A DNA stretch of 64,000 nucleotides from Allocoleopsis franciscana PCC 7113. Lineage in GTDB: Bacteria > Cyanobacteriota > Cyanobacteriia > Cyanobacteriales > Coleofasciculaceae. Location: assembly GCF_000317515.1 (NCBI RefSeq), contig NC_019738.1, positions 1,339,501-1,403,500 on the forward strand. The letters run 5' to 3'. The position numbers and the translations under genes are program-made. The notes beneath the pieces were generated by a model. It worked only from the letters and a program-made list of their open reading frames with translations. It was not told the DNA's origin and made no database searches. How positions within the stretch are numbered: position 1 is the stretch's first letter; every line of letters begins with the position of its first letter. Below, in pieces: positions 1 to 64,000 of this stretch.

Positions 1-1
1 G

Positions 2-682
2 CCAGTGATTCACAATTTGTCCCTCCACATCGGAGCCGGTAAAACCATCGCCATTGTGGGTTCAACGGGTTCTGGTAAAAGCACTTTGGTTAAGTTATTA
101 TTGAGGCTATATGAAGTACAAAGGGGCACTATAACCCTTGACGGCATCGACCTACGACAGCTACGGCTGAAAGATTTGCGTCGGGCAATTGGCTTAGTGA
201 GCCAAGATGTGTTTTTATTTCATGGTACGGTTTGGGAGAATATCGCCTATGGCACCTTCGATGCGACTCACGCCGAAGTAATGGCAGCCGCAGAGATTGC
301 CGAAGCCCATGAATTTATCAGCCAACTGCCCCAAGGGTATGACACGATTGTTGGGGAACGGGGACAGAAACTGTCGGGAGGGCAACAGCAGCGGATTGCG
401 ATCGCCCGTGCCATATTGAAGAATCCCCCCATTCTGATCTTGGATGAAGCCACATCGGCGGTGGATAATGAGACAGAAGCCGCGATTCAACGCTCCTTAG
501 AGAAGATTACGAAAAATCGGACAACCATTGCGATCGCCCATCGCCTCTCCACCGTCCGCAATGCCGATTGCATCTACGTCATGGAACACGGCAAATTAGT
601 CGAACAAGGGCGACATGAACAATTACTGGAGCAACAAGGGATTTATTCCAGTCTCTGGCGGGTACAGTCAGGTATAAAATAA
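2..682 (+). CDS. ABC transporter ATP-binding/permease protein, 3' part
   Basis: This is the C-terminal nucleotide-binding domain of an ABC transporter; the reading frame is open to the left edge, so the start and any membrane domain lie outside the window. Visible motifs in order are Walker [10 protein letters not shown], the Q-loop region LVSQDVFLF, the ABC signature LSGGQQQR, Walker [13 protein letters not shown] and the H-loop IAHRLST. The spacing and the GQRHEQLL-like tail are typical of MsbA/multidrug-type exporters in which the permease and ATPase are fused. It would hydrolyse ATP at the cytoplasmic face to drive export of a lipid, drug or peptide. The substrate cannot be told from this part. 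Confidence 0.93.
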
Positions 683-802
683 AGGCTGAGGGAGAAACAA
701 TTCATCCTCCATCCGTCAAAAGGAGTTCTAGCCTCTCACCCAGCTATCAGTCTTCAGTCTAAAGTTCAACAAGTATTCAACACTTATATTTCAGTACTTC
801 TG

Positions 803-1234
803 ATGATCATGTTTGGTGCACGTGAGCCGGAGAGGGCAGAAGATCAGTGGAAACACCAGCTCACTCGGTTCGCTAAAGAGAATCAGCGAGAACTAGCCGC
901 ATTAGCTTGGGGGTTGTTTCTCGAACGTGGAGAAAGCGAAGATACTCTGGGGATTGACCTTAAACCCACCCCCCATTTCGTCTATTGTCCCAAAAAGGCG
1001 CTCGAAGAACTCAATGAAAGAGTAGAGAACCACATTCAGGAAATATTAGGAATTGTCGATGCTCATAAGCCGGAGCAAGAGGTTCTCATTATCGGGATTG
1101 GCAATGACCAAATCAAGCTCATTCAGTTTCAACCGGAACCTGCACCGCCTGCTTGTTTTGAGCAAGTGGGTCAGGATGTTGATACATTACTAGGGCAACT
1201 AGAGCAACGTTTAGGTCAGAGGTTGAAGTCCTAA
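803..1234 (+). CDS. conserved hypothetical protein, 143 aa
   Basis: The protein is soluble, with no signal peptide or membrane segment. An N-terminal helical part (FAKENQRELAALAWGLFLER) is followed by a region rich in Glu and hydrophobic residues with a likely strand VLIIGIGNDQIKLIQF, and a C-terminal helix rich in Gln and Leu. The start is the first ATG in the frame; MIM offers a second ATG two codons on. I recall this kind of protein as conserved in cyanobacteria but know no function for it. It stands alone, 120 bp after the ABC gene, with normal-looking codon use, so it is probably real. Confidence 0.75.
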   Translation: MIMFGAREPERAEDQWKHQLTRFAKENQRELAALAWGLFLERGESEDTLGIDLKPTPHFVYCPKKALEELNERVENHIQEILGIVDAHKPEQEVLIIGIGNDQIKLIQFQPEPAPPACFEQVGQDVDTLLGQLEQRLGQRLKS

Positions 1235-1327
1235 GTATATTTACTGACATCCTGCACCATCACAGATGTATTAGAGGAGAACCTCAACGAATTGAAGCTC
1301 CAGCCCAAAAGCTTTCAGTGAAAGGAG

Positions 1328-1543
1328 ATGGCTAAAAAGAAAAAGACCGAGAGAATCTGGAGATACAGACGCACTCCGAATGGGTGGGAAGTCTGTCTTG
1401 ACGGTAAAAGTAAAGGCGTAGTTGTTAAAGATGGCCCTGAGGATTGTCCCTGGAGTTGGCGCTCTTCTGGCAAGAGTGGAGGGCCTCACTATACCAGGAA
1501 CGCAGCAGCAGCAGCTCTTTTGCAAGCGTACACAGAAAAGTAA
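1328..1543 (+). CDS. small basic hypothetical protein, 71 aa
   Basis: A short ORF with a good ribosome binding site (AAAGGAG just before the ATG). The product starts with a lysine run (MAKKKKTE) and carries many Trp and Gly residues (RIWRYRRTPNGWEVCLDG), ending in an Ala-rich helix. It has no membrane segment. The aromatic pattern WRYRR..NGWEV suggests a small beta-sheet domain with a basic tail, but I do not recognise a family. It follows the 143-aa hypothetical on the same strand by about 90 bp and could be co-transcribed with it. Confidence 0.6.
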   Translation: MAKKKKTERIWRYRRTPNGWEVCLDGKSKGVVVKDGPEDCPWSWRSSGKSGGPHYTRNAAAAALLQAYTEK

Positions 1544-1625
1544 AAACAAGCCCCTGACACGACCCCAGGGAATTTGTGGTGGTGGAGGTGCGATCGCTCA
1601 ACCAGCCTGCACTGATTTCCCGTCC

Positions 1626-2744
1626 CTAAGCTTCAAACCTCCATTCTTGTGTGCCAATCCTGATCACATTTCCCGGTGTCAGCCAGAAGGGTTGGTTGGG
1701 GGCGAGGCGTTGTCCGCCAACAAAGGTGCCATTAGAACTCCCCAGATCAATGAGTTGATATCGGACGGTTCCCTGAGCGTCAGCCTGTTTAACGATTTGG
1801 GCATGATTGCGCGAACACAAGACATCTTCAAGAATCAGGGTGTTCGTCGGTTCGCGTCCAATTGTAAAGGGTAGGGTTGATAAAATACTAATCGCACCCG
1901 TTGAGCGGTGTACCAAACGAGCGATGGCACCTTCCTCAATGTCTTGAGCCAGTACAGTCGGAGCCAGCGTTGGTCTATCTTGAACAGGAGGCAAATTCGC
2001 GGGAATCGGGGCTTGTCCTCCAATTGCCATAGTCGTTGCTTCCAATGTGGCACCGAGAGCCGGGTCGTTGGCATTGGGGTCACGACCTGAAACAATGTTG
2101 ACCTGCTGTACAGGGGGAGGTTGTACCTCCGGGCGACCGGCTTGAGCAATCTGCATTTTAAGCGCCGCTTCGTGTTCCGCTTCCTGTCTTGCGCTCAACC
2201 CTTCGACTTGACGAATCACCCCGCGAGTTTGAGGAAAGCTGATATCACTCACCCGCACATCTTCCAAGGCAAAGCCTAAGCCATAAGACACTTCCGAATG
2301 GTCGAGGCTGTATTGGCGGATTTGTGCTCGTCCTTGAGTGGTCAATTGTTGTACCGTAAGCTGACCAATGGCTACTCCTAGATTATCTTTGACGGCACTG
2401 GTGAGGGCTGCGATCGGGTCAGATAATTCCAGGGCAACCCGTTTGGCGTCCACCACCTGATACATTACATTTAGGGAAACATTAATCAAAAACTGGTCGC
2501 GAGATAGAAAGTCTCCGTGAGAGACAATCTCCAGGTTCCGAACCTTACTATCAACTAGAATCAATTGGCACTGTTCAAGCAGGGGTAAGGCAAAGCTAAA
2601 ATGACGCCCCGGTTTTAAGGTTCGCATTAGCCGACCATTTTTGACCAATAAACCTGTATATCCTGCCCCAATAAAGTCCATACTCAACCCAACCCAGCGC
2701 TCCGGGTTCAGCGTTTGGATCAGAGGGGAAGAGTGGCTAGACAT
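1626..2744 (-). CDS. SPFH/band-7-like domain protein with C-terminal FHA domain
   Basis: The N-terminal half (about residues 15-200) resembles an SPFH/prohibitin-type domain: a short strand-rich start (GYTGLLVKNGRLMRTLKPGR), then DFLSRDQFLINVSLNVMYQV and a region typical of band-7 folds ending near DVRVSDISFPQ. A flexible Pro/Gln-rich linker follows. Residues about 285-372 form an FHA domain with the hallmark patterns IGREPTN, SRNHAQI and DLGSSNGTFVGG, which bind phosphothreonine peptides. There is no clear N-terminal membrane helix, so membrane association would be peripheral or through partners. The likely role is a scaffold that recruits substrates of Ser/Thr kinases. The combination is less common than either domain alone. 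The exact SPFH assignment is inference; the FHA call is firm. Confidence 0.85.
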   Translation of the reverse strand: MSSHSSPLIQTLNPERWVGLSMDFIGAGYTGLLVKNGRLMRTLKPGRHFSFALPLLEQCQLILVDSKVRNLEIVSHGDFLSRDQFLINVSLNVMYQVVDAKRVALELSDPIAALTSAVKDNLGVAIGQLTVQQLTTQGRAQIRQYSLDHSEVSYGLGFALEDVRVSDISFPQTRGVIRQVEGLSARQEAEHEAALKMQIAQAGRPEVQPPPVQQVNIVSGRDPNANDPALGATLEATTMAIGGQAPIPANLPPVQDRPTLAPTVLAQDIEEGAIARLVHRSTGAISILSTLPFTIGREPTNTLILEDVLCSRNHAQIVKQADAQGTVRYQLIDLGSSNGTFVGGQRLAPNQPFWLTPGNVIRIGTQEWRFEA

Positions 2745-2995
2745 TAGAGTATAGGAGAAGTAATAGGGGAAATGTCCTTACTTTAGACTAACAAAGCTTT
2801 GCTCTCGGCGGCTTTGCTTTGTCTGACACAAATATTGGGTTTCAGGCACAAGGAAATTTCATCGGGGGAACGGCGGCAATCGTTTCTACCAGGGGTTGAA
2901 TAAAGTGCTTTTGGTTTAACCTTTCCCTCAACCCTTGGATTGACATACTCAGAAGTTTCTGCTAAACAGCCTTAGAGGTTAGTGCTGTGAGCATC

Positions 2996-3277
2996 TCAAC
3001 GAAGGGAATCCACCTCCTCCTGCACAACCCGCAACACCCGCGCAATATACTCCCTGCGCCATTGCTCTCGCTCTTGAGCCACTTGCTCATCCGGTTGATA
3101 AGCCTCTATCTCCTCCATCGATACCATCCCTTTAGCTTGAGCTAAACGTTCAAGGGTATCGAGACGTTCATGGAGGACAGATACTTCACCCACTAGCGCC
3201 ATCACCATCGCCAGTAACTTGTCGCTGTGAGCATCATCCAAGTAAATCGGTCGTTTCCCTTTGGCTTTCTTTGCCAT
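2996..3277 (-). CDS. small coiled-coil hypothetical protein, 93 aa
   Basis: The start is set at the internal ATG (MAKKAKGKRPIYLDD) because a GGAGAGG ribosome binding site lies 8 nt upstream; a longer frame from 3322 would overlap the methyltransferase. The product has a basic N-terminus, then a helical stretch (VSVLHERLDTLERLAQ) that looks like a short coiled coil, and a Glu/Arg-rich C-terminal helix. It begins 17 nt after the methyltransferase stop codon on the same strand, so the two probably form an operon. No family is recognised; a partner or regulator of the methyltransferase is possible but unproven. Confidence 0.7.
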   Translation of the reverse strand: MAKKAKGKRPIYLDDAHSDKLLAMVMALVGEVSVLHERLDTLERLAQAKGMVSMEEIEAYQPDEQVAQEREQWRREYIARVLRVVQEEVDSLR

Positions 3278-3293
3278 GCAATCTGCCTCTCCG

Positions 3294-4457
3294 TCAATTA
3301 GATTTAGTGGCAGCGAAGACAAACCAAGTGCCCCGACTGTTCATGCCGGAACTTTGAGAATTGCTCGTAGAGAGTTTGGCTTTCCATACCCCGTTCGGGA
3401 CAAACGTCTGAATCACCTGATCCGCCTCAAAGCCTGCCTGTGTTGCCACCGCCATCAAGTCCAAATCCCGCATCGCGCTCCAGAAGGGTTCGTTGTTGTT
3501 AGCCGTTTGCCAATCGTATATAAAGGCTGTGAAGGTATCCATATCGCGATACAGAGGAGCTTCGGCATGAATCATCATCCCACCCGGAGCCAGCAAGCGA
3601 TAACACTCACGCATAACATTGCGAATCGCTGGCGTCGGTATTTCATGCAGCAGGATATGGGAGACAACCAAGTCAAAGGACTCGTCTGGAAAGTGGGTGT
3701 GTTCGGCATTCTGTTGAGAAAAGTGTACCCGCTTCCCTAAAGATTCTGCCCGTGCATGGGCATAACGCAGCATGGGGGCACCAATATCGATCGCATGAAC
3801 TTCTGCATCCGGGTATGCATCGACGTAGGGTAAGGTACTGTGACCCACAGAACATCCCATGTCGAGAATTTTGCCCGGTCGAAATTCAGGATACTCTTTT
3901 TCCAGGTAATTATGGACGATAGACAGACCCATATCATCGTTAAGCGGGCCTAGCCAACCCCTGCCATAAAGGTAGGTTCCGCGATCGTACACGGCACCAA
4001 CCGTCACATCATCTTCCACAAACTCACTATGATATCCACCCGGCATACAGTGAATGTCTACAGCCGTTTGGTATGCAGGGATTTTAAAATTGGGGTCGAG
4101 GGTTAAAGAGCCGAGTTCACTCCCCTGATTTTGACTACGCTCGATCAGCTTTGGAAGCTGCTGTTCCACACTAGAGGTGACAGACTCCCACATCATCTCC
4201 TGCTGAATCCGCTGTAGGGCACTCCACCAACGATAGTAGGGCTGATTGAGCATCGCTTGGCGAATTTCATGACGATTGTTGGGTGGGTGCTGATGTTCCT
4301 GCTCGAACTGAGGCTTGGCTACTTTTTCATAAATAACCTTATTGCCCGGAGATATTTCACTAAAAATGTGAGCTTTCAGGCTTTGCACAAAGTTTTGGCG
4401 TGCCAACTCGTCATGGGTGGTGACGGGTAGCATAGCGTGTTTGAATTGTTGGTTCAT
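3294..4457 (-). CDS. class I SAM-dependent methyltransferase, 387 aa
   Basis: The catalytic core sits at about residues 195-310: motif I ILDMGCSVGHST, an acidic end of strand 2 (VHAIDIG), and motif IV region FDLVVSHILLHEIP, all typical of Rossmann-fold methyltransferases. The first 190 residues form a separate helical domain rich in Gln, Tyr and Trp that is not part of the common core and may bind the substrate. A strong GGAGGTG ribosome binding site precedes the ATG. The gene is followed 17 nt later by a small coiled-coil protein gene. The substrate is unknown; a small-molecule or lipid methyltransferase is most likely from the HEIP-type motif. Confidence 0.85.
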   Translation of the reverse strand: MNQQFKHAMLPVTTHDELARQNFVQSLKAHIFSEISPGNKVIYEKVAKPQFEQEHQHPPNNRHEIRQAMLNQPYYRWWSALQRIQQEMMWESVTSSVEQQLPKLIERSQNQGSELGSLTLDPNFKIPAYQTAVDIHCMPGGYHSEFVEDDVTVGAVYDRGTYLYGRGWLGPLNDDMGLSIVHNYLEKEYPEFRPGKILDMGCSVGHSTLPYVDAYPDAEVHAIDIGAPMLRYAHARAESLGKRVHFSQQNAEHTHFPDESFDLVVSHILLHEIPTPAIRNVMRECYRLLAPGGMMIHAEAPLYRDMDTFTAFIYDWQTANNNEPFWSAMRDLDLMAVATQAGFEADQVIQTFVPNGVWKAKLSTSNSQSSGMNSRGTWFVFAATKSN

Positions 4458-4509
4458 GATGCCACCTCCAATATAGTATTTTCAGTCTACTGTGCCCTTC
4501 GTTTGAGGT

Positions 4510-7071
4510 TCACATCATATTCAACGGATTAACATCAATCGTTAGGCTGATATCTTTCGGACAACGTTCACGCAACTGTGCCAAGTTCGGTAAAACGACA
4601 GGCACATCGAGCGGAAACTTCAGCAAAATCTGCCAGCGATAGCGACGGGCAACCCGCATAATACTCGCAGGCGCTGGCCCCAATATTTCATAATCGGACT
4701 CAGTCGCACTTAATTGCTCCGCTAATCTAAGAGCTGTGTTCTCCACATCGGCTGCATCCAAACCACTTAACCGCAAGAGAATCAGATGCCCATAGGGGGG
4801 ATATTGCAATGCGGCGCGTTGTTCTAATTCGGTCTGAGCAAAGGTTTCATAGTCGTGACGCCTGACGGCTTGAATCACGGGATGTTGGGGAGAGTAAGTT
4901 TGAATAATCACCCGACCGGGGTCATCACCACGACCCGCACGACCCGCAACCTGAGTCAGGGTTTGAAATGTCCGTTCGGCGGCTCTATAATCGGCTAAAT
5001 TCAGCAGTCCATCGGCGGAAACAACCCCTACCAGAGTTACCTGAGCGATATCTAACCCTTTGGTCAGCATTTGGGTGCCAATTAAAAGGTCAGCTTCCCC
5101 ATGGGCAAATTTGGTCAGCAGCGTTCGGTGTGCCCCCTTCGTCTGGGTGGTGTCGCTATCAAACCGGATAATCCGCAATTGGGGAAATTGTTGGGTTAAC
5201 TCTTGGGCAAGGCGTTGGGTACCACTGCCGAAAAACTTCAGGTAAGGAGACGTGCATTCAGGGCAATGGGGGGGATGAAGCTGCGTATGGTTGCAATAGT
5301 GACACCTGAGTAATTGAGTCGCTCCCTCGTGGGTGTAGTGATAGGAGAGTGAAACATCACAGTTGGGGCATTCGACTACATAGCCACAACTCCGACAAGA
5401 GACAAAAGTACTGTGTCCCCGTCGGGGAATAAATAAGATGCCTTGTTGACCTTGTGAGTGTAACTTTTGTAGGGCATTGTAGAGCGATCGGCTAAAAATT
5501 GAGCGATTCCCCTGTTTTAATTCTTGCCGCATGTCTACAATTTCCACGGGCGGCATAGGTCGGGATTGAATGCGTTCTGGGAGGGAGAGGTAATGGGAGG
5601 GGGAGATTGGGGAAGTTTGATTGACTGTTTCGGGATTCCAGTCGAGGCTTTCTCCCACTTTTCCCCTCTGTGTGACGTTCACCCAGGTTTCCAGGGAGGG
5701 AGTGGCGGAACCTAGAATCAGAGGGCAGTTTTCGATTTGAGCACGCCATTTGGCGACAGTACGAGCATGGTAGGTGGGGGCAAATTGGTCTTGCTTAAAG
5801 CTGGAGTCGTGTTCTTCATCCAAGACCATTAAACCCAGTTTGGGTAAAGGTGCAAAGACGGCACTGCGGGTACCAATGACGATTTGGGGTTCCCCAGTTA
5901 GCATTTGTCGCCAAGTATCATACCGTTCCCCATCCGAAAGGGCACTGTGATAAACGTTAACTTTGTTACCAAACCGGGCGCGGAAACGGTCGGTGAGTTG
6001 GGGCGTTAAGCCAATTTCCGGGACAAGGACAAGAGCCGATTTACCTTGGTTTAAGATGGGTGCGATCGCTTGTAAATAAACTTCCGTTTTGCCTGAACCT
6101 GTCACCCCATGCAACAGCACTTGGGCACAGCGATCAAGACTTTTAATTACCTGCAACGCCTCTGCCTGCTGCACTGTCAAGGCTTTTGGTCGATCAGCGG
6201 CTACGGTGGGTTCTGTAGAAGTGCGTAAAATTTCCCTTTCTTGAATCACCACATACCCTTTCTCCTCTAGCTTTTTGAGGGTTGAAGAGGTTGTATGGCA
6301 AGTTTGCAGCAGTTCGGTCAGCCATAAATCACCGCCACGACGCCTGAGTACATCTAAAATTTCCTGTTGCCGCTGGGTTAAGTCACTAGTAAAGGTATAT
6401 CCGACTAGGGTTACGGCTTGTCTGAGTTTGGGACGTGTTGGTTTAGGGTGTTCTAGATAACTTTCTACCCAGCCGCGTTTAATTAAATCCTTTAACCCCC
6501 AACTGGCTCCCCTAACTTGACGTTGGAGGTATTTCCAACTGAAATCTCCATCCACTTGAGTTTTAAGAGTGGCTAAAATTTGACTGGCTGCTGGATGGAT
6601 AACAGTATCGGCATTGTTGGGAAGTTTTTCTGGCTTAAGGCGAATGCGACGCTGCGATCGCGCCAGTAATCCTGGAGGTAGAGCCACTCGGACAACCGAA
6701 ATCAAAGGAGTGCAATAGTATTGAGCCACTTCCTCTAAGAGTTTCCAGTAATAAGTTGGGAAGAATCCAGAACAAATAACCTCCTCAACCTCCCGAATTT
6801 TCGTCGGTGCTAAATCAGGAGGTGGTGAGTCCAAAAGGCGAATAGCGATCGCACCAATCTGCTGCGCCCCAAATGGCACACTCAAAATATCCCCCGGTTG
6901 TACGTCTAACTCCGATGGCAACCTGTAGGTATATAGTTTCTGCTCTTGCTGTTGGTCTTGCTGTACTCCTGGACAATCCACCAGCACTTCAACCCACTGA
7001 TTCTCACTCGCACCAGGGCGATAGGACGCCCCAGGCTCAGCCAGAATCAGACCACTAGGGGAATTAGACAT
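4510..7071 (-). CDS. priA: primosomal protein N' (replication restart helicase PriA)
   Basis: PriA loads the replicative helicase at stalled forks. The N-terminal DNA-binding part (VEVLVDCPG...YRLPSELDVQPGDILSVPFG) is followed by a superfamily 2 helicase core with Walker A GVTGSGKTEVYL (Lys about 328), DEEH box LDEEHDSSFKQ, GSATPSLE, and QVAGRAGRG. Eight cysteines in CRSCGYVVECPNCD, CHYCNH and CPECTS form the two zinc sites. The length (853 aa from this ATG; a GTG seven codons earlier is also possible) is longer than the bacterial norm. About 30 residues around position 465-498 between SATPSLETW and PPVEIVDMRQEL are low-complexity and look like an insertion. Confidence 0.96.
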   Translation of the reverse strand: MSNSPSGLILAEPGASYRPGASENQWVEVLVDCPGVQQDQQQEQKLYTYRLPSELDVQPGDILSVPFGAQQIGAIAIRLLDSPPPDLAPTKIREVEEVICSGFFPTYYWKLLEEVAQYYCTPLISVVRVALPPGLLARSQRRIRLKPEKLPNNADTVIHPAASQILATLKTQVDGDFSWKYLQRQVRGASWGLKDLIKRGWVESYLEHPKPTRPKLRQAVTLVGYTFTSDLTQRQQEILDVLRRRGGDLWLTELLQTCHTTSSTLKKLEEKGYVVIQEREILRTSTEPTVAADRPKALTVQQAEALQVIKSLDRCAQVLLHGVTGSGKTEVYLQAIAPILNQGKSALVLVPEIGLTPQLTDRFRARFGNKVNVYHSALSDGERYDTWRQMLTGEPQIVIGTRSAVFAPLPKLGLMVLDEEHDSSFKQDQFAPTYHARTVAKWRAQIENCPLILGSATPSLETWVNVTQRGKVGESLDWNPETVNQTSPISPSHYLSLPERIQSRPMPPVEIVDMRQELKQGNRSIFSRSLYNALQKLHSQGQQGILFIPRRGHSTFVSCRSCGYVVECPNCDVSLSYHYTHEGATQLLRCHYCNHTQLHPPHCPECTSPYLKFFGSGTQRLAQELTQQFPQLRIIRFDSDTTQTKGAHRTLLTKFAHGEADLLIGTQMLTKGLDIAQVTLVGVVSADGLLNLADYRAAERTFQTLTQVAGRAGRGDDPGRVIIQTYSPQHPVIQAVRRHDYETFAQTELEQRAALQYPPYGHLILLRLSGLDAADVENTALRLAEQLSATESDYEILGPAPASIMRVARRYRWQILLKFPLDVPVVLPNLAQLRERCPKDISLTIDVNPLNMM

Positions 7072-7778
7072 ATCATCAACCCTACTCACCACAAATACTC
7101 CAAGGCTTTCGGAGGTCGTGCCTTGTCACTTGTCAATTTTAGCTGGCTGTTGTGGAGAAACGACCGATCAGCCCAAATCAGACCCCCTCCTGAGAGGTGA
7201 GAAATCCGGAAAGGGGCAAAGGGGTTAAGTCATGAGAGTCGGCGTTTTCTCACTATGGGTAGAGAGGACAGCCTAAGCGTGTATGAGATCCTGTTTCTAT
7301 AGCAAAGTTAATTTAAAGAAACGATTTCACTGGGATTAATCCCCGATGTATCACACTCATCATCTAAGTTCATTGTCCAATTTTTTGTAGGTTGTTGTCA
7401 AATGTAAAAACTCTTACAATGTCAAGAATTCTGAAAATCGCCGAGTTGACCTTGGCTCTACGATTGCAATTGTTTGGTTTTTGACCTTGTACACCAATCT
7501 TGTTTATCTTTTTGTAATCAAAGAGCTAGCCAAATAGCTTCTGGTAGCCTTAAAATCAGAACTTTCCACTCCCTAAAATCTGGCTCATCACTAGATCGGG
7601 ATTGTGGCAAAATCGCTTATATCTCCCGTTTTTCAGCCTGTTTTGAGCTTGCTCACAAGCTACCCTCTCTTTATTAAAACTTGCGTCAAGGAAAGTCTCT
7701 TTTTCGTTACAGCTAAGGCTAAACCCCTTAGTTAAACCTTCTCAAAATCCTTTCTACGCTCATCCCTCAATTTACGCT
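7072..7778. other. long intergenic region between priA and the sigma factor gene
   Basis: About 700 bp between two divergently transcribed genes, so it must hold both promoters. The stretch is AT-rich toward the sigma factor gene. The one regulatory-looking site is a palindrome at 7403-7418, listed separately. Short frames here have no ribosome binding site and no recognisable product. I see no RNA gene. Confidence 0.5.
7403..7418. promoter_or_regulatory. possible NtcA binding site
   Basis: The sequence TGTAAAAACTCTTACA is a palindrome of the form TGTA-N8-TACA and contains the GTA-N8-TAC core bound by the cyanobacterial nitrogen regulator NtcA. It lies about 360 bp before the sigma factor start codon. 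NtcA control of group-2 sigma genes is known in other cyanobacteria. No clear TAN3T box is seen at the usual distance, and such a core is expected by chance roughly once per 4 kb, so this is tentative. Confidence 0.35.
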
Positions 7779-8912
7779 ATGAATATTACTGAGTTGAACC
7801 AAGCCGATACCCTCAAGTTTACAGAAGATCCAGAATTTTTTAACAATGACAACCTAGAGCTAGAAACAGAAGAACCAGATTTAACTCTTGTAGAAGTCGA
7901 GTTCTCTGACTCCAAAAATGCACTGACAACTAGCCGTCGTTCATCGGGTTATAGCAAAACGAGTTCGGATGACACGGTGGGCGCTTTCTTTAAAGAAATG
8001 GCTCGTTACCCCTTGCTGAAGCCAGAAGAAGAGGTAGACTTAGCCAAAAATGTCCAGTTCTTAGTCGAAATTGATCAACTCCAAGAACGCTTGCAGGCCA
8101 ATTTAGGTCGCAAACCCGCTAAAGCTGAACTGGCTCAACAACTGAATATGACAGAACGTCAGTTGGAAAATCGCCTCTATCGAGGGCGTGTAGCCAAGCG
8201 CAAAATGATTCGTTCTAACCTACGCTTAGTGGTTTCAATTGCTAAGCGGTACTTAAACCGAGGAGTGCCTTTCCTGGATTTAATTCAAGAAGGTGCTTTG
8301 GGATTGAATCGTGCGACGGAAAAATTTGACCCAGAGAAGGGGTATAAATTCTCAACTTATGCCTACTGGTGGATTCGTCAGGCCATTACCCGCACAATTG
8401 CCAACGATGCACGTACCATCCGTTTGCCGATTCATATTGTCGAAAAACTCAATAAACTCAAAAAAGCTCAGCGCGAACTTAAGCAAGGACTGCAACGCAA
8501 TCCCAATGAAGAAGAATTAGCGAAAGCGCTAGAGATTACGCCTTCTAATTTGCGCCAGTTGCTACAATTACGCAGGCGATCGCTCTCTCTGAATCATCGA
8601 GTGGGTAAGGGAGAAGATACAGAACTCGTGGATTTGCTCGAAGACAACGAACTGCGGTTGCCGGAAGAGCAAATGAGCGAAACCATGATGCGCCAAGAAA
8701 TTTGGGAAGTCTTGAGTGATGTGCTTACCGAACGGGAAAAAGATGTTATTTCGCTACGCTATGGTTTAGCCAGTAGTGAACCCTACACCCTGGAAGAAGT
8801 TGGCGGAATGTTCAATCTTTCCCGTGAACGGGTACGGCAAATTCAAAGCAAAGCCATGCGTAAGCTGCGTCGTCCTCAAGTTGCTCGACGCTTGAAGGGT
8901 TGGTTGACTTAG
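7779..8912 (+). CDS. RNA polymerase sigma-70 factor, group 2 type
   Basis: This sigma factor directs RNA polymerase to alternative promoters. Region 1.2 (DTVGAFFKEMARYPLL, from about residue 66), region 2 (RSNLRLVVSIAKRYLNRG through STYAYWWIRQAITRTI, about 145-210), region 3 (RLPIHIVEKLNKLK) and region 4 with its helix-turn-helix (LEEVGGMFNLSRERVRQI) are all present. At 377 aa it lacks the long N-terminal domain of a primary SigA, and the DARTIRLPIHIVEKLNKLKK stretch is like the group-2 factors of cyanobacteria (SigB/C/D/E class). I cannot assign the exact subgroup. The long leader upstream and a possible NtcA site suggest regulation by nutrient status. Confidence 0.93.
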   Translation: MNITELNQADTLKFTEDPEFFNNDNLELETEEPDLTLVEVEFSDSKNALTTSRRSSGYSKTSSDDTVGAFFKEMARYPLLKPEEEVDLAKNVQFLVEIDQLQERLQANLGRKPAKAELAQQLNMTERQLENRLYRGRVAKRKMIRSNLRLVVSIAKRYLNRGVPFLDLIQEGALGLNRATEKFDPEKGYKFSTYAYWWIRQAITRTIANDARTIRLPIHIVEKLNKLKKAQRELKQGLQRNPNEEELAKALEITPSNLRQLLQLRRRSLSLNHRVGKGEDTELVDLLEDNELRLPEEQMSETMMRQEIWEVLSDVLTEREKDVISLRYGLASSEPYTLEEVGGMFNLSRERVRQIQSKAMRKLRRPQVARRLKGWLT

Positions 8913-8929
8913 GACTCATCCCGTCATCG

Positions 8930-8986
8930 GTCATTAGTTGTTAGTAAAACCCTGTACAATAAGGCGTTTGGCTAATGACTAATGAC
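8930..8986. repeat. inverted repeat between sigma factor and GNAT genes
   Basis: GTCATTAG at the left and CTAATGAC at the right form an inverted repeat enclosing about 40 nt, with further TAATGAC/GTTAG echoes. Palindromic copies of this TCATTAG type are scattered in many cyanobacterial genomes. There is no U-run after the right arm, so it is not a typical intrinsic terminator. Confidence 0.5.
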
Positions 8987-8996
8987 TTGAACTTTT

Positions 8997-9980
8997 ATGG
9001 GTGAATTCACAATCCGAGCCGCAACACCGACAGATGTGCCTGTGTTATTTGAGTTAATTCAGGCACTGGCAGAGTATGAAAAACTTTCCCACGCCGTTAC
9101 TGGCAATCCGGAGGCGCTCAAGGAACATCTGTTTGGTGCTAAACCTTATTTAGAGGCGATACTGGCAGAGTCTGCGGGGAAAGCGGTGGGATTTGCTTTA
9201 TTTTTCCCGAACTACTCCACGTTTTTGACCAAACCAGGGATTTATCTGGAAGATTTATTCGTCCTGCCGGAGTTTCGGCGCAAGGGGATTGGTAAAGCCA
9301 TTCTGCAATACCTAGCGCAGTTAGCGGTTGAGCGCGACTGTGGGCGTTTGGAATGGAGTGTACTGGATTGGAATGAGCCTGCGATCGCCTTCTACAAGCG
9401 TATGGGAGCATCCATTCTGGAAGCGAATCGAATTTGCCGCCTCTGTGATGAGTCATTGACTCAGGTGGCTAATGGAGCATCATCTTTAAGACTGCGTCCC
9501 TCTGTTGTAGAGGATATACCTATAATCTTCCCCTTACTTCAAAGAAAGGCGGAGTTTGACAAAAAACTAGACAGTTTCACGGGGAATCCTGACACCCTGA
9601 AGGAGCATGTATTCGGTCAACGGACTTATATTGAAGCTATTCTGGCAGAATCCGAGGGGCAAGCCGTGGGGTTTGCAACTTTTTGCCACAATTATTCTAC
9701 TTTTTTAACTCAACCTGGGTTGTACGTAGATGATTTGTTTGTTTTGCCTGACTATCGGCGTCAGGGTTTGGGTAAGGCGATGCTGACTTACCTCGCTCAG
9801 TTGGTGAGGGAGCGCAACGGTGGGCGGTTAGAGTGGTTAGTGGCAGTATGGAATCAACCCGCGATCGCCTTTTATGAGAAAATAGGAGCTTCAGTCTTAC
9901 CAGACTGGCGAATTTGCCGGGTGACGGGGGATTCTCTCACTCAGCTTGCCTCGTCAACCTTCCCTGACAAGATTAGCTAA
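8997..9980 (+). CDS. tandem GNAT-family N-acetyltransferase (two domains)
   Basis: The protein is two copies of one GNAT domain fused head to tail (about residues 1-158 and 159-327). Each copy has the same order of blocks: LRP/IRA start, EYEKL or EFDKKLD, the GNPE/DTLKEH(L/V)FG stretch, YSTFLT(K/Q)PG, and the acetyl-CoA motif LPEFRRKGIGKA or LPDYRRQGLGKA, ending in EPAIAFY or QPAIAFY. The single domain resembles the diamine/spermidine N1-acetyltransferase group, so transfer of an acetyl group from acetyl-CoA to a small amine is likely. The two halves are clearly paralogous, with a similar intervening CDESLTQ/TGDSLTQ block, pointing to an internal gene duplication. Confidence 0.92.
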   Translation: MGEFTIRAATPTDVPVLFELIQALAEYEKLSHAVTGNPEALKEHLFGAKPYLEAILAESAGKAVGFALFFPNYSTFLTKPGIYLEDLFVLPEFRRKGIGKAILQYLAQLAVERDCGRLEWSVLDWNEPAIAFYKRMGASILEANRICRLCDESLTQVANGASSLRLRPSVVEDIPIIFPLLQRKAEFDKKLDSFTGNPDTLKEHVFGQRTYIEAILAESEGQAVGFATFCHNYSTFLTQPGLYVDDLFVLPDYRRQGLGKAMLTYLAQLVRERNGGRLEWLVAVWNQPAIAFYEKIGASVLPDWRICRVTGDSLTQLASSTFPDKIS

Positions 9981-10075
9981 TCTATCGAAAGATGAACTTC
10001 TGTTATAGATGCTGATAAATTATCAACAAGTGTATCTTTCTTAGTTGCAGTAGAGACTGTTCAGGAGAAAATAAG

Positions 10076-10093
10076 TACATCTACTCAAGATTC
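10076..10093. repeat. left copy of 18-bp direct repeat
   Basis: The 18 bases TACATCTACTCAAGATTC are repeated exactly at 11360-11377. The left copy is intergenic, 33 bp before the 68-aa ORF. The two copies bracket about 1.27 kb carrying that ORF and a toxin-antitoxin pair. Confidence 0.85.
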
Positions 10094-10126
10094 AATCAAA
10101 GTGTTTCGAGTTGAGAGGAGAAGATT

Positions 10127-10333
10127 ATGACTATTTGGGTGAATGAACAGCTTGATCCATCGGGTCTCCTCTATTCTTGTATTGCCTGTTGCGATGAACA
10201 GCAAGCGCAGGATTGCCATGAGTCTTTCGAGCAGAATTTGACAGACGAGCAAAAGTCAGCCGGTTGGGTGGCGCGTTTGAGAACGGTGAGTTCTTGGGAT
10301 GAAGTGCCAGTTAATGCTTTGAAGTTGAATTAG
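10127..10333 (+). CDS. small hypothetical protein, 68 aa
   Basis: A short ORF with a good ribosome binding site (GAGAGGAGAAG, then ATG). The product is acidic and soluble, with four cysteines (SCIACCDEQQAQDC) near the N-terminus and two tryptophans in the C-terminal half (AGWVARLRTVSSWDEVP). No membrane segment is seen. I do not recognise a family. It lies inside the segment bounded by the 18-bp direct repeats, ahead of a toxin-antitoxin pair on the same strand. Confidence 0.65.
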   Translation: MTIWVNEQLDPSGLLYSCIACCDEQQAQDCHESFEQNLTDEQKSAGWVARLRTVSSWDEVPVNALKLN

Positions 10334-10476
10334 GGCTTGACAAAAACGCTGCTTTAGGGTGTCAAAATAACGTTTCTTTTGTCTTACTTCTCCCTGCTAG
10401 GAAAGCCAACATCTTCAGATAAAAGCGTTGGAGGACTATTTTCAGAACATGCAGTCTTGGGCAAAGGATTGATGAT

Positions 10477-10869
10477 ATGGCGATGATAGTTATCCGAATG
10501 GAGATAACAGGAGGTACACAACAACATGATGCTGAACTTAGGCAAATTATCGTAGAATCTGTTAAAAGTACTGTACCGCATAGTCTCTCGACCCGTAGAA
10601 GAAAGAAAAGTGGGTTGTCTACCAAAAAACGGGATGTATCAAGTGAGATGCTCAAGAGAGTTGAAAGAGTTTCGTTTGAAGCTTTAAAGCACGTACCACA
10701 GGTTGTTAGCGATACGTTAGATAGAACACAGCAAAGACGGAAAAGACTAGATAAGCTTTCACCAGAGCGCCGAGAGTTGTATGAGCGAATCAAGAAGCTG
10801 CGGGATGAAGTTGGTTCTGTTGACTTCAATATCGTAGATACTTTAAGGGAGATGCGTGAATCTACCTGA
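10477..10869 (+). CDS. putative antitoxin partner of PIN-domain toxin
   Basis: A 130-aa, strongly basic, helical protein whose stop codon lies 14 nt inside the start of the PIN-domain gene. That overlap is typical of type II toxin-antitoxin operons. The N-terminus (VIRMEITGGTQQHD) is not a standard AbrB, RHH or Phd domain that I can recognise; the middle is rich in Lys/Arg (STRRRKKSGLSTKKRD) and the C-terminal 50 residues (RRKRLDKLSPERRELYERIKKLRDEV) look like a helix that would wrap the toxin. The role as antitoxin is inferred from position and size. A start at the ATG seven codons downstream (MEITGG) is equally possible. Confidence 0.65.
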   Translation: MAMIVIRMEITGGTQQHDAELRQIIVESVKSTVPHSLSTRRRKKSGLSTKKRDVSSEMLKRVERVSFEALKHVPQVVSDTLDRTQQRRKRLDKLSPERRELYERIKKLRDEVGSVDFNIVDTLREMREST

Positions 10870-11326
10870 GCGCTTAGTGATTGATGCAAGCGTTGCGGCT
10901 AAATGGTTTCTCAGGGATGCTATAGAAAGCGATGTTGACCTAGCTAGCGACATCCTTCTAGCGTCTTTAGCCGATGAAGTTGAGTTACATGCTCCTCAAA
11001 TTCTTCCTTACGAGGTGTGTGGTCTTCTAGCAAGAGCCTGCGGACAGGTTAAAGGGAATCTACCGCGTCTCGATAAAATACGAGCCATAGAGTTTGCCAG
11101 AGCCTTTTTCCAGATTCCAATTCAAATATCTACGGCAGTTGAGGATGAATGCATAGCAGCAGTGGGAATGGCTGTAGACTATGCTAAAGGTTCATATGAT
11201 ATGACCTACATCCGATTGGCTGAAACACTAAATTGCCAATGGTGTACCGCTGACGAACAAGCAATTAGGGTTGTGCCTAGCGGCTTTCCGTTACACCGTG
11301 TTCTTTTACTTTCGACGCTTAGATAG
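10856..11326 (+). CDS. PIN-domain ribonuclease toxin, VapC-like
   Basis: PIN domains are Mg-dependent ribonucleases; as VapC-type toxins they cut tRNA or other RNA to stop growth. The pattern of acidic residues is complete: VIDASVAAKWFL (Asp 10), PYEVCGLL (Glu), the late YDMTYIRLAE with its Asp, and the final TADEQAI. Length (156 aa) is in the usual range. The start is GTG, 14 nt inside the end of the upstream basic protein, so translation is coupled. The gene ends 34 nt before the right copy of the 18-bp direct repeat. Confidence 0.87.
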   Translation: MNLPERLVIDASVAAKWFLRDAIESDVDLASDILLASLADEVELHAPQILPYEVCGLLARACGQVKGNLPRLDKIRAIEFARAFFQIPIQISTAVEDECIAAVGMAVDYAKGSYDMTYIRLAETLNCQWCTADEQAIRVVPSGFPLHRVLLLSTLR

Positions 11327-11359
11327 AGTGTGAATCGCGTTTCTCAAGAGCTTACCATC

Positions 11360-11377
11360 TACATCTACTCAAGATTC
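11360..11377. repeat. right copy of 18-bp direct repeat
   Basis: Exact copy of TACATCTACTCAAGATTC at 10076-10093. The right copy covers the last codons and stop of the GvpU-like gene on the other strand, so the repeat coincides with the 3' end of a gene, as is common for integration sites. Confidence 0.85.
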
Positions 11378-11818
11378 GATGATGCCTAGAAAGAATCCAT
11401 CAACCTCGTCCAATCTTCCTCTCCAATAAACCCCTGTTCCTGGAGACACAACACTGTCGCCAAATCTAAACCTGGCATCAGATAGATGAATATACTGGCG
11501 AGGAGGAAGTTCTTCTTGCTCTCTTCGGACTTTTGAATACTCTTGACTTGCATTCCGGTAAGATTCAGCAATAATTTGACCTATTTTCTGATTACCAGTG
11601 GCAGATTCAAACCCTTGAGCAATTCCCTCAAGATATTTCTGGAAACTGATGATGTTACCAGAAATCAGTAAGCCATGAATAGTTAGAGTAACTCCCAAGC
11701 TAATATCCTGCACTTCTGCTAAAGATACAAAGGTTTCTAACATTAAATCTACTGAAAGGGAAGCTCCCTCAGCTTCTTCAAACTCTCTAGCCTGCGATTC
11801 AGTCATCTTCTTGTTCAA
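11369..11818 (-). CDS. GvpU-like gas vesicle accessory protein
   Basis: The protein has the layout of the GvpU family: an N-terminal helical part, then strands (DISLGVTLTIHGLLISGNII), FQKYLEGIAQGFES, a short variable helix, and the conserved end with YIHLSDARF, GVYWRGRLDEVDGFFLG. Bacillus GvpU has the same closing pattern. GvpU is reported as an accessory protein that influences gas vesicle clustering. No other gas vesicle gene (gvpA, C, N, F/L) is in the window, so a function outside gas vesicles is possible. The gene is convergent with the PIN toxin, and its 3' end carries one copy of the 18-bp repeat. Confidence 0.75.
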   Translation of the reverse strand: MNKKMTESQAREFEEAEGASLSVDLMLETFVSLAEVQDISLGVTLTIHGLLISGNIISFQKYLEGIAQGFESATGNQKIGQIIAESYRNASQEYSKVRREQEELPPRQYIHLSDARFRFGDSVVSPGTGVYWRGRLDEVDGFFLGIIES

Positions 11819-11885
11819 GTTTAATTATAAAATTTAAGCTTTACAGTTATGCAATCTAACTATAACAATGCTCCATCCTTAAATC

Positions 11886-13052
11886 CTATCTGTTGTACCA
11901 AAGAGACTCGATTTCCTTAGCTTTCGCCTGTGCCTCCGAGGGTTCTTGAGAATCTAGTAAAACCGTAACATGACCTAACTTACGTCCAGGACGAGATTCG
12001 CTTTTCCCGTACCAATGGACAACAGCCCCAGGCAGACTCGCCAACTTTTGTCGCTTTTCCAGATAATCATTCTGGGAATATTCATAACCCAAGAGATTTA
12101 CCATCACCGCACTGTTACATTTAAGCGCTGGACTTCCCAAAGCTAAACCCGTAACCGCCCTTAGTTGTTGTTCAAACTGAGACGTTTCACAGGCATCTAG
12201 GGTATAGTGCCCGGAATTATGGGTGCGAGGCGACACTTCATTGACTAAAATCTTGCCATCCGTAGTCAAAAATAGTTCAATACCAAAGATGCCTACGGCT
12301 TGTAGACTGTTTAACAGAGTACGTGCGATCGCCTCAACTTCTGCTACTACCTCTGCACTCACCTGTGCAGGTACAATAACACGGCGACAAACCTGTTCTT
12401 CTTGCTGAGTTTCCACCACCGAATAAACAACAACATCCCCAGCCAAAGAACGGGCAGCCATAACCCCTAACTCTCGTTCAAAAGGAATAAATTCCTCTAG
12501 TAAAACAGGTGTATGTCCTAACTTTTTCCAACTTTTCTGTAAGCTACTGCTGTCTTTAATAATAAACGTGCCTTGCCCGTCATAACCGTGGCGTCGTGCT
12601 TTGAGAACAACAGGAAAATCTAATTCCTTCAAATTCATCGGTTGCCCAAAGGATTCCCCATGAGCGAATTCCTCATTCCCCACTTCCCCTTCAAGCGTCA
12701 TAAAACCAGGCTGAGGTATACCAATCTCTTCCAAATAACAGCGCTGGTGATATTTATCCAACAAAGGTGCTAACGCTTCTAAGCGCGGGCGAAAGCAGAC
12801 ACCCTGCTGTGCCAAAGGCATCAACGCTTCTAAGTTGATAAACTCATTTTCAAAGGTGATGACATCACAGCGAGTTGCGAGTTCGGCGGTGGCAGCAGCA
12901 TCATCAATCGGGGCAAAAATAGTTTCAGTTGCAATTTCAACTGCTGGATCGGTAGGATGGGGCGTCTGAATAATGAGTTCAATTCCTAATGCCTGACGCG
13001 CACCTGCCATCATCCAAGCTAGTTGCCCTCCACCAATCACACCAACACGCAT
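11886..13052 (-). CDS. purK: 5-(carboxyamino)imidazole ribonucleotide synthase PurK
   Basis: PurK uses ATP and bicarbonate to convert aminoimidazole ribonucleotide to N5-carboxy-AIR in de novo purine synthesis. The sequence starts with the nucleotide-fold motif MRVGVIGGGQLAWMM and continues as an ATP-grasp enzyme: FPVVLKARRHGYDGQGT, LEEFIPFERELGVMAAR, GIFGIELFLTTDGKILVNEV and PRTHNSGHYT, all PurK hallmarks. The length of 388 aa is normal. It is followed by the GvpU-like gene on the same strand after about 70 bp; no link in function is apparent. Confidence 0.96.
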   Translation of the reverse strand: MRVGVIGGGQLAWMMAGARQALGIELIIQTPHPTDPAVEIATETIFAPIDDAAATAELATRCDVITFENEFINLEALMPLAQQGVCFRPRLEALAPLLDKYHQRCYLEEIGIPQPGFMTLEGEVGNEEFAHGESFGQPMNLKELDFPVVLKARRHGYDGQGTFIIKDSSSLQKSWKKLGHTPVLLEEFIPFERELGVMAARSLAGDVVVYSVVETQQEEQVCRRVIVPAQVSAEVVAEVEAIARTLLNSLQAVGIFGIELFLTTDGKILVNEVSPRTHNSGHYTLDACETSQFEQQLRAVTGLALGSPALKCNSAVMVNLLGYEYSQNDYLEKRQKLASLPGAVVHWYGKSESRPGRKLGHVTVLLDSQEPSEAQAKAKEIESLWYNR

Positions 13053-13193
13053 AATCTTTATTCTGTGCTACTACATGAGAACCAATATTTTCTCACTTTA
13101 ATCCATTATTCACTGACTTTTCTCCCGGTAAGGAGATATCCCCCTAACGTCGTTTCTCGAAGCTAAAAAGATAGATATTATTAAACAAAACAA

Positions 13194-13700
13194 TTAACGA
13201 CAACCCAGAGAATCGCGAGTCGAGACACCCGTTTGTGAATTCACACCCGTTGCTTTGGTACAGAGTTCTTTGATTTGGGCACCATCGAGAATCGCATCAC
13301 TGAAATCTGCACCCGTAATATCAACATTGTCAAACGTGGAGCGCAACATGATACTCTCAGTGAGAACAGCATCACTTAAATCGGCATTGGTAAAGCTTAC
13401 CTGATCGATCATTGCATTACTTAAATCCGCCCCATGTAAATTTGCATGAGTCATCACCGAGGCACTAAAAATTGTTCCCCGCAAATCAGCATCAGTAAAG
13501 TTAGTCCGTTCTAAATTAGCATTAGAAAACTCAGCAGATCGTAATGTTTGACCTGAAAAGTCCTTCCCTTTAAGTTCTGCATTGCTATAAGACAAAGGAG
13601 GTGGATAATATTTAGTCGCCTGTGCTAATGCGGGTAGAGGACAGCACCAAACAATCAGTGCCAAAAGAAATGTAGCTAGTCGCCGAACAATCATAGTCAA
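13194..13700 (-). CDS. exported pentapeptide-repeat protein
   Basis: An N-terminal signal peptide (MTMIVRRLATFLLALIVW, then PALAQA) is followed by about twenty turns of the A(D/N)Lxx pentapeptide repeat, for example SNANLERTNFTDADLRG and MTHANLHGADLSNA. Such repeats fold into a right-handed quadrilateral beta-helix. The signal peptide sends it to the periplasm or thylakoid lumen, where several cyanobacterial pentapeptide proteins are found. Two cysteines near the C-terminus (LCTKATG and LGCR) could form a disulfide that caps the helix. The specific role is unknown. Confidence 0.88.
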   Translation of the reverse strand: MTMIVRRLATFLLALIVWCCPLPALAQATKYYPPPLSYSNAELKGKDFSGQTLRSAEFSNANLERTNFTDADLRGTIFSASVMTHANLHGADLSNAMIDQVSFTNADLSDAVLTESIMLRSTFDNVDITGADFSDAILDGAQIKELCTKATGVNSQTGVSTRDSLGCR

Positions 13701-14147
13701 TTAATACTCAGCTAGGTGGTAAGCCAATCTCGCTCAGGATTTGATACCGAATCCACTTGCTTAGTGTCGCATCGAAACGTTGAACCGCCAACCTACTTAA
13801 GAAGAATGGCACTGACTTAAGCCCTGAACTAAAGTACCCTACCCTTCGGGAACGCTTCGCGAACGGGCTAATAGCTAAAACCCGTTTCAACGGGTTAAAA
13901 AGCTTATCCAGTAAGCTTTAGCTTACTTCAGCTTTGAGCCTGAAATTGATTTCAAGGCTCTTATTTGAGTGACATAACATGGGTTGGTAGTCAGCACTTC
14001 GGTGGTGGAGGCGATCGCATCGCTTACGACAAACTTTTAAGTCAGTGACATTCTACCTAAGAACTAAAGTGTTGCGAAGGCAAAGGACGAACAGGCCAGT
14101 CTCCAGGTAGGATGAGGATACTGTATAGAAGTTGTTCAACAAAGGTC
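13701..14147. other. intergenic region with a cluster of hairpins
   Basis: About 450 bp without a convincing gene. The left third holds nothing recognisable. From about 13838 to 13960 there are several inverted repeats in a row (listed separately). The right part has one HIP1-type GCGATCGC site and the promoter region of the small membrane protein. Confidence 0.5.
13838..13960. repeat. cluster of palindromic repeats, possible MITE-like element
   Basis: Four hairpins follow one another: a GC-rich one around CCCTTCGGGAACGCTTCGCG, a perfect AACCCG-TTTCAA-CGGGTT at 13879-13896, an AAGCTTATCCAGTAAGCTT stretch, and GAGCCTGAAAT...TTCAAGGCTC at 13936-13960. Part of the first hairpin recurs near 20500. 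Such compound structures are typical of non-autonomous mobile repeats in cyanobacteria. Confidence 0.55.
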
Positions 14148-14495
14148 ATGCCAAACTTCTTGTTGACTTGGTTAGTTGCGGCTGTGTCATTGGTGATTAC
14201 AGCCTATCTAGTACCGGGCTTTGTGATCAATAGCTTTATCGCGGCTTTGATCGCAGCGGTGATTTTAGGGTTAGTCAATGCGATTATAAAACCGATTTTA
14301 GTCCTTCTGACGCTGCCGATCACCATTGTGAGCCTAGGCTTGTTTCTGTTTGTGGTTAACGCCATCACCATTTGGCTAGCGGGTGCTATCACCCCTGGTT
14401 TTGATGTGAGAGGCTTTATTCCTGCTTTAATCGGTTCAATTGTGCTAACGATAGTCAGCAGTGTGCTTAACCATCTGGTTGGCGATCGCTTTTAG
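14148..14495 (+). CDS. small four-helix membrane protein, phage holin 4 superfamily
   Basis: The 115-aa product starting MPNFLLTWLVAA has four hydrophobic segments with glycine and proline kinks (ITAYLVPGF, LVNAIIKPILVLLTLPI, VNAITIWLAGAI, PALIGSIVLTIVSSVLNHLV). The NAIIKPIL...LTLPITIVSLGLF pattern is that of the small membrane family often named mycobacterial phage holin superfamily IV (PF04020). Members are widespread in chromosomes with no phage nearby, so the holin name says little about function. A longer frame from 14112 lacks a ribosome binding site. The 3' end overlaps the end of cbiG-cobJ on the other strand by about 29 bp. Confidence 0.85.
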   Translation: MPNFLLTWLVAAVSLVITAYLVPGFVINSFIAALIAAVILGLVNAIIKPILVLLTLPITIVSLGLFLFVVNAITIWLAGAITPGFDVRGFIPALIGSIVLTIVSSVLNHLVGDRF

Positions 14496-16467
14496 GTGAA
14501 TTCCGTCCTGTTGATTCGCTCTCAAAGCCGAGATAACCTCGTGGGGTAATCATCCAATCCCCATGAGTTCCGGTACTTTCGTTGCCGATCAGCACTGTCG
14601 TGAGCATATCAATGGGCGCGTCCAAGAGTTTTTCTAAAGTGGTGAGAGTAATCTGTTCGTCTTGGCGATAGGCAGAGCGAACCAGCGCCACGGGCGTCAT
14701 TGGCTTACGATACTTTAAGAAGATAGCTCTGGCTGTGGCAATCTGCTCTGTGCGAGTGCGCGATCGCGGATTATACAACGCCGTGACAAAATCAGCTTGG
14801 GCTGCGGCAATTAGACGCTTTTCAATCATCTCCCAAGGCGTTAACAAGTCACTTAAGCTAATTGCACAGAAGTCATGCATCAATGGCGCACCCACACGAG
14901 ACGCCGCCGATTGCAAGGCGGTAATTCCCGGAAATACCTGTACCCCCGGAACCTTGCCATCCCAACCTTTAGCACGAAGTTCTTCTAACACCAATCCCGC
15001 CATGCCGTAAATCCCACAATCCCCAGAGGAGACAACGGCTACCGTTAAACCCCACTGTGCCAATTCAATCGCTCTTTCTGCCCGTTGCCGTTCCTGCGTA
15101 ATCGGTAGCGCTTCTACAATCTGCCCCGGACGTAGCAGAGGGGCAATTAAATCAATATAAAGAGAGTAGCCAATCACGACATCCGCACGGGAGATGGCAG
15201 TTTGAGCCGCAGGCGTGATCTGATCTAATTGTCCTGGCCCTGTACCGACGAGTAATAATTGACCAGTACGCCCAGTATATTCTCGTTCCGATTGAGCGAT
15301 CGCAACTGTCACTGCCCCCTGAGGATTTTGCCTAGGGGAGCGAAAGATTTGTTTAGGTACTAAAAGGGCGGGAGATTGGGCGGCAAAAATAGCGGCGGCT
15401 TCGGCAACGCTGGGGGTTCCTACTTCTTTATCTACAACCGCTGAGGGATTGGGCACATTTACACCCCGCAGGATATCGGCAGGGAAGATGCATAAAGGCC
15501 AATTGCGTTCGCGACATACTTCTATTAATCCCACTTCATCAGCTTTAATATCGATGGTGGCAATTCCTGCGATCGCACTTTCAGCTAAGTGATGTTGCTG
15601 ACAAACTTGCTCAATTGCCGTCTCAATTAACGCTCTGGATGTCCCTCGTTCGCAACCAATTCCCACCCACAACACCCGTGGATGCCACTGGACTTCTGGG
15701 AAATCCGATTCGGGTGAAAATCGCCTTTGTGTTGGGCTAATCCAAATCTTTGCTTTGGGCATCAAATTGGGATTTTGGCTCCCCCCCTTCATAAGGGGGG
15801 GTAAGGGGGGGTGGGATTTGGGATTTTGGGGTTGTTCTTGAGACTCAATAATTTCTGATTCGGTTGCAGAATACTTAGGAAATCCGAACTGAAATGGATG
15901 CCCTTGAGGAAGATGGTGTTGCCACAGCGTTGAGCCTGCTTCTTGCATCACCTCAACCCGTTCACCTCGCGCCACTGCTGCACTAACGCCCGTCCAATCT
16001 CCCTCCCCCCGTTGCCAACCGAAGGGAACACCCAAGATATCCACTCCTGGTAAGCCTAACCCAGCAGAAGCGCCGGTTAAAACAGGAGTTGCTCCCAGTT
16101 GAAGCGCTATCATTCTTGCCAATTGCTCCGCTTTGCCTTGATGTCCACTACATAAACTGATGACAAACTTTCCCTGTTCATCAACGACAACAACGGCGGG
16201 GTCGCGGGATTTATCCTCTAAAAGAGGAGCAATCAGCCGCACTACGGCTCCAGTAGCTAAACAGAACACAAAGGCGCGGTGGTGGTGCCATAAGCTGGCA
16301 ATATGGTCTTTGAGAGAACCCGTGTAGTTTTGAGCCTGTTCAATGTTGAGTGACTCTGGCACCCAAAGGCTTGCACCACTGGTTTGACACAGAGGTTGCA
16401 ATCGTTGGGCACCAGTAGGGGTGGTGGCAACAAGGGCTAGGGGTTGAAAGTCTTGGAAAAGCAACAC
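14467..16467 (-). CDS. cobJ: CbiG-CobJ fusion, cobalamin biosynthesis
   Basis: A two-domain enzyme of vitamin B12 (pseudocobalamin) ring contraction. The first part (about residues 1-350) is CbiG-like, with VLWVGIGCERGTS and GIATIDIKADEVGL; CbiG opens the delta-lactone of cobalt-precorrin-5A. The second part (about 405-650) is the precorrin-3B C17-methyltransferase CobJ/CbiH: LLVGTGPGQLDQITPAA, GYSLYIDL, VSSGDCGIYGMAGL and FVTALYNPRSRTR. The fusion is common in cyanobacteria. About 25 residues near position 215-245 are Pro/Gly/Lys-rich (SHPPLPPLMKGGS) and are encoded by a CCCCCC/GGGGGG repeat element that lies in frame between parts of the CbiG half. Confidence 0.93.
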   Translation of the reverse strand: MLLFQDFQPLALVATTPTGAQRLQPLCQTSGASLWVPESLNIEQAQNYTGSLKDHIASLWHHHRAFVFCLATGAVVRLIAPLLEDKSRDPAVVVVDEQGKFVISLCSGHQGKAEQLARMIALQLGATPVLTGASAGLGLPGVDILGVPFGWQRGEGDWTGVSAAVARGERVEVMQEAGSTLWQHHLPQGHPFQFGFPKYSATESEIIESQEQPQNPKSHPPLPPLMKGGSQNPNLMPKAKIWISPTQRRFSPESDFPEVQWHPRVLWVGIGCERGTSRALIETAIEQVCQQHHLAESAIAGIATIDIKADEVGLIEVCRERNWPLCIFPADILRGVNVPNPSAVVDKEVGTPSVAEAAAIFAAQSPALLVPKQIFRSPRQNPQGAVTVAIAQSEREYTGRTGQLLLVGTGPGQLDQITPAAQTAISRADVVIGYSLYIDLIAPLLRPGQIVEALPITQERQRAERAIELAQWGLTVAVVSSGDCGIYGMAGLVLEELRAKGWDGKVPGVQVFPGITALQSAASRVGAPLMHDFCAISLSDLLTPWEMIEKRLIAAAQADFVTALYNPRSRTRTEQIATARAIFLKYRKPMTPVALVRSAYRQDEQITLTTLEKLLDAPIDMLTTVLIGNESTGTHGDWMITPRGYLGFESESTGRNSPKSDRQPDG
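15781..15801. repeat. C/G palindrome of an interspersed repeat, inside cbiG-cobJ
   Basis: Seven C, a short TTCATAA loop and seven G form a palindrome, followed by GTAAGGGGGGGTGGG. Related copies lie in intergenic DNA at 20231-20260 and 60325-60352. Here the element sits in frame in a coding region. Confidence 0.75.
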
Positions 16468-16592
16468 AAAAAATTAATTAGAGCCAGGAATTTTCACAAA
16501 CGCCAATTTTATCTTCAAATAAGTTAATTTTCTGGCACTACAAGAATTTCAGCCTAATTAATGGGTTCCCTTAGCACTCATCACCTTTGAGT

Positions 16593-18092
16593 TCACACCT
16601 CTGAAACCACCTCTTGCCCAAGTTTGCTGATAGCCGCTGGATAAGGCTCAAATGTCAGGGTTGTCTCTCCACTCAATCCTCGCAAAGCATTGGCACGGCT
16701 TTCAAAAAGCTGCTCCACAGCGTCTATCACTGTCCTGATTGCCTTATAGTCACATTCTCTCAGGAATTCATCCGTAGAAAGCTTGCCTGCAAAGAACTCC
16801 TTGGCACGTTGAATGAGATGTCGCACGGAGGGAAACCCCATGGCATTGACAATAAAGGTTGCGATCGGGGAATTTTTGAGGTCGTAGGAGGAGTCCTGAT
16901 TTCGTCCCTTCCTCAACAGTTCTAGCACCTCACGTTCCAATGGCGTTTCTGGGGGGTGAACGCTGGGAATATCGGGCAAAAATTGTTCCAAAGAGGGGGT
17001 TTTGAGTCCTGCTATGGGTAATTCTCCCATCATGGTTGAAAGGGGAATATCGCGATCGCGTCCTCCTACCAATCGCCTAGACAGTGCTTCAATAATTGCG
17101 ATCGAGACGAGTTTGCATCCTAAATAAAGCTTGGCGACCTCTAGATTTTTGCGAGTTTTTAATATCAGCTCTTGGTAAGTTTCGTCATCTGGCTCTCCCA
17201 TAAACCGCTGAAACACTTGTTCTGGAGACAGGAAATTCATGAATCCTTCCATATTTTGCAGCGATCGGCGATAGCCTGCAACCGTGTAGGAATTGGCATG
17301 AATTAGCTCATGATTGGTTTCGGGCAACAAATTCCAGGTATTGTCTAAAAAATCGGCTGAATTGGGATAAGCAAAATTCTCTACATCCCGGTTGGAGAGT
17401 CGCACACAGCGTTTAACAATTTCAATAATTTGAGGCTCATTCCATCCAAAGTTAAACTGTTGATTCGCTGCGATTAATCGTTGGTACAACATCTCGCTAG
17501 GAGTTAAGCCGGATGGAGACAACGGACGAAACGGAATCGTTGCTTCGATACAAGCGACGATTTGAGCAATCACACCAGGACTCAAAACAGGCTCCAAAGA
17601 CCGTGCTGCAATTAGCGCACTCAAGAATTCATTTTGCCCTGCCATGGGAGAAAGCACCTGATTCGGCGAAAAGCCAAATATCGTTGCAACAATATCAAAC
17701 ATCGCTGAGGCAGGCATGTCAGAGGATTCTCGAATCACCAATTGCCCTTTGGCTCCCTTACCTTTGGCTTCCTTAACCTCTATACCTTTAACTTCCTTAA
17801 CAAAAGGAGCGATATAACTGCCGATGTTGATACTGACACCATGATCGACTTGCACATACACAAGGTCATGAAATAAAGCCGCTAAGACCTCAACAGCATT
17901 AACTGACCCACCGACCTCAAAAATGTGATCGGGCGTATGAAAATAGCGCCAAGGGCCGGTCATGGTTTGGATAATCAACTCGGTGATAATCTCAAGTTGT
18001 GTCGGCTCGACTTTGCCTTGTAGCTGTTCAATCGCCCAAACCAAACGATCTTTGCAACGAGTGTGAGCAACCTCTAAATCCATAAGTACCAC
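16593..18092 (-). CDS. HD-domain-like protein of unknown function, 499 aa
   Basis: The N-terminal part carries metal-binding motifs like those of predicted HD-superfamily phosphohydrolases: GPWRYFHTPDHIF at about residues 46-58 and LAALFHDLVY at about 70-79. HD enzymes hydrolyse phosphate esters of nucleotides or second messengers. The remaining 350 residues are helical, with no motif I can name (for example NHELIHANSYTVAGYRRSLQN and LIQRAKEFFAGKLSTDEFL). About 20 residues near position 98-115 (KEVKGIEVKEAKGKG) are a low-complexity run that looks like an in-frame repeat expansion. No neighbour points to a pathway. Confidence 0.75.
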   Translation of the reverse strand: MVLMDLEVAHTRCKDRLVWAIEQLQGKVEPTQLEIITELIIQTMTGPWRYFHTPDHIFEVGGSVNAVEVLAALFHDLVYVQVDHGVSINIGSYIAPFVKEVKGIEVKEAKGKGAKGQLVIRESSDMPASAMFDIVATIFGFSPNQVLSPMAGQNEFLSALIAARSLEPVLSPGVIAQIVACIEATIPFRPLSPSGLTPSEMLYQRLIAANQQFNFGWNEPQIIEIVKRCVRLSNRDVENFAYPNSADFLDNTWNLLPETNHELIHANSYTVAGYRRSLQNMEGFMNFLSPEQVFQRFMGEPDDETYQELILKTRKNLEVAKLYLGCKLVSIAIIEALSRRLVGGRDRDIPLSTMMGELPIAGLKTPSLEQFLPDIPSVHPPETPLEREVLELLRKGRNQDSSYDLKNSPIATFIVNAMGFPSVRHLIQRAKEFFAGKLSTDEFLRECDYKAIRTVIDAVEQLFESRANALRGLSGETTLTFEPYPAAISKLGQEVVSEV

Positions 18093-19059
18093 CCTTTTCC
18101 CCGATCTAGATCATTCCTGAAAGACACGGACTCAGCAGCGCTTGAGACACCGACACTAGCAACCTGTTCCTTGACATTCTGTGGCGAACAGCGCCATCCC
18201 GCCACTGCTGTTAGTAGTTCCCTTACTTTACTCGATGAAGACGGCAACTGCCGTGAAGACTATTGGGAGAATTATGGTTTAGCTTTGAGCAAGGGAAATC
18301 TCAAGAAAAAAGAAAATCTTAACATTTTGTCTGCGATCACTCTGCTACCACTTAGCTTTGCGGAACACCAATAGAGTGGGAGTTGTGGTGAACTGTAACC
18401 GAGATAACATTTTTCCACCCCATCTGAGTCAAACCAGGGTTTAGCTGAAGGTTATGCTTGCATGACGTTTAGTAGTCAAGGCTTGACATGTTTGATGGGG
18501 GGTTATAGATTTTTTGTGTCAATCATTTCCTCAACACAGAGATGGTAGGGTTGGTCATTGGAGGTAGCTGATGTGCTACAGAATATTCCTCAAGAGTCAA
18601 TCAGTAGTAAAGCACTGCAAGCCGCCCTATTATAAAATCGCTTTTGCTTATATTCTCAGCCTATCATTCCGCTAACGCCTCAAGAAGGCTCACTCATTCA
18701 CCAGGAAATTTTATTACGAATGGTAGGGCATGATGGTCAGATCATTCCGCCCAACAATTTTCTGCCCCATGCAGAACAATATGGATTGATGCCGGCGATT
18801 GACCGCTGGGTGTTAGAATCTTTCTTCAATAGCCTTCCCAACCCAAGTAAGTGTATGGGGTGTTGGGCGAGGGGTGACTATTGTGGTTGTCTGAATTCTT
18901 TAAATTTATCAGGCTCCAGAGACCTCTCCAGAAATTAGATTTCAGCGCAGGTAAAACAAGGGTTTCAGGTTCTTTTTTGGAGATGTCTAATGGAGCAAGT
19001 GGCGCAAGATCTGAGTAAACTTAACTTCTACTCCAAGTCACGACACCAATCACAGCAAT
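18093..19059. other. gene-poor region with a decayed EAL gene
   Basis: About 970 bp between two apparent genes. A 67-codon frame near the left end has no recognisable product. From about 18585 to 18940 there is a broken EAL-domain coding remnant (listed separately). I see nothing else. Confidence 0.5.
18585..18940 (+). pseudogene. relic of an EAL-domain (cyclic-di-GMP phosphodiesterase) gene
   Basis: Read in one frame, the DNA gives KALQAALL, an in-frame stop (TAA at 18633-18635), then NRFCLYSQPIIPLTP, EGSLIHQEILLRMVGHDG and FLPHAEQYGLMPAIDRWVLE, and further on LNSLNLSG. These are the opening blocks of an EAL domain (normally ENxFxLYxQPI, ExLLRM, FIPxAExYGLMxxIDRWV, INLSG). The stop sits where Glu is usual, so GAA to TAA explains it. 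The EAL motif itself is changed to EIL, and the rest of the domain is missing. It was probably the end of a GGDEF-EAL protein and is no longer functional. Confidence 0.8.
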
Positions 19060-19521
19060 ATGGATAAAACAGGAACGACGCGCCAACTTGCTATTCTTGC
19101 CCCCGTACCAGAGGAACACCTTCTTTCTTGGCAAAAAGAGGGAGAACAGGCAAAAGTAGCTTTTGGCAGCATGGCTTTTGAAGTGTTCCGTCAAGCCGAT
19201 GAACTGCGGGGTGATCAAGCTGTGGAGGTGTTTATCTATGCATCCTTGGCGGAAAATCGACCTTTGAACTCAGAAGTCTCATGGCACGGCTTGTATGTGG
19301 GGCATGTTCAGTCTCGTGGGGGTAGACACCCACAGGGCATGAAATATCGTCCTCCTGCTACAGCCAGCGAAAAGCCAAGGTGGGCTATTTTTTGGGAAGT
19401 TGAAGAACTTCAACCTTTATCCTCGCCGATTGCGATCGCATCTTTCAAAGGATTAGGTAAAAAGTCGAACTACCCGTCTCGCTTTACCCCTGAAGAACCC
19501 TTGCTGATTGCCTATCCCTAG
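19060..19521 (+). CDS. hypothetical protein, 153 aa
   Basis: A soluble protein with a mixed sequence: helical N-terminus (EEHLLSWQKEGEQAKVAFGSMAFEVFRQ), a strand-rich middle (VEVFIYASLAENRPLNSEVSWHGLYVGHV) and a C-terminal part with RWAIFWEVEELQPL and SFKGLGKKSNYPSRF. No signal peptide or membrane segment is visible. The composition is that of a real protein and the frame holds one HIP1 site. I do not recognise a family. It lies about 65 bp before a Uma2 gene on the same strand and could share its transcript. Confidence 0.7.
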   Translation: MDKTGTTRQLAILAPVPEEHLLSWQKEGEQAKVAFGSMAFEVFRQADELRGDQAVEVFIYASLAENRPLNSEVSWHGLYVGHVQSRGGRHPQGMKYRPPATASEKPRWAIFWEVEELQPLSSPIAIASFKGLGKKSNYPSRFTPEEPLLIAYP

Positions 19522-19586
19522 CGTCTGCGAAAGCAGAGTTGCCCCTACGTTAAAATCTGAGTGAGCGGTAGCCGAAAAGGGTTGTT

Positions 19587-20228
19587 ATGAGCCAACTACA
19601 AGCTAAACTCCCAACCGATACCTGGGTGAATGCCACCTGGGATGAATACATCAAGGCAATCAGCAATCCAACCTACGAAAACGCTAGGGGCTACTACTAC
19701 AACGGACGCATGAGGTTGGAGATGTCTGCACTGGGTAACCCTCATTCTCGCGATCATTTCATTGTTATTGCTGCGATCGCTCTGTTTACAAGTATTCGAG
19801 GCATTGACTTGGATGGTCACGATAACTGTACTTACCGTAAGACAGGCTGTGCAGAAGCGCAACCCGATGTCTCGTTTTATGTGGGTGCCAATGCAGAAAC
19901 CGTTCCTTGGGAAGTCACTATCATCGATCTGGATACCTACTCACCGCCTGACTTGGTGATTGAGGTTGCTTATTCTTCTTTGGCAGATGATAAGGGTGAG
20001 AAACGTTTGCTCTACGAATCCCTTGGAGTGCGCGAATATTGGATTATTGATGTGCAAAATGTTCAGGTCATTGCCTTTGAAATTCAGAATCGAGGGAGTC
20101 GTAGAATTGATGAATCTCAGGTGCTTCCCGGTTTGGAGATGGCAGTTTTAGAGGAAGCGTTTCGGCGTAGTCGGCAAATGAATCATGGAAAAGTCAGTGC
20201 TTGGTTGTTGTCTCAGTTTCAGGTTTAA
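19587..20228 (+). CDS. Uma2 family (DUF820) putative endonuclease
   Basis: The Uma2 family has a PD-(D/E)XK nuclease fold and is greatly expanded in cyanobacteria. Visible blocks are YYYNGRMRLEMSALGNPHSRDH, the acidic AQPDVSFYVG, the PPDLVIEVAYSSLADDKGEKRLLYESLGVREYWIIDV stretch (read as PPDLVIEVA, then KRLLYESLGV and EYWIIDV) and a variable C-terminus. D and E of PDLVIEV and the following K would make the active site. The biological role of the family is not settled. Length is normal. Confidence 0.9.
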   Translation: MSQLQAKLPTDTWVNATWDEYIKAISNPTYENARGYYYNGRMRLEMSALGNPHSRDHFIVIAAIALFTSIRGIDLDGHDNCTYRKTGCAEAQPDVSFYVGANAETVPWEVTIIDLDTYSPPDLVIEVAYSSLADDKGEKRLLYESLGVREYWIIDVQNVQVIAFEIQNRGSRRIDESQVLPGLEMAVLEEAFRRSRQMNHGKVSAWLLSQFQV

Positions 20229-20230
20229 TA

Positions 20231-20280
20231 TCCCCCTAAATCCCCCTTTTTAAGGGGGACTTTGACAGGGGTGGGGTTTG
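20231..20280. repeat. CCCCCT/AGGGGG interspersed repeat
   Basis: TCCCCCTAAATCCCCCTTTTT is followed by AAGGGGGACTTTGACAGGGG. The CCCCCTTTTTAAGGGGG core is palindromic. It lies just after the Uma2 stop codon and is related to copies at 15781, 55449 and 60325. Confidence 0.7.
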
Positions 20281-20298
20281 AACATTTTGGCAAGAGGC

Positions 20299-20901
20299 TC
20301 AATGATCAGCCGTCACAGTTGCCTGATCGAATATCACCTCAAATTCCGCTGCTGGCATCCACTTGCCCAGAAAGCGCTTGTGATTTTCTGCCTCGGTGCG
20401 GTTATAGAAACGAGCTACTGTATAGTGTTGAGCGTTTGGCAAGAGTCTGACAAGTGTCCAAGGGTAATTTTGCTGATGCCAGATGCGATCTGCACTACCC
20501 TTCGGGAACGCCTGCCGAAGGATGCCCGAAGGGCTGTAGGGCGAATGCAGCAGCGCTTCGCTATCGCTTCCGACACCTGTGCAAAGCTGATCGTCTTGAG
20601 CCGGAAAACTTTGTTGAGATGTGCTGGAGTGCGTTTCCATACTCCGACCACAGCCTCGATGTTCCAATATAGAATGAATCTGTGATAGAAGTTGCTCTCG
20701 CTCTGGTGTGCCATCGTTAGGTAATAAACTCCAGTCACCGACAGGTGCGGGTAGCCAAGTCAGGGTATAGGAAACGGTATTTTTGCGAAAGTGCCAAGAC
20801 AAGCGCTGTGTGTGCTTACGGCATTGGAAACCGTCAGCTCTTAGAGCCGCAACAATCCTGTCCCCCTCAGCTTTGAGGCGAAGCCATTGTGAATGTTTCA
20901 T
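20299..20901 (-). CDS. hypothetical protein, 200 aa, with in-frame repeat insertion
   Basis: The N-terminal 85 residues (MKHSQWLRLKAEGDRIVAAL, then RLSWHFRKNTVSYTLTWLPAPVGDW) and the C-terminal 45 residues (YPWTLVRLLPNAQHYTVARFYNR, RFLGKWMPAAEFEVIFD as separate blocks) look like normal protein. The stretch between (about residues 110-140, SDSEALLHSPYSPSGILRQA) is encoded by the GC-rich palindromic repeat at about 20495-20560. No family is recognised. The repeat keeps the frame open, but the protein may be damaged. Confidence 0.55.
   Translation of the reverse strand: MKHSQWLRLKAEGDRIVAALRADGFQCRKHTQRLSWHFRKNTVSYTLTWLPAPVGDWSLLPNDGTPEREQLLSQIHSILEHRGCGRSMETHSSTSQQSFPAQDDQLCTGVGSDSEALLHSPYSPSGILRQAFPKGSADRIWHQQNYPWTLVRLLPNAQHYTVARFYNRTEAENHKRFLGKWMPAAEFEVIFDQATVTADH
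20495..20560. repeat. palindromic repeat inside a coding frame
   Basis: CTACCCTTCGGGAACGCCTG and the following GCCGAAGGATGCCCGAAGGG form overlapping inverted repeats (CCCTTCGGG and CCCGAAGGG). The same CCCTTCGGGAACGC unit occurs at about 13841. It lies within the 200-aa frame on the minus strand. Confidence 0.65.
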
Positions 20902-21239
20902 TGCTATTATTGTTGTGATGATTTATTTAGAGAGAGGCGATCGCGCCTTGGGCAAAGTGTATGCGATCGCTCATTTCTCCCGGAAGACTTAAAACGGTAC
21001 GAGCTAGTCATTTCTTGATAATCGTCTAGGCGTCACCTCCTTCGTTCACTTATTTATCCACCAGAATTGCAGTCCACTTGAGTGGACTTGAGCTATGAGC
21101 CAAGAGTTAAAGCTCTTGGCGGATTTGCCTGGTATGAGAAACTACCCATAGGGAGACTGGGAAACTTCCTCTGGGGGTTTTCCTATTATGTTTGGTTGTT
21201 TGGTGTTATTCAAGGACAAGTTGTCCTTTTATAGGTAAA
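20902..21239. other. intergenic region with strong hairpins
   Basis: About 340 bp between two divergent genes. It holds two HIP1-type sites at 20939-20970 and two perfect hairpins at 21071-21120 (listed separately). A further structured stretch (GGGAGACTGGGAAACTTCC) is seen at 21151-21175. No gene is supported. Confidence 0.5.
21071..21120. repeat. two adjacent perfect hairpins
   Basis: AGTCCACT-TG-AGTGGACT (21071-21088) and GCCAAGAG-TTAAAG-CTCTTGGC (21099-21120) are perfect 8-bp inverted repeats 10 nt apart. Such paired hairpins resemble the imperfect ends of IS200/IS605-type elements, but no transposase or TnpB gene is next to them. They may be a transposon relic or a structured leader of the XRE genes. 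Confidence 0.6.
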
Positions 21240-21482
21240 GTGTTAAAGGATAAGGATCGGAATAGCGAGCCTAACTTGCCAACTCTGAGAGAAGTTCGTG
21301 AACGTTTGAATATGACTCAGAAAGAATTTGCTCGTGAACTTGGGACAACACCCCGAACAATCGGGCGTCACGAAAGAGGGGAACACAAACTCAGGCTGAC
21401 TCTAGGACAAATCAAACGATTGAAAGAACTTCTCGAACAAGCTGGAATGTCAATTGATGACTTACCTGACGATATCGATTGA
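21240..21482 (+). CDS. XRE-family helix-turn-helix regulator, copy 1 (80 aa)
   Basis: The frame LREVRERLNMTQKEFARELGTTPRTIGRHERGEHKLRLT holds a typical Cro/CI-type helix-turn-helix (blocks MTQKEFARELG and TPRTIGRHERG). The GTG at 21240 was chosen because it gives exactly 80 aa, the same length as the next gene, and the residues before it (MVVWCYSRTSCPF) are unlike a regulator. The C-terminal 20 residues LKELLEQAGMSIDDLPDDID are identical to copy 2. It probably binds operator DNA as a dimer; being single-domain, it could be an antitoxin or an autoregulator. Confidence 0.85.
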   Translation: MLKDKDRNSEPNLPTLREVRERLNMTQKEFARELGTTPRTIGRHERGEHKLRLTLGQIKRLKELLEQAGMSIDDLPDDID

Positions 21483-21509
21483 GAAACCATCAACTGATAG
21501 CTAGCTAAG

Positions 21510-21752
21510 ATGGCAAACCATAAAAACTCAAATAGCAACCCCAATTTTCCAAGTCTCAAGCAAGTACGTGAGCGTTTAGGCATGACTCAGGAGCAATTCG
21601 CTCAGGAAATAGGGATTACCAGCCGGACAATTAGAAATCATGAAACAGGAGCAAACCAACTGAAGCTTTCTCTAGGACAATTCAAACGATTGAAAGAACT
21701 CTTAGAGCAAGCTGGAATGTCGATCGATGACTTACCTGACGATATCGACTGA
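21510..21752 (+). CDS. XRE-family helix-turn-helix regulator, copy 2 (80 aa)
   Basis: A close paralogue of the preceding gene, 27 bp downstream: KQVRERLGMTQEQFAQEIG and SRTIRNHETGANQL form the helix-turn-helix, and the last 20 residues (LKELLEQAGMSIDDLPDDID) are the same as in copy 1. The recognition-helix residues differ (TPRTIGRHERG against TSRTIRNHETG), so the two may bind different sites. The DNA after both stop codons is also alike (GAGAAACC.TCAACTG), showing a recent tandem duplication. Its end nearly meets the end of a convergent Uma2 gene. Confidence 0.88.
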   Translation: MANHKNSNSNPNFPSLKQVRERLGMTQEQFAQEIGITSRTIRNHETGANQLKLSLGQFKRLKELLEQAGMSIDDLPDDID

Positions 21753-21759
21753 GAAACCG

Positions 21760-22365
21760 TCAACTGTCGGATGTTGCGATTTCTGTTGACTCAAACTCAA
21801 CCTTATCATAAAGGTCTTCAATCAATATTTGAAACGGAATAGAGTTTAGAGTGACGGTTTCATCAACATTGTCATACTCAGCAAAAGTCCAGCGTTTTTG
21901 CTCAGTTTTGAAGTATTGCTCAATATGCATGGTGTATTGGTCAATGAGGAGATATTCTTTAAAATTTGGAATAGTTCGATAGGCAGCAAATTTTGCATCT
22001 TTGTCATAGCTTCTGGTGGATGCTGACAACACTTCAGCAATCATCAAGGGGTTAGTAATGGTGTCCCGTCGTCCTTCTTGCAATTGCAATTCACCCTGAA
22101 CTACCATGACATCAGGATAAGTATAGATGCGTTTTTTTTGAATCCAAAGGCGTTGGTCGGTGACGAATACTCGATAAGGTTGACGCTTGAGCGCAAAATT
22201 CAATGCACCGCTTAGGTTGAGAGCAATTTGATTGTGATTTGGGGTTCCGCCAGTCATTAGGACAATTTCAGTGTTGATGTATTCATGCCGTTCTTCTGAG
22301 TTAACCTCAAACTCAAGGTATTCTTCTGGGGTGTAAATTTTTTTATCTTCAGCTTGCATAATCAT
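21760..22365 (-). CDS. Uma2 family (DUF820) putative endonuclease
   Basis: A 201-aa Uma2 protein. It begins with IYTPEEYLEFEVNSEERHEY and INTEIVLMTGGTPNHNQIAL, followed by the active-site region YTYPDVMVVQGE and NPLMIAEVLSASTRSYDKDAKFAAYRTIPNFKEYLLID (separate blocks MIAEVLSAST, DKDAKFAAYR, KEYLLID). D, E and K are at the expected places for a PD-(D/E)XK fold. It is convergent with the second XRE gene, with only 7 bp between the ends. This is the second of three Uma2 genes in the window. Confidence 0.9.
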   Translation of the reverse strand: MIMQAEDKKIYTPEEYLEFEVNSEERHEYINTEIVLMTGGTPNHNQIALNLSGALNFALKRQPYRVFVTDQRLWIQKKRIYTYPDVMVVQGELQLQEGRRDTITNPLMIAEVLSASTRSYDKDAKFAAYRTIPNFKEYLLIDQYTMHIEQYFKTEQKRWTFAEYDNVDETVTLNSIPFQILIEDLYDKVEFESTEIATSDS

Positions 22366-22603
22366 TTGATTTCAACTCCCAAGGTTTCTATTTGCTGGTT
22401 CATCCAGGTAGTTGTAGTGGTTTTGTCTGTTTCAATTGCCCGTTCTACTCCTGTTTTAGCAATTGCTGACAAAGGTTTGGAATATTGGATGATGTGGTGC
22501 GATCGCGCTATTGTCTCCTGTCTGTCTCACGCTAAGGGGCATACAATAAGGGTCAAGCCTGCTAAAGGTTCGCGTCAGTAGAGTACACAAGGAGCGAGAA
22601 ATT

Positions 22604-23503
22604 ATGGAGGTGACTTTTTACACTCAATCTTCGAGAGCGCTTGGCGATATTGTCAAGGAACTCGCTGCGGACAGCAGTTCAATCCGTATCGCAGTGGCGT
22701 ATTTATCAGCAGATGGTCTTGAAGAAGTTCGTCCCTATTGTCAGGACATTGACGTTCGCATTGTCTGCGGAGTGCATGGGTGTATTTCGGACTTATGGGC
22801 GTTGAAGGATTTAGTTTGCCGCCCTGATCTTCAGGTGCAAGGTCACGTTTTTAGCGGACAGAATCTTTTTCATCCAAAACTATACATTTTCAATGGTGTT
22901 AGCGAAGGAATGACTGCACTCATCGGTTCACCTAACTTTACTTTCGGTGGTCTAAAGACGAACGAAGAAGTTTATGTTGGAATCAGAGGTCAAGAATCAG
23001 CACAACCGATACGAGATGCGGTCAATTACTTTAATAATCTATGGACTCAACGATCAATTTCCGTGGAAAGCTATTTGTTACAACACCCGGAATACAAGGT
23101 AAAAGTTCCTATCCACGAGAGTTTGACGCCTGAACAGGATAAAGTGCTAAGTTCATTGAAGGCGGTGGTGCAACGGGAGACATGTTTCACATTTGAAAAT
23201 GAAGCTATTCCCACTTTATTTAAGGAGGGACGACAAACAATTCCTAAAAAATATAATAACTCGATAGCTAGCTGCAATTTAATGGAGCCACGTCAATCAA
23301 CACTTTTTGAAATTGTATTACCTGATGGTTCAACTGTAGATGGAAAGATACGTTATGGAAATAATAATTGGGGTGATTATTATGAAATCCTTGTTGGAGA
23401 CAAGGACAATAGAAGCAAGCTTAATAAATTGATTAGTGAAAATGATATGCTTGAATATTACGTAGATATTGTGCAGCGAATTGTGAGCATAAGACGTGTT
23501 TGA
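22604..23503 (+). CDS. phospholipase D-like domain protein, putative nuclease
   Basis: One PLD-type active site is seen at about residues 88-118: LFHPKLYIFN with its HxK, then GMTALIGSPNFTFGGL. The order (LLGSxNxT-like motif after HxK) is that of PLD-family nucleases and restriction enzymes (BfiI/NgoFVII type) rather than lipid enzymes. Before it comes a Rossmann-like start (SSIRIAVAYLSADGLEEV). The C-terminal 130 residues form another domain (TLFEIVLPDGSTVDGKIRYG), perhaps DNA-binding. With a single HxK motif it would act as a dimer. Neighbours include XRE and Uma2 genes, so a role in DNA processing or defence is possible but unproven. Confidence 0.78.
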   Translation: MEVTFYTQSSRALGDIVKELAADSSSIRIAVAYLSADGLEEVRPYCQDIDVRIVCGVHGCISDLWALKDLVCRPDLQVQGHVFSGQNLFHPKLYIFNGVSEGMTALIGSPNFTFGGLKTNEEVYVGIRGQESAQPIRDAVNYFNNLWTQRSISVESYLLQHPEYKVKVPIHESLTPEQDKVLSSLKAVVQRETCFTFENEAIPTLFKEGRQTIPKKYNNSIASCNLMEPRQSTLFEIVLPDGSTVDGKIRYGNNNWGDYYEILVGDKDNRSKLNKLISENDMLEYYVDIVQRIVSIRRV

Positions 23504-23560
23504 TAGATGGCGATCGCAACCCAATAAACGGATGCAGTCGTTTTAGGTGGTATTCATCAC

Positions 23561-23875
23561 CTATCCCTCCTGAGCGCAACCCTCTTTCGCTACTTCCGAC
23601 TGTAAGCCAAGTTGCTGGCGCACTGCTTGTAAGGATTTTCCTCTCTTTACTTTCGGATGAACACTTTGAGTTGGTACATCCGATACAGAGAGAACTTTCT
23701 TGCTTAAAGCCGCTTGCAAAAGATTGAGTTCTTCTTGAAGTTCTTCTAGCGATTCTCCGAAAGGCTCGATAGGCTTTTCTGAACAAGCAACAATCGCGGC
23801 GTGATCGTCATAATATACTGTGCGGAATGTGTAGCCACCATGGTCAAAGAACACTCGATAATCCCAGTGCATCAT
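23561..23875 (-). CDS. small conserved hypothetical protein, 104 aa
   Basis: The first 60 residues (YRVFFDHGGYTFRTVYYDDHAAIVACSEKP, then PFGESLEELQEELNLLQAAL) follow a pattern I know from many small cyanobacterial proteins: a short beta-sheet with YYDxxG and a PFGE(S/T)LEEL helix, like HicB-type antitoxin folds. No HicA-like toxin is beside it. The C-terminal 40 residues are basic and poorly ordered (KVKRGKSLQAVRQQLGLQSE). Convergent with the PLD gene. Confidence 0.65.
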   Translation of the reverse strand: MMHWDYRVFFDHGGYTFRTVYYDDHAAIVACSEKPIEPFGESLEELQEELNLLQAALSKKVLSVSDVPTQSVHPKVKRGKSLQAVRQQLGLQSEVAKEGCAQEG

Positions 23876-24031
23876 AGTTCTTCCTCCTCTCCCTGAAATA
23901 TGTACTTGTTTCCCTGCTTGGCAGCTATGCGCTCGATACTCACGATTCTAACTGTCTCCTCAACATCCACAATCCCTATCTAAAGTTGAGCCAACTATAA
24001 TTAGTGAGCATGAGGCTCGAAAGGTTTGGAC

Positions 24032-24394
24032 ATGACTACAGTGGCTATCTTGCCAGTATCTGATGCGAGTGGTGAGAGGATTTATCGAGCAGTTGCAGGT
24101 GATAAACAATCAACAGGTAAAACCGCAGGTGAAGCGCTAGATGCATTGACTGCCCAGTTAGAAGGCGACGAATTCAGCACATTACTCATTATCCAGAGTT
24201 TTCGTCCAGACTGGTTTTTTAGTGCCGAGCAGCAACAGCGTTTATCTGAGTTAATGAATCTGTGGCGAACAGTACGCGATCAAGGGCAGTCACTTCCTCC
24301 AGAACAACAAGCAGAGCTAGATAGCCTAGTTGAAGCTGAATTGAAAGCAGCCACAGCCCGAACCGCAGCTTTGGTGCAGCAACTAAATCAATGA
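24032..24394 (+). CDS. conserved hypothetical protein, 120 aa
   Basis: The ATG at 24032 is preceded by GAAAGG at a good distance. The protein begins with a strand (TTVAILPVSDASGERIYRAV), has GKTAGEALDALTAQL and LLIIQSFRPDWFFSAEQQQRL, and ends in a long charged helix with LPPEQQAELDSLVEAELKAA. I recall this type as conserved in cyanobacteria, often next to an HNH endonuclease gene, but none is found here. It has no membrane segment. Function unknown. Confidence 0.75.
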   Translation: MTTVAILPVSDASGERIYRAVAGDKQSTGKTAGEALDALTAQLEGDEFSTLLIIQSFRPDWFFSAEQQQRLSELMNLWRTVRDQGQSLPPEQQAELDSLVEAELKAATARTAALVQQLNQ

Positions 24395-24532
24395 ACCCTT
24401 TCTATACTCTAGTCGCTGACCGTGCTACTCATCGATGAACTCCTCAATCACAAGTAACGGCGCGGCAGCTATGGATTCGCTTAGGCTTGTTTCCTTAAGA
24501 TTATGGATATCGTAATAGTTTGAAAACCTTAC

Positions 24533-24565
24533 AAAAAAAAATAGAGAGTCGCAAAAGTGACTCTC
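24533..24565 (-). terminator. intrinsic terminator after topA / small RNA copy A
   Basis: On the minus strand a 9-bp stem with a TTTT loop (24544-24565, with one G-U pair) precedes a run of nine T interrupted only by TA at its start. It ends topA transcription and that of the putative small RNA. Confidence 0.8.
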
Positions 24566-24626
24566 AATTATCAGGGTGCATCTACTAACCTTAGTATTAC
24601 ACTTAGGGGTGAGGGGTGTCACCCCC
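24533..24626 (-). ncRNA. putative small RNA, copy A (94-nt duplicated element)
   Basis: Read on the minus strand the element starts with a GGGGTGACACCCC hairpin (24613-24625), has a conserved single block with the palindrome TACTAAGGTTAGTA, and ends with a strong hairpin (GAGAGTCAC TTTT GCGACTCTC) followed by nine T, an intrinsic terminator. The middle 29 nt (24570-24598) are identical to copy B at 41984-42012. It begins about 40 bp after the topA stop codon on the same strand, so it could be a free transcript or a processed 3' end of topA mRNA. The family is not recognised. Confidence 0.5.
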
Positions 24627-24667
24627 TATTTATGAAGAAGCGATGAACTTTGACCAGAGCTAATTCA

Positions 24668-27340
24668 TCATTTCTTCTTCGTGCTCGTCGAAGCGGTTGT
24701 TTTTTTCTTCGTCGTCTTAGTGCCGGAAGATGTCCCCGTTGACTTACTCTTCGTTGAGCTGGTGGACTTGCGCGACTTGCTACCTGATTTCTTCGTAGAC
24801 TCCTTCGCGGATAAAAGCTCAACTGCCGCTTCCATCGTCATCGTTTCCACCGATTGCCCTTCTGGCAGAGAAACATTTGTCTTCCCATGCTTCACATAGG
24901 GGCCATAGGGGCCATCATAAATATTCACGGGTTCATCATCCTTGGGATGGGCACCCAGTTCTCGTAACGCCTTCTTGGTTTTGCCTGCACCAGCGCGTCC
25001 CTTCTTCGGTTCTGACAATAACTCTAATGCACGTTCTAGAGTAATTGTCAATACATTGTCATGGGATTTGAGCGATCGATAGTCTTTCCCCTCCTTGCCT
25101 TGGTCATGAACCACATAAGGGCCAAACCGTCCCAAACTGGCCTGAATTTTCCCCCCTGTCGCAGGATGGGCACCTAAAGTACGGGGCAGAGCCAAAAGAC
25201 CCAAAGCCATCTCCAAGGTCACATCCTCAATATTCACGCCCTTAGGTAAAGAAGCCTGTTTCGGCTTTTTGTTCTCCTCAGACACATCCCCCAATCGCAC
25301 ATAAGGGCCATAGGGGCCTCTCAAAACGTAAATCGGCTCACCCGTTTCTGGATGAAGTCCGACTTTATCCGGCCCTTCTGTTTTCTGCCGCAGCAGTATC
25401 TCTACTTGCTCAGGGTCAAGTTCGGCTGGCGTCAAGTCTTTGGGGATCGATGCCGTCACAACTCCATCGCCATTCTCGGCTTCGATGTAAGCACCAAACT
25501 TCCCGATCCGGACTTTCGCCACCAGGTTCTCCAGTTCAACGGTGCGGGCTTGATTGGGGTCAATCTGGCTTTCTTGTTCTTTAACCTGCGTCTCCAGCCC
25601 TTTCTCTCCTAAATAGAATTCCCGCAGGTAAGGTAGCCAATCCGCTTCCCCATTGGAAATTTCGTCAAGGGTTTGCTCCATTTTCGAGGTGAAACTGGTA
25701 TCCACCAGGTTGGGAAAATACTTTTCGAGTAAGCTGGTGACGGCAAAAGCAGTAAAGGTGGGCACTAAGGCGTTGCCGTTCATTTGGGCATAGCCTTTGT
25801 CCTGGATAGTGTCAATAATGCTGGCGTAGGTACTGGGACGCCCAATTCCTTCACTTTCCAGCATTTTCACCAAAGAGGCTTCGGTATAGCGGGCGGGAGG
25901 CTGGGTTTCATGACCATCCGCTTCGAGTTCACGGCAGTTAGGATGGTCGCCTACTTTGAGCGGTGGCAAAATCACTTCCTGGTCTTCTAACGCCGCTTCA
26001 GGGTCATCAGAGCCTTCAACGTAGGCACGTAAGTAACCGGGGAAGTCGATGCGCTTCCCACTCGAACGAAAACCCGCATCTTCAACTTGTAGCTGAACGG
26101 TGATTTGGGTTTGCCGGGAGTCCGCCATTTGGCAAGCCACCGTGCGCTTCCAAATCAGGTCATAGAGAGCAAGTTCTCGACCCCCCAAGCCGGTTTCTTT
26201 GGGAGTCCGGAACGTGCTACCTGCGGGGCGAATCGCTTCGTGGGCTTCTTGAGCGCCTTTGCTTTTGGTGGCGTACTGGCGGGGTTTGGGGCTGAGGTAT
26301 TGTTGACCGTACTTTTGCTCGACACAACTCCGTGCGGCGGCGATCGCTTGTTCGGATAAATGCACCGAGTCTGTCCGCATGTAGGTAATATACCCTTGTT
26401 CATACAGACTTTGAGCCGTTCGCATGGTGTCACGCGCCGACAAACGAAGTTTGCGGTTGGCTTCCTGTTGTAGGGTCGAAGTCGTAAACGGTGCCGAGGG
26501 TTTGCGGGTGACGGGACGTTCTTCTAAATCCGCTACCGTCCAGGTTTTATCCAGTAAGCGTTCTCGCAGTTCTCTGGCTTCGGCTTCACTGAGTAATCGA
26601 ACCTGCCGACCGGCGATAATTTGACCCGTGTTGGGGTCGAAATCAGCACCTGTTGCCACCTTCACACCACCGACGGTGACGAGTCGGGAATCAAAGGGAG
26701 TTTTACTCTGCTCTAAAATCGCCTTCAAGTCCCAGTAACTTCCCTGACGGAACGCTCGACGCTGGCGTTCTCTATTTACCAATAGGCGCACGGATACCGA
26801 CTGGACGCGACCGGCAGACAATCCCCAAGCAATTTTCTTCCACAGCAGAGGAGAGAGGGTGTAACCCACCAATCGGTCTAAAATCCGTCGGGTTTCTTGA
26901 GCGTGAACCAGTTGTTCATCAATATTACGGCAGTTTTTCAGCGCTTTCTTAATCGCTTCCTGGGTGATCTCATGAAACACCATCCGCTTCGTGGGGACTT
27001 TCGGCTTGAGCACTTGCAGCAAATGCCAACTGATGCTTTCCCCTTCCCGGTCTTCGTCTGTCGCCAGGACAAGCTCTGTCGCGTCTTTCAGGGCGTCTTT
27101 GAGCTGCTGAACAACTTTCTTTTTATCTTTGGGAATGACGTATATCGGTTCAAAGTTAGCTTCTACATTCACTCCCAACTGCGCCCATTTTTCTTCTTTC
27201 ATGGCAGCGGGAATTTCCGTGGCGGACTGAGGCAGATCGCGCACATGCCCCATCGATGCCTCAACGCGATAGTCAGAGGGCAAGTAATTGCGGATGGTAC
27301 GTGCTTTAGTGGGAGATTCAACGATAACAAGGGTTGACAT
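24668..27340 (-). CDS. topA: DNA topoisomerase I
   Basis: TopA relaxes negative supercoils through a single-strand break and a tyrosine link to DNA. The TOPRIM domain opens the protein ([20 protein letters not shown]) and has the acidic [10 protein letters not shown]. The active-site tyrosine lies in [10 protein letters not shown] (Tyr about 320). [14 protein letters not shown] and the later repeats [20 protein letters not shown] and [10 protein letters not shown] belong to the C-terminal topoisomerase repeats seen in cyanobacterial and actinobacterial enzymes. The last 45 residues are a Lys/Ser/Thr-rich tail, probably disordered and DNA-binding. No zinc-finger cysteines are visible. The 890-aa length is normal for the group. 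Confidence 0.97.
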
Positions 27341-27794
27341 AGCAACTTTTGGAAAAATAGCGGCTGGCTAAACAGTCAAATTGGATGAAGAGGGGGCGAA
27401 ATGTCAAGAGGGCTGATTCAAAACGATGTTCAGAGCCTGATCAACGAGAAGCGTCAGCACAGCGATTCCGCCCTGAGAATCGCCAGCCCTATTGCTAAAT
27501 GTAGCTTGAGCTCCTTGTCTCTACTTATAGCCGATATCAACGGCGACCCCCATCTCTGGGGATGGTGCCAGAATAAATGCCAAGCTCACTCAAGCGTGAA
27601 TCCTGGCTTGGAGCTTGGAGCTTTCCTGGGAAGATAAATTCATGCAACTCATTCAACAAGGCGATGTGTTTTACTATCTTTAGCACAGATTGTTAGTACA
27701 GTGGCTCCGTCAGAGGTCGGCTTCCCGCCCCTTTCTAGGAGCGTTAACATGAGAAACTGCCGAGAATTTTTCTGCTCGAAACATTAAATGCCTC
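27341..27794. other. intergenic region, nothing recognised
   Basis: About 450 bp between topA (its promoter side) and the end of the giant kinase gene. A 78-codon plus-strand frame has no ribosome binding site and no protein-like pattern. I see no repeat or RNA. Confidence 0.5.
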
Positions 27795-30700
27795 CTAAAA
27801 TTGTTTGAGAAATTCTCGAATTTGTTTTCCTTTAAACTCTTTAGCTAGTTCACGGAGGTGGGTCGCAAATGGTACCCATTGCGGATCTAATTCTTCCAAT
27901 TGAGTCGCCCGCTTAGCCAGTCCTCTGAGGTCACCCCTCCTCGCCATATCGAGTAAGGCAGCGACTTCTGGGGCAGGTGGAACAATGAATTGTGATTGTG
28001 AAATTTGAGATTGGGGATGAACCTCCTGTTGTTCTGGGCTATCGTTTGTTGTCTCTTCGTAAATCCATTCCAGTCCCAAATGAAGGCGTAATTTTTCTAA
28101 AAGCTCCGCTTCCCGAATTGGCTTGGGGAGAAAATCATCACAACCCACTTCCTGACTTTGCTGGCGATCGAAATTAAATACGCTAGCAGAGATGGCAATC
28201 ACTACTATATCTTTAAACTCTGGTAACGTCCTAAGGCGACGGGTCGCTTCAAACCCGTCCATCACAGGCATCACCAAATCCATAAATATTACATCAGGTT
28301 TAATCTCATGGGCTTTATTAAGAGCGTCTAAGCCATTGCTAACTTCAAACAGTTCAAACCCTAAAGGTTCTAGTATATTGACGAGGACAGAGCGGTTCAT
28401 CCACTTGTCATCAACGACTAAAACTTTGCGTTTATTACCTTTGAAAGCACTAATAGTCCGTTCCAAATCCTTAGCGAGATTATCTCTGAAGGCAACCTCC
28501 GTTACATCTAAATCAAACCAGAAAATACTGCCTTTACCTAAGATACTATTGACATTGATTGATGCATTCATCAATTCAATTAATTGACGGCTAATGGCTA
28601 GCCCCAATCCCGTTCCCTCAGTCTTGCGACTTTCCTCTCCCACTTGCTGAAATGGCAAAAAGATTTCTTCTAATTGCTGTTGTGCAATGCCGATGCCTGT
28701 ATCTTCTACCTGAAACCGCAGTTTCCCTTCCTGATACCCTACTTTGAACGTGACACTTCCTTTTTCCGTAAACTTGACAGCATTGCCCAGTAAGTTGATC
28801 AAAACTTGGCGCAACCGTTTTTCATCAGCTTGGATAGCTTGGGGAAGTGGGGAAAGAGTTTCGTAAATTAACTCGATACCCTTTTGCTCGGCACGGATAC
28901 GGCAGATTTCATAAATGCCATTAATAAATTCAGGAAAGTGAAATTCTTTGGGGTAAAGCTCCAATTTTCGAGCTTCAATTTTAGAGAGGTCTAAAATATC
29001 GTTGATCAGCGTCAGCAGATGTTCGCCGCACTGATGAATGATACCAATACCATTCTTTTGCTGTTCCGTTAAATTTTTATACTTTTTAAAGATTTGAGTG
29101 TAACCCAATATGCCATTGAGCGGAGTTCGGAGTTCGTGGCTCATATTAGCCAGGAATTCACTCTTGGCACGGTTGGCAGCTTCGGCGGCTTCTTCAGCTC
29201 GCTGGCGTTCGTGAATTTCTTGTTGCAGCCGTATATTGTTTTCCTGTAACTCTAAGGTGCGCTGTTCTACTTTAGTTTCCAAGTTTTGGAGAGCTTCTTC
29301 CAAATCTGTATAAAGGCTCGCATTTTCTATGGAGATTGCGGCTTGTGATGATAAAAGTGTTAATACTTCTAATCGGTCAGAAGTGAAGGCATCAGTGATT
29401 AAATTATTTTCTAAATAAAGAATACCGATGAGTTTACCTTGATGGATTAGTGGTGTACATAAAACTGATTTTGGTTGGTTGCTAAGGATGTAAATGTCTT
29501 TACTAAAGATGCTGGAAGCAGATGCATTTTTTAAAACTACATCTTTATGAGTTCTTTCTACATAATTAATGATAGATATAGGTAAATGATTGCCGTCGCC
29601 CACTGGAATTGATCGCAATAATATAACATCATTTTGTTCAAGGTCTATTTGTGCCTCTATAAAAAGCTGACCTGATTTATTTAAAATCAAAATTCCTTTT
29701 TCAGCACCAGCATTCTCAATAGCAATCCCTATTAATTGACTGAGCAAATTACTCAAAACTATTTCACCAGAAATAGCTTGAGAGGCTTTGATAACAGTAG
29801 CTAAGTCTAAGCTGGTACTAGTTCTAGACTGACTGGTAGTACTAGGAGAATTGGTTGTTTGGTTGACTGTAGTTTGGGTTCTGTTTCTGGCTGAGGTTCT
29901 AGGCAGCAATTGGGGATATTTTTCTTCTAAATCTTCAACTTTACGTTGAGCACCCCAAACTTGGTAGGCATAATGAGCCTTTTGCATATAAAGTTGGGCG
30001 ATGGTTTCTTTACCCCATGATAGATAAAACTTGGCAGCGAGTTCATTCGCGAGGGCTTCTTCGTTGATGTACTCATTTTCTTTCGCAAGGGCAATGGCTT
30101 TATCATACATTTCCATTGCCTCTACTTTTTCTCCTAAAACTCGATGTCGTTCTGCCTCAACGAGATAAAATTTATGTAAAAAATTCATCGGGGCATGATG
30201 CGCCCATTTTTGCATTTTTTCTTGATTAGCTTGTACTCTATCAAGAATGCATTGTTGTTGCGACTTCGCCGCCGCTTCGCTAACAGACTGTGAAGCCTCG
30301 GAATACATAGCGAAGCGAACCAGAGAATCATAAAAATAAAAGATAACAACTGTTAGTTGCCCTACGGATGCGCCGAAAGAACTTTCTATTTGAGGAATAA
30401 TCTTCAGCGCTTCTGGGTAATCTTCAAACTCATAATAAAGCACCAGTTTGTGCAAGGATAGGTAATGAATTGCTAGTTGATCGTTAGTTTGCTGATGGAG
30501 CAGCAGCATTTTCTCTTCGTCGTAGGCTTCTCCTTTTAGCTGGCATCGATTTGAGGCTCTTCCCAGCATGTTTAAGACAGTTTGCCAACAGATTTTTGTA
30601 TTATTGAGAGCTGTTTCCTGGCTAATGTTTTGAATTGCATCTGTATAAGTTGCAATGTCTCGTTCGAGTTGCGTTAGTGGCTGACCAACAAAAAACGAGT

Positions 30701-33700
30701 AATGGCTCCACACCATGATGGCGTAGCCAGCATACTCTAAATCTCCGGTTTCCAGCCCAGTAGAGAAAACCGACAGAAAAGAAGCTAAGGTATTCTTGGC
30801 ATGTTCTTTCCAATGTTGAACGCCAGAAGTCACTAAATGACAGGTCTTAGCTTCAATTTCTTTGGCATTTAACTTTGATACTAGACGTAGCGCCAATTGA
30901 CCGAACTCATATCCCCGCTCAATATCCCCTATAGCTCCACACAGAAGCAGACTATATACGGCATAGGCAAAAGGAGACACCGCAGCATTGCCATATTGAA
31001 CCGATAAATTGACCTGTTTGCACACCGTTAAAGGCACCAGTGAGGACACTGTAGAATAGCAAGCAGAAAATATACTTGATAGAATTCTGATCACCGCGAG
31101 TTGTTGCGGATTAGTCATTTCAGGAAGATCGATTAAATCCTTAATCCTCGTTGTGCTCAAAATTGTCGCCGTCTCTCCCAGCGCTTGTCCAATATCAGAT
31201 GGATTTGGTGAATTGGGAAACTCTATTCCCAATTGCTTTAACACTAGCAGTCCCGTATTCAGTGCTTCCAGCAGCTTGTTCTGTCCCATATAAGCTTGAA
31301 TCTGAACTTCGTACACTTTTACAGTGTCCAATAGAGTTTTGGCACAGTTTTGCACGATTTGGGCTAGTCTCTGCATTGCTTCAAAGTCACCATTCAGAAA
31401 TGCTGCCTCTGCTGCTTCAGTATGCAGCGATAATATTAGTTCGTACTCCGTATCCCAACTGAAATCTGCTAACAGTGCCAAACCCGCTTGCAAATATTTG
31501 GTAGCGGCAGCATGAGCCGATGCTGCTTTGGCTTTCTGTCCAGCCATTAAGTTAAGTTTGGCGATTTCAGTTCGTTCGGATTCATCGCTAATTAGTTCAA
31601 TTCCCAAGTTTAGATGATCGACAATTTCAAATATTTTTTCTAGCAGTGCCTCTGATTCAGTGTTTTGCCAGAGTAAACGACCAATTTGCAAATGAGTTGC
31701 TTGTTTAAATTGTTCATCAATGAGAGCATAAGCGGCTTGTTGCACGCGGTCATGGAGAAACTTAAATTCCAGGCTAACTAGATGTGTATCGATGATGTCT
31801 TCCGGTAGGCTTTTTAAGCCAGAAATAGGTAATATTAAGCCTTCCTGAATTGCTCCCCAAAGATGGCGATACGCTACCGCTGCCGACCGCTTGTAGATAA
31901 TCGAGAGAGTTTGTAAGTCAAAGGTGTTGCCAACACAAGCCGCCAACTGCAAAACCTGCTGTGTAGAGTCAGGCAGTTTTCGCAACTTCCGAATCATCAA
32001 CTCTACAACATTACCAGTAATACCCATCGCCTCAATGTTTGAGATATCCCATTGCCAAAAAGCTTGGCTGTCTTGGGACGGAGGGGTAAACGTTAACAGG
32101 TTTTCCTGATACAGAGTTTTGAGAAATTGATTAACAAAGAAAGGATTGCCAGAAGTTTTCCTGATTACTAATTCGGCTAAGGGTTTGACGGTAAGGGTAT
32201 TACTGTGTAGTGTGTCAGCAATTAGATTCCTAATATGGTCAAGTGCTAAGGGGGCTAAGATGATGTTATTAATAATGACACCTTGGGAACGAAGCGACTC
32301 AAGAGTAATCATTAAGGGATGCGCCCGATTAACTTCGTTATCTCGATACGCTCCAATGAAGAATAAATAGCCCGTTTCTGCATCTGTCATTATCACTTCT
32401 AGTAACTTCAGCGTTGCAGAATCAGTCCATTGCAAATCATCTAAAAAGATAACTAAAGGATGCTCTTGTGAGCAGAATACGCGGATGAAGTTTTGAAATA
32501 CTAAATTAAAACGGTTCTGTGCTTCGGTTGGCGCTAGTTCTGGAGCGGCTGGCTGCTTACCAATAATGAGTTCTACTTCCGGAACTACATCAATAATGAC
32601 TTGTGCATTTGTCCCAAGAACAGCTAAAATCTTTTCTCTCCATTGAGCGATTTGTGCTTCACTTTCAGTTAGTAGTTGCTTTACTAATGATTGAAAAGTA
32701 TCGATGAGAGCCGAGTAAGGAATATTACGTTGAAATTGGTCAAACTTACCGGAAATGAAGTAGCCCCGTGCCGCGACAATTGGTTTGTGAATTTCATTCA
32801 CTAAAGAAGATTTACCAATTCCGGAGTAGCCGGAAACAAGCATCATCTCAACCCCTCTTTGTTTTTGTGAGGGGTTACTGACTCGCTCAAAGGCATCCAT
32901 CAACAGACTAACTTCCTGTTCGCGTCCATACAGTTTCTGCGGAATATAAAATTGGCTAAATAAATCCAACTCTCCCACCTTAAAACGAGAAATCTCACCA
33001 GATGTTTGCAGCATCTTTAGACAAATCTCCAAATCAGCTTTAAGACCTAGCGCACTCTGATAGCGCTCTTCTGCTGTCTTGGCAAGTAATTTCATCACAA
33101 TCTCAGACAGCACCTCTGGAATTTCTGAATTTATAAGGTGGGGAGGTACTGGTGTTTTAGCAATATGACAGTGGACTAATTCCAGGGGGTCAGTTACTTC
33201 AAAGGGTAGGTGTCCCGTCAGCATTTCATAACAGGTAACGCCTAAAGAATAAAAGTCAGTTCGATAGTCAATTGAGCGATTCATCCTTCCCGTTTGTTCC
33301 GGCGACATGTAGGCAAGAGTCCCTTCAAGTACATTGGGATTAATTACGGTCTGATTTTCTTTCGACAAACAGGATGAAATGCTAAAATCTATAATATAAA
33401 CTTGACTTGTTTTAGCATTAATTAAAATATTGTGGGGCTTGATATCTTTATGAATAATGTTATTTTGATGAAGTTGAGCTAGGGTTGAAGCTAACTGAAT
33501 AGCAATTTGTAAAAAAAGGCTTAAGTCTAAACTTTTATCTGCAATCAAATTTTTCAGGGATTCTCCCCCCAAATCTGACAAAATTAATGCCAGCCCATTT
33601 TGATAGTTTTCTAACCCTAAGGGTTTAACAATTCCTTCTATCTCCAGGGATTGTAGTATTTGATACTCATGTCTTAATCGAGTTAGCTGTTCTAGAGTCG

Positions 33701-33830
33701 GATACTCAGCTTTGAGAGTTTTAATAATGACCGAAACTTGCTCTGACTCCCTGGAAGCCCGATAAACACAAGTAGTGGTACCTTCATAAAGGGTTTCGAG
33801 TAGATTGTAACCAACAATGGTGATACTCAT
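27795..33830 (-). CDS. giant Ser/Thr kinase - AAA ATPase - GAF - hybrid histidine kinase
   Basis: A 2011-aa signalling protein. Residues about 8-270 are a Ser/Thr kinase ([10 protein letters not shown] with Asp 129; [22 protein letters not shown]). Residues about 300-600 form an AAA-type ATPase ([13 protein letters not shown], Lys 340; [11 protein letters not shown]). About 700-1300 are helical repeats of TPR type. About 1340-1500 is a GAF sensor ([10 protein letters not shown]), followed by a coiled coil, a HisKA domain ([15 protein letters not shown], His 1565), a HATPase ([36 protein letters not shown]), a receiver domain ([18 protein letters not shown], Asp 1851) and a small C-terminal helical domain. 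The architecture is known in cyanobacteria (for example heterocyst-related kinases). The kinase subdomain usually DFG reads DFS, a point to check for activity. Confidence 0.95.
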
Positions 33831-34302
33831 TTTTACCTGGTAAACGGATGAGCTTGATAGGCGTAAGCTATTGGCTTATGCCGATGACAAGTTCTGGCGT
33901 TGCTAATTTAACATGCCGACACCCACTGCGTTTTCCACAGCCATGCAACCTACCTGTAAATCCATGGCCTTTTTAACACTCGCCCACTCAACTCTCCTGC
34001 TTTGAATCCTCCCTGTCTGGCGGGTGTGTTGGAGTGACATATTACTTTCGATTACGAAATTTTACTTTCAGTTACACAAGCGATCTATACCCCAGACAGG
34101 GGGAAAATTTGATGTTATTCCTAAACTTAAAGAAGAAAGCTTGTACCGCGTTCGCTCACCCCCTCACTCTCTGAATGGAAACGCGCTAAAGTATTACTAA
34201 AAGAGTAGGATAAACATGGGTATTATTTAGAGCTTTTCCCCTTTAATTAGCTAAAGATTTCACAGAATAAAATTGGAAAACCATAAAAAACAAGAGGTAT
34301 TA
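33831..34302. other. divergent promoter region between two signalling genes
   Basis: About 470 bp separate the two large sensor genes, which are transcribed away from each other. The DNA is AT-rich near the right gene. A short near-repeat (ATTACTTTCGATTACGAAA and ATTTTACTTTCAGTTACAC) is visible at about 34039-34077 and could be an operator. Nothing else is seen. Confidence 0.45.
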
Positions 34303-36669
34303 ATGAACTTTGAGCCTATAGAAAAAAGTGTCATATTACTTGTCGATGACACCCCCATTAACTTAGAAGTTTTGCTCGATTTGTTAGAGGATTCTGACTT
34401 CAATGTTGTAGTCGCTGAAGATGGAGAAAGTGCGATTGAAATGGCGGAATATGCTCCACCCGACTTGATTTTATTGGACGTACTGATGCCAGGAATGGAC
34501 GGGTTTGAGACTTGCCGTCGATTGAAAGCTAATCAAACCACCCAAGATATTCCTGTAATTTTTATGACTGCCCTGACTGAGAATGTGGATAAGGTCAAAG
34601 GGTTGAATCTTGGGGCAGTGGACTATATCACCAAACCGCTAGAGCATGAAGAAGTTTTAGCCCGCGTAAACATCCACTTGCGCTTGCGGCACCTAACGAA
34701 GAGACTCACAGAACAAAATGAGCAATTACAACAAGAAATCTCTGAGCGCCAGCGAGCACAAGAGGAACGAGAGCAAGCCTTTACAGCACTGCGGCAAAGT
34801 GAATCCCGGTTTAGGCGATTAGTTGAATCTAATATTATTGGGATTATTTGTACAGAACTTAACGGCAGCATCACCGATGCTAACGATGCCTTTCTACAAA
34901 TTGTAGGATACGAGCGCTCCGAACTCCTAAGAGGAAATTTGCGTTGGGACGACATGACTCCCTTAGAATATCGTGATTTGGATGAAAAGGCGATCGCCGA
35001 ATTAATCACTTCTGGAGTTTGTACCCCCTATGAGAAAGAATTTATTCGCTCTGATGGTAGCCACATTCCGATTATGATTGGAGCGGTTCTTTTAGAGGAG
35101 TCTCAACAGAGTGCAGTCGGTTTTGTCCTCGACCTCAGCGAACGTAAGATTGCCGAACAGAAAATCCGCGAACAAGCGGCTCTGCTCGATATCACGACAG
35201 ATGCAATTCTTGTGCGAGATTTAAACAGAAAAATCCGATTTTGGAACGAAGGAGCTGAACGTCTGTACGGATGGAAAGCCCAAGAAGTCATGGGTAAAGA
35301 TGCCCATGAGCTTCTCTATCGACGGGAAACCTTAGATCAACTCGAAGAAAGCTGGAAAAGTCTCGCTGAGTATGGCACGTGGCACAGTGAATTATATCAA
35401 TTTACCAAAGAAGGTAAAGAGATCATTGTTGCCAGCCGGTGGACATTAGTGCGCGATAAAAATGGGCAACCCAAATCCATTCTTACAGTCAACACTGATA
35501 TTACAGAGAAAAAACAACTTGAAGCGCAGTTTCTCCGAACCCAGCGAATGGATAGTCTTGGAACCCTAGCCAGCGGTATTGCTCACGACCTCAACAATGC
35601 GCTGACACCGATGATGATGGCAGCTCAACTTTTGGAATGCAAACTTCCGGATGAACAAAGCCAACAGTGGCTTTCGATCCTAGAAACCAATGTTAAACGT
35701 GCGGCAGATTTAGTCAAACAAGTGCTGTTATTTTCACGAGGAGTTGCGGGTAAGCACACTCCCTTAGAAGTAGGGTACTTAATAAAAGAAATCGAGAAAA
35801 TTGTTAAGCAAACATTTTCCAGAGCGATTGAAATTTGCAGTGAACTCCCTACACAAAACCTTTGGACTATTTCTGGCGATCTGACTCAGCTACACCAAGT
35901 ACTCATGAACCTCTGCGTTAATGCTCGTGATGCTATGCCAGATGGGGGTACCCTCCAGATTTCTGCCAGAAATTTCTGGGTTGATGCCCACTATGCCCAA
36001 ATGAATATTGAGGCTAAGGTTGGTCCCTACATTGTGATTACTGTATCCGATACAGGAACGGGAATTTCCAGAGAAATAATAGATAGAGTTTTTGAGCCAT
36101 TTTTCACGACAAAAGAAATAGGCAAAGGCACAGGACTGGGTCTTTCAACCGCGATTGGTATTATTAAAAGCCACGGCGGTTTTGTCAAAGTATTAAGCAA
36201 AGTGGGAAAAGGTACGCAATTTCAAGTTTACTTACCGGCAACGCCAACAACAAAGACCGATTGTCCCTCAGAAGAACATGAGGAATTACCCAGGGGGCAT
36301 GGAGAATTAATTCTCGTGGTCGATGACGAAGATTCAATTCGTGATATTACTAAAACCTTGCTAGAAACTTATGGCTACAAAGTTTTACTGGCTAGTGACG
36401 GGATTGAAGCAATCGCTCTGTATACACAAAATAAGGAAAAAATTAGTGTTGTGTTGATTGACATGATGATGCCAAATATAGATGGCCCAACGACAATCGG
36501 CGTCTTACAAAAAATTAACTCACAAGTCAAGATTATAGCTATTAGCGGACTTGTATCGAACCATAAGCTCAGTCAATTTCTGGGTAATAGCGTCAAAACC
36601 TTTTTGTCTAAGCCCTACACATCAGATGAATTGTTGAGAAACTTACAACTCGTTCTCAGCATAGACTAG
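34303..36669 (+). CDS. hybrid histidine kinase: REC-PAS-PAS-HisKA-HATPase-REC
   Basis: The ATG at 34303 was preferred to an upstream TTG because AGAGG precedes it. The 788-aa protein starts with a receiver domain (VILLVDDTPINLEVL; LLLDVLMPGMDGFETC, Asp 59), then a coiled coil, two PAS domains (from RRLVESNIIGIICTELNG and from ITTDAILVRDLNRKIRFWNEG), a HisKA (GTLASGIAHDLNNALTP, His 428), a HATPase (NLCVNARDAMPDGG, DTGTGI, GTGLGLSTAIG) and a C-terminal receiver (VVLIDMMMPNIDG, Asp 720). No membrane segment is seen, so it is cytoplasmic. It is divergent from the giant kinase and may act with it; no DNA-binding output domain is present. Confidence 0.95.
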   Translation: MNFEPIEKSVILLVDDTPINLEVLLDLLEDSDFNVVVAEDGESAIEMAEYAPPDLILLDVLMPGMDGFETCRRLKANQTTQDIPVIFMTALTENVDKVKGLNLGAVDYITKPLEHEEVLARVNIHLRLRHLTKRLTEQNEQLQQEISERQRAQEEREQAFTALRQSESRFRRLVESNIIGIICTELNGSITDANDAFLQIVGYERSELLRGNLRWDDMTPLEYRDLDEKAIAELITSGVCTPYEKEFIRSDGSHIPIMIGAVLLEESQQSAVGFVLDLSERKIAEQKIREQAALLDITTDAILVRDLNRKIRFWNEGAERLYGWKAQEVMGKDAHELLYRRETLDQLEESWKSLAEYGTWHSELYQFTKEGKEIIVASRWTLVRDKNGQPKSILTVNTDITEKKQLEAQFLRTQRMDSLGTLASGIAHDLNNALTPMMMAAQLLECKLPDEQSQQWLSILETNVKRAADLVKQVLLFSRGVAGKHTPLEVGYLIKEIEKIVKQTFSRAIEICSELPTQNLWTISGDLTQLHQVLMNLCVNARDAMPDGGTLQISARNFWVDAHYAQMNIEAKVGPYIVITVSDTGTGISREIIDRVFEPFFTTKEIGKGTGLGLSTAIGIIKSHGGFVKVLSKVGKGTQFQVYLPATPTTKTDCPSEEHEELPRGHGELILVVDDEDSIRDITKTLLETYGYKVLLASDGIEAIALYTQNKEKISVVLIDMMMPNIDGPTTIGVLQKINSQVKIIAISGLVSNHKLSQFLGNSVKTFLSKPYTSDELLRNLQLVLSID

Positions 36670-36891
36670 AAAATAGAGTAGATTAAGAGGGAGTTCCATT
36701 GCAAAGCTAAATTTTCTATTCGGAATCAACAACTTCAGAACACTGACAATAATATTGCTACTCCAACACACGAACACCACCTGACACAGCCCTCTAAAAT
36801 AAACTTGGCTGCTCAAGCGATGGCAATCACCGATATGATCAGAAAGTTAATGTTGAGACTAACATCACCATAGACAATACCAATAGAACCT

Positions 36892-38463
36892 ATGGATTTT
36901 GCCACTATTGCTGCCCAGCTCAATGCTGGGATAATTTTGCCAGAGGGAATTATACTGGCTACCCTCGTGCTGGTTTTATTGATTGACCTGATTTCGGGGA
37001 AAAGCGCTGCTCAGACACTGCCCTATGTGGCGATTGGCGGTCTTCTGCTTGCCGTAGTCGCCCTGTACTCCCAATGGGATGTTGCCGACCCTATTGCCTT
37101 TTTAGGGGAGTTCAACGGCGACGCCATGAGTATAGCGTTTCGCGGCATCATCGCCCTGTCAACGGCTGTAACAATTTTGATGTCGATTCGCTACGTACAG
37201 CAAGCTGGCACGTCTTTAGCAGAGTTTATCGGCATTTTGCTCAGTGCAACCTTGGGGGCGATGTTCCTGTCGGGAGCCAATGAGTTGGTGGCGATTTTTG
37301 TCTCCCTCGAAACATTAAGTATTTCATCGTACCTCTTGACAGGTTACATGAAACGTGACCCACGCTCTAATGAGGCGGCGTTGAAATACTTGCTGATTGG
37401 GGCATCGAGTTCAGCCGTCTTTCTCTATGGCATCTCCTTGTTGTACGGTTTGTCTGGAGGAGAGACGAACTTAAATGCGATCGCCACAAATGTCGCCGCT
37501 TTAGAAGCCGGTCAATCCCTAGGAATTTTAATTGCATTGGTGTTTGCGATCGCCGGGATTGCCTTCAAAATCTCAGCCGTACCCTTCCACCAATGGACGC
37601 CCGACGTTTACGAAGGGTCTCCCACTCCCGTAGTGGCTTTCCTCTCCGTCGGTTCCAAAGCCGCAGGTTTTGCCCTTGCCATTCGTTTAATGACCACCGC
37701 CTTCCCCTTGGTTACCGAACAGTGGCATTTTGTGTTCACCGCCTTAGCCATCTTGAGCCTGGTTTTAGGGAACGTCGTCGCCCTAACTCAAACCAGCATG
37801 AAGCGCCTGTTAGCTTATTCTTCCATCGCTCAAGCTGGGTTTGTCATGATTGGTCTGATTGCCGGCACAGATGCCGGTTACGCCAGCATGATTTTTTACC
37901 TGCTGATTTATTTATTCATGAACCTGGGCGGTTTTATCTGCGTGATTCTCTTCACCTTACGCACGGGAACTGACCAGATTAGCGAGTACGCGGGTTTATA
38001 TCAAAAAGACCCACTCTTAACGTTGGGATTGAGCATTTGTTTGCTTTCCCTAGGAGGAATTCCGCCGCTAGCAGGGTTCTTCGGCAAAATCTACTTGTTT
38101 TGGGCGGGTTGGCAAGCCGGACTGTATGGTTTAGTCATACTCGGTTTGCTGGCGAGTGTAGTTTCAATTTACTACTACATCCGCGTCGTCAAGATGATGG
38201 TCGTCAAAGAACCCCAAGAAATGTCCGACGCCGTGAAGAATTATCCCGAAATCCGTTGGAACCTGCCTGGAATGCGCCCCTTGCAAGTGGGTTTAGTCCT
38301 AACTGTGATTGCCACTACTCTGGCAGGGATTCTATCAAATCCCCTGTTTGAGTTGGCAAATAGTTCTGTTACCCGCACCCCAATGCTGCAACAAGCCATG
38401 ATTAGCCATCAGCAACCAACTGTCAGCATTCAACCGATTCAGAATGTAGACGCCCAGATTTAA
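36892..38463 (+). CDS. ndhB: NAD(P)H-quinone oxidoreductase subunit 2
   Basis: NdhB is a proton-pumping membrane subunit of the thylakoid NDH-1 complex, used in respiration, cyclic electron flow and CO2 uptake. The 523-aa protein has about fourteen transmembrane helices. Typical blocks are [77 protein letters not shown] and [18 protein letters not shown]; charged residues in mid-membrane (Glu in VSLETLSIS, Lys in GIAFKIS and SMKRLL) are as expected. It is a single gene followed by a clear terminator. Length is normal for cyanobacteria. Confidence 0.97.
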
Positions 38464-38503
38464 GACTCTCTTCTGTGAAAGTCTGAACTATTAAAAATGC
38501 AAG

Positions 38504-38536
38504 ACGCCTAACTCTATTGAGTCAGGCGTTTTTTTG
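38504..38536 (+). terminator. intrinsic terminator after ndhB
   Basis: ACGCCT-AACTC-TATT-GAGTC-AGGCGT forms an 11-bp stem (one mismatch) with a TATT loop, followed by seven T. It lies 41 bp after the ndhB stop codon. Confidence 0.92.
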
Positions 38537-38650
38537 ATTGGATTAAGCGGCAAAAAACGTTAGCTTATCCGCCAATGTTTTATATATAGCTGTCGCCATA
38601 AAGCTTAGGACAAATTGAACGGCTGTAAACGACCACGTACCAGTAAAAAA

Positions 38651-38756
38651 CCTTCTGCCTTCTGCCTTCTGCCTTCTGCCTTCTGCCTTCTGCCTTCTGC
38701 CTTCTGCCTTCTGCCTTCTGCCTTCTGCCTTCTGCCTTCTGCCTTCTGCCTTCTGC
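38651..38756. repeat. heptanucleotide tandem repeat, about 15 copies
   Basis: CCTTCTG is repeated about 15 times without visible variation over 106 bp. Heptamer STRR repeats of this sort are characteristic of cyanobacteria. On the minus strand it reads as a repetitive EGRRQKA frame, which is not taken as a gene. The perfect repetition suggests active slippage. Confidence 0.93.
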
Positions 38757-38775
38757 TATCACTTGACTTTTGAGA

Positions 38776-39147
38776 TTAATGAAACAATTTGCGTTTTTGA
38801 GGACAGTAATCAGAGCAATTCACCGCATTTTCAGTGAGAGCCATACCAGGATGAACCGCACACTGAAGATAAGGATTGCTGGAAAAGAACTGACAGTTCC
38901 GACAAGGAACTTGAGATATAGGCTCTAGACTAAAAACTTCAGAACGGACAACTGTAAAAATCGCCGACATCATCAGACTAAAGATCATCCAACCCAGGAC
39001 AACGTAAAAGGGATGATCAAACATCACGCTATTGGGCAAAATTATTCTATCCGGTTGAGCCTGATTGACTTGAACTTCGCTCTGAGTGCCCTGCTTAAAC
39101 TTTATTGCTCCTAGGGGAGATTGTTTTATAAATCCATTAGCCTGCAT
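38776..39147 (-). CDS. hypothetical membrane protein with cysteine cluster, 123 aa
   Basis: One membrane segment lies in the middle ([20 protein letters not shown], about residues 43-65). After it comes a compact cysteine-rich part: [16 protein letters not shown] and NCSDYCPQ, giving five or six cysteines plus a histidine that could hold a metal or Fe-S centre. The C-terminal motif is also found in short cyanobacterial proteins annotated as hypothetical. With one helix, the Cys domain may face the cytoplasm or the lumen. Function unknown. Confidence 0.72.
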
Positions 39148-39662
39148 ATTACTTCTTACTGGTCATCCGTATCTACGCTATGCGTTTTTCCGCTTGTACT
39201 GTGTCGAGTCCATTCCCCGGAAACATGCGAATTCGGCAAGAGAATGCTAAGGATTTAGACATAAGCCTTAATGCCTTTCCCTCAAGTGACGACTCAGGAC
39301 TTGACTCTTATAGGTATAGCCGAAGACAAATATAGAGGTCTCTGTCCAGAGTTTTACTTCTCATTTAGCTTTATATAACTAGAGGAATAGATGACCCAGA
39401 ACGAATGATTCAGAAGAACCTCTTTTTCTCTCTTATGTAGCCTCTGTGCCTGGAGGGGGATGCTGCGGTAAGCCGCTATGGGTCTAAGTAAAAAAAGCCA
39501 ATTTCATAACGAACAGGATTTCGCGGACTTAGATAGTTAACGGGTCGATACGATGATTCCTAATAGTTGTTTTTGGGTGGAACCAGGGCAGTAAAAACAC
39601 TTTCATTCCCTCCCCTGGCTCATGCCACAATAATTATTCCCTTCTCTCCAGCGTGTTCAAGA
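39148..39662. other. intergenic region, nothing recognised
   Basis: About 515 bp between divergent genes. It presumably holds both promoters. No hairpin, repeat or RNA stands out. A TTG-initiated extension of the downstream frame reaches back to 39567 but is not supported by a ribosome binding site. Confidence 0.45.
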
Positions 39663-40949
39663 GTGCAACTTAATGCCTTAATTTGGTGGATCAGTGGGTT
39701 GCTCCTGGCCTTACTGATACTGCTATTAGTGAGCCTGTATCTTCCGGGAGCCTTCTATAAAAAAGCTCAGTACAAGATAGAAGACGTTCCTGGCTTAGAG
39801 GAACCTCATTTTCCTCTCGCGATGATGGGCGTATCCGCCTCCCTGATTACCAACGGTTACCTAACAGACTCTTGGTTTGAAATCGATACCATTTATGCCG
39901 TCCGACTAGAAGCCATCAGGAGTGCCCGACAAACCATTCACTTCGAGACGTTTTACATGACTCCTGGGCGTCGCGCTAACGATTTCGCTGCCGCGCTTCA
40001 GGAACGAGCACAAGCCGGGGTTGAAGTTCAACTACTGGTTGATAGCTTCGGCGTGCACTCCATATCTAAGGCTTACTGGAAACAACTGCAAGCCGCCGGT
40101 GTTCAGGTTCGTTTCTTCCACCCATTCAGTTGGAGATCACCCTTGACTTACAACACCCGCACCCACCGGAAGCTACTTCTGATTGATGGGGACACGGCTT
40201 TTGTGGGAGGCATGGGCGTTTCTGATGACTGGGATGGCATCAAAAAAATAGGCGATACGGCTCCCTGGCTTGATTTCGAGGTTCGCTTGACTGGGGCAAT
40301 CGTGGTTATTTTGGAAGGTATTTTCATGCAGCACTGGCTCTATAGCGGCGGAGTTGCCAGACTAAAACCAGAAACGTTTTATCCAGCCTTAACCGGCGGT
40401 TCAACCATACTCGTCACACCCAGGAATGCGCCCTCTCCCCGTTCATCTGTTTATGCCCTCTTCTACACCAGTGTCCTCGCGGCAAAACAGCGGATTTGGA
40501 TCGCTAGTCCTTACTTTCTCCCGGATGCCAACGCCCGTAAGGCACTATTGAACGCTAAAACCAGCGGAGTTGATGTGCGTATCCTCACCGTAGGCTCACA
40601 TAACGACAAGCAGATGGTTTACTATGCCGTCCGCGAACGTTACCGCGATTTGCTCAAAGCCGACATTGAAATCTATGAGTACCACCCCAGCATGATGCAC
40701 GCCAAGGTGCTATTGATTGATGATCGCTGGGTGAGCACTGGAAGCACCAACTTCGATCCGCGCAGCCTCTTTCACAACGACGAACTCCATCTTTCCCTAG
40801 CTGAGCCTAATTTTGGGGAATTCGTCGAGGGCTTTTTCTGGCGTGCATTCTCTAAAAGCCGTCGTATTGATTGGGCAAAGTGGCAAACACGCCCCCTATG
40901 GCATCGTGTCCTAGGTCGGCTGGCTCTATTGATCCGCTGGCAGTTGTGA
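39663..40949 (+). CDS. cardiolipin synthase-like phospholipase D protein
   Basis: The protein has an N-terminal membrane helix (LIWWISGLLLALLILLLVSL) and two PLD active sites: HRKLLLIDGDTAFVGG and HAKVLLIDDRWVSTGSTN. This is the layout of bacterial cardiolipin synthases, which join two phosphatidylglycerol molecules. The RSARQTIHFETFYMTPG and FNFDPRSLFHNDE-like (STNFDPRSL, HNDEL) blocks fit. The start is uncertain: the GTG chosen gives about 428 aa and places the helix at the N-terminus; a TTG at 39567 would add 32 residues unlike a signal. A metallophosphoesterase gene follows after 39 bp, so an operon is possible. Cyanobacteria often lack cardiolipin, so another phospholipid or nucleic acid substrate cannot be excluded. 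Confidence 0.85.
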   Translation: MQLNALIWWISGLLLALLILLLVSLYLPGAFYKKAQYKIEDVPGLEEPHFPLAMMGVSASLITNGYLTDSWFEIDTIYAVRLEAIRSARQTIHFETFYMTPGRRANDFAAALQERAQAGVEVQLLVDSFGVHSISKAYWKQLQAAGVQVRFFHPFSWRSPLTYNTRTHRKLLLIDGDTAFVGGMGVSDDWDGIKKIGDTAPWLDFEVRLTGAIVVILEGIFMQHWLYSGGVARLKPETFYPALTGGSTILVTPRNAPSPRSSVYALFYTSVLAAKQRIWIASPYFLPDANARKALLNAKTSGVDVRILTVGSHNDKQMVYYAVRERYRDLLKADIEIYEYHPSMMHAKVLLIDDRWVSTGSTNFDPRSLFHNDELHLSLAEPNFGEFVEGFFWRAFSKSRRIDWAKWQTRPLWHRVLGRLALLIRWQL

Positions 40950-40988
40950 TCAGCTTCCTGGCCTGTCGTTAGTCTGACATCTTGCATC

Positions 40989-41876
40989 ATGAATATATTC
41001 TCAGAACCGTTGACCATCGAGCATCTAACTATGGCGATCGCAGGATTGCCAGAACCTCTACAAAATTCAAAACTCGTACACCTAACAGATTTTCACTTCG
41101 ATGGTCTACTGCTGACTGAACCGTTGCTCAATCAGGTCATTGAAGCGAGTAATCAGGTTAATCCCGATATCATTGTCCTCACGGGTGACTTTGTTACCCA
41201 TTCTCCCAAACCCATTCATCAACTGGCGCGGTTGCTCAATCGTTTGCAAAGTCGTGCTGGCATCTATGCAGTACTAGGAAATCATGACCTTTATTTTCCC
41301 TACTCCAAAGGGGAAATCACCACAGCCCTCACAGATGTGGGCATTCAAGTCTTGTGGAATCAAGTTGTCTATCCTTTAGGAGCAGGATTAGCCCTCGTTG
41401 GACTCCCTGACTTTTGGTCGCCTGAATTCAATCCAGCTTTGGTGATGAATCAGTTAGATCCCAGCCTTCCCCGCATTGTCTTGTCTCACAATCCAGATAG
41501 TGCAGAGACATTGCAGCAATGGCGTGTGGATTTGCAACTATCCGGTCATACTCACGGCGGGCAGATTGTGATGCCAGGGATGGGTTCTGTGCCCACTTGG
41601 ATTCATGCCTCACGAGAGAGAATTCCTAAATTCCTATGGCCTTGGATACCCTTTCTCGAAGCCAAGTGGCCTAAAGTTGTAAAACATTGGCAATGGGCGC
41701 AGGGTTTGCATCAAGTTGGAACCAACTATCTGTATGTGAATCGGGGTTTGGGGACTTTTCCGCCTGGACGCTGGAATTGTCCGCCAGAACTCACGGTGAT
41801 TACTCTAGTTGAGGCGGCGACAAAGGCTGAGGCGGGTTTGCACAGACAAGTTTCAGCGGCATCCTCCAAGCGCTGA
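40989..41876 (+). CDS. metallophosphoesterase
   Basis: A calcineurin-like phosphoesterase of the YkuE/YaeI type. The metal-binding motifs are in order: LVHLTDFHFDG (DxH), IIVLTGDFVTH (GD), VLGNHDLYF (GNHD), and near the C-terminus LSHNPD and LSGHTHGGQI (GHTHGG). These hold two metal ions for phosphoester hydrolysis. The related enzymes act on lipid precursors such as UDP-diacylglucosamine or on other phosphoesters. There is no membrane helix. It follows the PLD gene by 39 bp on the same strand, which would fit a shared role in phospholipid turnover, but this is inference. Confidence 0.9.
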   Translation: MNIFSEPLTIEHLTMAIAGLPEPLQNSKLVHLTDFHFDGLLLTEPLLNQVIEASNQVNPDIIVLTGDFVTHSPKPIHQLARLLNRLQSRAGIYAVLGNHDLYFPYSKGEITTALTDVGIQVLWNQVVYPLGAGLALVGLPDFWSPEFNPALVMNQLDPSLPRIVLSHNPDSAETLQQWRVDLQLSGHTHGGQIVMPGMGSVPTWIHASRERIPKFLWPWIPFLEAKWPKVVKHWQWAQGLHQVGTNYLYVNRGLGTFPPGRWNCPPELTVITLVEAATKAEAGLHRQVSAASSKR

Positions 41877-41946
41877 CTCAATTGGGGCTGTGCCCCAAAC
41901 AAAGCGCAACCGTAACATCGCGCCGACTTTTCGGGTAAATCCAAAC

Positions 41947-41977
41947 AAAAAAAAGAGAGCCACTTGTGGCGACTCTC
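41947..41977 (-). terminator. intrinsic terminator of small RNA copy B
   Basis: On the minus strand GAGAG...GCCAC-AA-GTGGC...CTCTC forms a long stem with a 2-nt bulge, followed by eight T. It can also end read-through from the peptidoglycan-binding gene. Confidence 0.8.
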
Positions 41978-42040
41978 CCGATCATCAGGGTGCATCTACT
42001 AACCTTAGTATTGCATCTGGGGGTGGGGGGTGTCACCCCA
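41947..42040 (-). ncRNA. putative small RNA, copy B (94-nt duplicated element)
   Basis: Same plan as copy A on the minus strand: GGGGTGACACCCC hairpin (42027-42039), the identical 29-nt core (41984-42012) with palindrome TACTAAGGTTAGTA, and a terminator hairpin (GAGAGTCGCCAC...GTGGCTCTC) followed by eight T. The terminator stem differs in sequence from copy A but keeps its pairing, which suggests selection on structure. AT-rich sequence (TTTAAATTAT) just before the first hairpin could be a -10 box. It lies about 150 bp after the peptidoglycan-binding gene on the same strand. Confidence 0.5.
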
Positions 42041-42193
42041 TAATTTAAAGTTTTGATGAAGTTTCAGCAGGCAAATCGATGTCAGCTAATAGATATTCAA
42101 GCGAACTTGTTGGAAGCGATCGCACTTAACCGGTCTCAAGGCTTCAATCATTGATCAGGAGGCTAAAACAACGTCTTGAAATTGGACGGTTTA

Positions 42194-42727
42194 TTAGACT
42201 CTTCGCCATTTGCGGAAATCAAACGTCCACCGAGTCTGTTTTGGAGGAGTGGGTAGGGGGGGATTCCCTTGCAGAACAGTCCAAGTCGTAGGGTCTACCA
42301 AGCCTGTAGATTTTAACTTATGTCTCTCCTGAAAAGCCATGACGGCCTGCTGGGTAGAAGCCCCAAAGTTGCCATTGCAAGGGACGTTATACCCCTGGAT
42401 TTGCAACAGTCCTTGTAAGTAACGGACATCAGCTCCTGTGCGACCGATGCTGAGCCGGCGGGTTCCTGGCTTAACGGTTGTTTTTAAAGCCGCCCAAGTT
42501 TTTGAACCCACAATGCCGTCAACTCTCAGTTCTTGTTGCCGTTGATAGGCAGCGACGGCCTTTTCTGTTAAACTGCCAAACTCCCCATCGACTCGGAGAT
42601 TAAACCCATGAGCGCGTAACAGCTCTTGCAATTCAATCACAGCAGGCCCCGAATCCCAGGGATATACCTTTGGACTGATCAGGGTAGCATTGCCAACGGT
42701 ATTAACCAGTTCTGAATTGGTATGCAT
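42194..42727 (-). CDS. peptidoglycan-binding protein with two PG_binding_1 domains
   Basis: The ATG at 42727 (MHTNSELVN) has a GGAGG site 8 nt upstream; a longer frame from 42829 lacks one. Two copies of the three-helix peptidoglycan-binding domain are visible: SGPAVIELQELLRAHGFNL...VDGEFGSLTEKAV and GADVRYLQGLLQIQGYNV...CNGNFGASTQQAV (quoted in part), each closing with VDGIVGSKTW or STGLVDPTTW. No signal peptide is seen, which is odd for a wall-binding protein. No catalytic domain is attached, so it may be an adaptor. The final 20 residues are Pro/Trp-rich. Confidence 0.88.
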   Translation of the reverse strand: MHTNSELVNTVGNATLISPKVYPWDSGPAVIELQELLRAHGFNLRVDGEFGSLTEKAVAAYQRQQELRVDGIVGSKTWAALKTTVKPGTRRLSIGRTGADVRYLQGLLQIQGYNVPCNGNFGASTQQAVMAFQERHKLKSTGLVDPTTWTVLQGNPPLPTPPKQTRWTFDFRKWRRV

Positions 42728-43325
42728 GAATGCATCCTCCCTTACAATATGGGTCAGTCCCAGACGCATCTGGGTTTCCGTCATCAGTACGGCGAACGAT
42801 AAGATTTCAGTTACAGCACGATGCGACAAAATTTCTAGGGTCTCCTGATCGAGCCTAGCCCTAGAGACACTAGTGAGTGGTTTGCTACCAATATCGCCAT
42901 TTTCTAATCGCGGGTAAAGCCTCTAGATAGAGGTTTTACATGACCTATTCATGGTGATGTTCACAGCAAATAACCCCCAGGGAGCAGATGCTATATTTGC
43001 GATGGTTCTCTAGAAGATATAACCAGCTTAGCGGCAGTGCAGTTTTATGCCAATGCGCGCTTGGAATCGGCTAATTTTTTTGATTTACCTTTAAAAACTC
43101 TACAACTTCATGGTCTATTGCACAAGTTTTGACGAATACTCAAATCCCAACTCTCTTACTATCCAGTGCCTCTATAATGAATTGACTCTTCACCATAAGT
43201 AGATAAAATCCCACTTAAAAATGAGATGTAGCGTGTGCTAAGCGAAGCTGTCAGCCACCGAACAGTAAGGTTCAGTGCATTACTCTGGCGAAGAGAGCAT
43301 CCTACAGTACATTGGGTTGTCTTAC
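42728..43325. other. intergenic region, nothing recognised
   Basis: About 600 bp. Several overlapping short frames exist on both strands, but none has a ribosome binding site or protein-like pattern. No hairpin or repeat stands out. Confidence 0.45.
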
Positions 43326-43589
43326 TTAGTAGTCTGCTACCGATAAACATTGGGACTCATCATCGCCATATCCTAAGTACTTTAAGAGTTCCGTGCGATT
43401 TTGCCAGAGCTGCACGACCCAATAGAGTACTGTACAACTCAGTATCACTGGCGAGAGCCACTCTAGCCCGTTGAGATGAAATCCTAGTCGAGAGAGTAAG
43501 AGCAGCAAAGCATCGTCTAAGAAACTAAGTACAAAGAGGAATAAGTGGCTCAATGAACTAGGAAAGAGTTTATCTAGATTAATATCCAT
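43326..43589 (-). CDS. small membrane protein, 87 aa, hypothetical
   Basis: Two hydrophobic stretches are visible (HLFLFVLSFLDDALLLLLSR and SPVILSCTVLYWVVQLW), joined by a short loop, with a charged C-terminus (GYGDDESQ). It looks like a real small membrane protein, but there is no good ribosome binding site and I know no family. The gene is isolated between two gaps. Confidence 0.45.
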   Translation of the reverse strand: MDINLDKLFPSSLSHLFLFVLSFLDDALLLLLSRLGFHLNGLEWLSPVILSCTVLYWVVQLWQNRTELLKYLGYGDDESQCLSVADY

Positions 43590-43991
43590 CTGGGGAATAT
43601 AACTGACTACAACAATAGTTTTGATGTTCTATTTATCGAAAAAATAATTTACTTTTGCTCGTTTATCAAGCCTCTACTTTTATCAATCCAGGTTAGACTT
43701 TATTGAGAATACGTAGCTAGTCAGGACATGATTAAAAGAATAGACACAATTAATGAATTTGCCTTTTAACGTGCCTTTCAGGCTACGGTGAAGTAGTTTA
43801 AAAGAACACCCTTGTCTACTTTCAGGTTACCAATTTCAAGACTTTGGTATGGACACTCCTGAGGCAGAACCGTAGCCATCCATTAGTTATAAATTTGCAG
43901 CGGCTCAATCTCTATCCTCTGAAAACCCAATTCCTGCTAATAATGAATAGGAATCGCCTAAAGGCGTGGGATTGTCAAAAGAGGAATAAGC
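43590..43991. other. intergenic region upstream of the S9 peptidase
   Basis: About 400 AT-rich bp. A 67-codon frame at 43844 overlaps the peptidase start and is not supported. No repeat or RNA is recognised. Confidence 0.45.
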
Positions 43992-45968
43992 ATGAGCCAA
44001 TCGCAAATAGCACCCTATGGTTCTTGGAAATCACCCATTACCGCTGACTTGATTGTCACAGGCACAATTGGGTTAGGTGGGATTGCCCTGGATGGAGATG
44101 ATGTCTATTGGAGCGAGGGGCGACCGGCAGAAGCAGGACGGAATGCGATCGTGCGCCGGACCCCTGATGGTAAAACGGCGGACGTGACACTCTCTCCCTT
44201 TAATGTGCGTACCCGTGTACACGAGTATGGTGGCGGTGCTTTCACCGTTAAAGATGGCATCATTTACTTCTCCAACTTTGCCGATCAACGCCTCTACAAG
44301 CAGACCCCAGACGGGGAACCCCAACCTCTTTCTCAGGAATCCGGAGGGAATCTACGCTATGCGGATGCAGTGATTGACACCGAACGGGGGCGGATAATTT
44401 GTGTGTGCGAAGACCATACAGGTGGAGGTCATGAACCTGTCAACACCTTGGTGAGCATTAACTTAGACAAGGGTGAAGATATTCAAGTGCTCGCGTCTGG
44501 GAGTGACTTCTACTCCTCGCCACGCCTTAGGGGCGATCGCACTCAGTTAGCATGGCTGAGTTGGAATCATCCGAATATGCCTTGGGATGGAACTCAACTT
44601 TGGGTTGCTCCGATTCAAGCCGATGGTTTATTAGGTGAACCTCAGTTAGTGGCTGGCGGCGTTGATGAGTCCGTCTTTCAACCAGAGTGGTCGCCGGATG
44701 GTGTATTGTACTTTGTTTCTGACCGCACGGGTTGGTGGAATCTTTACCGTTGGAACCCCCCCCAATCCCCCCTGGGTAAGGCAGTAGGAGAGATTGAACC
44801 GTTATGTGAAATGGAAGCTGAGTTTGGGCTTCCCCAGTGGGTGTTTGGCATGTCTACCTATGCCGTTGAGTCCGCAAATCGCATTATTTGTACTTACACC
44901 CAAGAAGGTATTTGGTACTTGGCGAGTCTGGATACACAGACGAAACAGCTAGAAGTGATTGAGACGCCTTACACTGATATTTCATCAATTCATGCAGCCA
45001 ATGGTCGCGCTGTATTCATGGCCGGTTCAGCAACGGAACCGACTTCGGTAGTTCAAATAGACTTAGCCACGCGACAACTAGAAGTCTTGCGGCGAACAAG
45101 TGAGTTAGAGATAGATACAGGATATCTCTCAGTACCCCAAGCGATCGCATTCCCAACCGAAAATAATCTTACCGCTTACGCCTTCTTCTACCCACCCAAA
45201 AACAAAGACTACACGGCACCTGCTGGGGAAAAGCCACCACTAATTGTCAAAAGTCACGGGGGGCCAACCGCTTCGACCTCCAGTGCATTTAACTTGAAAA
45301 TTCAATACTGGACAAGTCGCGGCTTTGCCTTTGTGGATGTTAACTATGGGGGTAGCACAGGATACGGACGAGACTACCATCAGCGCCTGAGAGATAATTG
45401 GGGGATCGTGGATGTGGACGATTGCGCCAATGCGGCGAAGTATCTGGCTGAGCAAGGATTAGTGGATGGTGAGCGATTGGCGATCGCGGGTGGCAGTGCA
45501 GGAGGCTACACAACCTTAGCTGCTCTTACATTCCGCGATATCTTTAAGGCCGGTGCAAGTTACTACGGCGTCAGTGATTTGGAAGTGTTGGCGAAGGATA
45601 CCCATAAATTTGAGGCACGCTACCTGGATGGGTTAATTGGCCCTTACCCGGAACGCAAAGATTTGTATGAAAAGCGATCGCCCATTCACTTCACCGCTCA
45701 ACTTTCTTGTCCGGTAATTTTCTTCCAAGGACTAGAAGATAAAGTCGTACCACCGAACCAGGCAGAAATGATGGTTGAAGCCTTAAAAGCGAAAGGATTG
45801 CCCGTAGCTTATGTCGCCTATGAGGGAGAACAGCACGGATTTCGCCGTGCCGAGAATATCAAACGCACCTTGGATGGTGAGTTTTACTTCTACTCCCGTG
45901 TCTTCGGTTTTGAACCTGCTGAGATGATTGAACCTGTGGCGATCGAGAATCTAGGAAATAGAGCCTAG
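43992..45968 (+). CDS. S9 family prolyl oligopeptidase-type peptidase
   Basis: A serine peptidase with an N-terminal beta-propeller (about residues 1-390; for example [15 protein letters not shown] and [14 protein letters not shown]) and a C-terminal alpha/beta-hydrolase domain. The catalytic triad is visible: Ser 502 in GGSAGGYTT, Asp 583 in GLEDKVVPP and His 615 in GEQHGFR. Such enzymes release dipeptides or acyl-amino acids from small peptides in the cytoplasm. GAGGAATAAGC before the ATG is a good ribosome binding site. Inside the propeller, at about residue 255, PPQSPLGKA is encoded by a CCCCCCCC-type repeat (44754-44792) and looks like an in-frame insertion. Confidence 0.94.
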
Positions 45969-46001
45969 AAAACCTAAAAAAATATGATCATTTAGCTGTA
46001 G

Positions 46002-46029
46002 GGTGTGTTGTGCGAAGCCGTAACACACC
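46002..46029. repeat. GGTGTGTT/AACACACC inverted repeat
   Basis: GGTGTGTT and AACACACC, each 8 nt, enclose GTGCGAAGCCGT. It follows the S9 peptidase gene. There is no T-run, so it is more like the interspersed repeats of cyanobacteria than a standard terminator. Confidence 0.6.
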
Positions 46030-46140
46030 GACAGAACAGCCTTTATTCCCCTAGTAGAATTGACCAATTGCCCTAGCTGAACTTGCTAATCTGGAAACAT
46101 CCACACACATCAAAAAACAGGCTATCCCAGAGGCAAAGCT

Positions 46141-46746
46141 ATGAGCAGGGAAGACAGAAAAGCCATCCTCCGCGCCGAAACAGGAGCGATCGCTCGTGAA
46201 TTGAAAACCCAAGGCAAAATCCTCGGTGGATTCGTTGCCACTATGTGGGTTTTAGAGATTGCGGATTTGGCTTTAGGTGGGGCACTCAACGTTTACGGGA
46301 TTGCCCCACATAATATTATTGGTCTCCGTGGCATTCTGTTTGCCCCTTTCCTACACGGCGGTTTGGGTCACCTGATTGCCAACACCATCCCCTTTATCGT
46401 TCTGGGTTGGTTTGTGATGTTGCAAGAAACCAAGGACTTTTTTGTGGTTAGCGCCATTACCATGCTGATAAGTGGCTTAGGGACTTGGGTGTTTGGTTCA
46501 CCCAACTCTGTTCACATTGGTGCGAGTGGTCTGATCTTCGGTTACCTGGGTTTTTTGTTAGCGCGGGGCTACTTTGAACGTAACTTCCCCTCAATCTTGC
46601 TCTCCATTACCGTCGGTATCCTCTACGGGAGTACCATCTGGGGCGTGTTGCCAACTCAACCCGGAATATCCTGGGAAGGACACTTATTTGGCTTTATCGG
46701 TGGTGTGATCGCCGCACGCCTCTTGGCACGGAAGAAACTATCATGA
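46141..46746 (+). CDS. rhomboid family intramembrane serine protease
   Basis: A 201-aa polytopic membrane protein with six predicted helices. The rhomboid serine lies in HIGASGLIFGYLGF (GxSG), and the partner histidine in GHLFGFIGGV of the last helix. The earlier FLHGGLGHLIANTIPFI block holds the conserved His/Asn of helix 2. These enzymes cut single-pass membrane proteins within the bilayer. The N-terminal 30 residues are cytoplasmic and charged. The substrate is unknown. The gene is followed after 35 bp by the Trp-rich small protein gene. Confidence 0.93.
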   Translation: MSREDRKAILRAETGAIARELKTQGKILGGFVATMWVLEIADLALGGALNVYGIAPHNIIGLRGILFAPFLHGGLGHLIANTIPFIVLGWFVMLQETKDFFVVSAITMLISGLGTWVFGSPNSVHIGASGLIFGYLGFLLARGYFERNFPSILLSITVGILYGSTIWGVLPTQPGISWEGHLFGFIGGVIAARLLARKKLS

Positions 46747-46781
46747 GAAATGTTAATAAATCTTAAGCCCTGGATTCAGGA

Positions 46782-47057
46782 ATGCCGAAAAAGCAGAAAT
46801 TCCCTTACCTCGTGGGTTCCAAATGGACATCCAGGCAGAAAACCTGGGGCTGGCGACACTTTCAGGTTGTCAACCGCAAGAACCAGGGGGATTTAGTCTT
46901 TGCCGAAATGGTTGCATCCTGCGACCCCAATGTCCGTTTTTGGCTCAATGCCAAACAACTGAAAAACCCCTCTTTATGGCAAGCCGGTTGGCAATCTCTG
47001 GAAGAAATGAAGGAGGAAGAAGAGGAAGAACTGAACGAGATGGAGGTGATTCAATGA
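46782..47057 (+). CDS. TIGR02450 family Trp-rich small protein
   Basis: The 91-aa product matches the TIGR02450 type: FPYLVGSKWTSRQKTWGWRH, FQVVNRK and further Trp residues (FWLNAKQL, SLWQAGWQSLEEM). The C-terminus is a run of glutamates (KEEEEEELNE). The family is conserved in cyanobacteria and some proteobacteria and has no assigned function. Its stop codon overlaps the start of the next gene by 4 nt (ATGA), so the two are translationally coupled. Confidence 0.87.
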   Translation: MPKKQKFPYLVGSKWTSRQKTWGWRHFQVVNRKNQGDLVFAEMVASCDPNVRFWLNAKQLKNPSLWQAGWQSLEEMKEEEEEELNEMEVIQ

Positions 47058-47641
47058 CCGTTTCAGCCTCCAAACCTATTACGCTGGATGAGTTTCTAAA
47101 ACTCCCTGAAACGAAACCAGTTAGGGAATACATTGACGGTGAGATTATTCAGAAGCCGATGCCAAAGGGGAGACACAGTCGCTTGCAAGGCAAACTTTGT
47201 GCTGCTGTTAACCAAGTGACTGAGGATGCTAAGATTGCCTACGCTTTCCCTGAACTGCGGTGTAGCTTTGGTAGTCGATCAATTGTCCCTGATGTAGCGG
47301 TGTTTCACTGGCATCGCATCCCTTTCCATGCAGATGGAGAGGTACCTGATGATTTTAAACTGCCTCCAGACTGGACAATTGAGATTCTTTCACCCGAACA
47401 AAAGCCCAATAAGGTAATTGGTAATATTCTCTACTGTCTACAGCATGGATGCCGATTAGGTTGGTTTGTTGACCCTGATGATCGCAGCATCCTGGTGTTT
47501 CTGCCGGGTCAGCAACCTGAACTGATGCAAGGGAGCGTTAGCGAAGCGCTTCCGAAGGAAGCTCGATTATTAGTACTACAGGAGATTGAACTAGAGCTAA
47601 CCGTAGATCGGATTTTTGGATGGCTCAAGATGGAAGGCTAA
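47054..47641 (+). CDS. Uma2 family (DUF820) putative endonuclease
   Basis: The ATG at 47054 has GGAGGTG at a good distance and overlaps the stop of the Trp-rich gene by 4 nt. The 195-aa protein has ITLDEFLKLPETKPVREYI, GEIIQKPMPKGRHSRLQG, the acidic SIVPDVAVFHWH and PPDWTIEILSPEQKPNKV with its E and K, then GCRLGWFVDPDDR, as in other Uma2 proteins. A short repeat-like stretch (AGCGTTAGCGAAGCGCTTCC) lies in frame near 47535, giving SVSEALPKEA. The third Uma2 gene in the window. Confidence 0.9.
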   Translation: MTVSASKPITLDEFLKLPETKPVREYIDGEIIQKPMPKGRHSRLQGKLCAAVNQVTEDAKIAYAFPELRCSFGSRSIVPDVAVFHWHRIPFHADGEVPDDFKLPPDWTIEILSPEQKPNKVIGNILYCLQHGCRLGWFVDPDDRSILVFLPGQQPELMQGSVSEALPKEARLLVLQEIELELTVDRIFGWLKMEG

Positions 47642-47675
47642 TGGTAGTAGTGTGAGTTACTAAGATGGCTATAAC

Positions 47676-48164
47676 TCAGGATGATTCTTCGGCAAGTTTC
47701 AGAACGGTTGCGCGGGTACCGGGATCGAGGCGAAAGCGAAGTGCATCAAGTTGATCAAGCACTGGTGCAACTGTCTCTATGTATCCAGATTGCTTGGCTT
47801 TGAGAATTATACCAAGAGTTCCTGTGAAAATGATGTTTAGCTGACGGGCGTAACGTCTGGCAAGAGCATCATCAAGTAAAACTAGAGAGTCCGGAATTTC
47901 TAATGCCAATGTGAGTGCTTCCCGTTCACCTGCACCAAGCTCAGGCACTGATAGCGCGGGTATTGATTCTTGTACAGGACGGATGGTAAGCCATGAAAGT
48001 GAGGCTGGATCGGGGAGTGCCACACCTTGAGATTGACCTTGAGCCAACTCATCGGCAACTGCCTGTGGCAGGATGATTTGATTGTACAGTGTGGGGAGTA
48101 GACCAAGTAAATTGGTTTGGTAGAGGTACTGGATTGGTGAAGTGTCGGTAATAACTTCAGGCAT
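47676..48164 (-). CDS. DUF3368 PIN-like toxin
   Basis: A 162-aa protein of the DUF3368 group, which has a PIN-type fold. The first acidic residue lies in VITDTSPIQYLYQ, a Glu in AVADELAQG, GAGEREALTLAL holds another Glu, and LVLLDDALARRYA gives the late Asp pair; TGTLGIILKAKQSGYI is the DUF3368 C-terminal block. It would act as a ribonuclease toxin. The start overlaps the end of the upstream UPF0175 gene by 8 nt, the arrangement of a toxin-antitoxin pair. Confidence 0.88.
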   Translation of the reverse strand: MPEVITDTSPIQYLYQTNLLGLLPTLYNQIILPQAVADELAQGQSQGVALPDPASLSWLTIRPVQESIPALSVPELGAGEREALTLALEIPDSLVLLDDALARRYARQLNIIFTGTLGIILKAKQSGYIETVAPVLDQLDALRFRLDPGTRATVLKLAEESS

Positions 48165-48408
48165 TCGCTAAATCTTCTGCCAGTTCTGTCTCAGTTAAGC
48201 GGAAGGTATCGACGCCGTATTCCGCTAGCTTTGACAAAAATAGAACTCGCGGTATTCCTGCTAGATTAGCGGCTGATCCAGAGGAGAGTCGGCCTAATTC
48301 ATAAAGTTTGACGGCTGCTGCCAAAAGCACTTCCTCGGTTAGTTTTTCGGGAGTGAGGTTGAGAGCTAGCGCCGTTTCTTCTGGCACAGATAATGTGATT
48401 TCGTACAT
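48157..48408 (-). CDS. UPF0175 family antitoxin
   Basis: The 83-aa protein has the UPF0175 pattern: a short strand and the helices LTEEVLLAAAVKLYELGRLS, SGSAANLAGIPRVLFLSKLA (a helix-turn-helix-like part) and a C-terminal acidic helix (LTETELAEDLANA). UPF0175 proteins pair with DUF3368 toxins. It overlaps the downstream toxin by 8 nt, so the pair is coupled. It probably binds its own promoter and neutralises the toxin. Confidence 0.88.
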   Translation of the reverse strand: MYEITLSVPEETALALNLTPEKLTEEVLLAAAVKLYELGRLSSGSAANLAGIPRVLFLSKLAEYGVDTFRLTETELAEDLANA

Positions 48409-48797
48409 TACAAGATTTGACCTCTAGTTTCTCTAGCATATCCCTTGGACGCGATCGCATTCTGCCACGCTATCCAAAAATGCGATTGGTTTATCTCTAA
48501 AACCAAGCAACTCGGTGATTTCTCTAAAGATTTGTAACCAAAACTTGACCCTTGAGCAGAAATCACTCAATCTGCTAAGGTAATCTTGATACACTAAAAA
48601 CCTAAAAATCTTAGCGCCACTCAAAGCTGTTAGCACCAGCTAGGAGCGGCTAACCCCCAAACTGCGTGACCAGTCTGGAAGCTAGAAGAATGGTAACACT
48701 CCTCGATGCCCCCCGACTTCTTATGACAACTTTGGCGGGGTGGCTTGGATTTTCGGTCACGATACCGAATACCTAAAACAGGAGTGAATTTACCTTC
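48409..48797. other. intergenic region, nothing recognised
   Basis: About 390 bp between divergent genes, with the promoters of the toxin-antitoxin pair and the 197-aa protein. No supported gene or clear hairpin. Confidence 0.45.
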
Positions 48798-49391
48798 ATG
48801 TCCCAGAACTTAATTACTTCTGGGGTGATTGATCCACGACAATTACCCCTTGACCAAATACGGCAGCAAGTCGCAACCTTCCTCAACATTCCCCTCAACC
48901 AAATCGATCGCATAGAGTGCTGGCAGCATCAAATCTGGGTCAAATTGGTGGAATCTCGCGCTAAATTCATCAGTTATCGCAGCTTGCCCCTCTGGATGGA
49001 ACAGGGACTTTCTGCCATCCAAAAGTGCACCTCCCGCCCTAGTCTCGAACAACTCGGTGAAATCTTACGCACGGAACGGGATTGGTACGAAGAACACGAA
49101 ATGCCGGAAGCGGTGCAACCTTGGCGAGACGCTTGGGCAAAACGAGCACAACACTTGCGGGAAGAAGACGATCGCCTCCAACCGATTCACGCCCATCAAC
49201 AAGCGGGACTGGAGTGGTATTCCGCTTGGCAGCGAGTATTGCACAGTTGCCGAGATTGTATCGGACTCAAAGGATTAGCCCCAGAACTTCAACGGCAAAG
49301 CAAAGACTTTGCAGACTTACCCGACGTAATGCAAGCGATGCAACACCTGTGGCAACAACGCTGGCAGGAACTCATTGATGCGATCGCGTGA
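48798..49391 (+). CDS. conserved hypothetical protein, 197 aa
   Basis: A soluble helical protein with many Trp and Gln residues (IECWQHQIWVKLVESR, RTERDWYEEHEMPEAV, QQAGLEWYSAWQRVLHSC). The first 60 residues may form a small strand-helix domain. No signal peptide or membrane helix is visible. The last codons include a HIP1-type GCGATCGC. I do not recognise a family, but the composition and frame are those of a real gene. Confidence 0.72.
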   Translation: MSQNLITSGVIDPRQLPLDQIRQQVATFLNIPLNQIDRIECWQHQIWVKLVESRAKFISYRSLPLWMEQGLSAIQKCTSRPSLEQLGEILRTERDWYEEHEMPEAVQPWRDAWAKRAQHLREEDDRLQPIHAHQQAGLEWYSAWQRVLHSCRDCIGLKGLAPELQRQSKDFADLPDVMQAMQHLWQQRWQELIDAIA

Positions 49392-49440
49392 AGCCCATGC
49401 CACTTATGCACTCAGGTGAAAAATCCTGGAGTTGACTGGA

Positions 49441-51042
49441 TTAGCGAGGGACTGTCCACCAAGCAAGGGCATAAGATTGGGAGGATTCATTTACCTGTTT
49501 GCGATACTGAACGCGGATTTTGTAGCGACCTGCCTTAGGAACTGGGCAGAAAATATGCTGTACACTATCCACCTCACTAATGGAAGAACAGACACTTTTG
49601 CTCGTGTCATTCTCATCCACTGGCATGAGATAAAGGTCAAGGTGATTCAATCCGCGATCGCGAAAACTCTCCCCCACATCAAAGGCATTATTGTTATTCT
49701 TGTCTTGCAACTCCACCAAACGATTCCACGCCAGCGTCAGAGACACAAAACTTTTTTCCTTCACGGGTTTATCTAACACATAATCCTTAAAGGATGACGC
49801 CTCTACTTTGGCATAATCCCAACCGATGGGTTGTACGGCTGCCGTTGACCTCCATTGACCTGGACTAAATTGCTGGTAAGCCCGGAAGGCATTCAGTTGT
49901 CCGGTTCCCATCTGGTAATCTAAAGGAATTTTGGGGTCTTTGAAGGCATCAGAGTCTAACCATGTGCGGTTATCTTTGCTTAAAATGGTACGGCTCATTC
50001 CCAAGTGCAAGCCATCGCCGTTATCCTGGATTTTCTCAGCCGAGTTGAGTAACACCGCCTTCATCACTTCGTGACGTCGGGAGTCTATAGTCCAATTTTT
50101 CTGCTTGGAGTGGAGTTGGCGATCGCCAAATTCTTGCAGCAGCGCGACTGTCGCTGTAATATGAGGAGCTGCAAAACTCGTCCCACTCACCTCCGTCTTT
50201 TTCCCGTCCAAATTGTACGCCGCAATCTTGCTACCGGGAGCAATAATACTAATAGAGCGGCGATCGCCAACATTAATCTCGCGTTCAATCAAACGTCTGC
50301 CAATCCCAACGGGTGCAGCACTTAAATTCGGAAAGTCCACTTTCGTGAAAACTCCCTGTCGCTTGGTGGAGTAAGCGGTATTCACCCCATTGTAGTTATC
50401 CGTCGGGATTGGAATACCCCCATCCCCCTGGTTCCCAGCAATTACAAACAGCGTGTTGTGAATGGTGGATAACCAATCAATACATTGAGTCAAAAGCGCA
50501 TTCCCATCCAATAAGGCATCCGGTCTGGTGTCTCGTTCCAACGGTTCGCCAAAACTAAAATTAATTGCCCGCACATCTCCCCCATTTTGCAGGGTGACAT
50601 ATTGAGCGGATAAGCACTCTTCCGGTTGTCCTCCTTTGGCAGGTGAACCCACGGCTGTAGAATAAAGCCTTGCTGCGGGTGCGACTCCCGGTAAACTTTT
50701 GTCCCGACTGACCATTACCCCTGCCACCATTGCCGCATGAGCATCTACATTGGTATTGGATTTAGCTGGCCCGTCGCGATAAAATGCTCGCTCCAGAGGG
50801 GTTGGAGGATTCCAGGAAACGGCTTTGTCAAAACCAAAAACTCCAGGTCTACCAATTTCTACCTGACCAATGGCAATTTTACGACCGATTAAGTTGTAGG
50901 GAGGGTTATGTAGCTTACGTGCTTCGATCCCCGCTTCTCCGATTGAAGATATTGATGAAGCGAGTACTGGGGTAACGATGTAGGCGGCACTTAACCCCCC
51001 GATGATCCATCCTAATTTGTGAATAATCTGCCAGTGAGCCAA
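49441..51042 (-). CDS. S8 family (subtilisin-like) serine peptidase
   Basis: The N-terminus has a membrane or signal segment (LGWIIGGLSAAYIVTPVLAS), so the protein is exported. The subtilase core shows His 102 in VDAHAAMVAGVM, the oxyanion Asn in FVIAGNQGDGG and Ser 289 in SGTSFAAPHITA. At the place of the catalytic Asp (usually DTG or DSG) the sequence reads IAIGQVEIGRPG, with Glu 62. The last 150 residues are a strand-rich domain (HLDLYLMPVDEND, YKIRVQYRKQ) like the beta-sandwich that follows some subtilases. Function in proteolysis outside the cytoplasm is likely. Whether Glu can replace Asp is unproven. Confidence 0.88.
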   Translation of the reverse strand: MAHWQIIHKLGWIIGGLSAAYIVTPVLASSISSIGEAGIEARKLHNPPYNLIGRKIAIGQVEIGRPGVFGFDKAVSWNPPTPLERAFYRDGPAKSNTNVDAHAAMVAGVMVSRDKSLPGVAPAARLYSTAVGSPAKGGQPEECLSAQYVTLQNGGDVRAINFSFGEPLERDTRPDALLDGNALLTQCIDWLSTIHNTLFVIAGNQGDGGIPIPTDNYNGVNTAYSTKRQGVFTKVDFPNLSAAPVGIGRRLIEREINVGDRRSISIIAPGSKIAAYNLDGKKTEVSGTSFAAPHITATVALLQEFGDRQLHSKQKNWTIDSRRHEVMKAVLLNSAEKIQDNGDGLHLGMSRTILSKDNRTWLDSDAFKDPKIPLDYQMGTGQLNAFRAYQQFSPGQWRSTAAVQPIGWDYAKVEASSFKDYVLDKPVKEKSFVSLTLAWNRLVELQDKNNNNAFDVGESFRDRGLNHLDLYLMPVDENDTSKSVCSSISEVDSVQHIFCPVPKAGRYKIRVQYRKQVNESSQSYALAWWTVPR

Positions 51043-51281
51043 GGATGCTGCTCCTTAAAATTAAATGGGTTTGAGTTCTTGATGTTTTAAAGGGTGGGTC
51101 AAAGAAATTTAACTTGTCTGTGTCCCGTGTTTCCTGCCGTTGTAGCTGAGGAATGAGAACGCCCCACGCCAGATTAAATTCTGTGACACGAACGCAAAGG
51201 TTCAGATTAAATTGGGGAAAGGTTAAAGATTTTGTTAAGATCGATAAATAAACCTGAGGACACAGGAGAGTATCACCAGTC

Positions 51282-51989
51282 ATGACCCAAACGCAATCCC
51301 AAAAACCCATTGTTGTTGCCCCTTCTATCCTATCAGCGGATTTTAGCCGACTGGGAGAAGAAATTAGAGCCGTGGATGCCGCTGGTGCTGACTGGATTCA
51401 TGTGGATGTGATGGATGGTCGGTTTGTCCCCAACATCACCATTGGTCCTCTGATTGTAGAAGCAATTCGTCCGGTTACCCAAAAGCCTTTGGATGTCCAC
51501 CTGATGATTGTGGAACCGGAAAAATATGTGGAAGACTTCGCTAAGGCCGGAGCTGATATTATTTCCGTACACTGTGAGCATAATGCCTCTCCCCATCTAC
51601 ACCGCACTCTCTGTCAGATTAAAGAATTAGGTAAGCAAGCCGGTGTAGTGCTAAACCCCTCAACGCCCTTAGACTTGATTGAGTATGTCTTAGAAGTCTG
51701 CGACTTGGTGCTGATTATGAGCGTCAATCCTGGCTTTGGCGGTCAGAGCTTCATTCCTGCGGTACTCCCCAAAATCCGCAAACTGCGTCAAATGTGTGAT
51801 GAGCGTGGACTCGATCCTTGGATTGAAGTCGATGGCGGACTCAAGGGGAACAATACCTGGCAAGTGTTGGAAGCGGGAGCCAATGCAATTGTTGCAGGTT
51901 CAGCCGTTTTTAAGGCCAAAGATTATGCAGAAGCCATTGAGGGAGTTCGCAATAGCAAGCGCCCTGAACCGCAGTTAGCGGCGGTTTAA
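51282..51989 (+). CDS. rpe: ribulose-phosphate 3-epimerase
   Basis: Rpe interconverts ribulose 5-phosphate and xylulose 5-phosphate in the Calvin cycle and pentose phosphate pathway. The TIM-barrel enzyme shows all family motifs: [72 protein letters not shown] and [11 protein letters not shown]. The metal-binding His and Asp residues are present. The 235-aa length is normal. A strong terminator lies about 110 bp downstream. Confidence 0.97.
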
Positions 51990-52097
51990 ATCGGTTTAAT
52001 TTGAGAAAACAACTGACGGGAAAATTGGCTTAAGATTTTTCGCTTCATTTCCTGAAAGCTGATCGAAACGAAAAAATTCCCTAACCAGTCAAAGCCT

Positions 52098-52133
52098 GCC
52101 CACCCAACCTTTTGGAGGGTGGGCATTTTTTTT
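52098..52133 (+). terminator. intrinsic terminator after rpe
   Basis: GCCCACCC and GGGTGGGC form a perfect 8-bp stem with an 11-nt loop, followed by A and eight T. It lies between rpe and the convergent methyltransferase gene and may serve both. Confidence 0.93.
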
Positions 52134-52155
52134 AGCCTTCTTTATTCTTCTCTCG

Positions 52156-52761
52156 TTAGACTCTTTGCAAGATGCAAAATAAGGCGCGTGGAAGTTGCGA
52201 CAGAGTACCCTGATAGACGGTTTCTTGAACCGATAGGACGTTGAATTGACCGCCGAAAATGTCCTTAATTTCGTCAGGTGTAAATCGATAAGGCCCCTCT
52301 GGACGTGTTTCTAAGTGGCTAAAGCATTTCAAAAACAGGTAACCCTGAGGCTTAATCAAGTTAGCTACAACTTGAATATAATTGGCTCTTTGCTCCGGGG
52401 AAAACACATGGAAACAGCCGCGATCGAGTACAAAGTCAAATTCTTGGTTTAGAGTACTGTTGAGGATATCATCCTGTTTCCAAACAATATCTAAATTCTT
52501 GTCTTGGGCAACCTGTTGTGCCTTCTGGATAGCTGTGGCAGAAAGATCGGTTGCTGTGACTTGCAAGCCTCGTTGGGCTAATGCCATCGCTTGAGTACCG
52601 GGTCCTGTGCCCAAATCTAAGGCTGTACTATTATGAAGGTTCAGTTGGGTTAACGCTTGATCCAGGTCTGGATCGAGATCAGGATTGAACCAAGGCATAG
52701 ATTCTACATTTTTTTCCTGATACAACTGTTCCCAGTCAGGTAGCTCACGTCGTTGATTCAT
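52156..52761 (-). CDS. class I SAM-dependent methyltransferase, 201 aa
   Basis: The ATG at 52761 has AGAGGA just upstream; a frame start six codons earlier is less likely. The protein has ALDLGTGPGTQAMALAQRG (motif I), VTATDLSATAIQKAQ, VWKQDDIL and FDFVLDRGCFHVFSPEQR, and resembles the thiopurine/tellurite-type small methyltransferases (TehB/TPMT-like). It would act on a small substrate. The RPEGPYRFTPDEIKDIF block near the C-terminus is typical of the same group. Confidence 0.88.
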   Translation of the reverse strand: MNQRRELPDWEQLYQEKNVESMPWFNPDLDPDLDQALTQLNLHNSTALDLGTGPGTQAMALAQRGLQVTATDLSATAIQKAQQVAQDKNLDIVWKQDDILNSTLNQEFDFVLDRGCFHVFSPEQRANYIQVVANLIKPQGYLFLKCFSHLETRPEGPYRFTPDEIKDIFGGQFNVLSVQETVYQGTLSQLPRALFCILQRV

Positions 52762-52849
52762 AGGTTCCTCTAGATTCAATGGTAATCGTTAGAGCTGTCA
52801 GTCATATCACTGTAACTTGGGTGCTCTAAAACGCGCTCGGCTGTGTCGG

Positions 52850-52925
52850 TGCGCTACGCGCGATCGCTTCGCCCCTCCCCTTTGGGCAATCAGCTTTGTC
52901 GGTTGCGCCTGTGACGCTAACCGAC
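52850..52925. repeat. GC-rich palindromic repeat with HIP1 core
   Basis: GCGCTACGCGCGATCGCTTC, then CCTCCCCTTTGGG and a partial inverted pair GTCGGTTGCG / CGCTAACCGAC. It lies in the short gap between the methyltransferase and the GAF/PAS gene and belongs to the class of interspersed cyanobacterial palindromes. Confidence 0.5.
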
Positions 52926-53005
52926 GACTTTTTTGTCTCTACAGGCCATAGCGCTTAAAGTTGAAAGGAGAAAGCATCCAAAACCAAGAACTCAGTCGTC
53001 TTCTT

Positions 53006-54028
53006 ATGACCGAGATAAATGTGAATGATTGCGATCGATCCAAAGAAGAGTTAATTGAAGAATTGGCTTCACTCCAACAAAAAATTGCCGAACTTCAATC
53101 TACAAAAATAGCATTCGATACTCTTCATGAATTACTTCTAACCTCAACTACAACGGCGAAAACGGCGACTGGAACGCTGATGATTCGTACCGTTTTACAA
53201 CAGATTTTAAAAATTGCGATCAGCCTAACTAACGCTGACGAAAGTAGCCTATTTTTACTCGATGCTGAGGGACGAGTGACTGAAAGTATCTTAGCTCGCG
53301 GTGCGGTTATCCGAGATATCAAGCAAAGACTTGTTGGTATCGTTTTGGATAAAGGACTTGCAGGCTGGGTGAGTCGCAATCGGAAAGTCGGACTTGTGAT
53401 GGACACCATGAATGATGAGCGCTGGTTGACGCTCCCCAATGAGCCTTACACCGTTCGTTCTGCACTCAGTATACCGATTTGTCGGGGGAAAGTGCTGATG
53501 GCTGTGATCACTCTCATGCATCCTGAACCGGGACATTTTAGCTCACAAACCGCTCAGTTAATGCAGCTATGTGCGGAGCAAATGGCTCTCATTATGGAAA
53601 ATGCCTTGCTTTATGTTGAGCGTCATGCTTCAGAGGTGCAATCAAGCCAGCCTGTACAGCAGAAAGAATTGGAGTTAAACGCCACCCATGAGCCACTCCC
53701 TCCTGAGGAAACACGAGAGTTGCTCGGCATTTACATCATGTTTAATGATGGAAGATTTATGTACACTAATCCGGGCGTAGCCGCAATTTTTGGATATAGC
53801 TTTATTGAATTTATTACAGTCGAATCTATATTTGAACTCATACTTTCTAATTATCATGATTTAGTGATGAATCAGATCAATCAGTGCTTTAAATCTCAAA
53901 ATAAGTATCTTTATTGTAAATTTAAAGGGCAACGAAAAAACGGCGCTTCAATTGATGTGCAGGCTTATGGAACAAAAACCAAATTAAGCGGAAAACAGGT
54001 GATTGTGGGGCATCTCACTTTGGCTTAA
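53006..54028 (+). CDS. GAF and PAS domain sensor protein
   Basis: After a short coiled coil (KEELIEELASLQQKIAEL) comes a GAF domain of about 160 residues (RTVLQQILKIAISLTNADES, SLFLLDAEGRV, GLAGWVSRNRKVGLV, SALSIPICRGK). A PAS domain follows at the C-terminus (GIYIMFNDGRFMYTNPGVAAIFGY). No kinase, cyclase or DNA-binding output is present, so it may pass its signal by binding another protein. The start is uncertain: this ATG lacks a good ribosome binding site, while an AAAGGAG near 52965 follows a TTG 45 nt upstream in the same frame. Confidence 0.8.
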   Translation: MTEINVNDCDRSKEELIEELASLQQKIAELQSTKIAFDTLHELLLTSTTTAKTATGTLMIRTVLQQILKIAISLTNADESSLFLLDAEGRVTESILARGAVIRDIKQRLVGIVLDKGLAGWVSRNRKVGLVMDTMNDERWLTLPNEPYTVRSALSIPICRGKVLMAVITLMHPEPGHFSSQTAQLMQLCAEQMALIMENALLYVERHASEVQSSQPVQQKELELNATHEPLPPEETRELLGIYIMFNDGRFMYTNPGVAAIFGYSFIEFITVESIFELILSNYHDLVMNQINQCFKSQNKYLYCKFKGQRKNGASIDVQAYGTKTKLSGKQVIVGHLTLA

Positions 54029-54134
54029 ATCTGGATGGCTTCACTTTTACAGAAATCATCTTCTTGTAGGATAGGCATCCTGTCCGCCCTGCTTATGAGT
54101 GGGTTATATCAACTAAAAATTATTATTTATAGAT

Positions 54135-55220
54135 ATGGAAAAACAGAATAACTCTGACTGGACGTATGTTAGTTATGAAAAAATATCGGAAAATTTGAAT
54201 AAATGGAATCTTACAGAATCCGATTATCGAATATTCAAAAAAATAGATTGGGTCGTAACTGAAAAAATTCATGGTGCTAACTTTGGTATAGTCACCGATG
54301 GTTTAGAGGTTCGTTTTGCCAAACGGAAGGAATTTTTACAACCAGAGGAGGATTTTTTTGATTATCAATCCTTGAAACCTCAATTAGTTGAGCAAGCTAA
54401 GGAAATATTTAAGATTTTGCAGGCAGATTGGGATGACTTATTAAAAGTTTTTGTATACGGTGAATTGTTTGGGGGTGAGTATCCCCATCCAGACATTCCT
54501 GCTGTGCCTCATATCCAAGCGGTGCAAACAGGTATTTATTATTCTCCAAAAATAAAATACTGTGCCTTTGATATGGCGGTTGAAATGAAAGGTAATCTGG
54601 TAGCACGAGATTACCTAGATTATGACAAAGCATTAAACCTATTCCAGCAAGTTGGTCTAATGGGCACTAAACCGTTATTCATCGGTAGATATGAGGAAGC
54701 GCTGGCATATAACCCTGAATTCGATTCTACCATCCCGGCTTTATTGGGCTTGCCAAAATTACCCTTTAAAAATCATGCAGAAGGGATTGTCATTAAACCA
54801 CTCAAGTCAATTTATGTAGAGACTCATAAGGGGAAAATTAGACCTATTTTGAAGATAAAGATTCCTGATTTTTCAGAGGATAGCCGATTTCATCAGGCAA
54901 CCAAATGGACTTATCAAAAAGCTACAACTCTTCAAGCTCCAACTCAAGGGTTGAGTATTGAGGAGGAGTTGAGCCAGGAAATGCTGGCACTGGTGACGGA
55001 AAGACGATTAATAAATGTTATTTCTAAAATTGGTAGAGTGTCGCGGAGTGATTGGGATAAGAAACAGGAAGTTGCTCAATTATTGATGCAGGATGTTTTA
55101 GAAACGTTTAACGAAGAGTGGGAAAGCATTTTCAGCGGTTTATCGGGTGAGAACCAGCAAATTTTGATGGAACAGTTACATCAGAAATCGCAGAAATTGG
55201 TTGAGGTTTACTTCAATTAG
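54135..55220 (+). CDS. Rnl2-type RNA ligase
   Basis: The protein has the nucleotidyltransferase motifs of T4 Rnl2/RNA editing ligases: motif I VVTEKIHGANFGI with the AMP-accepting Lys 44, RFAKRKEFL (motif Ia), VYGELFGG (motif III), AFDMAVEM region (IIIa), AEGIVIKPL (motif IV) and LKIKIPDF (motif V). Rnl2 enzymes seal nicks in RNA held in a duplex, through a protein-AMP intermediate. The C-terminal 90 residues form a helical domain as in Rnl2. Length 361 aa. A role in RNA repair is likely, but no RNA kinase or phosphatase gene is beside it. The following three genes are on the same strand after a 307-bp gap. Confidence 0.88.
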   Translation: MEKQNNSDWTYVSYEKISENLNKWNLTESDYRIFKKIDWVVTEKIHGANFGIVTDGLEVRFAKRKEFLQPEEDFFDYQSLKPQLVEQAKEIFKILQADWDDLLKVFVYGELFGGEYPHPDIPAVPHIQAVQTGIYYSPKIKYCAFDMAVEMKGNLVARDYLDYDKALNLFQQVGLMGTKPLFIGRYEEALAYNPEFDSTIPALLGLPKLPFKNHAEGIVIKPLKSIYVETHKGKIRPILKIKIPDFSEDSRFHQATKWTYQKATTLQAPTQGLSIEEELSQEMLALVTERRLINVISKIGRVSRSDWDKKQEVAQLLMQDVLETFNEEWESIFSGLSGENQQILMEQLHQKSQKLVEVYFN

Positions 55221-55527
55221 TAGATGCGATCGCGCTTTTGGCTTTGTGCTGGTGGGATGCGATCGCCAGTAGCGCTACTATGTCAACAAAGCTTGACATA
55301 ACTAAATGGAGAACTCGTTATTCCCTGCTAGGGGGTTATTACTGAACTCTTCAGTTAGCTCATCCCGAAAATTTGAGCTTACTTTTCGCCGGATGTGGAA
55401 AACCTCTCTCCAAACCTCTCTCCTACGAGGAGAGAGGCTTTGATTTTTCCCCCTTCCCTTCAAGGGAAGGGGGTTAGGGGGTTAGGTGTTTCGTGAACTT
55501 TTCCACATGACGTGAAAAGTCAGAAAA
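55221..55527. other. intergenic region with repeats
   Basis: About 310 bp. HIP1-type sites lie near 55226 and 55258. At 55403-55440 AACCTCTCTCC is repeated and pairs with GGAGAGAGG, and at 55449-55473 CCCCCTTCCCTT and AAGGGAAGGGGG form a near-perfect hairpin followed by GGGTTAGG. These are interspersed repeats rather than gene parts. Confidence 0.6.
55449..55473. repeat. CCCCCTTCCCTT/AAGGGAAGGGGG palindrome
   Basis: An almost perfect 12-bp inverted repeat with a 1-nt centre, followed by TTAGGGGGTTAGG. It belongs with the C-rich/G-rich interspersed repeats at 15781, 20231 and 60325. No T-run follows. Confidence 0.75.
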
Positions 55528-56874
55528 TTGAGTGATTTTACGGAGGAAAAAAGCTGCGAACTAGAGAAAAATTTTAACAAGACCTTTAAGAATAGCTCAA
55601 ATAAAATGGCTGTTAGTACTGATGATCAGGATCGGGAAGGTATACCCACCGACTCGATAAGGAAGGATGAACAGGATTGTATAGGCGGAATCACGGTATC
55701 GTCTCAGCTACAGGAGAACACTAATCAGCAACAATCTGCTGACAAGCAAGGCACTGATGTTGAACCAATATCTCAGCCACAAGAAACTAACGCCAAAGCT
55801 ACCTATGCCGAGAAAACAAATCGAATCCAAGCCTGGGTTCAATTTATCAAAGCAGTAGCCCCTTTTATCTGGGGAATAGTGATTCTAGTTGTGATTATTC
55901 CCCTTGTTGGTCAACTATTTATCGCCAAAGCCTTTTCAACTAAAAGTATTATTGCAGAGACTAAGCACCCTATAGAAGTCGTTGAACAGCGTCAAGTTGA
56001 CTGGAGCAAAGTTAATGAAGCCATGAAACTGACGCTTGATCATGCCTATAACAGTGCTGAGGATTATGCCTCTCAAGAACTCGATGTCTGGGTTGATGAA
56101 TTAATGGGTAGAGTTGATAGTAGCTTTTTAGATTGGTATTTCGGCTACTTCAATCAGAAGCAGATTGAGTATAAGAGCCTTTTTGTTCAACTCTCATCAG
56201 GTGCGAGTCGTTTACTAAATCCAAATAATCCAACCCCAGCCGAAAAAGTTGCTGAAGTTATTACTGAAGATTTTCAGAAAGAATTTGCTAAACGGGTACT
56301 CATACCGCAAACGTCCCAACTCAGACTAGAACGCATAACCCAACAAACTGTTAAGCACTACCTTGATGACTTGAAGGGGAACATCAACAGTATTCCACTA
56401 CGTTACAACCTACCCCAAGCAGACTGGGAGCGCTATCTCAATGAGATTGCTATCACTATTAATGATACTGAAGGTAAAATCTCGAATCTTTCTTTGAAGG
56501 TATTAGCTGGTGGTGGTAGCTATTTAGCGCTAAAGCCTTTAGTTGCGCCACTTGTTGTAAAAGTTGGTAGTAAGGTGGTTACTAAACTGGCTAGTAAGGC
56601 TGGTGCAAAAGTTGCTACAAAGACGGGTGCAGTTCTTGCTAGTAAGTTAGGTGCAGCGGTTTTAGATTGTACGGTTGGCGTAGGTATCATTCTTTGGGAT
56701 GTCTGGGACACTAATCACACAGCTCATGTGGAAAAGCCAATTTTGCGCGATAATCTTGCTGCTTACTTGCAAGAAGTGAAATATTCCCTTCTCAACAACC
56801 GTGAGAACGGAATTATGACCGTAATTGACCAAATCCAAAGCAAGATTGTGCCAAATCTTAATAAGTTGATGTAG
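55528..56874 (+). CDS. unknown membrane protein, paralogue 1 of a three-gene cluster
   Basis: The 448-aa protein has a polar, disordered N-terminus, a membrane helix at about residues 113-137 (FIWGIVILVVIIPLVGQLFI), a helical domain with QELDVWVDELMGRVDSSFL and WYFGYFNQKQ, and then a Gly/Ala/Lys-rich segment (VGSKVVTKLASKAGAKVATK) before VGIILWDVWDTNH and EVKYSLLNN. The last three features recur in the next gene, so the two are paralogues. The start is uncertain (TTG at 55528; ATG at 55606 would also keep the helix). GxxxA-like spacing suggests a helix that packs in a membrane. I recognise no family. Confidence 0.8.
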   Translation: MSDFTEEKSCELEKNFNKTFKNSSNKMAVSTDDQDREGIPTDSIRKDEQDCIGGITVSSQLQENTNQQQSADKQGTDVEPISQPQETNAKATYAEKTNRIQAWVQFIKAVAPFIWGIVILVVIIPLVGQLFIAKAFSTKSIIAETKHPIEVVEQRQVDWSKVNEAMKLTLDHAYNSAEDYASQELDVWVDELMGRVDSSFLDWYFGYFNQKQIEYKSLFVQLSSGASRLLNPNNPTPAEKVAEVITEDFQKEFAKRVLIPQTSQLRLERITQQTVKHYLDDLKGNINSIPLRYNLPQADWERYLNEIAITINDTEGKISNLSLKVLAGGGSYLALKPLVAPLVVKVGSKVVTKLASKAGAKVATKTGAVLASKLGAAVLDCTVGVGIILWDVWDTNHTAHVEKPILRDNLAAYLQEVKYSLLNNRENGIMTVIDQIQSKIVPNLNKLM

Positions 56875-56885
56875 TCAATGAATTG

Positions 56886-56917
56886 ATGGGGAGATAGCCG
56901 ACTAACACTCTCCCCAT
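56886..56917. repeat. intercistronic hairpin in the three-gene cluster
   Basis: ATGGGGAG and CTCCCCAT enclose 16 nt. It lies between the first and second genes. No T-run follows, so it is more likely an RNA-stability or processing element than a terminator. Confidence 0.5.
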
Positions 56918-56957
56918 TCCCTTCTCGTTCATCAAATTAGGAACAAGGAAAATAGCA

Positions 56958-58013
56958 ATGTTTCAGCGTCGCTTATTTAAGCTGTTTGTCTGTCTAACTC
57001 TTAGTCTTCTCTTAAGCTTAACTGGAATAGTTCCAGCTCTTGGAAAAATTTATCCAGCTTATGCCGTTGATGTACTAAAAACGCCTAGAGGAAATGTAAC
57101 TGCTTTCGCGAGTCCTAATGAATCAACCGATTGGTATCAAATTGACAAAGTGCTGATAGATGCAGTCAGAAGAGTACATGATAGCACGGAAGAGTTTGCG
57201 GCTTATGAATTAGATAATTGGGTCAATGATTTAATGATTAAGGTAGATGATAAATTTCTAAATTGGTACTTCAGCTATTTTAATCAGAAAGCGATGGAAT
57301 TTGGCGTTCCTTTTGCTTGGCTGGCTTTTAACGTAGACTTTCTGAACTTATTCAAGAAAGAAGACGAAACACATATAAATGCAAATCAAATCTTACAAAA
57401 AAGAATGGTTAATGATTTGCAAAATAAATTTACTGAACTCGTATTAAGCCCAGAAGAAGCGCAAACATCTTTATCGAGACTAACAGAAAGGGTTGCCCGT
57501 AATTATGCTTTAGGGCTAGGTATGCAGTTAGCTACAATCAAAAACTCCTACAAAATTCCAGATAGAGAGTGGGAAAGATATTTAAATACTCTTGCCAGCC
57601 TAGTCTATGACACTGGGGCTAGTAACTATAGTTTGTCACCAGAAAGTATAACAAGTAATCTAGCAACTAAATCAATAATTGTTGCTACAGCAGGCATAGG
57701 TGGTAAATTAGCTCTAAATTTTGCTGCTAAAGGGGCTGCCAAAATAGCTGCGAAAGCTGGAGGTGCAATAGCGACTAAGGTGGCTGCTCAACTTATAGAT
57801 CCCGTTTTAGCTGTAGGAATTTTGATTTGGGATACCTGGGATTACAACAACATGGTGAATGCATCTCGACCCGTACTCCGTCAAAATATTCTGGAACACT
57901 TAAATGAAGTAAAGCTATCAATTCTTGATTCACCTGAGAATAGTATCATGGCATCCATTGAGGATGTGGAACGCAAAATAATCACTGCATTGGAATCTAG
58001 CCCAAGCTCTTAA
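56958..58013 (+). CDS. unknown exported protein, paralogue 2 of a three-gene cluster
   Basis: A 351-aa protein with a signal peptide or membrane anchor (LFKLFVCLTLSLLLSLTGIV, then PALGK). The rest follows the first gene block by block: AYELDNWVNDLMIKVDDKFL, NWYFSYFNQKAMEFG, a Gly/Ala/Lys segment (AAKGAAKIAAKAGGAIATK), VGILIWDTWDYNN, RPVLRQNILEHLNEVKLS and ENSIMASIEDVERKI. The Ala/Gly/Lys stretch could be an amphipathic or membrane-inserting helix. No enzyme motif is visible. The gene begins 83 bp after the first and shares its strand. No known family recognised. Confidence 0.82.
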   Translation: MFQRRLFKLFVCLTLSLLLSLTGIVPALGKIYPAYAVDVLKTPRGNVTAFASPNESTDWYQIDKVLIDAVRRVHDSTEEFAAYELDNWVNDLMIKVDDKFLNWYFSYFNQKAMEFGVPFAWLAFNVDFLNLFKKEDETHINANQILQKRMVNDLQNKFTELVLSPEEAQTSLSRLTERVARNYALGLGMQLATIKNSYKIPDREWERYLNTLASLVYDTGASNYSLSPESITSNLATKSIIVATAGIGGKLALNFAAKGAAKIAAKAGGAIATKVAAQLIDPVLAVGILIWDTWDYNNMVNASRPVLRQNILEHLNEVKLSILDSPENSIMASIEDVERKIITALESSPSS

Positions 58014-58078
58014 ATCCAATGTGTAATTTCCCAGAATAGGAATAACAGTACTATTGAACTAAGAAAGAATCTTCAAAA

Positions 58079-58801
58079 ATGTCTAAAGTTGACCAAGTAA
58101 TGGAAGAGATTATGTCTAAAGCTAAGCAGGTAATTAAATGGATTAATGACTGGGCTAATCTGATTGGGCTTATCATCGCTGTGATTGCGCTGATTTATAC
58201 TATCCTTCCCTTTTACAATGACTCAGGGAAGGTGTCAAATTTAGATAGCTCAGTTAAAGTTACAAACTTTCAAGAAGTTAACCTCTGTAACGGCTATCTG
58301 GTTAACGATCCCTTATCTGAAGTGCTAACGACCACGAGTCTCAGCGACAAAGAAAAAGACTATCTGGAAAGCAAAATCAACTGCTATCGCGATCAAATAC
58401 AGAAGAACCACAACGATGCAGGAGCATACACGAATATAGGCGAAGCTGAGCGACGATTAGGCAATTTGGCAGCTGCTAGTAAAGCTCATCAAAAAGCCTT
58501 GGAGTTAAAACCAGACTTGCCAGAAGCGAAGATAGGACTGGCACTTATAGAGCAAGATATGGGCAACAAGATGGCTGCTAACCAAGCGATTCAAGGAGTC
58601 TTAGCTGTACATCCTAACAAGGCGATCGCTCATTTCTACCAAGGTACAATTCTTTATGCTCAAAACCAGTTGAAGGATGCAACCGTAGCGTGGCAAAAGG
58701 CGAAAGAATTAGATCCAAATCTATCTAAGCCCGTCAAAACTTGGAAATTACCTAATATAAAGCACGTACTAGGCTGGCAAAAGAACGAGCCAAGTGTTTA
58801 G
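58079..58801 (+). CDS. membrane-anchored TPR protein, third gene of the cluster
   Basis: The 240-aa protein has one membrane helix near the N-terminus (LIGLIIAVIALIYTILPFY, about residues 30-50). The outer part (from about 110) is a run of TPR units: GAYTNIGEAERRLGNLAAAS, then KAHQKALELKPDLPEAKIGL and AHFYQGTILYAQNQLKDATV. TPR domains bind other proteins, so it may hold the two paralogous proteins together. It starts 65 bp after the second gene. Two cysteines (LCNGYL and NCYRD) lie between helix and TPR. No family beyond TPR is recognised. Confidence 0.82.
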   Translation: MSKVDQVMEEIMSKAKQVIKWINDWANLIGLIIAVIALIYTILPFYNDSGKVSNLDSSVKVTNFQEVNLCNGYLVNDPLSEVLTTTSLSDKEKDYLESKINCYRDQIQKNHNDAGAYTNIGEAERRLGNLAAASKAHQKALELKPDLPEAKIGLALIEQDMGNKMAANQAIQGVLAVHPNKAIAHFYQGTILYAQNQLKDATVAWQKAKELDPNLSKPVKTWKLPNIKHVLGWQKNEPSV

Positions 58802-58995
58802 CCTAACTTATAAGAAGAGTATTTCTTACGTCGTTATAATTCATTACCTACCTCTCCTCCTCCGGATTGAGGGAAAAATAAAAGAAACAGGATTAAACTA
58901 AGTAAATTAGTTGCCAAAACTGTAACCACTGGAACACCTCTGGCTGAAACAGGTCATCTTAAAAGAGGAAATGCATCAGCAAGTGAGGTAGTGAG

Positions 58996-60282
58996 ATGAA
59001 TCGACAAAAACTCAACCGAGTGGGTGCTATTGTGGCAGCAGGGATTGTTCTCTCAGGACTAGTGGGAGGGTTGATGGCGCAGAAAATTGACGCCCTTGAC
59101 TCCCGCCCTAACTCCCAAAAACCTGAGAATTCACGTTTAATGGCACAATCGCCCAATCGACCTGTGGATTCAAAGCTTGTTGATGCGAATACAAAATTTG
59201 GTTTCAAGCTGTTCCAAGAGGTTCTCAAACAGGACAGCAACAAGAATGTTTTTGTCTCGCCTACCAGTATCGCGATCGCACTTTCCATGACTTACAATGG
59301 GGCGAGTGGCGAAACGCAACAAGGAATGGCGAAAGCGCTGGAACTTCAAGGCATAAGCTTACAAAACATCAATCAGGCGAATGAAACTTTAAAATCCTCC
59401 TTAGAAAAAGCTGACCCTGATGTTCAGCTATCCATTGCCAACTCCCTCTGGGCGAAGCAAGGTACCCCCTTCAAGCCTGAATTTATACAAAGAAATCAAC
59501 AATTTTATAAAGCCAAAGTCACTGAACTCAACTTTACGAGTCCTGACGCCGCTAAAACTATAAATGGTTGGGTTAGAGAAAATACTCGCGGTAAAATCGA
59601 TCAAATTGTTAACCAAATTCAACCCGAAGATGTTCTCTTTTTAATTAACGCTGTTTATTTCAAAGGGAACTGGACAAAGCAGTTCGATAAGAGTGATACC
59701 GCTGAACGCCCATTCTACCTGTCGAATGGTAGCCAGAAGCAACATCCCATGATGTCTCAGTCTGGTAAGTATCGCTACTACGAAAATGACTCTTTTCAGG
59801 CGGTAAGTTTGCCTTACGGAAAAGGACGGCTGAGTTTGTATGTTTTCCTACCGAAAAAAGATACCAATTTAGTCGCTTTTCAACAGCAACTCTCTCTCGA
59901 AAACTGGCAACAATGGATGAACCAATTCCAAATGCGCTCCGGTTCACTTCAGTTGCCTCGCTTCAAATTTGACTACGATATTCAACTCAACAGCGCCCTA
60001 AAAGCCCTAGGGATGGAGTCGGCTTTCAGTACTGGCGCTAATTTTTCTAATATGACTTCAGCTTCAGTTGCCATCGATCAAGTTAAGCACAAAACTTTCG
60101 TAGAAGTGAACGAAGAAGGTACAGAAGCTGCTGCGGCAACCTCTGTCGGTGTGATGTTAACCTCAGCCCAAATGCCAACAGAACCCTTCCAAATGGTGGT
60201 TGACCGCCCCTTCTTCTGTGCGATTCGGGATAATCAAACAGGAACGCTTTTATTCATGGGTTCCATTCAAGAACCGAAGTAA
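58996..60282 (+). CDS. serpin family protease inhibitor
   Basis: Serpins trap serine proteases by a covalent conformational change. The 428-aa protein starts with a membrane or lipoprotein-like segment (VGAIVAAGIVLSGLVGGLMA), so it is exported. The fold is clear: NVFVSPTSIAIALSMTYNGA, FLINAVYFKGNWTKQFD, and the hinge of the reactive loop KTFVEVNEEGTEAAAATSVG with small residues at P12-P9, which is the mark of an inhibitor. The loop is about five residues longer than in alpha-1-antitrypsin; the scissile bond is probably in the MLTSAQ region. RPFFCAIRDNQTGTLLFMG closes the protein. Prokaryotic serpins are uncommon. Target unknown. Confidence 0.94.
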   Translation: MNRQKLNRVGAIVAAGIVLSGLVGGLMAQKIDALDSRPNSQKPENSRLMAQSPNRPVDSKLVDANTKFGFKLFQEVLKQDSNKNVFVSPTSIAIALSMTYNGASGETQQGMAKALELQGISLQNINQANETLKSSLEKADPDVQLSIANSLWAKQGTPFKPEFIQRNQQFYKAKVTELNFTSPDAAKTINGWVRENTRGKIDQIVNQIQPEDVLFLINAVYFKGNWTKQFDKSDTAERPFYLSNGSQKQHPMMSQSGKYRYYENDSFQAVSLPYGKGRLSLYVFLPKKDTNLVAFQQQLSLENWQQWMNQFQMRSGSLQLPRFKFDYDIQLNSALKALGMESAFSTGANFSNMTSASVAIDQVKHKTFVEVNEEGTEAAAATSVGVMLTSAQMPTEPFQMVVDRPFFCAIRDNQTGTLLFMGSIQEPK

Positions 60283-60324
60283 GCAAAAAAAGAATGATTA
60301 ATCTGCAACCAAAGCTTTCTTACT

Positions 60325-60352
60325 CCCCCCTTAAAAAGGGGGGTAGGGGGGA
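60325..60352. repeat. CCCCCC/GGGGGG interspersed repeat
   Basis: CCCCCCTTAAAAAGGGGGG is a palindrome followed by TAGGGGGGATC. It lies between the serpin and pgeF genes and is related to copies at 15781 and 20231. There is no T-run, so it is not a typical terminator. Confidence 0.75.
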
Positions 60353-60453
60353 TCTAGATGTTGTGCCTCAAAAGAGAACTGGTATTATTTCAATTTGACT
60401 TTCTTGAGTGTTCGCAAAGGCTGAAACCAGGCGTAGTTGCATTCTTCACACTT

Positions 60454-61260
60454 TTAGTTGGGTATCTTACTCACAATCCCCGACCATTGAACTTTCTTGA
60501 GCTTATCCCGGCGATAGGAAAAGAAATGTTCTGATTTCTGATAAGTGCAGTAAGGCGCGATCGCAACTTGCTCAGAAGGGATACCCAATTGTTCCAACTG
60601 TATCGCATTCACCCGCCGCACATCTAAGCGCACTCGTCCCGGATGCGCGTCTTCGAGTATCGGGGAGTCAGGTAGCTGCTGCAATAAATCCAGAATAGCC
60701 TCTGGGGATTCTGCATTATCTTGTGGTATAATACTAATCCCAACTTCAGCCGCGACCGTTTCGGATACCTGATACACCTCACCCGCGATCGCAGGCCCCA
60801 TGGCAATCCGCAAATTTTCCAACCGGCTACCGGAGTCCATGAGTCGTGCGATCGCATTCGGTACGATTCGAGTTGCCGTACCCCGCCAACCCGCATGTAC
60901 TGCCGCCACTTGTCCCGTTTTTTCATCCGCAATCAGCACAGGCGTACAATCTGCCGTACACACCCACACCGCCTGCTGAGGCTGTTCTGTGAGGATACCA
61001 TCAGCCGAGGGTCGTTCCGGCTCCTCTTGAATGTCGTTGTTTACAGCAGTGACGCTTTCAATCTCAGAAGGCGTCAGTACTGTGTTGCCATGCACTTGTT
61101 TAACGCGATAAACGTGAGCATCAGGCCGGAGGACGTTCACGATTTCCGACGGCAAGCGGGGTGAAAACGCTGAAGTGAAAAAGCCGTGTTCCCAGTCTTG
61201 GAGAAGGCTACAGGTCAGATAAGGCAATTCTTCCCAGGTTTGCCAGTACCAAGTATGCAT
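60454..61260 (-). CDS. pgeF: peptidoglycan editing factor PgeF (YfiH family)
   Basis: PgeF/YfiH enzymes (formerly called polyphenol oxidases) remove wrongly incorporated residues from peptidoglycan precursors. Metal-binding motifs are present: VYRVKQVHGNTVL, VWVCTADCTPVLIADEK, VAAVHAGWRGTATRIV and IAMGPAIAGEVYQV, and the C-terminal RVNAIQLEQLGI and CTYQKSEHFFSYRRD. The ATG at 61260 is used; a GTG ten codons earlier is possible. The length is normal. It is divergent from birA. Confidence 0.92.
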   Translation of the reverse strand: MHTWYWQTWEELPYLTCSLLQDWEHGFFTSAFSPRLPSEIVNVLRPDAHVYRVKQVHGNTVLTPSEIESVTAVNNDIQEEPERPSADGILTEQPQQAVWVCTADCTPVLIADEKTGQVAAVHAGWRGTATRIVPNAIARLMDSGSRLENLRIAMGPAIAGEVYQVSETVAAEVGISIIPQDNAESPEAILDLLQQLPDSPILEDAHPGRVRLDVRRVNAIQLEQLGIPSEQVAIAPYCTYQKSEHFFSYRRDKLKKVQWSGIVSKIPN

Positions 61261-61390
61261 CACAGTATTTTGAATAATTGTTTCAATCACGCTCGATGAC
61301 TCTGTAGAGAAGCTGCCCTAAAATCAGGAGTTCTTTAAATCCTGGCTAATCTATGCTAACGTAGGCAACAATTTCCTTCGCCCCGTAATA

Positions 61391-62215
61391 ATGGGATTTA
61401 ACCAGCAACAGTATAAGATAGCTCTCGAAGAAGTGGGGGAACGGCTATCTGTGGAGGGCAATGTCCCAGGAATAGGGCAACCCCAAGATATGTCCCTCCA
61501 TCTGTTTGAAACGCTCCCTTCCACCAACCAAACCCTGTGGGACTTACTCAACCAGGGGGCAACCCATGGAACCGTTGTGATTGCTGCTCAACAAACAGCA
61601 GGACGGGGTCAGTGGGGGCGTCAATGGGAATCGACGCAGGGTGGACTCTACTTATCGGTGGCCTTAACGCCCCAACTTCAAGCATCCCATAGTGCTCAGC
61701 TAACCCTGTCGAGTGCCTGGGGCATTGCGACGGCTCTGAGGAGTTACGATATTCCAGTCGCCCTCAAGTGGCCGAATGATTTATTGCTTTTGGGGCGAAA
61801 GTTGGGGGGCATTCTCACCGAAACCCGCGTACATCACGGTCAAATTACCAAAGCCGTCGTTGGTATTGGGATTAACTGGAGCAATAGCGTACCTGAATGG
61901 GGTATCACTCTACAATCTTTTTATGAAAAACACCTCGGCGCGAGGGTGACTTCCTTAGAAGTATTAGCCGCCATTGTGATCCAAGGACTCAGATTTGGAT
62001 ACCAAAGTTGGTTAGAGCAAGGAATAGAAAGCTTGCTACCATCTTATCTGGAGTTACTACAGATTCAAGGACGCCAAGTCATTGTTGATGGCAACGTCGG
62101 CATAATTACGGGGGTAACCCCCACGGGGGAACTACGTCTTGGCTTAAACTCAGCGACAGCCCCTACAGAGATTTGCCTCCAGCCCGGTACAATCAGTCTT
62201 GGTTATCGTTGGTAA
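61391..62215 (+). CDS. birA: biotin--[acetyl-CoA-carboxylase] ligase
   Basis: The enzyme joins biotin to the carrier protein of acetyl-CoA carboxylase. The catalytic domain shows FETLPSTNQTLWDLL, QQTAGRGQWGRQWES (biotinyl-AMP binding GRGxxGR), GGLYLSVAL, ALKWPNDLLLLGRKLGGILTE (as KWPNDLLL and KLGGILTE) and VGIGINWSNSVPEWG. The C-terminal 45 residues are the small SH3-like domain (QGRQVIVDGNVGIITGV). There is no DNA-binding domain, so it is a monofunctional ligase. The length is 274 aa, slightly extended at the N-terminus. Confidence 0.94.
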   Translation: MGFNQQQYKIALEEVGERLSVEGNVPGIGQPQDMSLHLFETLPSTNQTLWDLLNQGATHGTVVIAAQQTAGRGQWGRQWESTQGGLYLSVALTPQLQASHSAQLTLSSAWGIATALRSYDIPVALKWPNDLLLLGRKLGGILTETRVHHGQITKAVVGIGINWSNSVPEWGITLQSFYEKHLGARVTSLEVLAAIVIQGLRFGYQSWLEQGIESLLPSYLELLQIQGRQVIVDGNVGIITGVTPTGELRLGLNSATAPTEICLQPGTISLGYRW

Positions 62216-62323
62216 TTCTTCAAGGGTGAATCACCAGAGCCAATTCGTATTGATCAGCACATTGATTGACTGAAATTCTTTATTCTTCCAGATAAATTAA
62301 TAGTGATGAGGAGTGAGTCGGAA

Positions 62324-64000
62324 ATGACCAAAAAAACCGCGTCTGGGTCTGGTTACACCCTTTTAAGCTTCTTCTATCGGTCTCCTAGGCTGATGCTGGG
62401 GCTGAGTTTATTGAGTGGGTTCAGTATCCTCAGCAGCGGCTTTGTAATCGCGCAGACAGATTCCCTGGTCGATACGGGAACGGCACCCCCCTCGACCTCG
62501 GTCAAAGCGGCACCCGCACCGGCACCGGAACCCCCAGCCAGCCGCAAGCCAGTGGTAACTACCATTATCGTGCCAGACACCCCAGCACCCAGAGCCAATC
62601 GGGAACATGTAGCCCCAGCTAAACCCCCCGCACCGGTAGCTGCCAAAAAACCAGCTTCTCCATCACGAACATCAGAGACAGCCACCCGGAAACCTTCTCG
62701 CCAACGACAAACAGCAGAAACCGCTGCGAAAAAACCCTCTAGCCAACGACAAACAGCAGAAACTGCCGCGAAAAAACCCTCTAGCCAACGACAAACAGCA
62801 GAAACCGCCCGGAGGAAGCCTCCTACCCTACAACGCACCGCTGATGCCCTAGGCCCCATTATTGCCGCCCCGAAAAAACCTATCCTGGCGGCTCCAAATC
62901 TGTCTATACCCGACAGCGAAACTGTAGCGAAGCCTCCTAAGTTGTATATCAGTCCATCTCAAATCCAAGAGAGCGCACAAACTCCCGATTTGCCGACCAA
63001 TCGCTATCTTGACCGTACTGAGTACAATATTGGCGCAACTCCCAGAGACGAGAAACCGGCATCTGTCGTGGTGAGGGATCGCTCAACGGGTTGTAGAACG
63101 GTGTCGCAAAATGGACGACTGTTGAGTGGAAGTTGTGGGGTTGCCGCGCCTAATCAGCCAATAGCGACGCGACAAACGGCGACGAGAGACGTAACAAATA
63201 AACCATCAGCCAACCGAGCGATCGCTAACCGACAAACGGATAACCTCAGACATCTCCTTCAGGAGCCAAGGCTACCTAAAGTAACAACTCAGGCACTCCA
63301 ACTGGCTAGGCTAACCGCTCATAATGATCAACTTAACGAAGTAACCACTCCAGAACCTCAGTTGCTTGGAGTAAAAAGATTACCAGCGCCAGCCGTTGCA
63401 TCGACCAAGTCTGTTAACCCTCGTTCAGCGCGATTGAGGGTCAGAGGGATTCGTCACCCCCAGCAGAAGACCTACTCTGCATATTCTCCCCGACCCGTCG
63501 ATTTATTGCCGGCTTCGTCCTTCTCTTTTCCTGAAGCTTCGACTTCACCAGGAAGCCAGTCTTACTACAATGTGACCCGCCGACCCGCAGGGCGTCCCAA
63601 TGTCGGCAACGCTAATTTCATGTTCCCTCTAGCGATGCCTAACGCCATTACTTCCTTATTTGGTTGGCGGATTCACCCTATTGCAGGTGATTACCGCTTC
63701 CACGCGGGTACGGATATCGGGGCACCCGAAGGCACACCTGTACTCGCGGCGGTTGCGGGTCAGGTGATTACGGCTGACTTCATGGGTGGCTATGGCCTGA
63801 CGGTGGTCGTGCAGCACCAGGACGGCAATAACTTAAGCCTCTACGGTCACCTTTCAGAAATTTTTGTCCAACCCGGTGAGCAGGTGGAACAAGGAAATGT
63901 GATTGGACGGGTTGGCACGACAGGCTATTCGACCGGGCCTCACCTGCACTTTGAATGGCGACATCTGACTCCCAATGGCTGGGTGGCGCTGGATGCAAGA
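62324..64000 (+). CDS. M23 family metallopeptidase, 3' end outside window
   Basis: An open frame from the ATG at 62324 to the window edge (559 codons without a stop). It begins with a membrane anchor or signal (LMLGLSLLSGFSILSSGFVI), followed by about 400 residues rich in Pro, Ala, Thr and Arg, probably disordered. Three near copies of a 14-residue unit (QRQTAETAAKKPSS) lie at about 62697-62810. The C-terminal part is a LytM/M23 domain: LFGWRIHPIAG, RFHAGTDIGAPEGTPV with the Zn ligands His and Asp, YGHLSEIFVQPGEQV and HLHFEWR with the final ligand. It would cut peptidoglycan cross-links or activate amidases in the periplasm. GAGGAG lies upstream. Confidence 0.92.
   Translation, partial: MTKKTASGSGYTLLSFFYRSPRLMLGLSLLSGFSILSSGFVIAQTDSLVDTGTAPPSTSVKAAPAPAPEPPASRKPVVTTIIVPDTPAPRANREHVAPAKPPAPVAAKKPASPSRTSETATRKPSRQRQTAETAAKKPSSQRQTAETAAKKPSSQRQTAETARRKPPTLQRTADALGPIIAAPKKPILAAPNLSIPDSETVAKPPKLYISPSQIQESAQTPDLPTNRYLDRTEYNIGATPRDEKPASVVVRDRSTGCRTVSQNGRLLSGSCGVAAPNQPIATRQTATRDVTNKPSANRAIANRQTDNLRHLLQEPRLPKVTTQALQLARLTAHNDQLNEVTTPEPQLLGVKRLPAPAVASTKSVNPRSARLRVRGIRHPQQKTYSAYSPRPVDLLPASSFSFPEASTSPGSQSYYNVTRRPAGRPNVGNANFMFPLAMPNAITSLFGWRIHPIAGDYRFHAGTDIGAPEGTPVLAAVAGQVITADFMGGYGLTVVVQHQDGNNLSLYGHLSEIFVQPGEQVEQGNVIGRVGTTGYSTGPHLHFEWRHLTPNGWVALDAR

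Follow-up and report, generated by a model that had tools for sequence, protein, structure and literature searches.

The window, that is, the whole 64-kb stretch of DNA analysed here, carries two near-identical 94-nt elements on its minus strand, copy A at 24533-24626 and copy B at 41947-42040. As the original prediction had it, the genes preceding them are unrelated: profile matches identified topA before copy A (24668-27340, minus strand; TIGR01051 topA_bact, 831.2 bits) and a peptidoglycan-binding protein gene before copy B (PG_binding_1, 42194-42829, minus strand; PF01471, 124.9 bits), both of them upstream neighbours lying outside the sRNA genes described below. Reading the two copies confirmed that the 29-nt block AATACTAAGGTTAGTAGATGCACCCTGAT is identical in both and that each copy has a terminator hairpin followed by 8-9 T; the terminator stems differ in sequence between the copies, yet both pair on folding. 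Exact matching of the palindrome TACTAAGGTTAGTA gave two places in the window, and allowing up to two mismatches gave 4 matches against 0.19 expected, the two additional ones being opposite-strand readings of the same two places.

From its sequence, each element appears to be a complete, self-contained sRNA gene with an operator, an extended -10 promoter, an RNA of about 53 nt and a terminator. All features lie on the minus strand. In copy A, the operator GGGGTGACACCCC, a candidate HetR-type site conserved in relatives, is located at 24613-24625 and matches the HetR consensus together with its flanks (TAAATAGGGGGTGACACCCCTCA, 24632-24610). The TG of the extended -10 (24601-24600) precedes the -10 box AATACT at 24593-24598 (sequence TGTAATACT). 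The predicted NsiR1-type sRNA of about 53 nt occupies 24533-24585 and would start at GUAGAUGC; the Rfam model RF02399 matches 24587-24533 with 36.6 bits. Its 5' core GTAGATGCACCCTGAT (24585-24570) is followed by the terminator hairpin at 24544-24565 (fold -11.7 kcal/mol, z -3.07) and a T-run at 24541-24533. Copy B is organized similarly, with the operator GGGGTGACACCCC at 42027-42039, the TG at 42015-42014 preceding the -10 box AATACT at 42007-42012 (sequence TGCAATACT, in the register of the aligned relatives), a predicted NsiR1-type sRNA at 41947-41999 that ends in the T-run (RF02399 match G000:C1:1381447-1381501, 35.1 bits) and a terminator hairpin at 41979-41953 (fold -15.2 kcal/mol, z -1.40).

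The family, which had not been recognised initially, is NsiR1 (RF02399): the match of copy A spans model positions 1-60 of 60 (E 7e-6). The gathering threshold of RF02399 is 39 bits, and because both copies score just under it, a scan at that threshold returned no match anywhere in the 64-kb window; threshold-based annotation would miss the host copies for the same reason. Copies A and B are non-members by Rfam's rule and represent an NsiR1-related class, which we call class II as opposed to classical NsiR1 (class I). Yfr1 had been discounted from the start and was absent among the 6 Rfam matches obtained up to E 10 for 24433-24726, so that this identity was rejected. A model search of cyanobacterial genomes recovered relatives outside the host, as anticipated, and comparison with them bore out that the element is an sRNA gene which carries its own terminator and is under selection. 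In class II, the first 16 nt of the sRNA 5' end GUAGAUGCACCCUGAU are nearly invariant. Among 56 aligned relatives, 15 of the 16 positions of the core GTAGATGCACCCTGAT do not vary, a figure partly fixed by the search pattern, and this core is common to class I and class II RNAs. All 105 distinct terminator bodies, pre-selected for a T-run, form at least 6 pairs ahead of it. Two-sided changes were found in 3 of the 4 terminator pairs modelled by RNAalifold, the remaining structure evidence being mostly single folds.

Within the host, the repeat was found in 9 places by DNA search and in 22 by the NsiR1 family model. Overall we counted 23 host copies, 9 of class II and 14 of class I, one of them (L004) coming from the DNA search alone. 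The two classes differ in what precedes the RNA. The available part of PMC7377430 describes the DIF1 hexamer TCCGGA as an activating element reported to be HetZ-dependent. None of the 9 host class II copies has TCC[GT]GA within its upstream 60 nt, and all 14 host class I copies have it. Similarly, an RNA-model census of the host and 10 chosen genomes, 8 of which had been picked for the strict class II pattern, gave 73 distinct copies, 54 with TCC[GT]GA, 17 with G4-N5-C4, 2 with neither and 0 with both. Copies sharing a 70-nt core count once in this census (107 named sites gave 100 distinct), which includes no row from L181 (TCCGGA, two core mismatches), L185 or L191. Measured from the same G, the centres of DIF1 span -39.5 to -34.5, with 45 of the 54 at -37.5 or -36.5, and those of the operator fall within -38 to -36 in 16 of 17 copies, the other being at -30. 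Gene anatomy, family relationship, the exchange of operator and DIF1 and, as detailed below, the co-occurrence with HetR emerge from the computational comparison itself.

The operator palindrome, G4-N5-C4, fits published HetR recognition sequences. The available part of PMC4192349 gives the sites of hetP (GAGGGGTCTAACCCCTC) and hetZ (GGGTCTAgCCCagCA), the consensus tnantngnGGGtcaanCCCanca and a structural requirement for GGGnnnnnCCC. This last motif is present upstream in copies A and B, and occurs exactly within the scanned stretch in 78 of 104 relatives. On the hetP-derived consensus, the copy A operator is the only position of the window reaching 14/17, with four others at 13, while the flanks of the copy B operator fit less well (under 13/17). 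Among 104 distinct class II copies from HetR genomes, a set cleared of duplicates and of copies with a deviating core, 102 score at least 6 of 8 on G4/C4 versus 1.8% of shuffles, and 66 carry GGGT-N4-CCC versus 0.03 expected; the shuffles preserve mononucleotide composition alone, and related genomes do not count as independent. The conserved part of the operator consists of GGG(G)T and CCCC with a separation of 5 bp and variable inner bases, and is followed by CA at +13/+14 in 76% and 77% of the 104 copies. One relative (L261) carries GGGTCTAACCCCTC exactly. TGnTAnnnT was found in 72 of the 104 copies, the aligned -10 position reading TG-N-TATA-N-T in most relatives, and the -35 stretches of all 104 are free of DIF1. 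The RNA-only model covers 108 places, and the four missed by the 104-copy set were read later, with G4/C4 scores (out of 8) of 6-7 for L270, L281 and L284 and of 4 for the second L241 copy. In all, 2 of the 104 and 1 of the 4 later-read copies from HetR genomes have no recognisable operator. Inspection by sight of other GGGGTNNNACCCC sites in the host gave neither hetP nor hetZ.

HetR, which in filamentous cyanobacteria governs cell differentiation as its master regulator, is encoded in the host (G000 C1:5407050-5407286, E 2.7e-43 by profile search, with the protein read) and in nearly all tested operator-bearing genomes. With a model of the RNA part alone, class II RNA was found in 76 of 79 other HetR-bearing genomes, 60 of these 76 having a single match; under stricter filters there was no match in the HetR genomes G039, G064 and G320. 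The strict class II pattern, found in 12 of 386 genomes, is a bad under-count by comparison. Both NsiR1 classes occur in 73 of the 79 genomes, as tallied by hand. Among 60 HetR-lacking genomes, hand-picked from 306 mainly within the same order and class, 9 hold the RNA; they keep a TG-N-TAnnnT-like box, and in only 1 of the 9 is the operator recognisable. This one, G229 of genus g43, has GGGGTGTCACCCA, and neither profile nor protein search found HetR in its 320-contig draft, rated 99% complete. Class II RNA is not strictly a partner of HetR, because it occurs without HetR in three genera (g5, g23 and g43). Moreover, the co-occurrence of operator and HetR is not independent evidence, because HetR is confined to a phylogenetic subset. 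Among the 99 named class II stretches, one bears the label Prochloron (L051) and another the label Cyanothece (L073), both of them unicellular genera, and these two count against the HetR reading.

We consider it likely that these elements form a second, directly HetR-wired class of NsiR1, in which a HetR operator drives an sRNA of about 53 nt. The original prediction was right about an sRNA gene with its terminator, but not in taking the whole 94 nt as one RNA in which a terminator follows a 5' GGGG/CCCC hairpin and a middle block. We regard such a transcript as very improbable, although folding of the 94-nt stretches is stronger than that of shuffled sequences (-33.4 kcal/mol with z -5.1 and -35.4 kcal/mol with z -3.3), which is what a transcribed 5' hairpin would give, and the GGGG/CCCC arms are conserved in relatives. 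An extended -10 box sits at a fixed distance between palindrome and RNA, and the palindrome upstream of it takes the position held by DIF1 in sister NsiR1 genes. The supposed 5' hairpin behaves as a DNA operator, gone in 8 of the 9 HetR-lacking genomes that keep the RNA, and its arms are broken without compensation in some relatives (for example GGGTATTACTCC in L215). The second palindrome, TACTAAGGTTAGTA, which lies in the block shared by copies A and B, is not a conserved RNA feature; going by its place in the element it is the -10/start junction, and 0 of 104 relatives have it. The single 94-nt RNA was rejected on the internal -10 box, the DIF1 exchange and the loss of the palindrome in HetR-lacking genomes. 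A transposon-like or REP-like DNA repeat without RNA product is scarcely credible: nine dispersed host copies, two of them on small contigs, and tandem arrays elsewhere, such as six copies with 200-bp spacing (L097), would suit a repeat, but promoter, RNA and terminator are conserved together as one unit, the RNA-only model finds a single match in most genomes, and 24 out of 30 loci have gatB and/or argJ next to them. A plain repeat was rejected on the joint conservation.

Attribution of the operator to another regulator, of the CRP family or OmpR type, is improbable, if less so than these two. In copy A, GGTGA-N6-TCACC can also be read within the stretch GGGGTGACACCCCTCACCCC, an arrangement like that of CRP-family sites. 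An 11-bp TT[CT]A direct repeat, a type of site used by OmpR-type response regulators, lies just upstream in 27 of the 104 copies versus 1.8 in mononucleotide shuffles; G229 retains the operator with no HetR detected. On the other hand, variable inner bases, as in GGGGTCAGACCCC, break the CRP-type half site and spare G4-N5-C4, on which ground a CRP-family site was rejected as the main reading; the HetR consensus of hetZ and hetP explains the downstream CA, and the operator tracks HetR across genomes. Under direct HetR wiring, HetR would bind the palindrome and switch the class II promoter, most likely as an activator occupying the position of a -35 box. A variant identical except for the sign, and whose probability overlaps with that of the preferred reading, is that HetR binds and represses, which we consider possible but unlikely. 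The site would then overlie the -35 region, and the RNA would be released at low HetR or on titration by PatS/PatX peptides. This agrees with an operator whose centre lies some 34 bp ahead of the inferred start in an extended -10 promoter, with the TG-N-TAnnnT-like box kept where HetR is lacking, and with the derepression of alr2242 in a hetR mutant noted in the available part of PMC4192349. Repression is also conceivable because the HetR site of Nodularia hetZ, 56-17 nt before the start (PMC3610870), sits roughly one helical turn further upstream. Against it, the element occupying the same place in sister genes, DIF1, is activating (PMC7377430, available part).

By analogy with NsiR1, the class II RNA may use its 5' end to pair with target mRNAs where their translation begins, and PMC9045159 points to hetF and hetP-like 5' UTRs as the first candidate targets. 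Sequences perfectly complementary to this end (CAGGGTGCATC) were found at 23 host places, 22 of them at sRNA copies; the other, C1:506151, is intergenic, about 40 nt past one ORF and 200 nt short of the following one, and makes an unconvincing target. The two NsiR1 classes would be driven from two tiers of one cascade, direct HetR and DIF1/HetZ.

While the NsiR1 family itself is already known, the class with a HetR-type operator appears to be new; no description of it was found in the literature passages searched, and Table S3 of PMC4734099, a paper available in part, could list it. Class II is probably older than heterocysts. Whether a HetR-operated NsiR1-class sRNA is an ancestral, pre-heterocyst core of the HetR system, its direct tier running parallel to DIF1/HetZ through exchange of the -35 element before the same RNA, is to us evenly balanced. 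If true, few direct HetR targets would be as widespread as class II sRNA, which would offer the missing handle on the role of HetR in filaments without heterocysts. To our knowledge, the targets of HetR in cyanobacteria that never make heterocysts are an open question. HetR control of DIF1 promoters is also posed as an open question in the available part of PMC7377430. With the HetR-type site of one and the DIF1 of the other sharing a promoter position, the two classes provide a small, comparable promoter pair for both questions, and possibly a reporter by which to follow HetR activity in filaments that lack heterocysts.

In Nostoc sp. PCC 7120, NsiR1 forms a tandem array upstream of hetF. Like NsiR1, class II RNA is close to 55-60 nt in length with a 5' GUAGAUGCACCCUGAU and a terminator hairpin, is often multi-copy with its own promoter per copy, and is found mostly in HetR-bearing cyanobacteria. 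Unlike NsiR1, it has a HetR-type operator in place of DIF1 and a terminator stem of consensus GGGAGAGTC.../...GGCTCTCC, all 8 scored class II copies of the host fall under the Rfam cut-off, most of its inspected loci adjoin gatB or argJ, and its RNA extends to some HetR-lacking genomes. Like DIF1 promoters, class II promoters place their element equally far from the RNA start with a similar RNA downstream and are putatively part of the HetR cascade. In contrast to DIF1 promoters, whose -10 is unlike TATAAT according to the available part of PMC6133370, they have an extended TG-N-TATA-N-T. Along with DIF1, the available part of PMC10287535 mentions DIF2 as a motif found in early HetR-dependent promoters; the class II operator may or may not be this motif. 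Finally, set against the hetP and hetZ sites as given in the available part of PMC4192349, class II shares the GGG-T-N4-CCC core, CA 3-4 bases after CCC and a flank in which A is most frequent at -6 and T at -4. Its inner bases are variable (TGACA in copies A and B) and, unlike those of hetP, usually not TCTAA; its operator is centred at about -34 rather than at -45 as in hetZ, a value derived from the 40-nt stretch in PMC3610870; and, unlike both, it drives an sRNA rather than a protein gene.

The two copies of the 94-nt element lie on the minus strand at 24533-24626 (copy A) and 41947-42040 (copy B), and the sequence confirmed the layout given in the original prediction. An Rfam scan of the window at gathering thresholds returned nothing; at permissive thresholds copy A gave a full-model match to NsiR1 (RF02399) at 24587-24533 (36.6 bits, E 7e-6), just under the family cut-off of 39. 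Since this match starts at 24587, the RNA match begins within the 29-nt block shared by both copies and not at the GGGG/CCCC palindrome (hereafter the operator), which had been read as the 5' hairpin of a 94-nt RNA. 

The window spans C1:1339501-1403500 of the 7.97-Mb, nine-contig assembly of the host, Allocoleopsis franciscana PCC 7113. As a DNA query against this genome copy A found nine places, including one on a 38-kb and one on a 29-kb contig, and the NsiR1 model found 22, of which 12 exceed the cut-off. On reading, the NsiR1-type copies sort into two classes: class I (14 distinct copies) carries TCC[GT]GA, a DIF1-like motif, centred at about -37 from the G of GATGCACCC, and class II (nine copies including A and B) carries G4-N5-C4 at the same distance. 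A tandem class II pair at C1:6282540-6282763 sits at the gatB/argJ locus, where both GatB and ArgJ were confirmed; lying away from it, copies A and B look like dispersed extras. The genome contains hetR, and a nifH match to TIGR01287 clears the model's cut-off with 466.6 bits. Among named DNA, the nearest matches at one shared locus came from Symplocastrum torsivum (84%) and, at 81% each, from Symploca and an uncultured Coleofasciculus; we infer a filamentous, non-heterocystous host related to them. Two class II copies on small contigs (L002, C5:20333-20427; L003, C4:26254-26348) each have an XRE-type HTH_3 gene directly downstream; the two HTH_3 genes are alike, and beyond them come a DUF499 gene on one contig and a GTPase-type gene on the other. 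At C1:7414166 (L139), GGGGTAACACCCC and then TGTAATAATGTG stand at about class II spacing, without the sRNA core and ahead of a CHASE2 protein, and may represent a relic or reused class II promoter. Another possible HetR target is GAGGGGTCAAACCCCTC at C1:888918 (L128), the hetP 17-mer with one base different, upstream of ORFs of unknown role.

When the host and 10 selected genomes were surveyed with the NsiR1 family model, 54 of the 73 distinct copies carried DIF1, 17 the operator, two neither and none both, and DIF1 and operator are centred at almost the same place. The 79 other HetR genomes were searched with a covariance model of the class II RNA part alone (R1), built with no upstream sequence. 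Among the 104 distinct R1 copies read, none had DIF1 in the -35 stretch, and 102 scored at least 6 of 8 on G4/C4 (1.8% of shuffles). GGG-N5-CCC was present in 78 (0.14% of shuffles), GGGT-N4-CCC in 66 (0.03 expected), GGGT-N4-CCC-N2-CA in 40 (0.0 expected) and the exact hetP core GGGTCTAACCCCTC in one; four extra R1 places missed by the filter scored 6-7 (three) and 4 (one). The same 104 copies show an extended -10: position -19 is T in 85% and position -18 is G in 82%, the hexamer at -16 to -11 reads TATANT with 80-92% agreement at its five fixed positions, and 72 copies carry TGnTAnnnT. The junction palindrome inside the 29-nt block is no conserved feature, being present in 0 of these 104 relatives. 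An 11-bp-spaced direct repeat, TT[CT]A-N7-TT[ACT]A, precedes the operator in 27 of the 104 (1.8 in mononucleotide shuffles), at about -90 to -43 from GATG in copies from L177, L189 and L198-L287; it resembles a response-regulator site and is a possible second input.

HetR_C was found in 80 of 386 cyanobacterial genomes, and all 77 genomes with class I and all 12 with class II by strict pattern fall within these 80. By R1 (E <= 1e-6), class II is present in 76 of the 79 other HetR genomes, as a single match in 60, in addition to the host by DNA search and reading; G039, G064 and G320 gave no match at this threshold. Both classes occur in 73 of the 79, and the only three HetR genomes that lack the class I pattern (G058, G083, G135) all carry class II. 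Strict class II carriers (99 named stretches) include Symploca, Leptolyngbya, Coleofasciculus, Moorena, Spirulina, Phormidesmis, Roseofilum, Brasilonema and Scytonema, with one record each labelled Prochloron and Cyanothece, both unicellular genera. gatB or argJ lies within 1.5 kb in 57 of the 99 stretches and beside class II in 24 of 30 of a wider set. Class II copies number nine in the host, and G360, of the same family, has 10 R1 matches. Tandem copies were seen at L097, L107, L029, L098 and L113, among them a run of six in a Symploca assembly spaced exactly 200 bp apart. Two genomes that share a genus have a class II match close to hetR (G199 C10:137142-137192, about 4.7 kb away; G284 C1:1709162-1709218); hetR of Nodularia spumigena CCY9414 starts at 1713443 (PMC3610870).

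A single 94-nt RNA would accord with the fold of the whole stretch, which is better than in shuffles (z -5.1 and -3.3), and we counted this against the operator reading. Folded as a 53-nt RNA, copy A leaves its first 20 nt unpaired, and copy B shows a weak alternative pairing there. The 105 distinct class II bodies, which were pre-selected for a T-run, each have at least 6 pairs before it, with a mean fold energy of -15.4 vs -5.8 kcal/mol in shuffles. Three of four modelled pairs show two-sided changes. Comparisons among relatives outweigh the 94-nt fold, which probably misled the original prediction. In a hand-picked sample of 60 HetR-lacking genomes, nine carry class II RNA (G005, G229 and seven of genus g23), one of them, G229, with the operator and the other eight without it. 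Protein searches found no HetR in these nine (best E 0.61); the five HetR genomes searched alongside gave 5.5e-102 or better. In G005, whose RNA occupies the gatB-argJ interval as it does in many HetR genomes, the RNA and -10 are retained and the operator is lost; no other single observation speaks as strongly for the palindrome as a HetR-linked regulator site lying outside the RNA. G229 (draft, 320 contigs) argues against this link, as it keeps the operator, also with the RNA between gatB and argJ. In the seven g23 genomes (L290-L292, L316-L319) the sRNA body is retained together with a TG-N-TAnnnT-like box, but the sequence upstream differs; gatB/argJ were not found near the sRNA in the three longer stretches (L290-L292).

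PMC4192349 gives tnantngnGGGtcaanCCCanca as HetR site consensus, GGGnnnnnCCC as its structural requirement, GAGGGGTCTAACCCCTC and GGGTCTAgCCCagCA as the hetP and hetZ sites, and DIF+ (TCCGGA) as centred near -35. The operator stretch of copy A, TAAATAGGGGGTGACACCCCTCA, fits 14 of 17 specified consensus letters, the only such position on either strand of the window; four others reach 13, copy B not among them. Of 100 distinct named class II sites, 59 have T at -4 and 74 have G at -2, flanking positions left free by the search pattern (background further upstream, 24% and 12%).

Class II promoters would be wired like hetZ and hetP, probably with HetR as their activator. Of the two signs, activation appears the likelier, since the activating element DIF1 occupies the same place. 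HetR may instead repress, as the extended -10 and a site closer to the start than at hetZ would allow; in Nodularia the HetR site of hetZ covers positions 56 to 17 nt ahead of the start (PMC3610870). The identical 5' end suggests a target overlap with NsiR1, which is reported to block hetF translation by an antisense mechanism and to lower the hetP homologue alr3234 (PMC9045159); in Nostoc it is HetR-dependent and made in heterocysts, with 12 tandem copies behind DIF1 promoters. NsiR1 itself is known, as are its multiple copies, its dependence on HetR and its DIF1 promoters. In the literature searched, neither an NsiR1 class with a HetR-type operator nor the near-universal class II-HetR pairing was described. 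Earlier work notes an NsiR1-like RNA in non-heterocystous Limnospira (PMC8400943) and reports PatX in all HetR-containing cyanobacteria (PMC7761841), and the 'DIF2' motif of PMC10287535 might be the class II operator.

What the first reader, a model, noticed from the sequence alone, without database searches (positions are those of the whole stretch)
55528..58801. Unrecognised three-gene cluster: two paralogous membrane or exported proteins and a TPR membrane protein
The first two products share, in the same order, ELD.WV..LM..VD..FL.WYF.YFNQK, a Gly/Ala/Lys-rich stretch with small-xxx-small spacing, VGI.(I/L)WD.WD and a C-terminal EVK.S.L...EN.IM helix. One has an internal membrane helix after a disordered head, the other a signal peptide. 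The third has one membrane helix and TPR units. The shared Gly/Ala/Lys segment resembles membrane-inserting helices of pore formers. No known family came to mind. The set could be a secreted or envelope complex, or a toxin-like system with its scaffold.
Basis: partly seen in the sequence, partly recalled or inferred. Interest (0 to 1): 0.66.

Follow-up and report, generated by a model that had tools for sequence, protein, structure and literature searches.

The report
Dynamin-stalk-like envelope protein pair
Two neighbouring cyanobacterial genes encode a membrane-anchored and an exported copy of an undescribed helical protein that looks like the membrane-gripping arm of dynamin without its motor domain, facing out of the cytoplasm where no GTP fuel is expected.

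Summary
A (55528/55606-56874) and B (56958-58013) are tandem paralogues (32% identity over 336 aa, E 3e-51). Neither reaches a Pfam, NCBIfam or PHROG cut-off. They belong to an undescribed, almost purely cyanobacterial family (107 of 391 genomes of the order). A has a cytosolic head, one TM helix and an outward-facing domain; B has a signal peptide. The A-B pair recurs at 10 loci, co-inherited (mirror-tree r 0.97), with B one clade. The TPR gene C occurs beside it only in the same genus, so the three-gene system is not supported; the two-gene pair is.

Predicted models of both proteins are all-helical and match dynamin-superfamily stalks best (22 of the top 23 PDB rows for A). The family profile aligns collinearly with the trunk and paddle of cyanobacterial dynamins (hhalign probability 92%, score 56.5; none of 210 shuffles reach it; SynDLP, a true dynamin, scores 42). 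No GTPase domain is present. Best reading: a GTPase-less dynamin-trunk-like membrane scaffold or tether, whose Gly/Ala/Lys segment is the membrane tip.

Other branches have other conserved partners (a divergent NB-ARC gene, 10 of 10 loci; a small hydrophobic protein, 4 of 4). Function is inferred; homology is probable, not proven.

The parts
55606..56874 (+). Gene A: 422-aa membrane-anchored paralogue (the ORF can be read from TTG 55528, 448 aa)
   Evidence: start set by the same-genus orthologue
55852..55926 (+). TM helix of A; head before it cytosolic, domain after it outside (positive-inside rule)
   Evidence: more K/R on the N side in 43 of 56 A-type members, equal in 11
56077..56160 (+). 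A core motif 1, ELDxW...RVDxxFLDWYFGYFNQK
56515..56688 (+). A Gly/Ala/Lys-rich segment, proposed membrane tip (aligns with the hydrophobic tip region of bacterial dynamins)
56679..56708 (+). A core motif 2, VGIILWDVWD
56958..58013 (+). Gene B: 351-aa exported paralogue
56958..57065 (+). B signal peptide, predicted cleavage after AYA (residue 36)
   Evidence: AxA-type ends in most B-clade members
57207..57290 (+). B core motif 1, ELDNW...VDDKFLNWYFSYFNQK
57651..57800 (+). B Gly/Ala/Lys-rich segment, proposed membrane tip
   Evidence: low model confidence here
57813..57842 (+). B core motif 2, VGILIWDTWD
58079..58801 (+). Gene C: TM helix plus TPR repeats; lineage-specific neighbour, not part of the conserved unit

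Best explanation
A and B are the anchored and the exported member of a new cyanobacterial protein family. Its outward-facing all-helical domain is a remote relative (or close structural analogue) of the trunk and paddle of bacterial dynamin-like proteins, without the GTPase domain. Proposed mechanism: A is fixed in the cytoplasmic or thylakoid membrane by its TM helix, its head stays in the cytosol and its trunk-like domain projects into the periplasm or lumen. B is secreted to the same side and assembles with A through stalk-stalk contacts, as paired bacterial dynamins do. The Gly/Ala/Lys-rich segment at the tip inserts into a bilayer, so the assembly acts as a passive scaffold or tether. Shown: paralogy, conserved pairing, co-inheritance, best fold match, profile alignment above shuffled controls, absence of a recognised GTPase. 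Inferred: topology, hetero-assembly, membrane insertion, scaffold or tether function.
For: Tandem paralogy, E 3e-51. Pair at 10 loci with gaps of -92 to +83 bp; A/B distance matrices correlate at r 0.97, permutation p 2e-4. B is one clade at 100/100. Predicted models: B pLDDT 72, A pLDDT 71. VIA-align: 19 of the top 20 entries for B (MxB Z 11.6, MxA 11.1, BDLP 9.1, SynDLP 8.9, LeoA 7.8) and 22 of the top 23 for A (MxB 10.5, MxA 10.3, BDLP 8.7), then a step to Z 6.1 for unrelated entries in A. hhalign against 34 cyanobacterial dynamins outside the GTPase: probability 91.7, score 56.5, 237 collinear columns; reversed 24; block-shuffles max 54.7, none of 210 reach it. Yardstick: SynDLP stalk against the same profile 41-42; chemoreceptors 16.6 and TolC-type proteins 15.7 against the family. 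LeoA/LeoBC models are matched by 3 of 28 members and are the two top-scoring PADLOC families. Topology.
Against: The tool warns that helical bundles can reach Z about 13 without kinship. Foldseek itself gives no E below 0.05. The tip region has pLDDT under 50 in B. Both models rest on the same 28-sequence alignment. Individual dynamin clades alone give weak scores (15-34); one block-60 shuffle reached 54.7. No Pfam dynamin model matches. A DLP trunk outside the cytoplasm has no precedent known to me, and no GTP is expected there. Some branches are linked to an NB-ARC gene, which suggests signalling rather than scaffolding.
Confidence: 0.42

Rival explanations
1. Transmembrane receptor or effector of an NLR-like (STAND) immune or cell-death circuit: the outer domain senses or perforates the envelope, the cytosolic head talks to an NB-ARC ATPase, and the window's pair is a version that uses another partner.
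For: One clade of the family (100/100) has a divergently transcribed NB-ARC gene directly upstream at 10 of 10 readable loci with otherwise changing flanks; the NB-ARC match is over the Pfam cut-off. That clade has its own cytosolic head, triplicated in Arthrospira. Two pair loci sit inside DISARM operons. LeoABC dynamins are listed as defence genes in PADLOC.
Against: No NB-ARC gene beside the window's pair. Most members have neither NB-ARC nor defence neighbours, and are single genes kept vertically in genera such as Microcoleus. The DISARM position is a general cargo slot.
Confidence: 0.22
2. Alpha-helical pore former of ClyA/Ahl/Yax type: two paralogous subunits, the Gly/Ala/Lys helices inserting to form a pore.
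For: Tandem paralogous subunits with a hydrophobic small-residue segment are typical of AhlB/SmhB/YaxAB; these appear among fold matches at Z 5-7.
Against: Clearly below dynamin stalks in Z, and rmsd 10-12 A. A is permanently anchored by a TM helix. Most genomes have a single anchored copy, vertically kept, not a patchy toxin. No immunity gene.
Confidence: 0.12
3. Unrelated new helical fold that serves as a structural envelope or thylakoid protein; the dynamin resemblance is convergence of long helical bundles.
For: Z under 13 for helical proteins may mean only a common arrangement (tool note); no sequence-level hit in the PDB. Nine single-copy loci in five GTDB families lie near chlL-chlN, which fits a housekeeping role at photosynthetic membranes.
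Against: The profile alignment is collinear over about 237 columns and beats all shuffles and a true-dynamin yardstick.
Confidence: 0.24

Closest known systems
Bacterial dynamin-like protein BDLP of Nostoc punctiforme (2J68/2J69) and its cyanobacterial tandem A/B partners
   Same: Long helical trunk in the same order, hydrophobic Gly-rich tip in the corresponding place, tandem paralogue genes
   Different: No GTPase domain, TM anchor or signal peptide instead, domain outside the cytoplasm; identity about 8-14%
MxA/MxB stalk
   Same: Best structural match (Z 10-11.6, rmsd 4.4-5.1 A over about 180-207 residues)
   Different: No GTPase or bundle signalling element; eukaryotic; no sequence similarity
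LeoA/LeoBC (Eleos) dynamins
   Same: Only PADLOC models matched by more than one member when LeoA and LeoBC are taken together (best E 0.0012)
   Different: Weak match to the helical part only; no GTPase
ClyA-type alpha pore-forming toxins (AhlB, SmhB, YaxAB)
   Same: Helical, paralogous subunits, hydrophobic segment
   Different: Weaker fold match, TM anchor in A, no toxin-like distribution

Membership tests
Dynamin superfamily | GTPase (G) domain with P-loop | tested here: not met
   No dynamin or other GTPase domain in A, B or relatives. GxxxxGK[ST] occurs by pattern in only 2 of 65 members, with no domain match; not inspected further
Dynamin superfamily | Helical stalk or trunk fold | tested here: inconclusive
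   Best matches are dynamin stalks for both models, Z 7-11.6, but below the 13 that helical bundles can reach by chance; profile alignment supportive
Dynamin superfamily | Lipid-binding tip (paddle, PH domain or loop) | tested here: inconclusive
   Gly/Ala/Lys segment aligns with the hydrophobic tip region of cyanobacterial dynamins; lipid binding not testable here
ClyA-type alpha pore-forming toxins | ClyA bundle plus hydrophobic head | tested here: inconclusive
   Z 5-7, rmsd 10-12 A, behind dynamins
DISARM | Required and conserved member of the drm operon | tested here: not met
   A-B beside drmA at 2 of 21 loci examined, in a slot that elsewhere holds other genes or none; 1 of 69 drmA-bearing genomes in the sample has them adjacent
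Paralogue pair plus TPR system | Conserved TPR partner | tested here: not met
   TPR gene C beside the pair only in the window and one same-genus genome

The most novel reading that the evidence does not exclude
A dynamin trunk that lost its GTPase and was re-targeted across the membrane, giving cyanobacteria a nucleotide-independent membrane scaffold or tether in the periplasm or thylakoid lumen, made of an anchored and a secreted subunit and re-used with different partners, including NB-ARC switches, in different lineages.
Probability: 0.35. Interest if true: 0.85.

Novelty: new variant of a known kind. Interest (0 to 1): 0.58.

Why it matters
All dynamins known to me are cytosol- or matrix-side GTPases, and their helical stalks are studied as levers of that motor. 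A family that keeps a stalk-like arm with a membrane tip but has no motor, and exports it, would show that the arm alone is useful. It would also be a candidate for shaping or joining membranes on the thylakoid-lumen or periplasmic side of cyanobacteria, where few such factors are known. The strict link of one branch to an NB-ARC switch makes a test in bacterial immunity or cell death direct.

Tried and rejected
Three-gene system with TPR scaffold: rejected. DISARM component: rejected as obligate; the drmMI-drmA gap is a cargo slot holding XisH/XisI-like, TnpA-like and toxin-antitoxin-like genes elsewhere (these names are from the look of the sequences, not scanned). Phage origin: no match in phage records or IMG/VR. 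Known family: no Pfam, NCBIfam or PHROG match over cut-off, no PDB sequence match, no Foldseek match in viral models. DUF2357, SseC, BID and similar Pfam hits are single-member and weak. Sequence-level dynamin kinship: hmmsearch of the family profile against dynamins gave only E 0.09 or worse for whole proteins; only profile-profile comparison shows it. In one search three rows (L032, L033, L101) were labelled chlN-near without checking, so that group's count is not used. Literature searches found no description of a GTPase-less exported dynamin stalk, but the library is open-access only. Searches were errors.

Full report
1. Observation. The three ORFs exist as described. A's start is better placed at ATG 55606, because the same-genus orthologue is 422 aa long from that codon. 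Against that orthologue the three genes show dN/dS of 0.20, 0.25 and 0.39, so they are real, constrained genes. A promoter scan found nothing above the shuffled expectation.

2. The family. No curated family covers A or B. The own genome has just these two copies. In the same GTDB order 107 of 391 genomes have at least one member (50 of 150 genera). A sample of the phylum gave 22 of 386, only one of them outside the order. Outside cyanobacteria I found one MAG (bacterium SM23_31) and one Microvirga megaplasmid. Phage and viral collections gave none. Most genomes have one A-type gene: a head of variable length and sequence, a TM helix, then the conserved domain. In 43 of 56 A-type members the side before the TM helix has more K/R than the side after, and 11 are equal, which puts the domain outside. 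B-type proteins start with a signal peptide, most with an AxA-type end (AYA, VNA, VHA, ALA).

3. The pair is the conserved unit. A next to B is found at 10 loci from several cyanobacterial families. All B proteins form one clade (100/100) and the paired A proteins group together, with three unpaired members among them. Distances among A and among B correlate at r 0.97 (p 2e-4), so the duplicate pair is old and inherited or transferred as a unit. The TPR gene C is beside it only in the window and in genome G134 of the same genus; the other pair loci have unrelated neighbours on that side. In both same-genus genomes an RNA-ligase gene (Rnl2-like) lies upstream and the same 428-aa gene (serpin-like by sequence, not scanned) downstream.

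4. Fold. Models were made from a 28-sequence alignment: B pLDDT 72, A pLDDT 71. Both are all-helical apart from a short hairpin in A. Among PDB chains re-aligned by VIA-align, dynamin-superfamily stalks take 19 of the top 20 places for B and 22 of the top 23 for A: MxA, MxB, Drp1, dynamin 1, BDLP, SynDLP, LeoA, OPA1. The non-dynamin row is a designed helical bundle. In A's list there is a step from Z 7.0 to 6.1 after the last dynamin. ClyA-type pore formers follow at Z 5-7 with rmsd of 10-12 A. The tool warns that helical bundles can reach such Z values by chance, so I tested sequence profiles.

5. Profiles. I collected dynamin-like proteins of related genomes and compared their non-GTPase part with the family by hhalign. 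21 sequences: probability 83, score 50.6. 34 sequences: probability 91.7, score 56.5, 237 columns, family 39-328 on dynamin 85-331. Controls: reversed profiles 23-24; 210 block-shuffled profiles, maximum 54.7, means 28-31; chemoreceptors 16.6, TolC-type proteins 15.7, 13 neighbour families at most 19.4. Yardstick: the helical part of SynDLP, a proven dynamin, scores 41-42 against the same 34. Either half of the family domain alone aligns on the same diagonal. In this alignment the Gly/Ala/Lys segment and the LDPxVGVGIxxWD motif fall on the hydrophobic stretch of the dynamins that ends ...FFGPVGIALMGLGVG. In BDLP the hydrophobic trunk-tip paddle is needed for lipid binding (PMC2862293). Three of 28 members also hit LeoA or LeoBC models in PADLOC. 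Single dynamin clades give only weak scores. I therefore call kinship probable, not shown. No GTPase domain was found in any member.

6. Neighbours of other branches. (a) One clade (100/100) has a divergently transcribed NB-ARC gene immediately upstream at 10 of 10 readable loci (NB-ARC domain over cut-off); its members carry a different cytosolic head, tripled in Arthrospira. (b) A Nostocaceae clade has a 114-aa hydrophobic protein directly upstream at 4 of 4 loci. (c) Nine single-copy loci in five GTDB families lie within about 4 kb of chlL-chlN. (d) In Nostoc sp. FACHB-892 and in genome G069 the A-B pair lies directly before drmA in DISARM operons (PADLOC), but this gap holds other genes elsewhere. 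The common theme is an outward-facing helical module that is combined with different partners.

7. Mechanism. Shown: paralogy, conserved pairing, co-inheritance, best fold match, profile match above controls. Inferred: A anchored with the trunk-like domain outside; B exported to the same side; A-B assembly by stalk contacts (paired dynamins form hetero-oligomers, PMC6104087, from its abstract); tip insertion into a bilayer; passive scaffolding or tethering, since no GTP is expected there. I put about 0.6 on kinship or close structural analogy to dynamin trunks and 0.42 on the full explanation.

8. Source of the window. It is a chromosome of 7.47 Mb in an 8-Mb genome. One genome of the same GTDB family, G249, shares a contig of identical length (5170) with a Symploca record listed as Coleofasciculaceae, so the window belongs to that family; the species is not established here.

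Noticed in passing
L039 6572-9138; L213-L232 upstream of drmA: In cyanobacterial DISARM operons the gap between drmMI and drmA is a variable cargo slot: XisH/XisI-like, transposase-like, toxin-antitoxin-like, other genes or the A-B pair.
   Followed up: partly
L087, L089, L090, L091, L092, L233, L235, L236, L241, L242: A divergent gene pair, family member and NB-ARC STAND gene, is conserved at 10 of 10 readable loci in several cyanobacterial families: a candidate two-gene NLR-like system.
   Followed up: partly
L084 6412-6756; L085 6578-6922; L086 6550-6894; L239: A 114-aa protein with Gly-rich hydrophobic helices lies directly upstream of the family gene in a Nostocaceae clade; no known family.
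   Followed up: partly
L092 7113-9263 (Arthrospira): The cytosolic head of the family protein is present three times in tandem, nearly identical copies.
   Followed up: no
window 54135-55220: T4 Rnl2-like RNA ligase gene just upstream of A, also upstream in the same-genus genome G134.
   Followed up: no
L054, L067, L070, L074, L075, L077, L083, L247, L251: Single-copy members lie near chlL-DUF-chlN in five GTDB families, perhaps ancestral synteny.
   Followed up: partly
L074 7521-8576 and 9082-10287: Genome G292 has two anchored copies side by side near chlN, a second duplication independent of the A-B pair.
   Followed up: no
L005 7857-8927: A lone, very divergent member on a Microvirga ossetica megaplasmid (22% identity), unannotated there: probable transfer out of cyanobacteria.
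   Followed up: no
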